Shown piece after piece: positions 1 to 64,000 of a stretch of 64,000 nucleotides of DNA; the stretch's first letter is position 1; each line of letters starts with the position of its first letter. The translations under genes and the position numbers were made by a program. The notes under the pieces are model-generated. The model was not told the origin of the DNA and ran no database searches. It worked only from the letters and a program-made list of their open reading frames with translations. Origin of the DNA: Chrysoperla carnea (lineage: Eukaryota; Arthropoda; Insecta; Neuroptera; Chrysopidae); assembly GCF_905475395.1 (NCBI RefSeq), contig NC_058337.1, positions 104,898,368-104,962,367 of the forward strand. Reading direction: 5' to 3'.

Positions 1-12
1 TTTCTTAAACAG

Positions 13-2884
13 GATGTACATCATGGGAATGGTACCCAACAAATTTTTTATGATGATCCATCCGTTTTATTTATTTCAATACATCGACATGATGATGGGA
101 ATTTTTTCCCTGGGACTGGAAGTCCTACAGAGGTATGTAGAATCTAATAGTACGATTGTTTACTGGTAAAAATTAGAGCAGCACTCAATCACAGTTTACT
201 GATACAACACACTAACGGTATAGCATTCAGCTACATTAAATTTTTGTTTTATAAGGTCGATTAACTCAGGGTACCAGAATCGCTTTGTAACAATCGTTAG
301 CTCGTGTTTTTTGGAAAAACTGATTTACCATTATCTATAAAAAGCGTAAAGTACACCGGATTTATTTAATCCGGTGAGTATTTAACCAGGTCTATTGAAA
401 GCAGATCTGTTTACGGCAAAATGGTTAACAGATATTTCAAATTTAATTTTTTTATCATTACCGTTTAGAATCAATCTTTTTACTACAAAGCCAAACGGGA
501 GATAGTGGGTAAATCTGGGTACACAAAATGTGGTAAAACGCAATCATTATAAAACGTATACTGTCTAACGTTTCAATGCAATGGAAATTTCTTTTGAATT
601 AAAAAATTATAGAGTAAGAGCCAGCGCCTGCCAGACACACATTAAAGTATAAAAGCTGAAATTTTTTTTGCGTATTCTCACTGGTGTAGGGACCAATCTT
701 TGGGGGCTACAAACCTTGACTAACGGTTCCTTCGGTAGGTAGCAGGTAATCAGGGGCGCAGTACCCGAGCTCGCTCACGTTAAAGTATAAAAGCTGAAAT
801 TCACACAGAGTGTTCAAATGACCATTTTAAGTCAATATTGAAAAAGACATATCAATCCATCCAACTAACATTAGAAGACATATCGGTCAAATATTCAATA
901 AGTAAATCGTCATAGTTGTATAAGCCATAAACGGTTAGTGATACAAAAAAAATTAGTTTACAAAAAAGTAGGTAATTTAATTATCTACAATAAAAGTTAT
1001 TACCATTTTTGGTCTAAAGCGCACGGTTATGGAGATATAGCCTAAAACGGTTTTCCTTAAAATGGAGGCACTTCCCCCGCTTATTTTTGTAAGGATTTTG
1101 TGCTTATACATTCAGTACGTGATACTGAACATATTTAAATAATAAAATAACTCTTGCAGTGAAATAAGTTCATAATCATGGAAGAATTGTGTATTTTTGC
1201 ATTTGACCTTCTACCACGTCTGGGGGAGTGTTAACCCCTTCGGATTGATCTGTCTTTTTCAATATTGACTTAAAATGGTCATTTGAACACTCTGTGTGAA
1301 TTTCAGCTTTTATACTTTAACGTGAGAGAGCTCGGGTACTGCGCCCCTGATTACCTGCTACCTACCGAAGGAACCATTAGTCAAGGTTTGTAGCCCCCAA
1401 AGATTGGTCCCTACACCAGTGAGAATACGCAAAAAAAAATTCAGCTTTTATACTTTAATGTGTGTCTGGCAGGCGCTGGCTCTTAGTCCATTACATATAA
1501 TATTATTTGGATTTCAGTGTGGAATTGGGCCTGGTGTTGGTTTTAATGTAAATGTTGCCTGGTCTGGTGGACTAAATCCACCATTGGGTGACGCCGAATA
1601 CCTTGCTGCTTTCCGAACCATTGTCATACCAATTGCTAAGGTTGGTTTTCTTACATAAAATGATTAATTTGTCAATTCTAATTTTTTCTTTTATTTTACA
1701 GCAATTTGGACCAGAAATTATACTTGTTTCGGCTGGTTTTGATGCATCAATTGGTCATTTACCACCACTTGGTGGTTATAAAGTCTCTCCAGCATGTTTT
1801 GGACATATGACTAAAGAGCTCATGCGAATCTGTGATGGAAAAGTAAGTTCGAATATACGCTTCAAACAAAATAACAAATTTTAATATTATATTGATATTT
1901 TTATTTGTAGGTAGTTTTAGCGCTAGAAGGTGGTTACGATTTGCCAGCAATATGTGATTCGGCTGAAGAATGCGTTAAAGTTTTATTAGGTGACGAACCA
2001 TCCCCGATTGCTCATGAAGAACTTTTAAGGCCTCCTTGTCAAAATGCTATTGATACTTTACAAAAAACAGTAGCTATTCAGGTATTCATTTAATTCATTT
2101 GTGTTTCTTGTTTTATCTGTTCTTTTCACAAAACCAAGCTAAAAAAAGTGCAAGTCGAATTTCAAGTAATATTAGTGTTTCGTACAAAATTTATTTTTGA
2201 TTTATGTTTATGTGTTTTTAAGTAATTATGAAACAAAAGTCCACCATTTTCTACTCTTTACTGTACAGTTTTAACTCAGTTTATCATATGTATTTGTTTT
2301 CATGCAAGATTGCATTGTAAGTTTCAAACATTTACATCTTTAAACCACCTTTTTAAAGACTTTTTTGACTTAAAGACTTAAAGACAATTAACGAAAAAAA
2401 ATAGAAAGGGGCACCGAAATGATTTTCATATGTATATCATTTTTACAATTTTGTTACGAAACACTAAAAAAGAGGAGTATCGTAGTTTTTCCATTTCTTT
2501 CAGAAAATTGTTGTATGTATGTGTTTTTCTATATGTAATTTAAATTACAGCATTCACATTGGCCATGCGTAAAACGAAGTGTTCATTTAATGCCGTGTTC
2601 ATCAATAGAGGCCGCCAAATTAGAGACCGAAGAAACCGAAACAGTAACGGCCATGGCAAGTTTATCAATGAAGCAAAAATCTATGTATGTCGATAATTTA
2701 TACTAATTGTGTGACTTTGTGTTTTTCAAATAATTGATTTCAGGCTGAGGAAGCCAACTCGTGATATTGCTTTGTGTGTGTTTACTTCGTGAGATCTGAC
2801 AAGATAATCGCTAAATCAGATATCTGGTTTCATTTTTATAGGACCACCATACATTCCGGTGCAGAGCCAATGGAGAACAACTAA
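13..2884 (+). CDS. HDAC4: Class IIa histone deacetylase (HDAC4-like), C-terminal part
   Basis: Partial gene; the 5' exons lie before the window. Coding exons read as 13-132, 1518-1640, 1702-1842, 1911-2081, 2551-2684 and 2842-2884, all GT-AG and phase-consistent. The product is the second half of a lysine deacetylase catalytic domain, which in this family works in nuclear co-repressor complexes bound by MEF2. Visible landmarks are DVHHGNGTQ (two zinc ligands, Asp and His), [18 protein letters not shown] (third zinc ligand) and [13 protein letters not shown]. The catalytic-position Tyr is kept in LEGGYD, whereas vertebrate class IIa enzymes have His there. The tail SGAEPMENN resembles the acidic EEPMEEEP end of vertebrate HDAC4. 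An alternative last exon with acceptor at 2743-2744 would give another short tail. Intron 133-1517 holds a fold-back transposon. Identity is confident; the exact C-terminus is less so. Confidence 0.92.
615..1485. mobile_element. TA-flanked fold-back (long-TIR) DNA element in HDAC intron
   Basis: The arms at about 617-849 and 1252-1483 are near-perfect reverse complements of about 230 bp. The outer ends read TAAGAGCCAGCGCC on the left and GGCGCTGGCTCTTA on the right, so the TIRs are bounded by TA, the target duplication typical of Tc1/mariner-type elements. Each arm itself contains a short direct repeat (TTAAAGTATAAAAGCTGAA). The 400-bp centre shows no transposase ORF. The right end lies only about 30 bp before the HDAC exon at 1518. 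Confidence 0.8.
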
Positions 2885-5132
2885 ATCTCTCTACATACAA
2901 AATACAAATTCTGATCTACAACAAAACTACACAACCCACATACGAATCAAATTTTTGTTTGGGAGAACAAAAATTTCAAATACAAAATTATATACGATTT
3001 ATACTACAACAAGCGCCTGCGCCTTCGCTTTAATTACTTTTAATTAATATTATATATTAAATAAAATTAAAATTATTATTATAAATAAATAAATAAAATT
3101 ATATTTAAAAAAAAATTAATTTTACTATATATGTATATATGGTATGAAAAATTCAAAAAATGAAAAAGATTATATAAATGAAAATTCTATTATATAAAAG
3201 AAAATAATTATATATATATATATACATATTATTGATGAAAGAAAAAAAAGAAAGAGTATTTCACGAAAATTGTAGTCTATATATATCTTTATGAAAAATG
3301 TTTTATTTTTGTTAAATAAAAATTTATATGAAATATATTATTATTGTTGCCCTAAATATATAAATGTGGCTTTATTAATAATCTATTTATAGTTTTTATT
3401 CGAATGTATTCTCATTCTCGTAGCATCCTATTACTTCCTTTAATCATTTACACATCGAATCTTCATAATAGACGGTAAGAATTGTATATTTGGAATAAAA
3501 AACATCCAAATATACAAAGAAAGGTATATTTGGGTTCTAATTTGTGCCGAGAAGGGTTTAAAAAGTATTTCAAACCCATCAATATTGATAAACTTTCGAT
3601 TGGCAGAACTCTTAAATTGTAGAAAATCGTTACGTTTCCCAAAACTAGGTTTTATCACATAATTCATTCAGAAACATGGCAGACAGAATTAATTTTTTGA
3701 TATATTAAACATATACCGCAACTACTCCCCGATTTTAATTTGATCTGTGAAAAATTCAAAGTTAATTACATTCCGTGCAATTGAGAGAAGAACTTATTAC
3801 TCGAAGTTTGTCGAACTGTTGGACGCCTACTGACCCATATGTATGATGTTTTTAAAAATTTGATTTTCTCTTTTAGGGTTTATTTAAACATCATAACTTT
3901 TGTTTGGAAATTTTGACAACAGGTACGGTCGTACATGGGTCGTACCAGTATGTGCATATATCTTTGTTACATAGACCGTATTACAAATTACTAAATTGTA
4001 CAGGAAGTACCTTAAAAAACGTATCACAAACGTGGTTTAGAATAATATAATAGTTATATTCGATGTGTGTTGACAAACTGGCGAATTGGCGTCAATTTGA
4101 CACCATAGTACGCGCAATGATTATTTTTTCAGATATTGTACATATTTTGAAGTTTAAATTGACGCCAATTATTTTATGGCGATTCTCATTGAATACATCT
4201 AATTCTAACAGAGTGGCAATAGGGTTATATCCCCCCCCCCTTTACAGTTTAATTACGTTATAAAAAGGTAAGTTGCCTTGGTAAATTACATTCCAGATCA
4301 CGCCGAGGCTAGTGTAAAACTGCACTTCTACACTACGTAAAACAATATATATGTGTATGTCGACGGTCTACAATAAACAAATGCAAGTCTGTCGATCTAA
4401 AACACACGAAGTATTATCGTTCTATTTGAATTTCCCGCAAATGAGAGCCGCAGCCAATCAAAAGTAAGCACATTGCTTCCCCCCTGAGTGATACACCCCC
4501 CTCGTCTAAAGTAGGACTTTATACTACATCAATACTATAATTACTACATCCGTGAAAATAACGCACTACTCTCCAAAAACTTGATTTCGATAGTGTGTGT
4601 AGGAATTTAAATGTACCATACATATACTGTAAAGTACTTTCGTTTCTTAATCATACTTTTAATGAGATAGGGAATATAATAATTACTGCTTTGTAATCCA
4701 TTTGTCAGGTTTTAAACGGTCATAATTTTTGAAACTTTTGAATTATTAGTAAAGGTTCTGTCTAAAAACGATTTCATACATGAACTCTTACTTTTTATCA
4801 TGACTATTTTTTGGTATTTTTCAAAGCAAAATCTTGTGTGTGTCAGACGTTAGATTTTGTTTTATTTGAGTTTCAGACACTACGTCCTTGAAAATTAAAT
4901 TTCAGGGCAAGCCAACCAAGAATAAAATTCAAAATATACCCAACCCTGTTATTATTTAATATCATCGTTAAAGGATACCAACCTTGTATAATGAAAATGT
5001 TAAAAAAAATTCATCAATCACCGACTTGTGAAAGATTTGATGCAATATATGCCACGTAATTTTTGACAAATATTATAACAAATTTATACCTACGTTCAGA
5101 AAATTGTAATGCAAATAATATAATTGTAATAA
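2885..5132. other. Intergenic: HDAC 3' UTR and AT-rich spacer
   Basis: The first few hundred bases are the probable HDAC 3' UTR, very AT-rich, with several AATAAA-type signals between about 3060 and 3110. The rest has a C11 run near 4230 and no coding ORF I can support. The last few hundred bases should contain the GRASP promoter, but no clear core motif was recognised. Confidence 0.5.
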
Positions 5133-8100
5133 ATGGGTGGCTCAAATAGTGTTCCTGTTCCTGGTGGTGGAACAGAAGCTTATCATGTTCTAAGAGTACG
5201 TAAACATTGGTTTCTTTTTTATCAATTTCGGTATCTGTCAAAATTATATTTGTCAACTTTTATTGTAGGTACAAAATAATTCACCAGGTCATCATGCTGG
5301 CTTGGAAGCATTCTTCGATTTTATTGTAGCGATCGGTACTACACGACTTGATCAGGACAATGAAACCCTTAAAGAATTACTACGTGCAAATATAGGTGAG
5401 ATATAAATATCCTTAAATTTTTGTTTGTATTCATTATCAGTGTTTCGTCATAGTACCGGTTTTACCAGCAATTTTCCTTACAATTCTTGCCAACACAGCA
5501 TCATAATGAAGATTTGGTTTTCGGTTATTCATTTCGTCGAAAACTACATTTTGAAAATACATCTTATTTTAATATAGTTCGAAAACATTTTTAATTTCGA
5601 AAATAGAAATTTGGTCTAGTTTTACGGTAAAATTGATTATTTACATAAAATGTACATTACAGAATAATTAATTTATGTTATTTAAAAATATAATGATAGA
5701 CTCAATAGTTTTAAAGTACGATAGGTTTCGTATAAAAAGCCTGAAGGTTTAAGTTGAGATATAATCCGGTAAATATTATTATATGGAAAAGAAATGCAAT
5801 AAATTTTAATTTATTTTTTTATAAACAAATTCATTAGTTTCCATATGCAAACAAAATGGGCTAGTAAATGGATAGTATAATGATCAACAACTATGTGCGT
5901 GGTAAATTCTGCTTTTCGCCACTTAACCATTGATATTGATCGTACAATCTATCTCGCGAACGCGACGTGTTGCTAATTGATATAACTACGACACAATTTT
6001 CGACGTGTTGCTAATTGCTATAACTATCCACCGCACCAATAATATATTTAAGAAGTGAAAACAAACAATTAACTGAGTCCATTATTGAAATACCCTGTAT
6101 AGAAAGTGTTTAATGTCAGTGCTTGCATGATCAATACATAGTATAAAAAAAAGTCGCTTATGGCTGTCTGTCCTTATGTTCCTATGTATGCTTAGATCTT
6201 TAAAACTACGCAACGGATTTTGATGCGGTTTTTTCTAATAGAGTGATTCAAGAGGAAGGTTTTTATGTATAATACATGCATAATATAGTAGAGAAACACT
6301 GATAATTTTAAAACCATTTAAACTTTTGTTCTATTTCCAACGGTTTACATGATGGGATCTAACTAACTTTTTACGTCCTAGGCACACTATAAAAATTTTA
6401 GCTTGATATCGCTTTTCGTTTTTGAGTTATCGTGTCCACAGACGGACAGGAGGGCAGAAATGGACTAACTGGCTAATTTGATGAATACCTATACCAAAAT
6501 TTTGTTAAATCATCTAATATCAACATTTCTAATCGTTACAAACTCGAAACTAAAAACAGTATACCTTGATAAATATTTCATATATACAGGGTATAAAAAA
6601 GTACTAAATTAAACTCGTTTGTCTTACAGATAAAGAAATTAAAATGACCGTTTATAGTAGTAAAACCCAACAAATTCGTGAAGTTTTAATAACACCAAGT
6701 AATTCTTGGGGTGGACAAGGACTTTTAGGTATTAGTATTAAATTTTGTTCATTTGAAGGTGCCAATGAAAATGTTTGGCATGTATTAGTAAGTATTTAAA
6801 ATTCAGTTTTCCTATCTAATGTTACACGTACAAAAATAACATGAATGTTCTTTTTTAGGAAGTGTATCCTTCATCACCAGCCGGAATAGCTGGCCTAAGA
6901 CCACACACAGACTATATAATTGGGGCTGATTCAGTGCTACACGAAAGTGAAGATTTATTTACATTAATAGAGGCACATGAAGGGCGTGCCCTTAAACTGT
7001 ATGTGTATAACATACAAGATGACAGTTGTAGAGAAGTTACAATTACCCCCAATTTATCATGGGGTGGTGAAGGTAGCTTAGGATGTGGAATTGGTTATGG
7101 TTATTTACATAGAATTCCTGTCCGACGAGAATTACCTAATCCAGGTTCTACAATTAAGTCTGTAAGTTTATTTTGAAATTATACTTCTTTGGTGCCTTAT
7201 AAAAAACATAGTAGGAAGTGAAATGGGTGGCCACAAATTGGGAAATATCACGGAATGTGATTGGGAATGGGCAAAATCAATAGGAAAAGTACCCAACAGT
7301 TCACTTGCTTCAAAATCGATTACATACAATTTCGTGACTTTTGGATCCTAATTATTGTGGACAATTCAAACATTAATTCATAGAAAAGCATGATAAATTA
7401 TTCTGGAAAATCAAGAATTTTCAGGGATTTTCTGGAGTTAATTTTTGTGACCACCCTATCAAAATCTAATTATAGAAAAGCGTGGTAAATTATTCTGGAA
7501 AATCAAGAATTTTCAGGGAATTTCTTGGAAGTTGATATTTGTGACCATATGATATCGTCTGAAATTTTATTTCATATTTTGGTTAGATTTTTGGGGGTAT
7601 TTTGAGAACCATCTATCTAGTCGTTAAAATTCACTCCCCAGTTAATTCAGAAAATAATTTCTCATATCTAAGCGTCCGTAAAATTTATAAATTCTTAATA
7701 TTTAATAGATGACATCAAACTTGGCGACAAATGACACAAATCCAACTTCCGTTGGAGGAACAGCTCATCTATTTAACCAACAAACAATCAATACGACACC
7801 ACAACAACCTGCTCAAGGAACTGTCAGTGAATTATTCGGTAGTTTACCCCCACCGATTATCATTCCATCCGTTCCTGTTGGAGCCTATGCTCCACCTCCT
7901 ACAATAAACTCAAATCCAAATTCACCATATTCATCTTCTACGCCAGTGAATCCGGCGTTACCAACGCCATTAATACCTACAAATACAGAGTCAATAAACA
8001 ATGCAACATCGAATCCTGTACAAGTATTACCAACATCTTATTCACAGAATATTTATTCTCCGGCACCAGGTGCTCAGCAAGTATCTAGTGATATTTTAAC

Positions 8101-9044
8101 ACACACTTCACATAATAATTTTATGCCAGTGCAATATTCAGGTATGTAAATTTTATAGTCGAGTTAATGAACATTTTCAGATACCAGTCCTCAAGACAAG
8201 ATAAAAACAAATCACCAAGCGCAAGGCGTTAAAAAATAGGTAACATCAACGATATCCTATTTTGATTCAAATATTTGTGTATAAGGCGCTAATCTATGGC
8301 TAAATACCTCGCTTTACTTTTATGTTCCAAGGCATCGTCTTTGAAAGTATTAGGGTATGCCGAATGGCTGGAGCCTTTAAGCACAATATCTAATGTTCAC
8401 GAAACTAAACCATAGTTTAATTATAATATAACCATATTCATTTAAGATACATTCAAAGGGCAAAACAACGGGCCTCAGATCTCAGAGTGAGTGGCCGTTT
8501 TATAACATCCATAAGCAAGTCATCCTTAAGACCGTTGATTTTTACGTTTTTTTGGGGGCGTAGATTACATAATTTTGATTTTTAAATTGGCAACTTTGAT
8601 TTGGCAACGGAACCGTAAAAAGTATCCATCTTTTGAAAGCTACAATTGTTTTATAATTTTTAAGCTTCATTAATTCGACTAGTATAAATAGAAATTTTTA
8701 ATTATAAAACTAATAAATGAATTTAATTAGTTCCATCATCGCAACCGTTTGTCTCGACAAGTCCTAGTACATTTATGCCGTCATCTCAACCGATGCAACC
8801 AATATTAACACCAGCATCTTATCCACCACCACCTATGTCACATCAATTACCAAGTGGTGTGCCATTAACAACGCCAATATCACTGCCAGGCTTACCGCCT
8901 ATAACAGTGAGTGCAACTTTACCACCAAACACATTTGAAGGCCTTCAAACATCAAATAATCAAACAGTTTTACCGCCACCTGTCTCATCAGTGCAGCAAA
9001 GTCATTCTCAATCGAATTTACCACCAGTCAGTGCACAATATTAA
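5133..9044 (+). CDS. GORASP2: Golgi reassembly-stacking protein (GRASP55/65)
   Basis: Six coding exons, 5133-5195, 5269-5395, 6630-6787, 6859-7161, 7709-8141 and 8731-9044, encode 465 aa with phase-consistent GT-AG joins. The family tethers Golgi cisternae and takes part in unconventional secretion from the cytosolic face. The protein starts MGGSNS, giving the Gly2 N-myristoylation signal expected for membrane anchoring. Two consecutive GRASP-type PDZ domains follow (about residues 15-105 and 110-205). The first contains [16 protein letters not shown] and [12 protein letters not shown]; the second contains [18 protein letters not shown] and [21 protein letters not shown]. The remaining ~250 residues are Ser/Pro/Asn-rich without secondary-structure signature, matching the regulatory SPR region. 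Length fits the family. Insects usually have one GRASP, so the 55/65 split may not apply. Confidence 0.95.
6350..6605. repeat. Dispersed repeat R3, copy in GRASP intron
   Basis: It contains the block TTTTTACGTCCTAGGC, TTTCGTTTTTGAGTTATCG and a terminal AGTATACCTTGATA plus CAGGGTATAAAA. The same blocks recur at about 24160-24660, 27790-28300, 29600-29760, 33110-33560 and 41870-42300. Just before it (about 6140-6290) is another dispersed motif with CTGTCTGTCC and AACTACGCAACGGATTTTG. No ORF. Confidence 0.55.
7381..7547. repeat. Two-copy tandem repeat, ~91 bp
   Basis: In the GRASP intron 7162-7708 the unit beginning TAGAAAAGC and containing TTATTCTGGAAAATCAAGAA occurs at 7381 and again at 7472, with a few differences. 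The period is 91 bp. Confidence 0.75.
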
Positions 9045-12000
9045 TATAAAAATGTGATTTGTTCGTCTTATTTTGTTGCTACTTGTACGCCCTACTTTAA
9101 ATATTTAATCAACTGTCAATTTTGTTGTGATTTTTTTTTATTAGATAAATGGTTTTATTAACGTTTTTTGTTTTTGTTATTTGTTTAAATCTTATTTTTC
9201 AAAAATTAGTAACAAGAATAATTTTAAGAACTAATTCACACCCTCCTCCGACAAAACTAAAATTAATTAATATTTCCCATAAATATTTTACCATTTTTAA
9301 AATAACAGTCTCCAAAAAAAAAATAATTTTACAGGAGTTATTTTCCTGTAAAGTCAAAGTAGGAAGACAAGATAGAATAAAACATAGTACCTAGGAAAAC
9401 ACTCTCAATGACATGGATGTATTAAACTTGTGCTAGACCCATTAACGATCTCAGTAAAGTTTACTAGTGAAAAGCTAGAAATTTGCTCCTGGAAAAATTC
9501 CCCTTCAAATAAATTTATTTGATCTATAACAACTAGTTTGGAAAGTGATTAAAATATAATACGCACACTTACGTTTCGCATTTCATTTGCAATGACGTTC
9601 TTCCTTCAGAGAAAAATAGACCATAGGCGTAAGTAAATAATAACCTGCACAAAATAGGAGGGTGTACTGAAACGTAGCGTTACTATGGGGCGAGTGAGTT
9701 AACTGCTCTGTTAACTGAATTTTCTGTGGTCGACTTCTCACACTCAGTGGCTACCTTCACCTTACACAAGTAAATAACTTGATACTATCAACAAATATGG
9801 ATTATGTAGGCTGCCAGATCGATCAAAATTATGCAAATTATACCAAATAATCGACTTAGGTTGGAAGTAATGGCAATTTGAAGCCTTCGGTCTCACGAAT
9901 GTTTGTTACAATTGCATCATGTTACATTCATAGCTGTAAAGCGCGTTGAAACTGACGTCCATGTGAACAGCTCTAATAAAGACAAATGAATTTTTAATCC
10001 TAATTTGAAAAGGCTTTTTAATTTCGACGATCGTATGATTGAATCCCTAATTCATTTCAAAAGAAAAATTTCCATTTATTAATTGCTGAAATAAATTGTA
10101 CCGATTTTTTTTAATTTAACAGCCAAAAAATTGTTTTAAATTTAAAACTCGAACCATAAATAATTTAACAAAAGTCTGATCTCAATAAATCTAATACATT
10201 CGCCATCGAGGTTCTTGGATTCTTAAGTTAACATTTTTAATTTTAATCAAAAATAAAAATACAAATTTCTATAAATTTAACAAAAACTTTGAATCCTGTG
10301 ATTCTAAATTTTCATAATTATCTACAATATTTTTTTTACATAGTTAATGTAATATTGTATTGTATTTCGAATCGGTCGAAATTGATTCAAACGATTGAGT
10401 GTTTATATGTAGGCATCAAAAATCAAAATATGTATGACAAACATGCCCTTAATTTTCTTTCTCAAGGTTAGACCTTGAAAAACGCCAGAAATTTGCAAAA
10501 TCTTTTTATTTGAAAAATCATTGTGCAATTTTAGATTTAAGCTACAATAGTATAATATTTATTTTCCCGAACATAACACATAAAGTTTTCTTCAAATAGA
10601 TGATTTCGAATCATTTAAGTTTGTCATTCTTGTTTTGATTAAGAACAGGAATTTAATAGTAGCACTGCCTCTTACGGACAGTGTATAAAATATCTTATAA
10701 TGTAATTTTATAAAATAATTTTTAATGAAAATTTTGTATTTATATTGTTACACTTAAAGCTTTTATCTGTAATAAAAAAATTATGCATGTATAATCAATC
10801 ACATGTGATCAAATAAAGTTATATTATTAATTTGTTTATCAATTATCCAAAAAGGAAATTAATATCCTGAATTTGGCCAAAAATTACATGAACTAATAGA
10901 CTTGGATACACTGACATAAACTTTCAAACCGTTTATTACAGTATAGCAATCCGTTAGTAGATCAAATCGCATAATTATGGGAAGCAAAATGATGGTTACA
11001 GCACTTCGCACCAGGTAGCAAGGACGATTAAAACAATTTCTTACAGGCGTTATTTTATTTATTACTGTTGGAATGATTAAAACATTTGAATCAGTTTCGG
11101 CGATTCAGTCACAAAGGCAGCATATTTGTGGCCATACGATTACTGTTTGGAATCGTAGAAAAAGCATGGCATGATGACTTATGAATGGCAAAGAAAAATA
11201 ATTAGTTAACAAAAATTAACTTGAGGCAAATAAAATAATTCCTGCACTGTGAATCTTCTTTATTTTCTTTTCAATAATTCAATCACTTTATTTACTGAAC
11301 AAATGGTTTTTTGTGTGTCAGTGTCTCCAAGTCTAAGCAGATAACATAAATTATTTTACACAACGTAAAATTAAATAAATAATTAAATACATATTAGAAT
11401 TGTTGTTTCTTTAAAATTTAATCAGTTGTTAAGATTTTTTTCTTTTATTCGTATTATATCCACATAAACAAATAAAGGCGCATTGATTTTGATGAATTTT
11501 CACAAATTTCTAGGCCGCCACTGCTTGGAGAAAATGGAATCTGAAATTCATAAAAATTGTAAATATCTGACATTGCAATGGAATTTGAAAATACACTAGA
11601 AAAAAGAATTTACAATTTGGTAGAAGCGGTGGGTAAAGTTTATGTTATTTAGCGTTTATCCGAGAATATTTTTAAGATCTCAGCGTTGCGATAGTAAAAA
11701 AAATTAACCTCTCATAAGGTCATCCAGCTGATCATTTTCCGAAAATTCCGAAATTCTCAGTTTAAAATATTAAACTTGTACTTGTTCTTTGTACTGCCCA
11801 ACAGGCTGTCTAAGTGATTGAAAACAATTGAAATTGTTAATCACTTTCAACTGATCAAGTAATGAATTGTTTCAAAAAAATGAAAACAAAATACAGCCTG
11901 ATGCGCAGTACAAACTACCCAACGACCGAGGACTAAACATCGCTCAGATATACACCTTTTTTCCTGCTATCCTCTCCACTAAAGTTTCACGTTCTTATAT

Positions 12001-12540
12001 ATGTATCTGTTCTCGGGTAAAGCATTGTCTCTGGTATTTGTATCTAACACCGTAGAGTTACATCACGGTCACTTGATATCTATATGTGAACGCAGTTTTC
12101 AAATCTGTTTACATTATACAGAATATCGCTAAAAGGTCTTTACCATAAGGCTCTAACACACATGCGTATGGAGCACTTTTCTTATATCACTGTTTTCATA
12201 CAAAACAACATATATAAACCTTATAAGTACTCATGGAGGTAAAGGATTTTAAGTATGGAATTTAGATGAAGTTAACTGTTGTTTGTTAACTACAAAAAAG
12301 GTGCTCTTTATAAACATCGATTATTCTCATTAGTGTAGGCGCTGAGTGGGTTTCGTATGCATTTACAGGTCCCACCGAACAAGGAGTGTATTTCGACGTA
12401 TTTTGAACCACATACTCCGAATTTTCAACTTGCTCATCGCTCAAAGTGAGGGCAATTTGTTATAAGCAAGTTTCGGAAAATTATTTACATTTGATTCAGA
12501 TATTTTTTAGATAAAAATAAGATTTAACATAAGAGACTCA
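9045..12540. other. Intergenic, AT-rich; one small inverted-repeat element
   Basis: This region lies between GRASP and the unknown Lys-rich gene. Six-frame reading gives only short, low-complexity ORFs. Apart from the inverted-repeat element at 10897-11335 nothing is identifiable. Confidence 0.5.
10897..11335. mobile_element. Small inverted-repeat element, Tc1/mariner-like
   Basis: The left end TAGACTTGGATACACTGACA and the right end, as reverse complement TAGACTTGGAGACACTGACA, match over 20 bp with one difference. They enclose about 400 bp without an intact ORF. The form suggests a decayed or non-autonomous cut-and-paste element; family assignment is tentative. Confidence 0.5.
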
Positions 12541-13570
12541 ATCCAAACATCTTTTGAAATCACGATGCTTTTGGGTCAGCAGGCAGGTTATACTAATTAT
12601 ACCCATGCTTCTTATGCTTATGGGATAACAGACCCTGGTGGAAAAAATATTTGAAAAAATAATAAGTCTTAATAAGTCTTAGGAAACTCTGAAAAAGTCT
12701 TAGAAACTTTAAAAAAGTATTAAGAACTCTGAATAACTCTGAATTAGACTATTCCGAAAACGTTGAGAAATTCAAAGTTCCTAAGACTTTTTCAGAATTC
12801 CTTATTCTTTCTTCAAATTTTTTTTCCACCAGGGGAGCCAGAAAACAGCACTGGACTAAAGTGATTAGCCACCCTGAGAAACTTTAAAACCTGGGGAGAA
12901 AAATTTTATCAATACTAATTTGGTGGCGTCAGAAAAAGTTTTGTTCTTCATATTAAATTGGGGTTGATGAAACAATTTATAAAATCACTGCAAAAGGATG
13001 GAGACTGTTTTAAATATCTATGTACAAAATTCCCGAAGCTGTCAGAAGCAAAGTTGAATGAGGAAGTTTTCACTGGCCCCGACATAAGAAGGCTTTTAAC
13101 AGACACCCTCTTTGTGGAAAGTATAATTGAGAAGGAAAAAGAGGCTTGGGTATCGTTCAAGGATGTAGTGTGAAAGTTTTTGGGAAATACTAAGGATGCT
13201 GACTACAAAACCATTGTTCAAATAGCAGCATACGAAGCTCAAGGCTGCAAGATAAACCTAAAGGTCCATTTTTTACACTCCCACATAGAATATTTTCCTA
13301 AAAACCTGGGAGCTTTCAGTGAAAAACAGCGGGATCTGCGATATCGAGAGACGTAAGGAAGATGGGATGTCAATATGCGTACAGGCTACTGTATACTTTT
13401 TAATAAACGAGTGCTTTTACCAATTTTTTGTTTGAATTTGCAAAAAAAACCTTACGTGATAGAAAAAAATGGCCATCACTTCTGAAATCAGTGCATTCTA
13501 AAACATATTAAACAATTTAGTAAAAATATCTCATACAGCTGACAAAAAATTTTTTTTGCAGAGCTTTGTA
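12541..13570 (+). pseudogene. Unidentified ORF-bearing repeat, copy 1 (broken)
   Basis: A decayed coding element. Frame 12958-13173 reads KQFIKSLQKDGDCFKYLCTK, then FTGPDIRRLL and EKEAWVSFKDVV. A stop follows, and the reading resumes as FLGNTKDADYKTIVQ and LHSHIEYFPKNLGAFSEKQ until about 13340. The 3' end has the signature CTTACGTGATAGAAAAAAATG and CAGCTGACAAAAAATT. Two further copies lie at 15905-16490 (reverse) and 20325-21185 (forward). I recognise the reading as a multi-copy uncharacterised protein type of arthropod genomes, probably mobile, but cannot name a transposase family. It is interrupted by a MITE at 12633-12834. Confidence 0.65.
12633..12834. mobile_element. MITE with CCCTGGTGGAAAAAA ends
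   Basis: Terminal inverted repeats CCCTGGTGGAAAAAATATTTGAA (left) and, as reverse complement, CCCTGGTGGAAAAAAAATTTGAA (right) bound a 202-bp AT-rich element. The interior holds repeated AAGTCTTA and AACTCTGAA words. It sits inside copy 1 of the ORF-bearing repeat, so it inserted later. Confidence 0.7.
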
Positions 13571-13867
13571 ATTTAGTAATAAAGAGTATTAAAAATATTA
13601 TAGCATATTATTTATTAATTATTATTTATTGTTTTTGCAGAATATTATTTTTTACGGGGACTTTAGGAGTTTTTGACTTTTGCTTTAGGGATGAGTATTT
13701 TTGAGAGTTGGTACCATTGTGCATAACAAGTTTTTTATAACTTTCAAACATCTGCTATCAAAACAAACACTTAACCGAAATAGAATTTTTTGAAGTATAA
13801 ATAAATTAAATATTTAACTTTAAAGTTTATTATTATTAAATAATTATAAGAAAAAGATAAAGTTAGG

Positions 13868-16800
13868 ATGGATATTTCTTCAGATTCATCATCTTCAGAT
13901 TCAGATGAATTAATAACAAGTAAAAATTTACGACGAAAAAAAAAACAATATCAAAATGAAAAAAGTATGTGGCAAAAATTAATGCATCATAAATCGTCCA
14001 CATCAATTGCAAAGCGAAAATCCAGTCGAAAATCATCAAAGGATTCTAGGCAAACAAAATTATCCAATGGGCAAAAAATATCAATTTCAAAAAAACAGAG
14101 TATTGAAAAAAAACCAAATGATTCAGTCTCGCTATCTAGTGATGATGATTCCGATAGTAAATCTTATTCAAAATCGATGAAGTTGCGTCGAAAACGTAAA
14201 TTTCATTATTTTAGTTGGGACTCTGGAGATGATACAGATAAAAATCAGTCAGAAAAACAAATTCCGTTGGAAAAGAAAGAGAAAGAAATTATGGTGCTGG
14301 AACGTCGTCGATCATCGATACGTAGATCATCTATTAAAACTGGAAAAGCACATTCAACATTAATACAAGATTGTGATAGCCATGGATCGGTACATTTTAG
14401 TGATATATCGAAAATCAGTGAAGAGGGTCATACACAAAGATTAACTCGACGTAGCTTAAGTAGAACACCAAAAAAAACAAGACAAAGTCAACTCAATTCA
14501 GCAGCAGCTTCAACCTCTCAAAAATTACCAGAAATTATAAATAAAACTCGAAGGTCAAGTCAAAGTAGTTATGCTCTAACCCCTCAAAAAATATCGGAAA
14601 ATACAACTAAAACATTAACAGATTTTGCTACCCATAAAAGAGTAGCAGAGCATAAAATTAATACTCGAAGAAAAAGTCAACTAAGCTATGAAAAAACTCC
14701 CGAAAAACAGCCTCAAAGCTCAAAAAGGCTTAGTAATAACTCAAAAATAATATCTGATAAATTGAATAAAAAGGAATTGAAAGCTGTTGAAGTTTTAAAT
14801 CAATCTTTAAATAGCGATCAGTCAACATTTTCATTAAAAAGACAAAAACCAATTAAAAACACTTCTGTATTTGATGTACAGAGTGATCCAAACGTTAATG
14901 AAACCCCAAAGAGGATAAAAGTTCAATATGAAAAACGAAATCAACTAAATCATAATAATACGGAAGAAAATCATATTGAATCAAATCCTGTTGTAATTTT
15001 AAATCGATCTGCTTCAATAGAAAATTTAATCGAAAATACTCTTGAAATATCTAATAACAGTTTAAAAAATAACAGTTTAAAACCTTCAACAATTGTTACG
15101 AAAATTTATCCAAAATCACCTATTAATAGTAATAAAAATGAGCAAATTCTCGAAAAAGATAGAAAAGTAAGTTTCGAAAAATATGATCAATCAGTAAATA
15201 AACATTCTGTAAGATTGCAAAGTAGTTCGAATTCCTATGAAAAATCCTTAAAACATCAAAGTACAAATAAAAGTACCAGAGAAGATAATAGTAAAGCGGA
15301 TTCCACCGAGAAACTTACAAGAAAATTTGTTTCATCTGATTCTTCGGAGCCTGAAAATGAAGAAATCGAAAATAGGAAATCATTAAGTCCAGAAAGTATT
15401 GTAAGAAGATTCGCGAAAACAGGTTTACCGCCATACCAAGAAGATTCAGATTCTGATAAGAAAGAAAAGAAAAATAAGAAAACGTCAAGGTCTACAAATA
15501 AAAGTATCAGAGAAGATAATATTAACGCGGATTCCATCGAGAAATTTACAAGAAAATTTGCTTCATCTGATTCGAAAATTCATTCGGAGCCTGAAAATGA
15601 AGAAATCGAAAGTAGGAAATCATTAAGTCCAGAAAGTATTGTAAGGAAATTCGCGAAAAAAGGTTTACCGCCATACCAAGTAGATTCAGATTCTGATAGG
15701 GAGGAAAAGAAAAATAAGAAAACGTCTAGGTCAAGAACTAGTAGGTGAGGAAATATAACATTTTACATCTGATAGAACTACAGTAAGATGGATTCAGTAT
15801 GATTTTGAGATCGCTGATTACAAATATGGTACCCAAAATATTCCCCAATGTGCCTGGAGATCAGTATCTCGTAAGAACCTCATCTGACTAACTTAAGTGC
15901 AAATAACACTGGTCTTCAAAAAATAAATTTTTTGTCAGCTGCATGAGATATTTTTACTAAATTATATGTTTTAGAATGCGCTGATTTCAGAAGTGATGGC
16001 CATTTTTTTCTATCACGTAAGGTTTTTTTGCAAATTCAATCACAACAAATTGGTAAAAGCACTCGTTTATTAAACGTTATACAGTAGCCTTCTTATATCG
16101 GGGCCAGTGAAAACTGCCCCTTCTACTTTGCTTATGACAGCTTCGGGAATTTTGTACATAGATATTTAAAACAGTCTCCATCCTTTTGCAATGATTTTAC
16201 AAATTGTTTCATCAACCCCAATTAGATATCAAGAGGTGGCAACAAAACTTTTTCTGGCGGCACCAAAGTAGTATTAATAACATTTTTCTCCCAAGGTTTT
16301 AAAGTTTCTCGGGATGGCCAATCACTTTTAATACTACTTCAAGACTAGTTTATGTTGTTACTAATATCTATGAAAACCTATGTGATAGAATGTTTTGAAT
16401 AGTTTTCCTGTTTTTGGGAGGTCAAAATCTATAAGAAAATGTTAAAAAATTCCTATGCAGTTTTTAGGTCGCAGACCTGTGTAATTTAAAATGCATTCAA
16501 AATCGTTACATGGGGATTTTAAGATCAGGATGGCCTGATCATAAAGCTTATCTCCGTTAATTATTTGCTTTTGAATGCCTCCAAAATTATTGCTTGGGGA
16601 TCTTTTAGAACGCTGATTACTAATATGATCCCTAAAATATTGTCCGATGAACTTAGGGATCAGGATGCCCAAGTTGTAGGATGCCCAAGTCAGGATGCCC
16701 AACTAATTTCCTTGATTTTTCTCTTAATTTGCATTAGAATGAAGTTTTTTGGGGTCATTTATTACGTACTCCTTCAACAAAATATTTTCCGATGAACCTG

Positions 16801-19800
16801 AAGATCAGGCTATCGATTCGTCTTACTATTTTTCAGAAGTTTCATCGATTTTCGTTTTAAATTATAAGTACTATAGTTTAAATTTATCTTATGTTCGCAG
16901 AGGGAGTAATCCAAATAAAACTGAAAATATTCCTCACGTTAATGAAGATTTGAATTCAGAAAATATAACTTCTAATAAAACAAGCTTAATTGTTGTTGAA
17001 AAATCTACAAGTAAAAATGTTTCACGACTATTGGAAAATGAAATGAAAAGTTCAAAGTCACAAAATGATTTTAATTTATCTAATAGTAAAAAAAGTACTT
17101 CAAATCAAGCCATTAAAGAAAATATTTCAGATATAAATTTAAGTGTATTTAAAGTACCTTCTACAGGACATTCAAATTTTATCGACAGGCTTGTAAGTAA
17201 ATATTTATCACCTAGATTAGAAAATGAATCAGAAAATCAGAAAACTTTAATATCACGAGATAATTTAAATGTATCTAGTGTAAACAGTAAAAGTGTTACA
17301 AACAAAACTTTAATCATTGGAGAAAATATTCTTTCCGATAGTGAAAATTTAAATTTACACAATGCAAACTCAAAAAAAGCTTCGATTTCTATTGACAAAA
17401 CTAAAAGAAAATTGTCATCATATCAAATTGAAAATGATATAGATTCTGAAAATGATAAAATTGAAAAAAAGGCCAATACGTATAAAAAAAGAAGTACAAA
17501 TGCAGAAGCTCTTAGTATCTCCGAGAATATTCAACCAGTTACTGAAAATTTGAATCCACAATTTTCTGTAATAAATGAAGTTAAAAATAGAAAAACTTCT
17601 TATGGAGGATTTAAAGCAAATTTAATAGTTGATAATGAAAAACAATCTTCTTTACAAAACTTACAACTATTGTCGCCAGCTTCAAATGAAAGTTATAAGA
17701 ACAATCGTGACGATATTCATCTTGACCCAAAAGCAAATCGAGATAGATCTAATACATCCCAACCTTCAACGAAGTCATCAGAACTTTCAAATGAAAGTTA
17801 TAAGAGTAACCGTGAAGGTATGCATATTGATCCAATAGCAAATCAAAATAACTCCCAACCTTCAACTGACTCACAAAATGATGAACAAAACAATGTTAAA
17901 CTTAGCCAAGATTATTCGAGAAAAAGCTCATCGAAATCGAATGTAAGTTATCAAGAGTATGAGGCAATGGAGCATGCAACGTCGTTACAGGATAACATTA
18001 ATAAAACAGAAAATAATCGAAATAACGACAAAAATAACCAATCTAAAAACATTACAATCAATTCGAAAAAAATTTCGCCATCGAAAAGTTTGTCAAATTC
18101 GTTTAAGAAATTATACAGTGATTCAGATACAGAAATCGAAGAAATTGTAGATACTGAAATTAAAAAGAATAGACCACCTTCATATGGTAAATTTAAAGAA
18201 AAACTTCTCGGCGACAAACATTCATCGAAAATTCAAAATGAAAATACTAATAACTCATTTAGTGAAAAAAATAAAAATCAGAAAATCAAAGATCGAATTA
18301 CATCAATCCGTAATCAAAGTTCTGTTAGCTTAAATAGCTCGAGACGGACTTATTTTCGCACAAAACGTGATACTGATGCGATTGAAAGTTCAGATGAAGA
18401 ACTGAACGAAAAATCTCCATTAAGCCAACATATTTCAAATCAAACCGAGAAAGGTAATAGCAATATTATATCGAAAGTAGGAAGTTCAGATAAAGAAATC
18501 GAAGAAATTGTAGAGGATTCAGAAATTGAAGAATTTAGAAAGAATAGACCACCACCTTCATATGGTAAATTTAAAGAAAAACTTCTCGATGACAAACATT
18601 CATCGAAAATTCAAATTGAAAATACTAACAACTCATTTAGTGAAAAAAATAAAATCAAAGATCGAATTACATCAGCCCGTAATCAAAGTTCTGTGAGTTT
18701 AAATAATTCGAGGCGAACCTATTTTCGCACAAAACGTGATACTGATACAACTGAAAGTTCAGATGAAGAACTGCACGAAAAATCTCCATCTAGCCACCAT
18801 ATTTCAAATCAAATCGACAAAGGCAATACCAATAATTTACCGAAAGGAGGAAGATCAAAAACAAATATAAATTTAAAAAATAATTTAAACAAAGAAGATA
18901 ATGATAACCTTTCGCCTGTTCATCGTGAAAAATTATTAAATATATCAAATCGAACAACCATTGATATTTCAAAGCAAAACAACGATGAAAATTTAATGGG
19001 GCAAAAAATTACAAAAAGAAATTTGACTTTAAAATCGTTCTTTAAAGCAAAAGAAATAGAGGAAGATTTGAATTCGAATAATGGAATACAATCTGAAAAT
19101 TTAGAGAAACCGGTGCAACAATTATTCCCTAGTTCCGAAAACGCTTTGGGTCAGAGCTCATCGAATGAAAAGGTTTTTTTTTTTCAAACGTATTTATTTT
19201 CACGTTAACGTAGTAGTAAAAATTATATTAAATTTCTCACAGAACAATGCGAACTTTTCGTGTCGATAAAAAAGTCATACTAAATTGTTGTTGATAATGG
19301 CTAAATTTATCTAATTTCTATTTTTTTTAGTTAAATCGACCGTCTACGTTCTTTTGTGTAGCCCTTCTCATAAAAATTTGACTCCATCCCTATTTTTACT
19401 CTTCATAAATCTAAATATTACCGAAGATAATAAATGAGAACTCTAGGATATATCGAAATAAATTTCGATTTTTTGCCCCAATTTCTTAGATCAGTTTTTT
19501 GTATTTTCAAAATACGTATTTTTGATTACCAAGTAGTCATCATCAGTAAGAATTAGCTAGTGATTACTCTTATTATGAAGGTTACTCTTTGCTAATTTGG
19601 TGGCGGACTGAACCAAAAAATCGAAATCTTCGTAAATCAACTCATCGTCCTTCTCCTACATATCTGCCCTTCTCTCTTTTGACTTTTTCCTTTTCCCCAG
19701 GACATACCTACCACGCCTAGTGCTTAATTCGCTGTTAAATTTGTTTGTTAGATAATTTTGAAAAATGGCAGATAAAGCACTCCCAGTTACGACGATTCTG

Positions 19801-22374
19801 ATTATCTAGCTTGGAAGTAAGTTAAATTAAAATAATAGATTAAAATTTCAAGAAAACTTAATTTAATCGTTAAAATTTCTTTGGCAATTAAGTTACTAGT
19901 ACATTAACGTGTGATATTCTGGAATAAGACACCTTAATCATTTTGTATATAATTTTTTTTAGAAATCAACGCAATTATCAATTTTAAAATTCCTTGAGCA
20001 TCAAAAGAAATTGAAAGAAAAAATGGAACGTGAAATCAAAGAAAAATATAAATCTAAATATGTTAGCGAACCTACAATTCCACCAAAACCACTAAAACCA
20101 CCAACAAAAATACGACAGCTTAAAAAACTAGAGAAAAAATCTCCAAAGGATGACGATTTCAGAAAAATTAATGACAGAAATTATAAACCACCAAAAATAA
20201 AACCACCTAGATGGATTCAGAATCAACCTGATTTACAATCGAGAATTTTCAGTGTCCTTAGTAACAAGTATTTTTTTTTTTTTAAATCATTTTTTTAATG
20301 TTTTACGTTTTTTGAAAAAGAATGATAACACAAGTCTGCGACTAAAAAACTGCATAGGATTTTTTTACATTTTCTTATTGATTTTGACCTCCCAAAAACA
20401 GAAAAACTATTCAAAACATTCTATCACATAGGTTTTCATAGAAATTAGTAACAACATAAACTAGTCTTAAAGTAGTATTATTACACAATAAAAATAAATT
20501 AGTTTCGCTTCCAATGGGTTATTCTGTGCATATGGAAGAATACTAACTATAACAATTTGGCCATTACCCTGGAAAGAATCAAATATCAGGATCATCAATG
20601 GATGGTTTGTGGGGACTTCAAAATACTCACGATGCTTTTGGGTCAGCAGGCAGGCATACTAAATACCCATTGAACAAAGTTGAAAGAGGGAGTTTTCACT
20701 GGCCCCGACATAAGAAAGCTTTTAATTGATACCCTCTTTGTGGAAATCTTGGGTATCGTTCAAGGATGTAATGCGAAAGTTTTTGGGAAATACTAAGGAT
20801 CCTGACTACAAAACCATTGTTCAACTAACAGCATACGAAGCTCAAGGCTGCAAGATAAGCTTGAAGGCCCATTTTTTACACTCCCACATAGAATATTTTC
20901 CTGAAAACCTGGGAGCTTACAGTGAAAAACAGGGTGAGCGGTTTTACCAGGATGTCCTCGATATCGAGAGACGGTATCAAGGAAGATGGGATGTCACTAT
21001 GCTTTCAGGCTACTGTATAATTTTTAATAAACGAGTGCTTTTACTAATTTTTTGTGTTTGAAATTGCAAAAAAACCTTACGTGATAGAAAAAAATGTCCA
21101 TCACTTCTGAAATCAGCGCATTCTAAAACATAATTTAGTAAAAATATCTCATGCAGCTGACAAAAAATTTTTTTTTGCAGACCTTATTTACTACATATTT
21201 ACAGTTATATGGAGTGTTCCGTAATAACACGAAATAGAAAATTAAATATTAGTAAATTTGAAGATGTTATAATAAATCAAGTAGAATGAAATTCTTGGCA
21301 ACTATCTGTGATAGTCGTGCTAGGGATATATTTGCGGCTCTTATCAGTTTCTGTCAGTCATTGTTTTCTTTTTTTACAGTTACGAAGAAGAAATTGCCAA
21401 TAGGAAAAATGAAGAAGTCATTGAATTGTTAGCAAATGTTGTAAAGAAGGTAACGGCACAGAAGAAGATAATTGATTACACATTAATTGATAAACTAAAA
21501 TTAAAATTAGCACAAGAAAAAATAGTTCACACAACATATGAATTTCATTGGTTTGTTTTAGAGTATTGTCCGCATCAATTTATTATAAGGGTAAGTCATG
21601 AAATTATATTACATGTTCAAAAGTATTTTTAACCTTCGAATCAAAAAGAAGAGTGTTATAAGTTTGAACGTTATGTGTGTCTGTATGTCTGTAGCATCGT
21701 AACTACTAAACGGATGAACCGATTTTTTTTTTGAAATTTAATTTAATGAGTGTTCTTAGCTATGTTTCAAGAAAAATGTTCCTTCCAATACGTGTATTTC
21801 TAATTACAATGATTAATAACAACGGGTGGCCGTTAAATTTTGAAATAGAAAGGGGTTTATAAATAAACATACCTACCTCTCTTGAGATATAAAAAGTTTT
21901 GAAATTTAAGAAATTGCATTTTCTGAATTATATATTATCAAAGATAATAAATGTGGTCTCTTAAGATGCTTGGAAATAAATTTCGATTTTTACCACAATT
22001 TTCTAGATCAATTTTTGTATTATAAAGATACGTATTTCGACTACCAAGTAGTCACCATCAGTCTGAGTTAGCTTGTCGTAATTACTCTTATTGTGAATGT
22101 TATTCGTTGCTAATTTGGTGACGGTTTGCACTCGGTCCGCTAAAATCATTGACCTAGAAAATTGGGGCAAAAAACGGTATTAATTTTCTGAATTCTTATC
22201 AAAATTTTTAATTTGTTAACTAATCAATTTTGATGTCAATTATAATATGCATTTAAACTAATCAATTTCGTTTTTCGATTTTAGGTTGTACCAATGAAAC
22301 CATACTCAAGATACATTTTCGATCCACCTTTTGATGCAGAAACTATTGGTCTTCCTATTATAACAGAACATTGA
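13868..22374 (+). CDS. Unrecognised Lys/Ser/Asn-rich disordered protein, 1584 aa
   Basis: Not recognised. Five coding exons, 13868-15744, 16901-19172, 19963-20267, 21380-21590 and 22285-22374, join with matching phases (2, 0, 2, 0) into 1585 codons. The first ~1380 residues are hydrophilic and repeat-rich, with acidic SDSD patches, many RRK/KRK basic clusters and SP/TP sites, as in nuclear or chromosomal scaffold proteins. There is no signal peptide or membrane segment. Internal repeats include a 77-aa unit twice at 15260-15739 (motif SLSPESIVRRFA), a ~35-aa SNESYK unit twice near 17680-17860, and a ~120-aa unit twice at 18117-18845 (motif PPSYGKFKEKLL). The C-terminal ~200 aa differ: a KLKEKMEREIKEK helix, a Pro/Lys stretch, then a compact-looking region with NEEVIELLANVVKKV and YEFHWFVLEYCPHQF. 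That end may be the conserved functional domain. The donor after exon 2 (followed by a T-run) is weak. Confidence 0.7.
15260..15739 (+). repeat. In-frame 77-aa tandem duplication in exon 1
   Basis: Unit 1 is 15260-15490 (231 nt) and unit 2 starts at 15491. Both encode TNKS, RKF(V/A)SSDS, EPENEEIE, RKSLSPESIVR and KGLPPYQ-type words. Unit 2 has a small in-frame insertion (KIH). The high nucleotide identity points to a recent duplication. Confidence 0.85.
15905..16490 (-). pseudogene. Unidentified ORF-bearing repeat, copy 2, reverse and internally deleted
   Basis: It lies in intron 15745-16900 of the Lys-rich gene. Read on the minus strand it begins CACAGGTCTGCGAC near 16485, continues through the KQFVKSLQKDG coding part, skips most of the ORF, and ends with CTTACGTGATAGAAAAAAATG and GTCAGCTG. 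Its outer end matches the start of copy 3 at about 20330, which gives a candidate 5' terminus for the repeat. Confidence 0.65.
18117..18845 (+). repeat. In-frame ~120-aa tandem duplication in exon 2
   Basis: The two units (about 18117-18480 and 18481-18845) share EIEEIV, PPSYGKFKEKLL, DKHSSKIQ, ENTNNSFSEKNK, RTYFRTKRDTD and ESSDEEL. They differ by small in-frame indels. Confidence 0.85.
19425..19617 (+). repeat. Dispersed repeat R1 (~190 bp), copy 1
   Basis: Shared words are GATAATAAATG, AAATTTCGATTTTT, CGACTACCAAGTAGTCATC and TGCTAATTTGGTGGCGGAC. Other copies are at about 21946-22134, 32955-33116 and 56998-57193, all in the + orientation. No ORF; the conserved palindromic CTACCAAGTAG lies near the middle. 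Confidence 0.75.
20325..21185 (+). pseudogene. Unidentified ORF-bearing repeat, copy 3
   Basis: It lies in intron 20268-21379 of the Lys-rich gene, in opposite orientation to copy 2. It starts CACAAGTCTGCGAC and carries the coding stretch WVSFKDVMRKFLGNTKDPDY, then LKAHFLHSHIEYFPENLGAY, SEKQGERFYQDVLDIERRYQ and GRWDVTMLSGYC. It is the best-preserved version of the C-terminal half, but it lacks the N-terminal half and has no start in frame with a full ORF. Confidence 0.7.
21946..22134 (+). repeat. Dispersed repeat R1, copy 2
   Basis: This is the most diverged of the four R1 copies. It keeps CGACTACCAAGTAGTCACC and TGCTAATTTGGTGACGG. It sits in the last intron of the Lys-rich gene. Confidence 0.65.
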
Positions 22375-22660
22375 GAACTCGTTGTAGAATAAAAATATTA
22401 ATTTTTCAATAATAAATAATTAATCTAATCATATTAATAGCGAAAACTATGGGTCTTCCTATTATAGAAAAAAGTGATTCTGTTCTTGAATGAAAATATT
22501 AATTTTTGAATAATAATTAGTTAAAGTGATCCTGTTGTAAAAATATTAATTTATGAATAATAAATAATTAAGCTAATTATATTAATAGCGAAAACTATTG
22601 ATCTTCGTATTATATTAAAGTGATTCTTTTGTTGAATAAAAATGTTAATTAATATATAAT
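22335..22660 (+). repeat. Tandem repeat copying the end of the last exon
   Basis: The segment around GAAACTATTGGTCTTCCTAT in the final exon (22285-22374) recurs downstream near 22441 and 22572 as GCGAAAACTATGGGTCTTCC and GCGAAAACTATTGATCTTCG. Each copy is followed by an AT-rich AATATTAATTTTT tract. There are three copies at a spacing of roughly 105-130 bp, so the 3' UTR is built from repeats of the stop-codon region. Confidence 0.7.
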
Positions 22661-25203
22661 AAAATTTGTTTTATATATTTGTTTATTCAACCTATTAAGC
22701 TAACTTATATAAAGTGAATAGCGTGAGACAAAAGTTGTCAGTTGAAACTCAAATGGTGAACATTTTCCAGTTTTAGCCCGCTACTTAAGTAGCAATATAC
22801 TTCATCGTAAACACTCTGTCATTACACACCTTACGTTTTTCTTATATCCTGTTTACATTATAAAAAAAATTTGACAACGTTTCTTGATGCTACCAAGAAT
22901 GCTAGAAGTTCTGTCTTGGTGGGGATCTCGTAACTTTTTTAAAAGTGAACTTTCTCTAGGTCCAATCATTAAATTAATCTGATTTTTATACTTTTTGGAT
23001 CAAAATTACCCCATCCACCGAGTTTCATAAAATTCCAAAACAAAAATTTTTTGTGTGTTTTTCTCGGTTTTTTTTTTATCTCCAATTTCGATAAAACTCT
23101 GTATATAAGGTAATTTTGACCCAAAAAGTACAAAAATTGGGTGCATTTGATGACGGGTCGAATAGTATTTTAGATACGGACTAAAATCGATCCAAAAATT
23201 GCGATATCTCAGAAACTCAGCATTGTAACTTATTATAGGTGAAATAATTTTAAAATTTGTTATGTAGTTTTTCAATTGATTTTTTTATTAAAAAATGGCG
23301 TTATAGAGTACTTTGAATATCGACTACCATATTAACCATATTAAATATTATTGAATGTGCAAAAATTAAAAATTGAAATTGTTGATTATTAGTTTCCGTA
23401 CGGCGAATGTGTTAAAAAAAAGTACAAGTATATTATTTAAAATTATGATCTTTTATTAACTTCAAAATTCCGGAAACATAATGAATTTATCTTTTGGTTC
23501 ATGTTAAATAATTTCACCTGTAAATTTATGCTATGAAAATTGAAAAACAAAATTTTAAGAAATACTTATCAACCCTAAAAAAAATCCGTTCCACAGATTA
23601 TAGTATTTTAATTTAAAACAGATCTGCAACTCCCTGTAAAATTTTTCCTATTATCGTTCTCTGAATGTGCCTTTCTCCAGGTGGCTCTACACGTTATATT
23701 CGTGTAAGACCATCTATAAGTTTTGATAATAATTAATCCATTTCAATAGTTGTTGGGGAAACAATATTTTATATATTTTTAAATAAATAAACAATACGTC
23801 TTTCAAAATTCGTTTGCATGTCTTTAAATTTCTTTGTGTGTATTCTCAATTGATTGTCTTCATTAACATTTTATGGATTATTTGAATAATGGCATTATTT
23901 TAAGTATTTTGGCCGTTTTCATTGTGCCCCTGCTCATTAACTAATTAGTGTAATTTAGGCGTTTTAAGTGTGTTTATATTATTTTCCAATTTTTTTTTAT
24001 GGTATGTACTGAGTTTATTTTAGCGCTTAGGTCTTGTTAATCGTGTTGATTACATTTAGGTAGTGTTTATTTGTGATTATAATTGACTAATAACGAAATA
24101 AAATGGTTTAAAATTGCATTTAACTTACATCAAACTAATAATGAATTGTTATTATACCATGTTTATATGAAATATACATAGTATATTAAGTTTAGTCCCA
24201 AGTTTGTAATGCTTAAAAATACTGATGCAACGAAAAAAAATTTGGTATAGGTAAATCGATCGGAAATCGATCCGAAATATCGTTTTTTTCGAAAATTACA
24301 CGGCCAATCGGCAAATAAACTCGATTTTTTAATTTCTTGGGTCAAAATTACCTAATAAACTGAGTTTCATCAAATTCCGAAACAAATAATTTTTTACGAT
24401 TTTTTCGAATTTTTCTAAGGGGTACCCCTTGAAAAAATTGCAAAAAATCGATACAAATTTATCGTCTTCAATTTCGATAAAACTCTGTATATAAGGTAAT
24501 TTTGACCCAAAAAATACAAAAATCGGTGAGAGCACAAAATTGTATAGTATGTATGTTATGGTTATATCAGTGATAGTATCAGACAGAGTAATCAACACTG
24601 TCCATACATGGTATTTCGACAATTAACTCAGTCAATTGTTTGTTTTCTCTTGTTAATAATGTTAATATTAAAATAAATGCTATTTTGTTTCAAATATTGC
24701 AATAAATTATTATTTTATTAATATTTGTTATTGTTGTTAAAAAACTTCACTTTATTTTATTTATTAGAAGACAAAAAAATAAAAATAAACTGAATAGAAA
24801 TAATTTAAATAGTACCTAATTCCCGCCATTTAAAAAAAAAAAATAGTTCACTGTAAGTGCCTTTCTCCAGGGAGCTTTTTGAACAACAGTTCATGTACAG
24901 TAGAGTTGCCTATCTATGTAATAAATTATAATCTGTGATCATACCAATACCAACATAAAGAAATAAAAACTTTCTAAAAATTACTACAAAAAAATACAAG
25001 AGAACGTGAATGAAAAAAAAAACGTACATATAGAAAAATAGAATTATCTAATTATTAAAATATTGTAAACTTTATTATTAAATTGACAATCTGTGATAAA
25101 CTTTTTTAAATAATTTGCATACAAAGGGTTGAAAATTATATTTACTATATAATATATATAAATTATTATATATAATATTTACTATTTAAAAATAAAAATA
25201 AAC
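22661..25203. other. Intergenic with dispersed repeats R2 and R3
   Basis: No gene is seen. About 23600-24080 matches, reversed, the stretch 54850-55260 before DDX54 (family R2; shared words GCCTTTCTCCAG, GTGTAATTTAGGCGTTTTA). About 24160-24660 is an R3 copy with AACACTGTCCATACATGG. The same AATTTTGACCCAAAAA word near 23100 and 24490 shows a second local duplication. Confidence 0.55.
24641..24942 (+). repeat. R2 repeat arm upstream of 4EHP exon 1
   Basis: Reverse complement of 25905-26200. Shared words are GTTAATATTAAAATAAA, AGTACCTAATTC, AAGTGCCTTTCTCCAGG and AGTAGAGTTGCCTATCTAT. It forms the left arm of an inverted repeat around 4EHP exons 1 and 2. Confidence 0.75.
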
Positions 25204-28200
25204 ATGTCTAATAAATTCGAAGCGTAAGTTATTTAAATGTCAACAGCTGGTCTTAAATGCCTTTTAAATATAACAATTTATTTACGATTAACAATTTAAT
25301 TAATCTTACATATAAGTTCTTGCATTTTTAAGTAATCAACTTTTAAATATTTGTAATCTCTAAAAATAACTTCTATTTTTTCCTTGTTGAAAAATTTTAA
25401 CCTAATAATTTTGTTTATTTTAACTTAATTATGAATAAAAATTTAAATAAAGTTACTTTGTTTAACTTTTATAGAATAAACTTTTAATTGTTTTTTGCGT
25501 TTTTATTTTGGAATACAACTTTTTTGATTTGATTATTGAATGATGTTCTTTTTTTATTGTAGTTTAAAAGAGCATGGCGCTGACAGTACAGATAGCGGAA
25601 GTGGTGATGATTTAGATGTAAATACAGTAAATAATACACAAGACTTAGCGCCTCTAGAAATACCTCCAAATGAGCACCGGTTACAACATACGTATTGGCT
25701 ATGGTAAGTGATATTTTTAATGTTTGTTTAGAAATAAGCGTTCATTAAAGTACCTCTTTGACTCCAGTTCAGAGAGCATTTGATCAGACTAATACTCGAT
25801 CTTAAAAACTATGAATACTAGATGTATTCTTAGTATTTGTTGCTAAATCATTCAATTTGTTGCGCTTCATGTCTCTAGGTATTATCATTCTTGATATATA
25901 GCACAGATTATAGTTTATTACATAAATAGATAGGCAACTCTACTGTTCATGAAATGTCCAAAAACTCCCCTGGAGAAAGGCACTTACAAAAAACTATTTT
26001 TTTTAATGGCAGGAATTAGGTACTATTCGAAATATTTCTATTCAGTTTGTCATTTTTTTTAAAATTTTATTGTATTTTTTTGTTTTCTAATTAAATAAAG
26101 TGAAATTTTTTAAATAAAATAATAATTTATTCCAATATTTGAAATAAAATAGCATGTTTATTTTAATATTAACATTATTAATAACAATTAATTATTAGTT
26201 TAATGTAAGTTAAATGCAATGTAAAACCAAATTTACCAAATTTTCAGCCAATTTTAATAAGGGAGGCCTTTAACCATTTAGTTTCTGCAGGGTTCTTTTA
26301 ATGATCAATATAATAACTTAATATTTTGGTTGATTTGGCGTTGCACTATAATATATTGGCGGTGCGTTATTCGGATAATGTACAGGTGCATTATTCGGAT
26401 TACTCGAAACATTATACGATGGTGGGGCATCTACTACATACGGCGCTGGCTGTTGTTGTACTAAAAAAATTTAAAACAATTAGTATAGAATAGACACTTT
26501 TTTCACAAAGTTTGTTTAAGTCCAAAAAATGTCATCTAAATTATCGAAACCGTTTTTTAATCGTTCAATTAATTAACAAAGTTAAAGTTCAAATTTTTGC
26601 AAGGTAACATAAACATCTGTTATGAACTGTTTTGAATCCAAAGCGTTTATATACATAGAGAACGCGAGTGATCTGCTAGACTGTAAGTGTATGCGATATG
26701 ATGAATGAGAGAGAAGACTGCCCCTGTTGCCCTGTCACAGTCATATATCATTATCATATGATGCATAAAGATTTTGTGTCTGCTATTATACTTGTTTTGT
26801 ACAAAGAGGTTATATACAGTTTTTTATTATTTTTTTCTGAAAAATGAAAGTGTTTGATTTGCATATTCTTCAATATGTGGCCGCAGTTTATACGAAGTAC
26901 TTAATTTGTTTTTTTCAGAAATATTGGTAGATGAAAGTTTCTTTTGACGCTTCTACTTTTTGAATAACTTTTAATGTATTAAATAATATTTCATAAATAG
27001 TTTTTTTAACTATTTACTTAAAAGCAATAATGCAAACAATATGTAGCCAATGACATATAGATTAGACAAGGGCACAGGATAACTCACTGGTAGTCTTCTC
27101 TCTCTAATTCATCAAATAGCATGTTTTGGGCCCTGGCGTTCTCTAGTTGTATAAACTCTTTGGTATATGTACTATCAATTGCCATAACAAATGACACCGT
27201 GATTCATGGCGCACGTTTCTGAAATGTCATAATTTTTTTAAGCGAGTATATTTATTGCAAAACACTTTTAAATGTAAATATTTGATTATATCAATCAATT
27301 TTTTGGTACCTACAATCGATTCGACGTGTTTTTGGTACATCGAAAAATTTCCTGGAAGTAAAGTAGTAATGCTTTGATTCGAATAATATCAACAAAGCTT
27401 TTAACATTGGGGCATGTTTAATAAGATAGCAAACGAATTCCCAAATGTTAATTAATTAATTTTTTAAGTCGATAAATCGATAGTAACAAATTTATTTACG
27501 CGAGTATTTACTAATTACCTGTTATAACATGTTGCTGAGGTGGTGTCGCAATATAACCTTCTCGTCCGTTAACATTTACTAAAGTTATCTGATACCCTGA
27601 AACAAAGTAAAACTTGTTAAATAAATTCTAGTATTATGAACGTATAATTATTGTGGATGTTACACTGCATTAAATAAAAACTGCATGCACAAATTTTTTG
27701 ATATATATATATATATATATGGAATGACATGTCGGATTACAGGGGGCGTCGGATTATCCAGGGAATTACCGGAATTCCACTTTTCTCCCAAAAATATTTT
27801 TATACCATGTATATGAAATATATTAAGGTATACTAAGTTTAGTCCCAAGTTTGAAAAGCTTAAAAATATTGATGCTATGAACTAAATTTTGGTATAGGTG
27901 TTCATAAAATTACCTAATTAGTCCATTTTCGGTTGTCCGTCTGTCATCACGATAATTCAAAATATCATGATAACGTCTTGGGTCCGTAGGACCCATTTTG
28001 TAAACCGTTAGAGATAGAACAAATAAAAAAAAATTCCTTATAAAAAATAAGCAACTTTTGTTTGAAAATTATTTCGAAAATATCACTGTTTACTCGTGAG
28101 GGTGCAAATTAGGTTCGAGTATTGTGTAGTAAGTATTATATGAGAATATTAGTCATGTGTGTGTGCCATGTATGTATGGCTGGCTATCTCCCTCTTTACT

Positions 28201-31200
28201 GACATGACGTGAAAAGACAAACGATTTCGTAATCAACACTGTCTATACATGGTATTTCAACAATTAACTCAATCAATTGTTTGTTTTCACTTGTTTATCA
28301 GTGTACTTGAATAAAAGAAGGCGATAATGAACTAAGACGTCATTTCCGGTTTTAAATCATTTTAGTAACAAACAACTTTTAAACTAATTATTTAAGAATA
28401 AAAAAAACGATAACGAAAAAATAATTTACACGAAGTTTTTACACCAATTTTTGGATATGCGTTTGAAATAAAAATTTCTATACCTTGTTCTGCAAGAGCT
28501 TGTTGTTGCCTTCTTTGTTGTTTTCGGTAATTAGCACCACTCCAACAACCAAGTCCGCAACACAAGAAAATAAAACATAAAGAAAATATCGGTATTAAAA
28601 ACTCTGCTGCCATTTTTTCACAAAAATATTAAACAGTTTATTTGTAGAAATTCGTAAATAATAATTTTTTATTGAGATATTGATTTTAATTAATAATTTT
28701 AATATCTTATCGTATTCATGTTTTTATCTCAGATAAAAGGATATCCAAATTCCTTATAATTACTATTTACTATTGTGACGTATACAAGGTGATCCATGTC
28801 ATAATAGCAGCAGCCCCGAATTTAGGAGAGGGTAAACCGGGGAAAATGCGTCGAATATTATAATATAAATTGGTTTCCGAAGTTAGATCCAAGTATATGT
28901 AGAAAAATAGAGACGATCTAGCGAAAAATATTTAAATTACTTGAATGCAGTTGATTTTAGCCAGGAATTTGCTATATTAAAAAAGCGCTAGTAGTCGAAA
29001 TTCACGAAAAATCAAAGGCATTCGACCTGTTTCGAAATCACGAAACAATCTCTCTAATCTTTAGAAAAAATCTCTTTCTCCGTCGGGATCTCTCCCAGGA
29101 TAGATGGATCCAAGGTTTCGAACTCGAACATCTGAATCTAACGCCCTGTAGATTTCTACAGGTGCAAATAACCTGTATGGATGTTTCGTCATCCTCCGTA
29201 GGGCTCTACAAGTGGGATCATTAGCGATCTCCATATTGTGAAGGTGATAGTTCAATCGACAGTGTCTGGCAAGAGTCCCACCACCTTTCTCAACTGTGCT
29301 TTACTAAGTTTCAGGCGAGCACAGTCGCATGGTCTAGCTGTGATTATACACAATTTGGCCTGTCGCATGCCCTCCTCAAAGTCTTAGTAATCAAGATGGG
29401 CTTGTCGAAGCCATTCTTTGATTCGGTAAATTACAGAGCATCTTGCTATGGGAATGACAGGCTCAGGTGAAAGAGGCGTTTGAGACGACTCCTCTCGTGC
29501 CAACGAGTCTGCTGCTTCATTCCCTTTAACGCCTGCATCTAAATTCCATTCTTAAAATTCTTTACCTCCATGGGCGTAAAAATTTGGGGGATTTAGCTAC
29601 CAAAAAAAAAACTTGGGACTAAACTTAGTATACCTTGATATATTTTATATATACATGGTATAAAAATATTACAAGCACTTACAGTTAACACTATCTATAT
29701 ATGATATTTCAATAGTTAACTCAGCTAATTGTTTATTTTCACTTGTTTATTTATGTTTAATGTGAGTTTCTTACAAATAAAATAATTGTTTACCTTGTTC
29801 TAGAAGAGCTTTTTGTTGTAATTGTTGCCTTCGTATTCCCCACAAACCAATTCCAAACACAATTAAAAAGACAATTAAAAACACTATTGGCATAATTATG
29901 AATTGTGCCGCCATTTTTTTTTTTTTCAAATAAATTAGTAACAATAATAATTTAATTGATGACACAAATGGTTTGTGCTTTTGATATTATTATTATTTTA
30001 CTGGAACTTTTAAAATTAATCATATTAATATATAATCATAAAATATTTTTTTTAATCTATGAAGGATAACAATTGGTTATTTTTATATCGTTTATAAGGT
30101 GTCTCTGTGAACAACAGTCGAGTTTTGTGCCTTGCATTTCAGTTTAAATTTGTATGTTTTTAAAAATCATTAAAAATTATAACAATAGAAACAATCTGGC
30201 CTTACATATAGCAATTATTTCTACACTGAAAAAAAATTAAAATAATGACAACCTCATCCCGAAGTTGGCCGTTTCATATTGAAATACAGTAAAAATACTC
30301 TCAAACAATTACCTAACGATTGGAACAAGTACAGCTAAATATTTGTATTTACAATATAATGGAATTGAATTTAAAATATGAATTCATTGATACAAAATCA
30401 CTGAAGTGATATAAACAAAATCATTACTTCCAGAGAGAGATTGATTTTAGTTCAAAGTCATGCATTTTATTGATGCAAAATAAAATTGTACTTAGTTGGA
30501 ATATATAATCGTGTAAATAAACACAATTGCAATTTAGATTGCAAACCTTTGGAAAACAGTTTATAGCGCCGTCGTTTTCGTTTATTTGTTTGAAAATCGT
30601 AAAAAACTAGTTTAAACCAAAAAGTTGCATTCGTGTAACTTTTTTGGAGGGCCTCAAATAGTTTGGTTAAATAAAAAATAAATTTGCTACGTTTACCGTT
30701 TATAAAATATTAAAAATTTATTAAATTGTAAAAATTGTTTTAATTATAAAATATTTATAAAAATAAATAGTTAAGTTAGTAAAAGCGTAATTATGTGACG
30801 ATATTTTAGGGCGCTTTTCTCTTAGTGCAATTGCAATTTGCGCTATCCATTTTCAAAATAAATACAATAGCCAAAAAGCCGAGGTTTTAGCGTCTAAAAA
30901 GTCGCCCTTAGATCCACAATATATTCTGGTATATCTGTATCTTAAATGTTAATTATATTTACAAAATAGCATTAAATACATTTAATACTTCGTTTGGTCC
31001 GAGATTGAAGTGTATCCAGAGGCCTGGGAATAGTTTGAATTATATGGTGGTGGGGACTGTGGTCCGGGTGGTGGTACCTGTTGCACTAAAAAAAAATTAC
31101 AATTAATAGTTTAAGTTAATTTTTTCCCTTAAGTATTGTAAAAAAAGTTTTGATTTATTGCACGGTACATACATATAAACCAGATACATGCTTTGTAGTC

Positions 31201-34200
31201 AAAAAATGTGTTATTTTTAGCTTTACAATACCACGCAACTCCATGTGCAAGTGCTGCTTATAAATTTTATAATATCTCTCTTCAATCATCAATATTCTAA
31301 CTATAGTCGTCTCTGTTTATCAAATGATGGACCTTCGATGAACTCATAATTAAATTAAACTTTTGTTTTTGTACCATCGACAACTTTATATTTTTATGGT
31401 ATTATTATAAACTACAAGATAGTCTAAATATTTTAGATAGTTTTTTATCACACTCTCTAGATTTTTTCGTATAGAAATATCCAATTGAAAAGGATATGAT
31501 TCATCATTTTCTCAGCCAACTTTGAACAATAAAATAATAACGAAAAGCCCGATGACCTAGGAATTTTTTGTGATTTTTGGAAATTTTGTTTATCAAAAAA
31601 TGTATTTTTTGTATTATAAATACGTATTTCGATTACAATTGTTTCACAAAAAATCGTTTTATGCTGTAGGCGTGAGACGTTATAATTACCTTGTACAACT
31701 TGTGGTTGTTGAGGTGGTATTGCAATGAATCCTTCTCGTCCGCCAATATTCATAACGCCAATTGAATAACCTAGAGGAAAAAAAAAAAGAGAAAAAGGAT
31801 CAATATAAAATTCGACTAGAATTTGTAATATATTTATATAGGGTATTAGAAAAGTGTCGGAACAACAGAAGAACATGATTAAGGTAGTATGAGCGCCAAG
31901 GCAAGTTTAGACTTTCGCTTGGAATTATTTGTACCTTATTTTAAATTTGGATGATTAATTTTGTAATAACTTCTTGAATGTAGACGAAAAATAAGAATAA
32001 AATATTTCGATATCTGCCTTGGTTTTCGAAATATCGAATGCTAAATAATTCAACAAAATTTTCAATGAGATGAATCAATTATATATGAGCTTATGGTTCA
32101 AAACAAAAGTTTACCGTATGATTATTTTCAAAAAATTCATTCTTCAAGGGGGTAAAATAGGAGATGCAAGTTTATACGAATCATTATCATTTTTGAAATA
32201 CTTGTATGCATTTAAAACACTAGGAAGGGTCAATTCTTACTGGAGGATCAACTTTTCCTGTAACATATATATATATGTATTAATGATAGAAAATGAAAAA
32301 TTATTTTAGGAAATTGCCTTTAAATGATTTTAAAATAGCAATTTTTGCAGTTTTTTTGGAGATGCCCACTAGTAAACGCCCTAAACACAACTCTTCTCAG
32401 GTGTCAGACGTACTTCAAATTTAAATTATTAATTTAAAGAGTAAAATCTGTAATTTCTGATTAATTAATTCTTAATTTATTTTTAACAATAGAAATTTAA
32501 AAAGCATATTAGCATATTCTGAATAGCAAATCTTCATCAAAACTATGATTTTGGAAGATTATAAAAAACATTTGACTGATATTCAGGGGTCAAAACTTCA
32601 GGTACCTATTTCAATTTGCACCGAATTCATTTTTATTCCGAATAGATGATATTCATTCATAATTTTAATTACAAGTATTCATCAGTCAAAATTAAGAGTA
32701 TAAAGACTGCATTTCGCGATTAAATAAATTTAACACGCAATAACATAATATATTTTTGAATAAAAACAAAAGACCTTGATAATGAGTCGATATATACCGG
32801 CTGGTTCTATATAAATTTCCCATCTCAATTATTTATTAAAATAATATATGAATAATAATAAAAAGTCAAGTGTGAGTGGACCTCACATGGCTACAGTTCC
32901 ACCCCGCCATTAATAATGTCAAATAATTTGTAAATTTGATTCAGTTTGACGCAAATTTGTTTAAATTTCGATTTTTGCCTCAATTTCCTAGATCATTTTT
33001 TTGTATTATATAAATACGTATTTCGACTACCAAGTAGACATCATCAGTATGAATTATCTAATCGTAATAACTCTTATTGTGTATTCGTTGCTAATTTGGT
33101 GGCGAACTGCACCTATGTTGTCTGTATGTCCTTCTGTCTGTCGACACGATAATTCAAAAACGAAAAGAGCAATCAAGCTGAAATTTAATGCGTGCTTAGG
33201 ACGTAAAAAGTGAGGTCGTGTTCGTAAATGAGCAACATAGGTAAATTGGGTCTTATTTTGTAAACCGTTAGTGATAGAACAAAAGTTAAAATGTAAGAAA
33301 TGTTCCTTATAAAAAAATAAACAACTTTAGTTTGAAACATTTTTTTGTAAACATCACTGTTTACCCGCGAGGGCGCAAATTCGGTGTAAACTTTATAGTA
33401 TGTATTATATGGGAATATCAGTTATGTGTGTATGGCTAACTAAGAGTGGATATCTTTCTTTACTTACATGACGTTAAAAAACAAACGATGGCGTCATCAA
33501 TACTGTCTATACATGGTATTTCAACAATTAACTCAGTCAATTGTTTTTTTTCACTTATTTTTAATGTAACAGTACCGTATTGTCAATCTAGTATAATTTT
33601 TTTGATAAATGTGAAAGAAACACACCTTGAAATGTTTACATACACTCGATAATGGGAAGCTTTTTAGTGAAACTTCCGGTATATTTCATAAAATAAAACA
33701 AAATATTTAATAAATTACCTTGTGCCGCCAATTCTCGTTGCAATTCCTGTTGTTTGCGTTGGTAATAACATGCGTAACCTGAAGCCAATATTACAAATAA
33801 CACAAACACGGTTATCATAATGTACATTGGGGTGTAGTCAAATTGAAAATCGTGTTTTGGAAAATTTGACATTGTTGTTATTGTTATATTAATAAATCAC
33901 TTTTCTTAAAGGAACACAAAAATCAAAATGTATTTGTTTAAACAGTTCATATAAGAATGACATAATAGTTTCATAATTATATTTAGTTGATGTGTTTTAC
34001 CTTGAAATAAAAAAATCGGGTAAGAACTCCACACAACTTCTATGTACGTTTTGTTTATTCACTCTCACTTTTCATTTAGGTTAGGTTAGAGTGGTTGTCT
34101 TGGCGTGGGACACACTTAGACCATATCATCCGTTGTGATGTCAAAAAAGGGTTGGCCCATCCCCGGTCACTACTCCATGAATGGAGAGGTCGTTAAAGAA

Positions 34201-37200
34201 AGACTGGCTCAAGTGAGTCCATCTCCTCGTGGCAAGAGCTGGGTATTGACAGAGAAGATGAGATCTCGTTTCTTCCTCTGCCTCACTTTGACAGCTCCTG
34301 CAGTATTCATGATACACTATCAGGCTCAGGAGTTCAGCGTGCCTGCCTGCCGTCTAGCCATTGTCCTATAATAGCCGCAACAATTTTGTGAAGGCCTTTG
34401 GAAGTGATATAGGATCTTCGGAATGCCTACGATTATACTCAAGCTATATCTGTCTTGTAATAAGTATCACAAGTACGTTCCTCCCTTCATCTAAGATCGG
34501 CCTTTTTTAATTCCCGAAACTTCTGGATGTTTATTGAATGTAACTTAACACTAATATAGCTCATACATCAGAATAACACATGAGCTATAATTTATAAAGA
34601 TATATTAAAAAAATTAAAATATAACATTTCATTACGCAATCTATGAGCATCACCTGTGTATAACAATACCCCTATTTCTAGTGTTATGGCAGAGGGATAA
34701 GGTGTGAGCAAGAGAGGTGGAATCTATAATGCGGTGGTCTTTATTTTTAAGCCCAGTGAAGCGGACAGGTATCAAGCTAGTATTTGATATAAATAATTTA
34801 AAAAACGACACACCCTATTGTACACGCAAGGAATATCGAGATTATAATATTAAAAATCGATTTTGAATTTGCAACAAATCCTTACGTTTTAGGGTCCCCA
34901 AATCGCAAAAGTACCATTTTTAGTCATTGACTATTTATGAATATCTCCGTGCGTGATATCTTTTTTAATTTCGTACCCGTTTCTGTCCACATTACTTGAA
35001 AAAAAAAAAAAAAAATGAATTGGACCGTATAATCGTTGCTGCCTATTACTGGCTCAATATATTAACGGGTGTTATAGGGCATTGACTTGGAGGAAAAAAT
35101 GCACTTTGATACAGTACACCACAACTATTGGAGGAAATGTCAAAACGAAGGAAAGAATAAATTATACTTTTAAGTCAATCTTTGTAGACATGTCAGAGTT
35201 GGAATGGAAGGTCGACATAAAATATTCAAATCTCTTCTACTCTTTCTTCTTTAGTTTCTGGACGTGACCTCTTTTAAGTACCACAATATTTTGAAGCTAC
35301 TGCAACCAACTGTAATCTAACCTAATGTTTAGTTTAGTGTAAATGCTTTCTGCATAAATCTAAGGCCCACTTCATACGATTGACATTTAGGTTGCAAACG
35401 TGGTGGGAAAAGGTTTGTAAGCAGTTGATTTTCGTGGTTATTTATTTAATAATGGTTAAAAATTATTTTGCAGCTAAAAGTGGCATTCGCGCTATGAGGA
35501 CTAAGGATTTTTAGGGTTAAATAAAAAATAAATTTACTACGTTAGGACCGTTTATAAAATATTATTTAAAATTTATTAAATTCTAAAATTTGTTTTATTA
35601 CAAAATATTTATTAAAAAAATAGTTAAGTCAGTAAAGGCCTATTCATACGAAGACTTTTTAGAGCGCTTTTTGATCAATTTTCGTTGTTGCTCTATCCAT
35701 ACCATTAATGCGTTTTTGAAATCAATAACAAAAAACGTCCGAATCTCACGGATACTTTGGCTCATTATCATAAAAATATTTTACTATAATATATTATTAT
35801 CTTAGATATTAAATTTTTTATATTTACAAAAATTAATTATTCCTTGATTGCGGAACATGAATAGCACCAGAGGTAGCAAATTTTCCAAATTCACATTCAC
35901 ACTATAAAATTAGTTAAAAGGACTAGCAATAATAACTGTGTTCGATGTGACCGACATATTTTATTGAATTTTCACGCATAACAATTTCAATTATGTTAAC
36001 TTTGAAAACAATTCTTACAAACCTTTGAAAAAATTAAATGTCTATTGATTATAGTGTGAGTTTACAAATATTTCTGTGAGGTGGCGCTTATTTTGGTTCT
36101 GTACCTCTAGTACTTCGTTTGATGTGGCATTGTAGTATATACAGGTGGGTGTGAATAATTTGGATTATATGGTGGCGGGGCTACTCCAGACGCAGTTGGC
36201 GGAGGATGTTGCACTAAAAAAAATAAACAAATTATGTTAAATAAATAATTAAAAAAGGGTCGAGGAATTAAGCAATAAATTAAGAACGTTTTAAGAAAAA
36301 ATCAACAAACTGTGATATTTAGTAAATTAATAATTTAACCAGTCACGTACAATTCGGAATCGTATAAGATTAGTTCCGTACCATCGTACCGCTATAACAA
36401 TATGTTAAAATTTGTTAGGTAATTATATGACGGAATGGAACATTTGTAGTGGCAATAGTAATACACAGTCTCAAAATTTCAGCTGTCTAAGTATTGAGTT
36501 TAATGAGATACAGCCTTCTGGCAGATAGACGGACGGGTAGGGAAGTCTTAATAATAGGGTTCCCGTTGAAAATGTGTGTTATAATTACTTTGTACAACAG
36601 TTCGTTGAGGTGGTGTTGCAATAAATCCCTGTTGTCCATTAACACTAACTACCCCAATAGAATATCCTGGAAAAAAAAGAAAAAAACTTTAATAGAATAA
36701 TACGTAAAAGAAAATTTTTATCTTCGTAATCATGTATGAAATATTTTGGTATTTATTATAAATATTTTCCTTATGGTTTTTTTAATTCATGGAATTATTT
36801 TGTAATACATTATCTTATTTATAACCACAACAACTCATCGAACGATTATGTAATATTATAATATTATCTAATAATATTCTTTTCGCTCTTACACTAGAAA
36901 AAAAAATTTAATAATGATTACCTCATCTCGAAGTTGGCCGTTCCATATTGAAATAAAGTAAAAATACTTTCAAACAATTGCCTAACGATTAGAACAAGTA
37001 TAGCTAAATATTTCTATTTACAATAGAAATAGGACTGAACATAAAATATGAATTCATTGATACAAAATCATTGAAGTTAAATAAACAAAATCATTACTTC
37101 TATGAAAGAGTTTGATTTTAGTTTTAAGTCATGCATTTTATTGATGCAAAATAAAATTGTACTTAGTTGGAATATATAATGGTGTAAATAAAGCGAATTG

Positions 37201-40200
37201 AAGAATTAAAAGAAAATTTCTTTGCGTTTGCTTTAAATAGAGTATTTGGTAATAATGATCGCATATCCATCATGTCTAGTTATCTTAGGACACTAAGATA
37301 AATAGTATCACTTTGTCGCGGATTCAAATCCGACTTGAAAATATCTAAATTTGTTTTATATAAAAATATTAGCAGGAAAAACCTTTTATTTTTTTCTACC
37401 TGCTTGTGTCGTGACAATCACATCAGTATTTTGTTATAATATTTATAAATGGTAGAAGCAATCAAAAAAAGATTGTTTAAAACTTTGTTGCATTTCATAA
37501 CAACAATATATAAAATTTGTTGGGCATTATATTAGTAGGTGTATCACATTCGTGGCATCATTCTTCATATATGATCTCGCGATGAGGTTAAGACAATCTT
37601 ATATCGTTGGTATTAAGAATTTTTTTTCAGTGTACTGCATATATATTTAGGTTTTTCCGATAAATATTTAGTCACCCTTCAGTGAGAAATATCATAACTA
37701 TATTGATGGTAAATCGTAGATAATGTTGAAAATAATTTTTTTATAAATGATAAAAGAAAAATTTACCAAAGTCTGCACCTTGCACTCAAAATCGTAGGTT
37801 TCTGTGAGCGTTTGATAAATCAGATGAATATAACTATACTAATTTACAGTAATACTGTTCAAACATGTACATGCATGTTTTATTACCAAAGATTGGTAAT
37901 AAAAGGCATATGACACAAGTCAAATGCATGGTAGGGATAATAAAAAAGACGTCAGCGCTTCCAGTGAATAATTTTGGCGTTAAAAAGTGCTGATATGAAG
38001 GCATTTTAATTTTTTACATGTAAATAGTATAGTAAATGTCAAATGAAAATTGAAAAGTAATAATTAATTAAACTTGTTGCATTAGAAATTGTGAAAATAA
38101 GAAACAAAATTGCATAAATATTTTTTAAAAGTAATTTAAACATAATTACTTATTTAAATTTGATAGAAAATCAAATGACTATTTGCAAGCAGCAAATAGT
38201 CATGGAAACAAAATTTTCCATCTCAAAGTTGAAGTGATTAAATTATGAAATCATTGGTCGTGTTTAGTTATATAAATTTTATTTGTGATAAAAAAAGAGA
38301 TTGATAATGTATGGCGATATTAAATTTCTAGAGGACCTACATTTTTGTTCGCTTATTTTTATGCTGAACAAGCCTATTAAAAATTTTATATAAATACCTT
38401 GCTTGCGCCGCAAATTCTCGTTGAGCCTTCCAATGTTTACGTTGGAAATAATATAATAAAAATACAGCCACTATTAAAAATATCACAAATACTGTAATCA
38501 TGATATACGTGGGCGTTAAATCAAATCCGGAATCTTTTTTTGGAGATTCTCCCCACGAGTCCCCCCATTTTGGAAAATCTGACATTTTGTTGTTTAAATC
38601 AATTTTAAGGATAACTCAACACAAAAGCTAAACTAACTTTATTGACGACAAATTAAGAATACTGCTGTTGTTTTCATAATGCTTATCGTTAGTTCATGTT
38701 TACCTTGGTATAAAGAAAAAAATTTACATGATGTTTCCCCATTTTATTTCTTCTTTATATTTTCTTATTATAAGGGGGGAGAGTAGTACCATGGATCAAA
38801 ATTTACATTTATAATATATCAAAAGAGTAGTCTCTGTGTATTGCACTATTATTCCTATAAACTACGCATTCCTATGTGTGCAGATAAGAAAACAGTGTGT
38901 AAGTTTTAAATTAATAGACCATTGAACAACGCGTGTGGTGGGTCTGGTGCGACCTTTGAGGTCCACACGAATAACTTCTCTGTATAAGAAAGAGTTATCA
39001 TAATAAACTCGACCTACTCGAAACGAGAAGTTAATGTAATCAAGTCAGAGGAAAAATTTGGCGTTCGGTGAACGTAAAAAAAATTCCAGAGCTTTCCCTG
39101 GAACTATAAGATATAGCAAGTAATATATTATTTTAAAAAATTTCGTTATTACAAAAGGTTGAAAATATACCCGGTACCACTAAACGGATCGAATTATCTC
39201 GTTGGACTTGTTGAGAGCAAATAGAGTAACATGATGATATCAGGCTTATTAAAAAAAGCACAAATATTATTAGCATAAAAATATAAAATGGAGTGTCATT
39301 TCTGAAATCTGACATTTTATTATTTTTAATCACTTTGAAATAATAAACATTAAAACTAAACTTTCTTTAATAATAGAGTGGTAATATTATTTCTTATCTA
39401 TCATTATTATATTTAATTGATGTAAGTTACCTTGGTATAAGGAAAAAATTAACTGCGGACTATTATTATACTAACTTGATACCCGCCCGCTTCACTGAGT
39501 TCAAAAGTAAAAACCACCGCTTTATAGCCTCCACCTCTTTTGATCTCACTTATCAACGTTCCATAACACTTGAAGGGATTGTTCTACGCAGCTAAAAGAT
39601 ATGCACAGTTTTCAATTTTTTAAATTGTAAAGTAATCATAATTCATAGAGTATATCAGAAAAGGTAGCCATGAATTGTGACATTTACTATTTTAAATTTT
39701 TACAGAAATCTTTAATTTATGGTTCAAAATGATGATCATAACTCTTCTCCATCTGTGATCATCAATTAGAACCATAAATTAAAGATTTCTTTTTAATTTA
39801 TAGCTCACGTGTTATTCTGATGTATGAGCTATATTCTGTACAGTTTCATTAAAAACCATTCGCTAGTTTTTGTGTGAAAGCGTAACAAAGAAACAAACAA
39901 ACATCCTTACTTTCACATTTATAATATATAAGGATTCTGCTTTGCATTGTTTTCATTAGTATGAAGCATATAGGCGGTGGACGCGAATCGTAAAATAGAG
40001 AACATTCTTCACATAAAAATATATCTTTGAATCGAAAATAATTTTACTTGAGCTAAATTCTGGGTTTAAATTCAAAGTATTAAAAAAATATTTCATTCTT
40101 AGCTAAGGAAAATGGCATACGGTACCAAACATTTGTAATTTTTATCTCAAGAAAATCTTATGTTGATTTGTTAGAAAAAGAATTCCAACCAATGTTTTGA

Positions 40201-43200
40201 TTTTTTTTATATTCTATGTACATATTAGTTGAATAAATCTACTGGATTTTGATAAAGAATTCGTTAAATTTTTGCAAATGGCTAATTTTTTTCTTAAATA
40301 AGTTTCTTGTGTTGTAAAAACATACAGAAAAAGATTTTGGTGTATATCAATTACATTTATTACCACATTACACAAACCAAGATAATTGTCTCAACTCAAG
40401 ACAACAATGGATTTGAATTGAGTTTCTTGAACTTTAAACTGACTTCATTTTAATATTTTTTGTTAGCTTTAGTATTTATACAAAAGCGGAAGTTGGGATG
40501 CGTTCTTAATTTAAATTCCAGAAAAATTTTGTAGTAATAACTCTTACGCCCAGTATTTCAATTAAAGTTTAAGTGAAGACATTTTTTGAGCTCTCACTGT
40601 ATTTTACATGCAGGTAGAATGGTTATTTTATACAATCCTCTGTTTTGCCTTTTCGTCTTTGGGTTAAGCTTTCAAACTTATTAAAAAAAAAAAAAAACTT
40701 GAATATTGACATAAAGTACTAAATGTTGACATAAAAACAAATTCAGAAAATTGTAACTTTTAGAGGAGTCGCTGTGTTTTACAATCGACAGATTTTTCTA
40801 TGAAAACCGTGATTCTGAAAATATTAAGCCCGTTTTTTGCTGTTAATAGCGTACATACATGAATTCAAAATATTATTTAGTTACCTTGTTCCTTTAATTC
40901 TACGCTAGGTTTGGTTTTTTCTTGTTTTTTTGTTGTTTTTTCCCGAGCCGTATATTGTTTTTTTATTAAATGCAAACATTTAAAAAATGCATCCAAAGTT
41001 GGAAAACATTTACATATTAAAAATATACATAATATAATGAGTAACACAAATGTTACGATAGAAGTAATTGTTGGGAGATTTTCTTTAAAATCATCCCAAA
41101 ATTTTTCTAACCACCCTTTAGGATTAAAACCATCCCAAAAATTGTCGAACCATCCCTTGGGATCAAAACCATCCCCTATGTTTTTTGAAAAATCTTCTAC
41201 TGTTTTTGAAATATCGTCAACTTTCTCTTTTAGAAATTGGCCACTCTTTTTTGAAATATCTCCAACTTGCTCATTTAAAAATTGACCACTCTTTTTTGAA
41301 AAGTCTTCAGCATTTTTTGAAATATCTTCAACTTTGCCATTTATAAATTGACCGCCTTTTTTCGAAAAGTCGTCAACGTTTTTCGGAATATCTTCAAATT
41401 TCTCTTTTATCGCTTGAATATTCTTTTTTGAAAAATCTTCAACATTTTTTCCAAAATGTTGTAAGTTTTTTGAAATATCGTCCCAAAACATTTTATTTTA
41501 TTCACTAACTTTAATTAACGATCACAAAATTAAACTAATTTGCTTGATTTAATAATGCGATTATTTTATAAAAATTTTATGTTTTTATTGACGGGTATTT
41601 CTTTGTTTTAATTTGGGAGGAAAAATATGCGTGGAGAATCCCCACTATCCAATTTGACAATCTTTTCATTGGTATTATCTTATTGGCAGAGTGGCGCATG
41701 TCATAGAAATTTTTTTCTTATCTATGAGGAACTATAACATAACTGGTCTAGCTGCTAGTTCTTGCCATGTATGCGGTCAATGTCCAGTAACATTTGTTTA
41801 GTATTCTGTTAATTTTCTATAGGACCCTTTTAAAAAAAAATTATTCACGTGACCTAGGCCATGGTTCTTTGGTTGTTATATATAATATTGGTGTAATATG
41901 CGCAAATTATATAGTATGTATTATATGGGTATATCAGTTATATATGTGTGACATGTAAGTATGTGTAATGTGACAGAGTAATTAACACTATTAAACTTTT
42001 GTTTTATCTCTAACGGTTTACAAGATGGATTCAACGGATCCAAGACCCAATTAACCTATGTTGCTTATTTACGAACTCGACCTAATTTTTTACGTCCTAA
42101 GCATGCTATAAAAATTTCAGCTTGATATCTCTTTTCGTTTTTGAGTAACAGACAACCGGGAATGGACTAATTAGGTGATTTTATGAACACCTATACCAAC
42201 ATTTTGTTCATAGTATCAATATTTTTAAGCGTTACAAACTTGAGACTAAACTTAGTATACCTTGGTATATTTCATATACATGGTATAATAATGGTTAAAA
42301 AAATTTTATTTTTTACTATTTTAATGGTAAGAAGTTCAATAATTTTTTTAAAAACTTTTTGTTTATGTTTATTCTTATTTGTAGAATGCCTGAAGAAGGA
42401 TCATAAAGATCCGAAACTAACAGCAGTTTAAGAATATTGTAAAAAATAATAAAAATATATAGCGAAAAATCTGCGAAAAATAATTTTATATTAGAAGTTT
42501 AAAAGAGTATAAGAATCGGTAATTGTTGATTTCTACATTACCTCCTTAAATAAATTAAAATAACCTATAAATATTTATCAAATGCAACAATTTTTGCACA
42601 TCAATAACTCGAAAAATAAATATTCTAAATGTAATGGAATTTGACATGCACAATTTGAATTTTAAAATGTATGATTAGACGGTTTTTTAGGGAAAATAGA
42701 AAAAGAACAAAATTTATTATATATACTACGTGTGGATCGCGGTTTTTACATTGAGAATTTTGCAACTCAAACGATTTTACTCACTAAAAATGGTTAAATT
42801 TTAATATTTTTTCAAGTTTTAAATAAATCTTATAAAATATTGTTTATATACCTTGTGCCTGAGCAAGCCGCCTTTTACGACGCAAAAGACATGATGAAAT
42901 TAGGATTATTATTATAATTATTTTAAATATTATGATCCAAAAAAAGATTGCGTTACGTCCGAATATCCCAGTATCCGAGGAATCGTTTGTGAATTCCGTC
43001 GGTAAAAATTCTTTTGAAGTTTCATCTGTCATTTTGTTTTAATTTTAATTTACTTATGAAACTAACTGAACACAAACACAATAAACTAACTTGCTAACAG
43101 TTGGTATGATAATGATGCTGTGATTCAAGATTCAAGAATGTGTGTTCAGATGATATCTGTGTTAGCTGATATGAGGAAACATATGTGTGTATGTTTGGGA

Positions 43201-46200
43201 ATTCCCCACTGTGCATTGTTTTCCTTACTATTGGCACACTATAATTATTTTGTACGGTATTTCCAAACAAATCAACGCTTTTATACACTTCAAAATGTTT
43301 ACAATCATGTAACTTTCTTATTCTTGGTTCTTTTGGACTCTTCTAAGAGTCATTTTAAGGAAAAAAAGGCTATTTTAAAAGTGCGCTACTCCAATATACT
43401 CTAGAGACAAAACGCGTGGGCTGTTTTTGATGATTCAGCAGTCAATAGACTTGTCTTAGAATAGGATTTAAAACATTATTTCAGTAAAAAAATCAACAAG
43501 GCCTATAAATTTAATCATAGTATTGCGTAATTACCTTGTGCCGCTAATTCCCGTTGGATCTCAAGTTGTTTACGTTGAAAATAACATGCTAAAGCAATGA
43601 TCGATATTACAAACAACACAAATATAACCATAAAAACAATCATTGGGGTGTTATCAAGACCAAAATGCGAAGAATCATGTTTTAGAAAATTTGCTGTCGT
43701 CCAAAATGGATCTGATGTTTTAAAATCTGACATTTTGTCGTAGTTTTAAGTCACTTCTGAATAACGATCACAAAAATTAATTAATACGATTAACGACAGT
43801 AAATTTAAAATTGACGATATTGTTCATAAATGTTATAATTAGTTCACATTATGTGTGTGTTGTCCTTGACATGAGAAAAATGAATGTTTGGGGAATATCC
43901 CCACTAAATCCATTTTGCAAAGTTTTCGTTAGAATAAAGCATAGTGGCGCACGCGACAAACACAATATTCTGATTCTCGTTGAGTTTTTCAATGAAAATA
44001 CGATGCTTGAAACTATACTCAACATTATTACGTCAGATAATTAAAAAATGGATTCAAAACAGTTTTAAGCTCTCAAAAATTCGTTAAGATGGCTCTAAAT
44101 TTTAAACACGGAGAACGTATTTTGTGTTAGTAACACAAAACTAATGTGCTATTCCTTTTTCAAGGAAACCTCACCAATCTAGGTACTATAAAATTAAAAC
44201 ACTTAAATTAAATTTCAATTTTTTTTTGTTGGTAAGATTTTGTAGATTGGCTCAGTTTTATTGAATAGAAGTATACATACATAAAAATAATCAAAATAGT
44301 TTTTAATTACCTTGTGCCGCTAATTCTCGTACAGTTTCCCGTTGTTTACGATAAAAATAGCATGATAAACATACACCCAATATTACAAACAACACAAATA
44401 TTACCAAAAAAATTTTAAATATTTGTGGAAAATCATGTTTTGGAAAATCAGATCCAAAAGATGTGGAATCATGTTTTGGAAAATCAGATCCAAAAGATGG
44501 GAAATCATTTTTTGGAAAATCAGATGGATTATTACCGAAATTAAAAGTTTTATCTCCTATCGTCCATGTTGACATTTTGTTGTTTTAAAATCACTTTTAA
44601 ATAACTGAACACAAAAACTAAACTTACTTGTTTAACAATTAATTTTTGAATGACGATATTGTTTATGAAATTTTATTAATAAGTGTTACTTTGATACAGG
44701 AAAATTATTTTGGGTAATTCCCTACCTCTATTCCACTTACAATACCTCCATTAACCATTTATAAAAGTTGTTATTAGTATATGGTAAATTGGCGCAGGAA
44801 CTCAAATTTTTTTTCTTTTATATTTATTATTTTATTTTGATAATATAGTCTATAAGTTAAAATAGACCTTTTTCACATTTTTTTTTCTTTTTTTTAAATA
44901 AAAGTAAATGTCTTGTTAATTAATTAAAAGTAAATGGGCTAATTTTTTTCTCCGATTTTTTTGAAGCCATATGACCGAGAAAACAGACAATGAAAATCAT
45001 TAAAATTCAAATTGGCGAAAACGATCCGGAAACACACGATGTTACACGAAGCTTGGTTTGACGTCATTTAAAGTTGATAATAGTGATATATGTATTAATT
45101 AATACAACTGTTGACACTGTTTTATTGTCATTGCTTGTCGGATTGACATCACAGATCAGGTGTGCGGTGGAGCCAAAAAAAAAATCGTTTTAAAATATTT
45201 CATTATTATTAACAATTTTTTTCATAGTGTTTTAATTATTAAAAATGCGTAATTTTTGAGTTTACAGGCTCTACTCGACCTATATTTTCAAAAAAATTTG
45301 GTCGTAATTATTTCGTTTACGGATGCGCCAGTATGTGCTTGTCTAAATATTGTACTTTTTGTCTTATTTGTTGTTAAGGATGTTCCAGCATGGTATTTGC
45401 AGTTTCTATGTTAAAGCAATGGTACAATTTTTTTTTCGACAGAATTTAACGAAAAATTAAATTTAAGAATTTAATAATGCTTACTATTAATTCCCAAAGT
45501 TTCAGAAATTTTGACCGTTTAAAATGGGAAATAATTATGCCAACGTCCCAATTTCGATCAATTTACGTCAAAATTAATATCTCGAAAGTGAAAATTAATT
45601 TCTAAATTTTTTTTTTAGAATTTTATTGTATAAACATTTTTTTCTACTTTTTCTTCAATATATAATAATATCATAAAAATTGTTGGAGAGACCGGACATT
45701 TTACATGCTTTAAATGGGACATGACCCTCGAAATCGCGAACTTTGTCTTTAAATATCTCGCGATCTAAACGGTCAAAAATTATGAAATTTTAGGAATTCA
45801 TAAATAAAGCTATTATAAACCCGAGAAAAAAAATTCGGCCAAATCTGTCGAAAAGTGATTTCATGCTGGTACTACCTTAAAATATAATTAGTGTAAAATC
45901 TGTAGGTATTTGGTTTGATGACGCGCGATCGATGGTAATTCCTTCCTTTTTATTATAAGATGTTATGCTATTTACACGTTAACGTGCATATAATGTTTAT
46001 TGTAATTTTAAAGGCTACTAATGTACCACGTAAATAATAGTAATAAACTTATAAATATTGGGTGCGTTTGGCGGAAAAAAGCGCTTGAGAGCGCTTACTA
46101 GCGCTGAAAAACAAACTGTACAGTTTTAACTCTTATTATTTCATGGAATTCACATGCTATTACTGCATTGTTATATTTGGAGACTTAGCAAGAATTACAT

Positions 46201-49200
46201 CTCCTGTATTTCGATTACTTGCAAGAATATTATACTAGCGGTTACCCAAGGCTTCGGTGTCGTATAGTATATAATTTGAAGGTTACAATGTATAGTGTCT
46301 TCAGAGCGCCACAACCTATCATGCTTGTAGAACAGAGCGCTTCATGTCATAAATGATTATATTTAAAAACTATTGTTTCTAAATATCGCAGTCAAGATTT
46401 TACCGTGAAAATATGAAAATTTTTTTACCTACACGGGGAAACGTGTAAACTAGACACTGAAGAAAAATGAAAGATTGGGAAACCTGTCAATATATCAACT
46501 ACAGATTCCTAATATTTTTTAAAATAATAATCACATAAGTATACCTAAAAGGGCGTCAAATGAATGACTCGCCGATGCGCCTAGATGAATAAGGTCGGCC
46601 TTGAATATATCCATCTTTTTTATCCAACGGTAGTTGCCTGCTGTCGAATTTGCCTATTACCTATAAAAATTTTAAAACTAGACTTGATACCATAACAAAA
46701 TTTGAAATTGAAATTAAAATTGATTAAAAAAGGAAGTTATAAGCATTTAAAGGTTGTTGCTCATCTCCTTTAAGCAAAATAGTTTTATGTGTAATCTTTA
46801 TGGCGATACCGTGCAATGACGTCACGAAACAATATCTTCCTCTTTGTTTAATTAAGAATTTTAAACGTTCATATGTTGCATACTACTAAAAATTTTCAAA
46901 AACAAACTTCACTTTTCTGTCCGACCAGTGAGAATTCTTCAAATAAAGTGATAAAAAAATTTATTCAACATCTCTATTGTACATGAAAACTAATGATCCG
47001 AAAGCATGCGTAAAAGTTGAACACTAAATCGTTTATCGGCGCTATATATAACTTGTATTTCTATTACATGTGAAGGTCGCATTTAGTAAATTAAATGCGA
47101 TGGGCTGGGCTTTATGATTTATTTATATTTTTCCTGGAAAATACTTTGATGAAAATAATTAAAGTTTATAATAATTATTATTCTTCTACAGTTATGTACA
47201 CACTTATATCACAAGCTCGCGGCTTTAAAGAGGGACAATCGAGGCAATTTTCTCGTCCAAAAAGTAATTATCAAACAACTTGCAGCTTTTAGCCATAAGA
47301 TACATGGGGGCACTCAACTTTTAACCCAAGGTGGGAGGGGACAAAGAGAAATTTGGGACCTAAAAAGAAGAAAATTTGTAATTTTTGGTCTAAAAATTTT
47401 AGAAAATTCAACAATATTTTAGCATAAACATACATTTTGCCAATAAAATTTGTGGTTTGTCTAGGCCCAGAGGCGGGCAGCCACTCCTCCCTGTTTTCCT
47501 CTTGATACGCATATGATAAAATTATGGACTTAGTTGAATGTAGCTATGCTAGAAATCTCAAATTCTAGAAATCAGTGTCTATTTATTAAGAGTTCTTAGG
47601 ACCCAAAAAATATGAAAATCTAGCTTATTTAATGTTATAGAATTTTTCGAGACACCTTCAGGATCGATTCACATTAAAAAAAATCCATGTGATTTTCACA
47701 TTTTTTAAAAGATGGTTGGATCTGTAGTTTCTGAAATGTAACCTAAAATCGTATATGAACACTTATCGTTCAACTGCAAAATGAACCATTTTCCTGGTAG
47801 GACACCAGAAAATTATTTAAGAGATTTTATTTTCCCAAAAAAACAAAAACAAAAAAAAAACAGGGAAAATTGATAAATTATATTGAAAAACCGGCTTACG
47901 CTATGGTTTTTCTTTTGCCATTGGCTAAATAAAAAAAACCAGAAAAATTTTTGAATCCATCTTCGTTACGACTATTATGACTGACTTAAAAACGTTTTTA
48001 GGTACTTACATAAAATGCATACCCAACGTAATTCATTATGGTTGAGCATATCTCTGTTGTCATATCACAAGTGTTTTAAAGTCAATTAGAATTAGATAAA
48101 CAAATAAAACGGTAAAAATTTTATATTTGTGTTTATTTTTTTAGGTATTCAAAAAAACCGTCATCATTACGATATAGTCAAGCGTTACAATTAGTTGGGC
48201 GTGTAGCAACAGTTGAACAATGGTGGGCACTATATAGTCATATGATACGATTAAATGATTTACCATGTCACACAGACCTGCATTTATTTAAAGAAGGTAT
48301 ACAGCCTATGTGGGAAGATGCGGCAAATGCAAAAGGCGGCAAATGGGTAACTATTTACATTTATTGTCTTACTGTTCAATTTGTTTTGCTGTTTTCACTA
48401 AAAATAATCTTTTCGTTTTTTTTTAGGTGGTGAGACTGCGAAAAGGTCAAGTTGGTCGAGCATGGGAGAATCTTTGTATGGCAATGTTAGGTGAACAATT
48501 TATGGTAAACATAAATTTTATTTTAATTGAAATTAAAGTCCCTTTTTCAATTCTTACTATAAGTAAAAGTTTTTTTTGATAAAAATGCTCACAATGTTTA
48601 TCTTAAACATTTTTTGATCGAAAACCAAGTGCGAAAATAGTCTGTAAGATGAAACTTGACTTGCCTTGGAGTCAGAATCTCTATTTAGGTTATTTTTACT
48701 TGTTGTGACTATCTTTTGCATGAGATACAACTGGGTCATAAAATTCGCTTTAGTGTCTAGCATAATTTGGTTTGTTTCCAGCTAGTATCGAAACATTTGG
48801 CGTGTTAAAAAACAATCCGAGGATTTTGAAGACGACAGATTTTAAATTGCAGAAGTCGTCAACGTCCGAAACAATATTTTGTGAAGCTTATCGATTAGCC
48901 TTCAACGCCGCACCCGAAATTTGTCTTATGAAATGGATTGACTCAAAAAGGTTGATCCATTAATGATATTGTATCGTTCATGGTCTTGATGTGGTTCACA
49001 GACATAGAGAATGGGCCAAGCAATATCCTCAAGAAATTGACCGTAAAGACGGCGAATACCTGTCTCTTTCTCATATACATAAAAAACATCAACTTCTTAT
49101 ATATTTGTCCCTCTTATAAATTTTTGCTTTTATTTACTGTACAGTTAGATAAGAACGTTCAGCCCATTCTCAATGTCTGTGATCTGATTACAATGGCTTT

Positions 49201-49697
49201 TCATTGCAGCGGGGCATTATTGCCATGCAAAATTACGGAATTTTGGACAAATCTGATTGTTATGGTCAAATTTTCTCATGCCAACATTTCAGTATGACCA
49301 AACAAAATATTCTTTATTGATCTTTGTCTTTCCAAAACGAATTTTTGTGAACCAAACGTCTCGTAACGCCATGTTTTAAGAAGTCGGCATACGAAATTAC
49401 ATTCATTTTTTTCTCCATATTAACAATATTATATCTACATCATCATTAACTATGTATACTTTTTTACAGGTAGGGAACGAAATATGTGGAGCAGTGGTGT
49501 CAGTTAGATATCCTGACGATATGGTAAGTGTATGGAATCGTACAGCGTCAGATCAAGCATGTACAGCACGAATTAGAGATACTTTAAGAAGAATTTTAAA
49601 TTTACCGCCAGCAGTTCCAATGGATTATAAAACACATGGGGATAGTCTTAAAGATAGTCTTAAGTACGTATTAAACTATTACCCGAATAAAAAATAA
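25204..49697 (+). CDS. eIF4E2: Cap-binding protein 4EHP (eIF4E type 2)
   Basis: Five coding exons, 25204-25223, 25563-25703, 48145-48346, 48427-48504 and 49470-49697, encode 222 aa with matching phases. The family binds the mRNA 5' cap without eIF4G and represses translation with partners such as GIGYF. Diagnostic for 4EHP rather than eIF4E1: the first cap-stacking position is Tyr64 (in LRYSQ) instead of Trp, the second is Trp110 (GIQPMWED), and WVVRLRKGQVGRAWENL is followed by AMLGEQFMVG. The TVEQWWALYSHM helix is the usual partner-binding surface. Intron 2 (25704-48144) is 22.4 kb and contains an antisense gene array. Inverted R2 repeats flank exons 1-2. Length and order match the family. 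Confidence 0.96.
25905..26200 (-). repeat. R2 repeat arm downstream of 4EHP exon 2
   Basis: This is the inverted partner of 24641-24942, at about 85% identity by eye. A further copy in this orientation is at 54845-55060 in the zinc-finger/DDX54 spacer. Confidence 0.75.
26318..28613 (-). CDS. Small single-pass membrane protein with PPxY tail, gene A (constant pair 1)
   Basis: Nested antisense in 4EHP intron 2. The exons 28484-28613, 27519-27596 and 26318-26460 join in phase 1 to give 116 aa. The N-terminus is one hydrophobic segment (about residues 5-25, with FLCCGLGCW) followed by basic/Gln residues ending ALAEQG, so the tail is predicted cytosolic. Exon 2 encodes NGREGYIATPPQQ; exon 3 is Pro/Tyr/Asn-rich with APPSY and PPIY, candidate ligands for Nedd4-type WW domains. 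I do not recognise the family; short one-pass adaptors with PY motifs often steer ubiquitin ligases, but that is inference. Related exon sets lie upstream. An R3 copy and an inverted-repeat element sit in its introns. Confidence 0.72.
26637..27161. mobile_element. Inverted-repeat element in gene A intron
   Basis: The left side (GTTTATATACATAGAGAACG, GATGAATGAGAGAGAAGAC) and the right side, read in reverse (GTTTATACAACTAGAGAACG, GATGAATTAGAGAGAGAAGAC), are imperfect inverted repeats of about 90 bp. They enclose about 340 bp without an ORF. This is probably an old MITE. Confidence 0.55.
27702..27720. repeat. AT dinucleotide microsatellite
   Basis: An uninterrupted run of alternating A and T just upstream of exon 2 of gene A (minus strand), at the edge of an R3 copy. 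Confidence 0.8.
27790..28300 (-). repeat. Dispersed repeat R3, copy in gene A intron
   Basis: Shared blocks: CATGTATATGAAATATATTA, TTAGTCCATTTTCGGTTGTC, TTTTGTAAACCGTTAG and, at its end, CAACACTGTCTATACATGG followed by ATTTCAACAATTAACTCA. The same order is found at 33110-33560. Confidence 0.6.
29040..29570 (-). pseudogene. Decayed non-LTR retrotransposon fragment (RNase H / C-terminal part)
   Basis: On the minus strand a reading from about 29545 gives GVKGNEAADSLAREESSQTP, the conserved Gly-Asn-Glu-x-Ala-Asp end of a retroelement RNase H domain. It is followed by RIKEWLRQAHLDY and, after a stop, LSKAQLRKVVGLLPDT and NYHLHNMEIANDPTCR, as in Jockey/I/R1-type elements. Stops and at least one frameshift make it non-functional. 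Its base composition is clearly more GC-rich than the surroundings. It separates first exons A and B. Confidence 0.7.
29794..29914 (-). CDS. Alternative first exon B of the PPxY membrane array
   Basis: Encodes a 40-residue N-terminus beginning MAAQFIIMPIVF, with a membrane segment at about 5-26 and then RRQQLQQKALLEQG. The donor AACAAG/GTAAAC is in phase 1. No second exon of its own exists before gene A, so it most likely splices to the pair 27519-27596 and 26318-26460, giving 113 aa. It resembles exon A (MAA start, short outer part, ALxEQG end). An in-frame upstream Met at 29965 is possible but adds a poorly conserved stretch. Confidence 0.6.
30230..30530. repeat. Locally duplicated block L1, copy 1
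   Basis: About 300 bp with CCTCATCCCGAAGTTGGCCG, TTGATACAAAATCA and GTCATGCATTTTATTGATGC is repeated in the same orientation at about 36890-37195. This is a non-coding duplicate within the nested array. Confidence 0.75.
30982..33872 (-). CDS. Small single-pass membrane protein with PPPY tail, gene C (constant pair 2)
   Basis: The exons 33719-33872, 31690-31770 and 30982-31085 join in phase 1 to give 112 aa. The N-terminus MSNFPKHDFQFDYTP is followed by a hydrophobic segment (about 16-38), then YYQRKQQELQRELAAQG. Exon 2 encodes NIGGREGFIAIPPQQPQ. Exon 3 encodes VPPPGPQSPPPYNSNY, then SGYTSISDQTKY, with a PPPY motif. Exon 1 is closest to exons D, H and I of the next unit, whereas the tail differs from that of gene A. 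The 2-kb first intron contains an R1 and an R3 repeat copy. Function unknown, as for gene A. Confidence 0.72.
32955..33116 (+). repeat. Dispersed repeat R1, copy 3
   Basis: Keeps TTCGATTTTTGCC, CGACTACCAAGTAGACATC and GCTAATTTGGTGGCGAACTG, and is directly followed by an R3 copy. Confidence 0.7.
33117..33560 (-). repeat. Dispersed repeat R3, copy in gene C intron
   Basis: Contains AATTCAAAAACGAAAAGAGC, TTGTAAACCGTTAGTGATAG, ACATCACTGTTTACCCGCGA and the terminal ATACTGTCTATACATGG. It is parallel to the copy at 27790-28300. Confidence 0.6.
34080..34800. repeat. GC-richer repeat debris, likely retroelement-derived
   Basis: About 34080-34500 is distinctly GC-richer than its surroundings and has broken frames on both strands; I cannot name it. 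About 34556-34790 (words TCATACATCAGAATAACACA and GAAGCGGACAGGTATCAAGC) recurs inverted at about 39470-39840, so it is a dispersed element end. Confidence 0.45.
35390..35720. repeat. Locally duplicated block L2, copy 2
   Basis: Resembles about 30540-30870. Shared words are TTAAATAAAAAATAAATTT, CTACGTT, CCGTTTATAAAATATT, AAAATATTTAT and GCGCTTTT. In both places it lies downstream of a constant exon 3, so it probably marks the duplicated 3' flank of the units. Confidence 0.6.
36107..36666 (-). CDS. Constant exon pair 3 of the PPxY membrane array
   Basis: Exon 2 is 36589-36666 and exon 3 is 36107-36213, entered in phase 1. They encode GYSIGVVSVNGQQGFIATPP, then QRTVVQ, then a Pro-rich tail with APPPYNPNYSHPPVYTTMPH and a terminal QTKY. 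That gives one PPPY and one PPVY motif. Six upstream first exons (38398-38585, 39171-39315, 40885-41491, 42852-43032, 43535-43733, 44311-44575) have no other downstream partner before this pair, so it is probably shared by alternative splicing or alternative promoters. The tail ends QTKY, like pair 2. The acceptors are preceded by good pyrimidine tracts. Confidence 0.7.
36890..37195. repeat. Locally duplicated block L1, copy 2
   Basis: Same orientation and about 90% identity by eye to 30230-30530 (CCTCATCTCGAAGTTGGCCG, GTCATGCATTTTATTGATGC). Confidence 0.75.
38398..38585 (-). pseudogene. First exon D of the array, frame broken at its donor
   Basis: Encodes MSDFPKWGDSWGESPKK, then LTP, a hydrophobic segment (about 25-46) and YYFQRKHWKAQREFAAQ, clearly paralogous to exons C, H and I. 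In those exons the end reads CAAG/GT. Here it reads CAAGCAAG/GT, a 4-bp tandem duplication that puts the donor in phase 2. Joined to constant pair 3 the frame runs into TAG after seven codons. It could still make a short membrane protein without PPxY tail, but is more simply a recently disabled exon. Confidence 0.6.
39171..39315 (-). CDS. Alternative first exon E of the PPxY membrane array
   Basis: Encodes 48 residues starting MSDFRNDTPFYIF, with a very short outer part, a membrane segment (about 9-32) and a diverged inner part ending RLVVPG instead of AAQG. The donor CCGG/GTATAT is in phase 1, so it fits constant pair 3 and would give 109 aa. An in-frame upstream Met at 39333 exists, but the MSDF start matches the paralogues D and H. 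Confidence 0.55.
39470..39870 (-). repeat. Dispersed element, inverted relative to 34556-34790, with hairpin
   Basis: Shared words with the other copy: TGATACCCGCCCGCTTCACT and CACGTGTTATTCTGATGTAT. Inside it, 39704-39738 and 39756-39790 form a 35-bp inverted repeat with about two mismatches and a 17-base loop. Confidence 0.6.
40885..41491 (-). CDS. Alternative first exon F: long amphipathic-repeat N-terminus plus membrane segment
   Basis: Encodes 202 residues, far longer than the other first exons. Residues 1 to about 105 are built of ~22-aa units such as NVEDFSKK, GGQFINGKVEDISK and SGQFLNEQVGDISK, with strongly alternating charged and apolar positions. This is the pattern of amphipathic helices of apolipoprotein, perilipin or LEA type. 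Two Trp-rich DGFxPKGWxxxFWD units follow, then one membrane segment (about 140-163, TSIVTFVLLIILCIFLI) and a basic inner part ending LKEQG. The donor GAACAAG/GTAACT is in phase 1; joined to constant pair 3 the product would be 263 aa. The resemblance is structural only; function unknown. Confidence 0.65.
41633..41643 (-). promoter_or_regulatory. kappaB-like site upstream of exon F
   Basis: GGAGAATCCCC, about 145 bp before the exon F start codon, in the shared context AATCCCCACT. One mismatch from the kappaB palindrome seen at exon G. Confidence 0.35.
41870..42300 (+). repeat. Dispersed repeat R3, copy between exons F and G
   Basis: Contains TCTCTAACGGTTTACAAGAT, TTTTTTACGTCCTAAGCATG, TCTCTTTTCGTTTTTGAGTA and a terminal AGTATACCTTGGTATATTTC, in the opposite orientation to the copies at 27790 and 33117. 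Confidence 0.6.
42852..43032 (-). CDS. Alternative first exon G of the PPxY membrane array
   Basis: Encodes 60 residues: an acidic outer part (MTDETSKEFLPTEF), a very hydrophobic Ile-rich membrane segment (about 28-50) and LLRRKRRLAQAQG. The donor GCACAAG/GTATAT is in phase 1; with constant pair 3 the protein would be 121 aa. The positive charges after the membrane segment predict the C-terminus in the cytosol. Confidence 0.6.
43197..43207. promoter_or_regulatory. Perfect kappaB-like palindrome upstream of exon G
   Basis: GGGAATTCCCC lies about 165-175 bp before the exon G start codon. This matches the known NF-kappaB/Rel consensus (Dorsal, Dif and Relish in flies). Promoters of exons F, H and I carry related sites at a similar distance, followed by a related ACT or CCACT context. 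Confidence 0.45.
43535..43733 (-). CDS. Alternative first exon H of the PPxY membrane array
   Basis: Encodes 66 residues: outer part MSDFKTSDPFWTTANF and KHDSSHFGLDNTP, a membrane segment (about 30-51), then CYFQRKQLEIQRELAAQG. The donor CACAAG/GTAATT is in phase 1; with constant pair 3 this gives 127 aa. The part after the membrane segment is almost the same as in exon C, while the outer parts differ, as expected if variation is concentrated on the N-terminal side. Confidence 0.65.
43890..43902. promoter_or_regulatory. kappaB-like palindrome upstream of exon H
   Basis: GGGGAATATCCCC, about 157 bp before the exon H start codon. It is an extended palindrome in the same sequence context (ATGTTTGGGG and CCCCACT) as the site of exon G. 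Confidence 0.4.
44311..44575 (-). CDS. Alternative first exon I of the PPxY membrane array
   Basis: Encodes 88 residues. The outer part contains three units of the type SDFPKHDFPSFG in tandem, then a membrane segment (about 52-74), then CYFYRKQRETVRELAAQG. The donor CACAAG/GTAATT is in phase 1; with constant pair 3 this gives 149 aa. On the minus strand the sequence before its ATG (AGTTTAGTTTTTGTGTTCAG, then TTA) is repeated with changes before exons D, E, F, G and H. It includes an arthropod-initiator-like TCAGTT, so each first exon may have its own promoter. Confidence 0.65.
44576..45373. other. Upstream flank of the array; no further exon seen
   Basis: The first 150 bp are the exon I promoter region, with GGGTAATTCCC at 44713-44723, another kappaB-like site. 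The rest is AT-rich and shows no additional array exon or other gene. Confidence 0.5.
45374..45880. mobile_element. TTAA-flanked MITE (piggyBac type), copy 1
   Basis: Bounded by TTAA at 45374-45377 and 45877-45880. Terminal inverted repeats read TTAAGGATGTTCCAGCATG and, from the other end, TTAAGGTAGTACCAGCATG. The 507-bp interior is AT-rich, without ORF, and partly self-complementary (repeated TTTGACCGTTTA-type words). It is nearly identical, in reverse, to 60545-61053. Confidence 0.85.
45881..48144. other. Rest of 4EHP intron 2, nothing identified
   Basis: AT-rich intronic DNA with a few short GC-containing stretches (a palindrome-rich AGCGCTTGAGAGCGCTTACT near 46080). No supported coding sequence. 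Confidence 0.5.
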
Positions 49698-50449
49698 TAA
49701 TAAATTTATTTGTTTTCAAAAAAAGAAATGTTTTTAAGTAGTTGTGTTTTTATTTTGGTTTTATTTTTTGTTCTTTCCTTAAATCCCTAAATAATTCAGT
49801 TGTTCCTAAATGTTTTTTTGGTTTTATTCGAATTACTGCATGATGGGTGTTTTTTATTTTTTATTTATGATTTTCGTAAGTATAAATTATTTATTTATTT
49901 TATTGTAGTTTTTTATAAGTTATTTGTTTCCGATTTATTTCGGAAATTTGCTTTTATTGTGTTTGTTTATTAATTAGTTGATGTCTCCTGGATATTTCTT
50001 TAAAGTTTCAAAAGTCTGCCCGAGATAAGTTTCTTCTTTTCAAATATAACTATCACGCGGCCGCGTGGGGTATAGTTTATGAGTCAAGATGTATATCTGA
50101 ATCATAGATATTTTACTTGCATTTGAATCATTCCCATACATTTGGATTACTTCCTATCAAAACCTATTAACACTCATTCAAAATTTTGACCGAAAAGAAT
50201 AGGAATAAATTGGCAAATTCATTTACTAGTGAACTGACTACCCTATTTGTATGACATGTAAAGAATAATAAAAACTCCACTGTTATTTGAATCAGAAAAG
50301 TGTAAATTGAAATTTGGTTTCATACCTCAAACCCATTATTATTTTGTTAGAATCTTTAGCTTCATTTGCTTCTAATAAAATGTGTAATTAGAACATTTCA
50401 GGTAACTCGAGGAAATTATATGACACTTATACAGATGTTTGTAAATCAA

Positions 50450-51009
50450 CAGGGCCGGATTTAAACTTCTGCCGCCCTTGGGCACTGAAAAAAATACCGC
50501 CCCATCATTGAAATATCACTGAAAGTTATGTAGTTTTGATATCTTAATTGTATTATAATAATTTTTTCCACAGGCAAACACGCCTGACTTTTTCAATTGC
50601 GAATTGTAAGATTAAATCTTCACACTCTAAACGGTGAAGTACGCCCGAGTCGATGCATAGAATAGTTAAGCTATTGGTCGATTTGCAAATACAACTCAAA
50701 AAGATTCTTAATTTTTCCAAAAAAAAACACCAAATTTAAATTTTATGATTCCAGCAAATTAAAAAATCAAATATTACCATTTCAAATATTCTAAGAAATG
50801 AATTAATTAAATTATTTCGACTTGACAAATATTGTATGAGTCGAATTTCTTGAATTATCTATTAATTGATGGTATGGTTAATTAAAAGAATTTCTATTGA
50901 GAAATTTTGATGAGAATAAAAAAATTTACATTTTCCAAATTTTGCCGCCCTAGAAAATTTGCCGCCCTGGGCACTAGCCCCAACTGCCCCTAGTGTAAAT
51001 CCACCACTG
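50450..51009. mobile_element. Non-autonomous hAT-type element with perfect 8-bp target duplication
   Basis: The left end is CAGGGCCGGATTTA and the right end, reversed, is CAGTGGTGGATTTA. The target duplication TAAATCAA flanks it at 50442-50449 and 51010-51017. Subterminal TGCCGCCCTTGGGCACT-like sequence is inverted at the other end. The 560-bp body has no transposase. Confidence 0.88.
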
Positions 51010-51914
51010 TAAATCAATTTAAATATATTGTTAGAATCAAATGATAAAGTTCGACTATATAGCGGGCAGTTGACTTAGGGCGGGGATGGCGAACCAATGA
51101 CACGTGACACAATATTTTGGGCACGCCGCCGATCACTTAGTTCACTACGAAGTATTATATTACGAACGAAAATCTTAGGGTTTGCCGAACAGCCAAGGGC
51201 GGCTCATATTAGTACTAAACAAATACTTCTAAAATTGTATGAATAATAATAATGTGGCAGGTTAAATTTGGTTTAAAATTAGTTAAATTGATTTTTCTGG
51301 AAATGCACGTTTATACAGAATGTATTATTCTACGGTAATCATCGATTTATTACAAAAAGATGGCTTGTTTTTACTTAGGTACAAAATATTTCAGCGACAT
51401 TTAATGATAACTTCTTTTAAATATTAATAAATAATGAACATAAAAAGAAGATTGTATTAAATGTAACGAGCGTTTTTAAATCAAGAGACGTATTTCAGAA
51501 TGCTATCAATATAGAAAAACCTACAATCTTTTGGATTTGAAAAATCAATTGATAATAAAATAAAATTTTTTGAACAAAAACATTTAATTTCAGAGCATGG
51601 AAAACGAATCCAATTGTAAAAAGTTGATCTGCAAATGATTTTAGCTTAAATCGGAGTAGAATGTGAAAAAATGAATTATTTTTGATGAAAACATTTTACA
51701 TATAAAAAAAACTTATTACTTTATTGTATTTGTTATAAAAAAAATAATGAAAAACAATTTATTAAAAAAATTTATGTTGTGAATTTTTGCAAATATATAA
51801 AAACCTTTTTTGAGAATAGAAAAAAAAAATCAAACTAAATACTTGTTTGAATTTTCTCCTATTTAAACGAATGCCCCAGGAGTGAAATGTTTTTGGACTG
51901 TAAGTATTAGACCT

Positions 51915-52386
51915 AGAGGCGGCCGCAAAATTTCCAGGGTGTATCTTTTATTTTAATGAAAACCATAGTATTTACGTTTATAAAGAATATGAGCACCATG
52001 ATTGCTTGGTTATGACCCCAAGAGAGAGAGAAATAATTTTTTATTGCAAAATTTACACACTTGGTTCGTATGTTATTGTTATTGTGAAAACTTTGTCAAA
52101 TTTTAAAGTTTTATTCAAAGAAACTATGATTGTTTGTTGGTCACTTTTTTTTCTTGAATAACATTTTGGAGTTTGGACTCTACAATGTGACATAGGTTTG
52201 AGCACTATAACACGTGGACCAAGTTATTGCGTGAATTTTGCAGCGAAAAATTAATTCCCCCTCTCTTGGGGACATAAAGAATCTATTCAATGATGGCGGT
52301 TATTCGACTTTACAAACGTGAATTCTATCCTTCCTGATGGTTTTCATAAATTTAACAGATACCCGGAAAATTTGGTAGCCGCCTCT
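51915..52386. mobile_element. Imperfect whole-element palindrome (fold-back MITE)
   Basis: The ends AGAGGCGGCCGCAAAATTTC and, reversed, AGAGGCGGCTACCAAATTTT match. Inner blocks (CCCCAAGAGAGAG, TTGCAAAATT) are also mirrored, so most of the 470 bp could fold back. No ORF. Confidence 0.65.
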
Positions 52387-52685
52387 CGGTTCATATGTAT
52401 GTATTATATGTAGGCATGTAAAACATGTTTCTTCGAGACACTTTGTAGCCTAAAAGGCTTGACGTAATTTAAAAATGGGGTAAGTATTGACAGTTTCGAC
52501 TTAATTGTAGAAGTGACCAAGGCCATATAAATTTTTTATTTAAGCAACTTTGTTGATTTGTGACTCGTTTGTGCTTTGAAATATTCATTTTAAAAAGGCA
52601 CAACAGCTTTTGTTTTATGGAACATTTTTTCATATTAAGTTTCATTGAGTATGTTACAAAAACTCATTCATTAAATTTAAGAGTT

Positions 52686-52912
52686 GCGATTCGCTACTCC
52701 AAGAAGTCATAGATATAGCGATGTAATGGCGGTTGAAGAGGGTGTAAACAGTATTTAAGAACATACAATTAAATGATAAAAAAAGGAAATTTCTACTAAT
52801 TTACTTACGAACTGGAGTTGATATAAAATAGATTGTATATACTATGATTTTTTGTTTGTTTTTACTCTCTTCAACCGCCAGTTCTATCTATGGTTTCTTG
52901 GAGTCGCAAATA
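52686..52912. mobile_element. Short inverted-repeat element
   Basis: The left arm has ACTCCAAGAAGTCATAGATA and GGCGGTTGAAGAG. The right arm read in reverse has ACTCCAAGAAACCATAGATA and GGCGGTTGAAGAG. The spacer is about 120 bp and AT-rich. Confidence 0.65.
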
Positions 52913-53327
52913 CTCATAACAAATGATTTGAAATTTTCTGATAAATTCCTCAGTCCAACATTCGATTGGCCTTAGATTCAATTCGACTTGCTACAGGCGT
53001 GATTCTTTAGTTAAATTTGGTACAGGGGTGATCAGAGATCACCAGAAATAGAGGAGTAAGAAAAATAAAAGATACAATTTTTTTTTAAACGTATATTTTT
53101 ATTTCGTGAAGAATAGTTATTAGGAAAAATAAATCAATTGGGAAGAAATAAACAGAAAAACCGGAATGGTTAAATACCGTCTGCGTTTTCAAAATATAGG
53201 TAGTTAAAAATAGTTCATATGCATAGTAGAGTTATTTTCCTGATAGATAGGGTCTATTCAAAGAGATTTTTCTGTTAAAATCGCCCGATCTAAAACGTTT
53301 ACAAATTTCACATGATAATGGATTTTA

Positions 53328-54785
53328 TCAGTATGAATTTGTATGAGTTCGTGTATGATTAATTAAACTACTTTGATGAGAAAATGTTTTATTACAAATT
53401 TCACAGGAATATGGTTTTTCACCAGAATGAACCCGAGCATGTTTAACTAAATTCCCTTTTAAAGTGAATGTTTTATTACAAATTTCACAAGAAAATGGTT
53501 TTTTACTAGAATGAATTCGTTTATGTAATGTTAAAATACTTTGTTGGGTAAATTTTTTATTACAAATTTCACATGAAAATGGTTTTTCACCAGTATGAGA
53601 TCTCATATGTGTAATTAAACTACTTTGATGAGAAAATGTTTTATTACAAATTTCACATGAATATGGCTTTTCATCAGAATGAATCGGTATATGTTTAATT
53701 AAATTCCCTTTTAAAGTGAATGTTTTATTACAAATTTCACAAGAAAATGGTTTTTTACCAGTATGAATTCGTTTATGTAATGTTAAAATACTTTGCTGGG
53801 TAAACGTTTTCTTACAAATTTCACATGAAAATGGTTTTTCACCAGTATGAGTTCGTATATGTGTAATTAAACTACTTCGGTGAGTAAATGTTTTATTACA
53901 AATTTCACATGAATATGGCTTTTCATCGGAATGAATTGGTAAATGTTTAATTAAATTCCCTTTTAAAGTGAATTTTTTATTACAAATTTCACAAGAAAAT
54001 GGTTTTTTACCAGAATGAATTCGTTTATGTAATGTTAAAATACTTTGTTGGGTAAATTTTTTATTACAAATTTCACATGAAAATGGTTTTTCACCAGAAT
54101 GAGTTCGTATATGTGTAATTAAACTACTTTGATGAATAAATGTTTTATTACAAATTTCACATGAATATAGTTTTTCACCAGAATGAACCCGTTTATGTTT
54201 AATTAAATTCCTTTTTAAAGTGAATGTTTTATTACAAAGATCGCATTTAAAGAATTGTTCTTTCGCACTCGCGTGTATTTGTCGTATTTCTACAAGATTT
54301 TCACCAAATGTTTCGTCTTTAATAATGAATTCTGTATTTAGTTGTTTTTGCAGTATAGTACTTTTACCATTTTCATGTTCCATATTAATAAAAAAATCAC
54401 ATTCACTGCTGTTGTTGATTATTTCCTCCCTTTTATAATTGTTGATATCTTCTTGCATTTGATTTTTAATTTGCACATCTTGTATCTTCTCTGTACTATC
54501 AATCTTAGACTCCACCTCAGCGTCATCAAATATTTCATTTTTAATAATCAATTCTACCAATTCTGGTTCAAGCTTAATATTTTGATAACCTTCTTCAATT
54601 TCTTTTAGTATTTCTATTTTAATTGGTTTATGTACCGTTGTAATATTTTCTTGCTTAATTTCTGTCTTTAATTCCATTGTAACTTCATTTTCATTAAATT
54701 CTTTATTTAATTGTTTTTCAAGTTTAATATTTTCCTCATTGGTATGAAAATGTTTATGAATAACATGATCTGAATTATTTGCCAT
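53328..54785 (-). CDS. C2H2 zinc-finger protein with 11 fingers
   Basis: A single-exon ORF of 485 aa. Residues 1-178 are acidic and Lys/Glu/Ile-rich with several IKxE-type sites that could be SUMO acceptors (for example PIKIEIL); no ZAD or BTB domain is visible. From about residue 179 to the end there are 11 classical C2H2 fingers with TGEKPF-type linkers, some altered to SGKKPF or SDEKPY. All fingers keep both Cys and both His. The recognition helices repeat in a three-finger cycle (LKGNLIKH, then HQSSLITH, then QQSILTLH), so the array grew by duplicating an 84-aa block. It is probably a nuclear DNA-binding regulator; the target is unknown. An untranslated or short coding 5' exon cannot be excluded. 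Confidence 0.88.
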   Translation of the reverse strand: MANNSDHVIHKHFHTNEENIKLEKQLNKEFNENEVTMELKTEIKQENITTVHKPIKIEILKEIEEGYQNIKLEPELVELIIKNEIFDDAEVESKIDSTEKIQDVQIKNQMQEDINNYKREEIINNSSECDFFINMEHENGKSTILQKQLNTEFIIKDETFGENLVEIRQIHASAKEQFFKCDLCNKTFTLKRNLIKHKRVHSGEKLYSCEICNKTFIHQSSLITHIRTHSGEKPFSCEICNKKFTQQSILTLHKRIHSGKKPFSCEICNKKFTLKGNLIKHLPIHSDEKPYSCEICNKTFTHRSSLITHIRTHTGEKPFSCEICKKTFTQQSILTLHKRIHTGKKPFSCEICNKTFTLKGNLIKHIPIHSDEKPYSCEICNKTFSHQSSLITHMRSHTGEKPFSCEICNKKFTQQSILTLHKRIHSSKKPFSCEICNKTFTLKGNLVKHARVHSGEKPYSCEICNKTFSHQSSLINHTRTHTNSY

Positions 54786-54844
54786 TTAGAAGCAGCACCT
54801 TTTTGATTTACTCAATAATGTGTCTAGTATCACAGACTTATATT

Positions 54845-55260
54845 GAGACATAGATCACAGATTATAATTTTTTACATAAATAGATAGGCAACTCTACTGT
54901 ACATGAAATGTCCAAAAGCCCCCTGGAGAAAGGCACTTACAATAAACTATTTTTTTTTAATGGCAGGAATTAGCTTTGAAAATTCACTAAAATATATGAT
55001 CTAAGGGAATTAGGTACTATTCAAAATATTTCTATTCAGTTTATCATTTTTTTCTGAGCGCTAAAATAAACTCAGTACATACCATAAAAAAAATTGGAAA
55101 ATATTATAAACACACGTAAAACGACTAAATTACACTAATTAGTTAATGAACAGGGGCACAATGAAAACGGCTAAAATACTTAAATAATGCCACTATTAAA
55201 ATAATCCACAAAATGTTAATAAAGACAATCAACATCAATCTCTAATTTTTTTTGAATGCT
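54845..55260 (-). repeat. Dispersed repeat R2 in the divergent spacer before DDX54
   Basis: Matches 25905-26060 in its first part and the reverse of 23850-24060 in its second part (words GGCACAATGAAAACGGC, ATTAGTTAATGAACA). It fills most of the 680 bp between the zinc-finger and DDX54 start codons, which are divergent. Confidence 0.75.
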
Positions 55261-55463
55261 AATTTTCATTGATTTTCAGCTTTTGCGTCATTAAATTTTT
55301 AGTTTTTGAAGGATAACATTTTACTGTAATGTGTCTATTTGCAATAATATAAGTCTGTGTTCGAATTTAGAAAACACGTGTTTCATTTGAAAGATATTTT
55401 AACCTAACTGTACAAATGTCAAGTAGATAAATTTGGTAAAAAACTGTCTCGCTTATAAAAAAA

Positions 55464-58400
55464 ATGGTAAGTAAAATTAAAACTTTTGTAATTTGAAATA
55501 CAAAATATATCTCCTGGTGTTTTAGGGGCAAATTGAAGAAGAATTACCAGGGTTTGGTCTTCCTATAAAAAATGAAGAAGATGATGAACCAATGCCAAAA
55601 GCGCATAAAAAAGGTAAAGGAGGTGGTTTCCAATCAATGGGATTAAGTTATCCAGTTTTGAAAGGCATAACTAAACGTGGGTATAAAGTACCTACACCTA
55701 TTCAAAGAAAGGTTTGTTTTGACACTCAATTCCGTTTTCATTATCTCATATTTGTTTTCTACACTTTTAGACAATTCCAATAGCATTAGAAGGTCGAGAT
55801 GTTGTTGCTATGGCTAGAACTGGTAGTGGAAAAACAGCATGTTTTTTGGTTCCCCTTTTTGAAAAATTAAAAGAGCGTACAGGAAAAGCGGGTGCTCGGG
55901 CTCTAATTCTTTCACCAACCAGAGAATTAGCATTACAAACTTTAAAGTTTGTTAAAGAAGTCGGTCGTTTTACGGGTCTTCGATCTGCTGTAATTCTTGG
56001 TGGTGATTCCATGGATAATCAATTTAGTGCAATTCATGGTAGTCCAGACATTATTGTTGCAACACCGGGTCGTTTTTTGCATATTTGTATTGAAATGGAC
56101 CTTAAATTAAATAGTATTGAGTATATTGTTTTTGATGAAGCTGATCGATTATTTGAAATGGGATTTGGTGAACAATTAAACGAAATTGTTAATCGTTTAC
56201 CAGAAAATCGTCAAACATTATTATTCTCTGCAACGCTGCCTAAAGTTTTGGTTGAATTTGCAAAGGCTGGTTTAAGTGATCCGGTTTTAATACGGTAATA
56301 ACATTTACTGATAAATATAAAAATAAAATTTGCTTTTAAAAATTAATTTTTTTTGAATTACAGTTTAGATGTTGAATCAAAACTACCAAATGAGCTAACT
56401 TTAACAAATATCACATGTCGACCAGAAGAAAAATTGTCTGTTTTATTGGTTTTATTAAAAACTATCATTCCTTCCGATCAACAAACAGTAGTTTTTGCTG
56501 CGACGCGACATCATGTGGAGTATTTACACATGGTAAGATTTTAGTTCTACTATGATAAACTCGCCACGATTATCCGTGCCTTAGTTAACCTGTGGATCAC
56601 AGGATGGGTGCCACCAAAGGATGAACGCGAGGGTCAAAAGCCCGCAGATTCGTGCTAACTCGACCTCATTAAATGCCTGGCCAACGTGTGACTCTTACTG
56701 TATCCACGGATATCCAAGACAAGTCATCCGTGTCTGAAATTATAGACACTGTTAATGTTATATGATATATTAGTTATATAAATTATAGGCACGGATTTCC
56801 GTGGCGGGTGGCAGTAGACACTCCGATAATAAATAGCAGTATTGGTTCACGTTTATGTTGTCTTACCGAGATTATTCGTGAGATCCGCAAAGTTAACTAT
56901 TACTATACTTTGACAAAGTTTTTTTTTTTTTTTTTTTTTTTTTTAAATGAGAAGATATCTTAAGAACAAAAAACAATATTAAACGATATAAATATTATCG
57001 AAGATAATAAATGTGAACTCTAGGATATATCGAAATAAATTTCGATTTTTGCCCCAATTTTCTATATCAGTTTTTTGTATTTTTAAAAATACGTATTTTC
57101 GACTACCAAGTAGTCATCATCAGTAAGAATTAGCTAGTAATTACTCTTATTATGAATGTTACTCTTTGCTAATTTGGTGGCGGACTGCACTAGACGACTG
57201 GACGACTGGACGACTTTTTTAGTTTCCCAGTACAGAGAAATCTTAGTACTGGGCCCGAAAATCCAAATAAAAATTTTCAAAACCTATTTACGTTGTGTGG
57301 GATAGTCTGTTAACACTACTTTAAAGTTGACGTCACTGTGCGTATACGAATTTCGAATTAACGTCAATTGTTGCGTAATAATATCAAATATGTTGAAAAG
57401 AATAGCAAAAGGTTCATGTAGAAATTAAAGGTTGGGATGTGATTTTCAATAATAATCGATTTTTAATTAATCGTTGATACAAAGATTGTTCTATGTTTGA
57501 TTAATTTTGTTTGCACTATATTATTATGATTCTCAATTTTAAATTAAAAGGTATTGGATACTGCTGGAATAACAAATACGTACATCTATTCAAATTTGGA
57601 TCCATCAGCTCGTAAAATAAATGCTGCGAAATTTAGCACAGGAAAAGTGAAAGTTTTAGTGGTTACAGATGTTGCTGCTCGTGGTATTGATATTCCACAG
57701 TTGGATAATGTTATTAATTATAACTTTCCAGCAAAATCAAAATTGTTTGTCCATCGTGTCGGTATGTTAAAAATTGATAATTTGAATTTTTATAAGTATC
57801 TTATGTAATAATTTTTTATAGGAAGATGTGCTCGAGCTGGTCGTACCGGAACAGCATTTTCAATAATATCACCTGAAGAATATCCACATTTATTAGATTT
57901 ATATTTATTTCTGGGTAATCCATTACAAATTATACCACCATCTGGATCAAGTAGCAAAATAAAAGAGGAAATAACTAATTCTACTCAAGCTGTTGGAAGT
58001 GTTCCACAAGATTTAATTGAAGAACAGCATACAGCTTTAATGACTTGGCATGCAAATTCTACTGACTTGGTTTGTAACAAACGAAAGACGAAAATTGTCT
58101 GACCTAACCCCGCATGTCAGAAAATATAATTTTAAAGGAGAAAAGCCGTTTTATTATTAAAATTGACAATTGATTAATAAATCTCCTTCCTCCTGAAACC
58201 TAATATGGGGCTTATGTCAACAAATTTTTGAAAGTACAAGTTTTTTGTTCATTTAAAGTTAAAGTTTTAACAGATATATTATTTTAGGAAATGATGGTTG
58301 GAGTTTGCAATAATGGATATGAAAAGTATTTAAAATCTCGACCAGCCGCATCAGCTGATAGTAATCGACGAGTGAAGGACTTAAAAATAAATTTATGTGG

Positions 58401-60129
58401 ACTTCATCCAATTTTCAAACCATATTCAAACAATTCGGATGAAATTCGCCAATCATTGTTGTACAAAATGAAAGAATATCGTCCACAAGGGGTAAGAAGA
58501 TGGGAATGATTTTACCAGCTGCTTAAATCAGTTAAATTTTGTAGAAATATGATGGAAATGTATATTTCTACCGTGAAAGTTTGAATTGATAAGTAACCGC
58601 GTGATTTTAAAACCTCGTTTATTTTTGTATTCTTTTTTATTTCAGACAATTTTTGAAATTTGCAGTAAAAATAAAAGTAACGACTACGTTGCAATGAAAA
58701 CAAAACGCGCTTTTCATAAGAGCAACATTATCCAGCATCATAAACGTTTAGAAAGCATAAAAGAACAAGCAACAAGTAATATAAATACATCATCTTCAGA
58801 GCAAAAACTACCTGAAAGTAATACTGATGATATAAATGATACGTTTAAACAAGTGATTGTACCGAAAAAACGTAAATTAGATCAATTATATAAACCGAAA
58901 CGGAAAAAACAAAGGGTGACGAAAGACGAAGATAATTATATACCATATATGCCATCGGATAGACATACAGAAGATGGGTAAGATTTTCTTTTGTTAAATT
59001 TGTATGTTTGAAAGTATGGATAAATTTTAATTTTTTTTTTTTGTCTTTAGACTTGCAGTTAATAATTTCGTACTTGATGCTGATCGCATGCAACTTGATT
59101 TAACAGCTGATTCAGAAGAACAATTGCGTTTGAATAATCAAATGAAAAAATGGGATCGTAAGAAAATGAAAATGGTTGGAGTACAAAAGGTAAATAAACT
59201 TTAAAGTAGAATCTTACCTGAATACATTGAAATGATATAAGTTTTTGCCCAACCGAGCTTCTACCTACGGAAAATGTGTGTTTCGACTAGAGTGCCGATT
59301 TAGATGCCTATTTCTCATGCTAATGAGTCTGCACCTTCATTCTGGCTCATTCTAAAATAGATAGGCTTATTTAGATTAGCTCTGTTAAAGAATGGCGTAC
59401 CTGAAACATTTTAATGTAGGTTATTCCAAAAGGACAATCTACTTTTTAATCCTTTACAAATTACCAAATTGTTGATTTTGTAATCTTTATTTATTTATAA
59501 GTAAAGCCCATCGGATTTTAAGGTCGGATAGAAAAATTCTCGAAAGTCTTTCTGAGAATAGAGATTAAATTACAGTTTTTCCAAAAACTTAAACGTGAAT
59601 AAGTCGGTAATGGCTCAAGAAATCTATCTTTTTTTGTTTGTAATTCAAGCCTGTTTGAGTCCTGATCTTGTAAGCGCGGTCATTAGGCTTGCGAGGTTTT
59701 GAATAGTTAGGAATATTTTATCTAAATGAGGAAGAGGGCAAGTAAATTTGATATAGTAATTTTAAAAATATTATTTGTTATTTACAGGATAAAAAAGGTA
59801 AAATTCGAACTGAATCTGGTGTTTGGATCTCAGCCACATACAAAAGTGACAGATACGAGCAATGGAAAGAGAAAAGTAAAGTCGATGCTGACGAAGATGA
59901 TGATAATGGAAGTGATAATGAAGATAACAAGAATACATCAATTAATAGATTTAAAGCACCAATATACACGCATTGGGCACGACATAATGAAAATGTTAAA
60001 GAAAAACAAAAACGAAGTGAATTAAAGAACCCCGACCAGATATTAAAACAACGTATTATTGCTGAAAAGAAAAAGAAAAGACAACAGAAACAACACAAGG
60101 GAAAAAAGAAGGGTGGAAGGAAGAAGTAA
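55464..60129 (+). CDS. DDX54: ATP-dependent RNA helicase DDX54 (Dbp10)
   Basis: Ten coding exons, 55464-55466, 55526-55711, 55771-56294, 56364-56532, 57551-57761, 57822-58069, 58288-58491, 58646-58977, 59051-59189 and 59788-60129, give 785 aa with all phases matching. The family is a nucleolar DEAD-box helicase needed for 60S ribosomal subunit maturation. Motifs: Q motif [11 protein letters not shown] (to residue 63), ARTGSGKT 78-85, PTRELA 112-117, DEAD 185-188, SAT 216-218, ARGID 337-341, and [11 protein letters not shown] 362-372. The C-terminal extension has the family's [33 protein letters not shown] and a Lys-rich end ([20 protein letters not shown]) typical of nucleolar proteins. The first coding exon carries only the ATG. 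The intron 56533-57550 holds a 26-T run and an R1 repeat. Slightly shorter than vertebrate orthologues, mostly at the N-terminus. Confidence 0.96.
56998..57193 (+). repeat. Dispersed repeat R1, copy 4
   Basis: This R1 copy is nearly identical to copy 1 at 19425-19617. It lies in a DDX54 intron next to a 26-base T run (about 56918-56943) and a short GACGACTG tandem (about 57194-57216). Confidence 0.8.
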
Positions 60130-60187
60130 TTATATTTTGTAAAATTTTATTATAATTTAATAAATCTATATTAATATTTCTCATTAT

Positions 60188-60221
60188 CAGTTTGTTTATT
60201 TGTTTGTTTGTTTGTTTGTCC
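60188..60221. repeat. GTTT microsatellite
   Basis: Seven or so repeats of GTTT (one interrupted) about 60 bp after the DDX54 stop codon, near its probable polyadenylation signal. Confidence 0.8.
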
Positions 60222-60544
60222 TTTTATGTCAAAATGGAAATTCAGATCGATATAATTTTTGTGCACATAGATAGCTGCTGGAGGTCCGAAGACTTACTTA
60301 TATACATTACCTTTAATACCTAAAAATTATCCTGTTCCAATAAGATAATTATTAAAGGAAAAGTCTTTTTGTGTCTTTGCACTTCTTTCACGCTAAAACG
60401 ATATTTCAGATCGATGTGATTTTTATGTACAAAGAAATCTTGAGAGTAACAAAGACTTCTTTTATTCCGAAAAAAATTCCATTCCAATGAAATGCTTATT
60501 AAAATTGGAAAAATTAAACACACTTTTGTTCATCAAATTAGGTC

Positions 60545-61053
60545 TTAAGGTAGTACCAGCATGAAATCACTTTTCGACAGATTTGGCCGAATTTTTTTTC
60601 TCGGGTTTATAATAGCTTTATTTATGAATTCCTAAAATTTCATAATTTTTGACCGTTTAGATCGCGAGATATTTAAAGACAAAGTTCGCGATTTTGAATG
60701 TCATGTCCCATTTAAAGCATGTAAAATGTCCGGTCTCTCCAACTATTTTTTATGATATTATTATATATTGAAGAAAAAGTAGAAAAAAATGTTTATACAA
60801 TAAAATTCTAAAAAAAAAAATTTAGAAATTAATTTTCACTTTCGAGATATTAATTTTGACGTAAATTGATCGAAATTGGGACGTTGGCATAATTATTTCC
60901 CATTTTAAACGGTCAAAATTTCTGAAACTTTGGGAATTAATAGTAAGCATTATTAAATTCTTAAATTTAATTTTTCGTTAAATTCTGTCGAAAAAAAAAT
61001 TGTACCATTGCTTTAACATAGAAACTGCAAATACCATGCTGGAACATCCTTAA
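60545..61053. mobile_element. TTAA-flanked MITE (piggyBac type), copy 2
   Basis: Bounded by TTAA at 60545-60548 and 61050-61053, 509 bp, and the reverse complement of 45374-45880 with only a few differences by eye. Same TIRs. Confidence 0.85.
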
Positions 61054-61149
61054 AGTCAATAAAAACAAGAAACTCTTTTTTTGAATAAGATAACATTTAA
61101 TTATTTGAAAATTTGATATTCAGTCACTGTTTTTGAATAATTTAACTCT

Positions 61150-61420
61150 GCGAGGTACAGGAAAACCTTCCAAAATTCTGTGCGCATTAAATTAACCTAT
61201 CACGATGCATATTGAGCGAAGCGAACCGTTTAGCTGATCTTCAGACATTTTCGTTCTAAGGTATGTTTTGAGACGACGAAAATATGAAAAGGGGCGTTCA
61301 TTCGTCGCCATTATCGTAGAAGCCAGGCGCTTGTAATTTGAATAAAATTTCCAGAAAATACAGTTGACTGATGATATGATCGAAAAATAATTCTTTTGAC
61401 CATATCGGATCAACACAATT
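61150..61420 (-). pseudogene. Remnant of a hAT-type transposase, C-terminal dimerisation region
   Basis: The minus strand reads MATNERPFSYFRRLKTYLRT and then KMSEDQLNGSL. This is the conserved ERxFSxLRRIKTYLRxxMxxxRLN pattern of hAT-family (ZMYM1-like) transposase ends. A frameshift then moves the continuation (LNMHRDRL) to another frame, and no upstream catalytic part is present, so it is dead. Confidence 0.7.
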
Positions 61421-62705
61421 CTAGAATACTTTTCTGTGTAAATTTGGTATTGAAAGCAAATTTTTCGTACTTTAGAGCCGTTTTAAAGATTGTTGCTTTT
61501 GAAATTGCTATTTCTGTATGTAGATGTGACCAAGATGTGACGTGTGAGTCATTGTCAGTCTTCCTTCCCAATGTTGTAGTTTTTGTAAGATATTATGTAT
61601 ATGTTAATTTGCTGTTCCCATGGATGGGCGTGATTTCAATTTTAGCTTGATCATTAATTTTAATTTAAATACTTTGATTGAATATCTAAATTTGTAAATA
61701 ATAATATGGATGAATTGACCTTGAGACTACCATTTAATATTCGATTTGTGTATATAAACAAATGTGACCTTGTTGTAAATTATTCCAATTTGTACGGGAA
61801 ACATAAAAATATTTGTTTTTGTATTTCATTTAAATGTGTCAATCATTTTTAAGCTCACTTTAACTCAAATTAATGAATATTTATAGTACTAATGTTTTAC
61901 AGGCTATAATTCCTTAGAATTATAATTCTAAAACAATGATGAGCTATAATATTTGGCATAGAATAGACGTGTACAATTGTTAATAATCGATTGTACAATA
62001 GACCTTTGTCCTAAAATTTTTATATTTTCTCAGTTTTTGGATAACATCAAAAATTACGAAAATATGAGGAGTTTAAATATACAAATAGAAAGAGAGAAAA
62101 TAGCACGTGGTGACGTCATAACTTGCGACTGAAAAATTATTTTATTGTTTTTTTCATGTCTATCAATCGATTTTATTTATAATTTCAGATCTTGTCCAAT
62201 AACGGAAGTGACTGTAGTTTATTTTTAAAATACTTTAACAAAAAAGGGTAATAATGATCCAAAAAATACAAAAATCGGTTTCATTCAACGATTGAATTTA
62301 AAGGAATAGTTCTTGGGATATCCATTAAAACCGTATACAACGGATGATATCACGGAGTAATCTCAGAAATTTGTCGTTCAATCGCAAAATGAATCAGATT
62401 TTCATGTTGGTTTCAATTAAGATGGTGATGTTCCTCCCTGTCCCGCTCCTTAGAGACGTCCTTCGGTCAAAATATGAAAAAATTGTATACAGGTATCATA
62501 CAACCGTTAGCTCATTCGGTATGCCAGAGGCTGAAATCAAGAAATGTTAGATATGAAGAATGGTCGTATATTTTATTTTTGATACGGAATACTTAAAATA
62601 AAACAGGTACATTTGTATTCAGTAAACGCCACCGTTTAAAACTTTCGCTCAAGTATACCTTGTGAATAATTTGTATATTTTAAAGTTAAAATATAATCTG
62701 CTAAC
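61421..62705. other. Intergenic, nothing identified
   Basis: AT-rich DNA with only short unsupported ORFs. Confidence 0.45.
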
Positions 62706-62996
62706 AGGTTGGCTGATAAGTCCCCGGTCTGACACATAGATGGCGTCGCTAGTATTAAATGCATATTATTTTTATATAGTACCAACCTTCAAATGATTCG
62801 TGTCAAAATTTGACGTCTGTAAGTCAATTAGTTTGTGAGATAGAGCGTCTTTTGTGAAGCAACTTTTGTTATTGTGAAAAAAATGGAAAAAGAATTTGAC
62901 ACGAATCATTTGAAGGTTGGTACTATATAAAAATAATATGCATTTAATACTAGCGACGCCATCTATGTGTCAGACCGGGGACTTATCAGCCAACCT
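62706..62996. mobile_element. Mariner-derived MITE, perfect 102-bp inverted repeat
   Basis: Arms 62706-62807 and 62895-62996 are exactly complementary. The ends read GGTTGGCTGATAAGTCCCCG, the familiar terminus of insect mariner transposons. The 87-bp loop ends ATGGAAAAAGAATTT, like the start of a mariner transposase reading frame cut off after a few codons. The right arm is followed by TA. Confidence 0.85.
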
Positions 62997-64000
62997 ATTA
63001 AAAATGGCTATGAATAAAAAAAATAAAAAACGTATACAAAAAGGTCAATATTCAAATAACTAGGTATATTAATTTTACATAAAAATGACATTGAAATTAT
63101 TATTCACTTCCTCACACCTTCCGCATAAATAAAAGAGTGAACGAGAGATTAGAAAAGATTGATTATGACGTAATATAGTGAAAAACAGACATCTGTTAAA
63201 ATGAATTGAAAGTATTGGAAAAATCATTTTCAAATTGTTCATATGCGACAAACGGTAAGTAGCTTAGAATAGAAATACTATAACCGGAAAAATGCTGTTC
63301 AGATGTTTGAACGAATTGTCTAGTAAGAAATATAAAAGGTTTCTAGTCATAAACCTCTAATGAGATTTAAGCCAGCATATGATTCCAATAGTAGTCGCTT
63401 AACATCATCAGTGATTTTTCTTTCCATTAATGTAGCCAAGAAAATACTTCTGGAAAATTGCTCCCATTTTTTATTTCACAATCGTCCATTAAGTCTATTG
63501 TTTTTCCTTTAAATTTTCTGAAAGACTAGCACATATGTATGTAATCTTTATTTTCTCTCTTAGAATGATGACACAAAAATTTATTTAAAATTATATTTTC
63601 GAAAAACGGATATTTAAATAAACTCATGAAAAAGTTCTAAATATGATGTTACTAAATCTTACTTATTATTTTTTTCGTGATTAGAGAATAATAATAGAAT
63701 AGTCTTACATAAAATACCGAAATATCGTTTATATTTTACTAATAAAATAGATGCTATATGTAAAATATATATAGATGTAAATAACAAAAATCTTTCTTTT
63801 TCTATTTCCTCTGAAATTCCACAAAAAATGTTTTATAGTTTAGAAACTTTCTACTGAAGTGACATCAATTTTTGGGAGTGCCAATTTTTTTGGAGCTGAC
63901 ATAGCCCCAAATTTTGTTACTAAATTTGTGTACGCTGAACTGAAATAATTTTTCATTTTCCAATTGTGTTCTTTAAAACGCTAAATTTAAATGGTGAGTT
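62997..64000. other. Intergenic to window end, nothing identified
   Basis: AT-rich. The final AATGGTGAGTT could be a start codon next to a splice donor, but there is too little sequence to judge. Confidence 0.4.

Follow-up and report, generated by a model that had tools for sequence, protein, structure and literature searches.

Membrane adaptors select the proteins that are removed from membranes by Nedd4-type ligases. The STMC6 proteins (WBP1, WBP1L, VOPP1, and CYYR1; PMC11399591) and the Commissureless/RCR proteins (PMC5578492) are, by the cited accounts, short proteins that cross the membrane once and carry PPxY or LPxY motifs, and several of them are described as recruiting Nedd4-type ligases. 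For PMEPA1 (TMEPAI), the published description is of five isoforms that differ at the N-terminus and have in common a NEDD4-binding membrane/PY tail, the membrane domain being conserved between isoforms (PMC7565192). Tandem variable 5′ exons with alternative promoters and common 3′ exons are reported for Pcdh, UGT1A, and chelicerate sDscam (PMC4835542, PMC9209448). Beetle gustatory-receptor genes are outlined as tandem alternative first exons followed by one common C-terminal exon, and the logic of joining alternative first exons to a common exon is thus ordinary in insects (PMC11302349).

Exon layout within the 4EHP intron

The array analysed here lies antisense inside one ~22.4-kb intron (25704–48144) of the translation-repressor gene 4EHP, in a window (the whole stretch of DNA that was analysed) of 64 kb. 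The 4EHP (eIF4E type 2) exon to the left of the array is at 25563–25703 on the plus strand, preceded by AG and followed by GTAAGT, and the next is at 48145–48346 on the same strand, the borders of both having been placed by eye. A literature search for a nested gene in an insect 4EHP intron gave none on 4EHP among the matches listed.

As the first-pass annotation had proposed, nine first exons (A–I) lie on the minus strand, each encoding an N-terminus and one membrane segment, and all nine donors and three acceptors that it had placed there were recovered. Its count of only three downstream exon pairs, arranged in units of 6+1, 1+1, and 2+1, also stands. Unit 1 comprises first exons I (44311–44575; 88 codons plus 1 nt), H (43535–43733), G (42852–43032), F (40885–41491), E (39171–39315), and D (38398–38585); C (33719–33872) is the sole first exon of unit 2, and B (29794–29914) and A (28484–28613) belong to unit 3. 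A phase-1 GT donor ends every first exon except D, and donor phase matches the common acceptor in eight of nine first exons overall and in five of six in unit 1. The paralogous first exons stand in tandem on one strand, 5′ of one common exon set, which is the arrangement that characterizes arrays of the Pcdh/UGT1A/sDscam type.

The earlier view of the first exons as interchangeable modules needs a correction at D, which is the unit-1 first exon closest to the constant pair c1. Its donor is in phase 2 because four bases, CAAG, are duplicated before the GT, and joining D to c1 shifts the frame. Via this terminal donor, D cannot be joined to c1 in frame; inside the exon, a weaker GT in phase 1 was seen by eye at 38440. 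Unit 1 therefore has five usable first exons, not six.

All three constant pairs are on the minus strand and consist of a symmetric 1-1 exon 2 and an exon 3 that encodes a PPxY tail and a stop. In c1, exon 2 (36589–36666, 78 nt) is followed by an exon 3 (36107–36213) with PPPY and PPVY and the end HQTKY; c2 has an exon 2 of 81 nt (31690–31770) and an exon 3 (30982–31085) with PPPY and the end DQTKY; and c3 has an exon 2 of 78 nt (27519–27596) and an exon 3 (26318–26460) with PPSY and PPIY and the end NQPKY. PPxY is thus present in three of three tails. Every first exon has one predicted hydrophobic segment, and net charge is higher on its C-terminal (tail) side in all nine, with a change of −1 to 0 across the segment of E. 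A single hydrophobic segment with a PPxY tail corresponds to a single-pass PY adaptor of predicted topology, in which the outer part would be ~51 residues in I, with SDFPKHD-type repeats, and ~141 residues in F, with DFSKKSGQFL-type repeats.

A 311-bp block at 36890–37200 is 89% like 30222–30529, and a second duplicated block is at 35376–35671. The 311-bp block was rejected as a component of the array. Genome-wide, it gave 1633 first-look candidates, and all of the best 40, which were scored, were matches; it is a dispersed genomic repeat and is therefore uninformative on the array.

Searches for further tails and upstream promoter-like blocks

One alternative holds that the locus consists of nine ordinary genes, each first exon having its own unseen downstream exons, with tails that may have diverged beyond recognition. 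Permissive tblastn of the 64-kb window with 15 exon peptides, F being represented by its C-terminal part alone, gave no convincing candidate for a tenth first exon or a fourth constant exon, and the top match off the array, of the D peptide at 2031–2162 (E 0.006), is interrupted by a stop. None of the gaps that follow I, H, G, F, E, and D contains the string PPxY, and the one LPPY and one LPLY in first-exon gaps each have stops on either side in that frame; neither tblastn nor the PPxY scan of the gaps revealed missing constant exons between first exons. Gaps of 577 bp between I and H and 502 bp between H and G could hardly accommodate a promoter and two hidden exons, and the gaps between three neighbouring first-exon pairs (502–585 bp) already hold the promoter-like block described below. 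Given gaps with neither PPxY nor a peptide like exon 2 or exon 3 above background, we consider nine ordinary genes very unlikely.

Whole-genome protein searches used A–c3, H–c1, and F alone as queries, a set that excludes B, C, D, E, G, I, and c2 as queries of their own. With these three queries, no convincing copy was found outside the locus (best E 0.21), and all genome matches with E < 0.05 were inside it. Of 34 pattern matches in prokaryote and 27 in viral contig collections, none was confirmed, which was the expected outcome.

A 16-mer common to C–I starts 44–55 bp 5′ of the ATG and scores 121.5, compared to a null maximum of 94.6, with none of 200 shuffles reaching the observed score. 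In I, this promoter-like block (44607–44622, minus strand) reads TTTAGTTTTTGTGTTC, then AGTT, and starts 47 bp before the ATG; the blocks of C (33912–33927) and D (38617–38632), also on the minus strand, agree at 14 of 16 bases. The upstream 120 bp were alike (p ≤ 0.01) in 16 of 36 first-exon pairs, all among the 21 C–I pairs, compared to control values of 0/36 at −360 to −240, 1/36 in the 120 bp directly 3′ of the donor, and 0/36 at +60 to +180. In the motif test, a control block at −300 to −180 was nearly significant (1/200 shuffles) and the post-donor block narrowly outscored every one of 200 shuffles, indicating that part of the upstream likeness is plain duplication. Aligning the 60 bp upstream globally with gaps was too lax to distinguish signal from shuffles, and this test was discarded.

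First exons A and B are without the upstream block of C–I in both the pairwise and motif tests, a result that bears on whether first exons are also spliced to constant exons in the units that follow, which would give a larger mixed repertoire. The eight first exons with a phase-1 donor would each be in frame with all three exon-2 acceptors. However, every constant pair ends in a stop followed by poly(A)-like hexamers downstream, and the upstream region of A and B differs from that of C–I, as expected of separate genes; we therefore regard splicing across units as very unlikely. The three units seem to have arisen by tandem duplication, with first exons multiplying in two of them, and thus unrestricted mixing into 9 × 3 combinations is not implied.

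Constraint on first and constant exons

The neutral-decay simulation covered six exons (C, E, F, G, H, and I); the broken D was left out, as were A and B. The joint neutral chance of finding these six intact was at most ~5 × 10−11 at 0.15 substitutions per site; thus, they are not chance reading frames, and neutral decay is excluded for them under the model used. First-exon dN/dS was mildly below 1, at 0.26–0.95 in 14 of 15 pairs with F left out, and pair I–G gave 1.73 over 24 codons. Constant exons gave 0.39–0.49 in all three pairs, which indicates purifying selection.

These results also weigh on a reading in which only one or two unit-1 first exons are joined to c1, the others being either decaying copies or unspliced genes for short, tail-less membrane proteins. 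Consistent with it, D has a frameshift where it would join c1; read-through meets a stop 2, 2, 2, and 6 codons beyond the last full exon codon of I, F, G, and H, respectively, and would leave a short membrane protein still complete; and, in unit 1, AATAAA or ATTAAA follows the donors of I, H, G, and D by no more than 400 bp, though not those of E or F. However, such hexamers are common across the region (~4.8 per kb), read-through length varies freely among the copies, and the six simulated exons all retain an ATG, an open frame, a GT, and phase 1. We consider this reading unlikely. A variable-first-exon, common-tail array is probably the best explanation of the locus, judging from its sequence features. 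For unit 1, the variable/constant reading of the first-pass annotation gives the best fit to the frames, the phases, the absence of other tails, and the common upstream blocks, with the splicing itself predicted.

Proposed model and comparison with known systems

We propose that the locus comprises three tandem genes in a nested cluster, which encode small single-pass membrane proteins; in each protein, a single membrane helix would link an outer or lumenal N-terminus to a cytosolic PPxY tail. In the distal unit, promoter and first exon would have been copied together to give six alternative first exons (I–D, five intact), every one with its own putative core promoter, and these would be spliced in phase 1 to the single exon 2 and exon 3 pair c1; unit 3 would have two alternative first exons (B and A) and unit 2 a single one (C). 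Every mRNA would then join one membrane/outer module to the same PY tail. From the motif alone, the most likely partners of this tail are HECT ligases of the Nedd4 type, which would dock through their WW domains, and the choice of first exon may set the site or cargo to which the ligase is brought. The most likely role of the modules is as interchangeable membrane anchors for Nedd4-type ligase adaptors. More tentatively, the locus could be a protocadherin-style promoter-choice array for ubiquitin-ligase adaptors rather than recognition receptors, in which each cell's choice of module would determine the compartment or cargo reached by the PY tail and, with it, by Nedd4-type ligases. If the membrane/outer part is swapped on a fixed ligase-docking tail, the locus would be a natural experiment in how the choice of cargo or compartment is encoded, and, at ~18 kb, a compact system for studying how promoter choice in first-exon arrays evolves through birth and decay of single cassettes.

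Likeness to the WBP-1, RCR, and Comm PY adaptors appears weak. Pfam WBP-1 (cut-off 28.1 bits) matched four of seven spliced models at E < 0.1 (best E 0.0013), with 16.9 bits for H–c1 and 13.8 for A–c3; RCR (cut-off 27.8 bits) matched three of seven weakly (best E 0.00038), with 16.8 bits for H–c1; and Comm (cut-off 27 bits) matched two of seven weakly (best E 0.028), with 14.9 bits for A–c3, the F exon giving 15.6. MLANA, SARAF, and TMEM219, which are unrelated membrane families, matched about as weakly. Since none of the matches listed reached a curated Pfam cut-off and unrelated families match similarly, membership in WBP-1, RCR, or Comm was rejected. No PDB relative was found, the one match up to E 1 being at E 0.24.

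The short single-pass PPxY/LPxY plan of STMC6 and Commissureless/RCR proteins, as described for them, is similar to that of the array proteins. Members of the STMC6/WBP-1 family have a cysteine-rich N-terminus before the membrane helix, as CYYR1 is described to have, whereas all nine first exons have no cysteines N-terminal of the hydrophobic segment. The extended PY motif given for Commissureless (GLPSYDEAL type) is absent from the c1, c2, and c3 tails. Varied N-termini on one PY tail are described for vertebrate PMEPA1 (PMC7565192). There, by that account, they belong to isoforms of one gene with a conserved membrane domain, whereas here they come from an array of paralogous first exons in which the membrane domain is variable.

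A literature search found no insect locus with variable first exons and constant exons, and one for arthropod PPxY transmembrane proteins with alternative first exons gave nothing related among the matches listed, judged by title and start of abstract. To our knowledge, no such first-exon arrangement is known for PY-adaptor-type membrane proteins. Insect gustatory receptors are multi-pass, unlike the single-pass PY proteins of the array. The splicing logic is already known from Pcdh, UGT1A, sDscam, and beetle gustatory receptors, and the form is not new to arthropods, given that sDscam (PMC4835542) and beetle gustatory receptors (PMC11302349) are described as using it. Pcdh, UGT1A, and sDscam, as described, have the same tandem layout of variable 5′ exons before common 3′ exons; their proteins are of another kind, in a sequence comparison limited to Pfam, and in the array the variable part is instead a small N-terminus with a membrane helix and the common part a PY tail of ~60–75 residues.

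Layout of the array within 4EHP

The array occupies 26318–44575 on the minus strand and consists of nine first exons (A–I) and three downstream exon pairs (c1–c3), in the 5′-to-3′ order I, H, G, F, E, D, c1; C, c2; B, A, c3. The observation of nine first exons and three constant pairs made in the first-pass annotation is right and well supported. Each first exon has an in-frame stop close upstream of its ATG and codes for a peptide of 40 to 202 residues that includes a single hydrophobic segment. All nine are bounded by a GTA donor, which is in phase 1 in eight of them. The donor context is CAAG/GTA in all but E (CCGG/GTA). At the D junction CAAG is present twice, and because of this doubling the D donor falls in phase 2; by eye, joining D to c1 would lead to an early stop, and a weaker, in-frame GT lies within D at 38440. 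Exon 2 (78 nt in c1, 81 nt in c2, and 78 nt in c3) is in phase 1 at both borders and could thus be skipped with the frame preserved, and exon 3 provides the protein end in each pair.

The whole array lies within one intron of 4EHP, a plus-strand gene whose exon to the left ends at 25703 and whose next exon begins at 48145 (plus strand, borders placed by eye); the joined 4EHP exons gave eIF4E type 2 as the best structure match (E 1.9e-55). A ~310 bp block found near c1 (36890–37200) and upstream of B (30222–30529) is a dispersed repeat, with 40 matches listed on contigs C1 to C6. Fragments between first exons at 29040–29550 and 34130–34480 are, by eye, what we take to be remnants of LINE reverse transcriptase or RNase H. 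Elsewhere in the window, 13868–19208 (plus strand) holds long Ser/Lys-rich ORFs with repeated units, such as SRRTYFRTKRDTD (twice), and 53328–54785 (minus strand) holds an ORF of 485 aa with a series of presumed C2H2 zinc fingers, between 4EHP and what is presumably a DEAD-box helicase gene.

Shared tails and variable first exons

The c1 tail reads GYSIGVVSVNGQQGFIATPPQ, then PPPY, then PPVY, and ends in HQTKY; c2 carries PPPY and DQTKY, and c3 carries PPSY, PPIY and NQPKY. In an alignment of seven spliced models (all first exons except D and F, with four of the seven sharing tail c1), GYxI, GxxGxIAxPPQ, PPxYN and the final KY are among the invariant elements. For the constant exons, dN/dS was 0.39, 0.44, and 0.49 in the three pairwise comparisons. 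The gaps from the unit-1 first exons to the next element measure 577 (I), 502 (H), 1360 (G), 1569 (F), 585 (E), and 1731 bp (D). A search of these six gaps yielded one LPPY and one LPLY string, each stop-flanked in its own frame, and no PPxY; tblastn of the window found no peptides like exon 2 or 3 above background.

The outer part ranges from ~4 residues in A to ~141 in F, with internal repeats in the long ones. Net charge is higher after than before the hydrophobic segment in all nine first exons, pointing to an N-out, C-in product. F (40885–41491) differs from the other first exons in that its long outer part is built from repeated DFSKKSGQFLKEKVED-type units; its Pfam matches to YtxH and apolipoprotein are weak and below threshold.

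First exons I, H, D, C, G, E, A and B show weak purifying selection. Computed on local alignments, dN/dS was 0.26 to 0.95 in the 15 pairs formed by the first six of these, except for I–G (1.73, 24 codons), and 0.54 for A–B. In a simple neutral simulation of C, E, F, G, H and I (leaving aside the broken D, and A and B), assuming independent lineages, an AT-rich base composition and an indel rate one tenth that of substitutions, the joint probability of all six remaining intact was ≤5.5e-11 at 0.15 substitutions per site, F being set to 1/3000 after 0 intact in 3000 trials, and lower still at 0.25 and 0.35. Low-stringency tblastn with peptides from 15 exons, F being represented by its C-terminal portion, revealed no convincing extra member in the 64-kb window (best off-array E 0.006). 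Whole-genome queries were A-c3, H-c1 and F, which together cover first exons A, F and H and tails c1 and c3. Among the best candidates scored, A-c3 had 7 matches at E ≤ 10, H-c1 had 10 and F had 2, each set including one outside the locus (E 6.4, 0.21, and 5.9, respectively).

A positioned block before the ATG

When the 120 bp before the ATG were compared, 16 of the 36 first-exon pairs showed likeness at p ≤ 0.01, every one of them among the 21 C–I pairs; the controls gave 1/36 in the 120 bp immediately following the donor and 0/36 for both +60..180 and −360..−240. A 16-base, promoter-like block, TTTAGTTTTTGTGTTC in I (there continuing into AGTT), lies 44–55 bp before the ATG in C–I, with 11 to 14 identical bases in the other six. 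It scored 121.5, whereas 200 shuffles averaged 85.0 and reached at most 94.6. When A and B were included the score still beat 100 of 100 shuffles, but the best matches in these two exons are poor and misplaced. The motif test was not clean on two control regions, the post-donor region (92.3, reached by 0/200 shuffles, null maximum 90.8) and −300..−180 (94.3, reached by 1/200), indicating that some duplicated flank persists elsewhere; the near-ATG block is by far the strongest of the regions tested. With up to three mismatches allowed, TTTTGTGTTCAGTTA has 14 occurrences in the window versus 9.3 expected and is thus uninformative as a motif on its own; what matters is that it lies at a fixed position before the ATG. 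At the block position I and G carry TCAGT, which we take to resemble the arthropod initiator.

Predicted mechanism and known systems

A mechanism of first exons joined to a shared tail is likely. Each promoter would drive its own transcript, whose first exon would be spliced to the shared exon pair of its unit, yielding a small protein of N-out, C-in topology that bears one or two PPxY motifs. PY motifs of the similarly built Comm, PRRG4, CYYR1, WBP1L and PMEPA1 bind or are linked to WW-domain Nedd4-type ligases (PMC5578492, PMC11399591, PMC7565192), and by this analogy we think that the shared tail docks a ligase, with the variable helix and outer part selecting compartment or cargo. For Comm, Nedd4 binding is described as required only for some activities (PMC5578492).

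The array is predicted to work like a cluster of PY adaptors; sequence does not support membership in STMC6, Comm or RCR. No tested family was reached by sequence: in the tables shown, scores stayed below the Pfam cut-offs, and membrane families other than the PY ones matched about as weakly. No relative was found in the PDB. The combination of a first-exon array with a PY adaptor tail was not found in the portions of the literature searched. The nearest precedent for each half, array logic and PY adaptor, is already known: Pcdh, UGT1A and chelicerate sDscam (PMC4835542, PMC9209448) and beetle gustatory receptors (PMC11302349) have the same genomic logic as this array.
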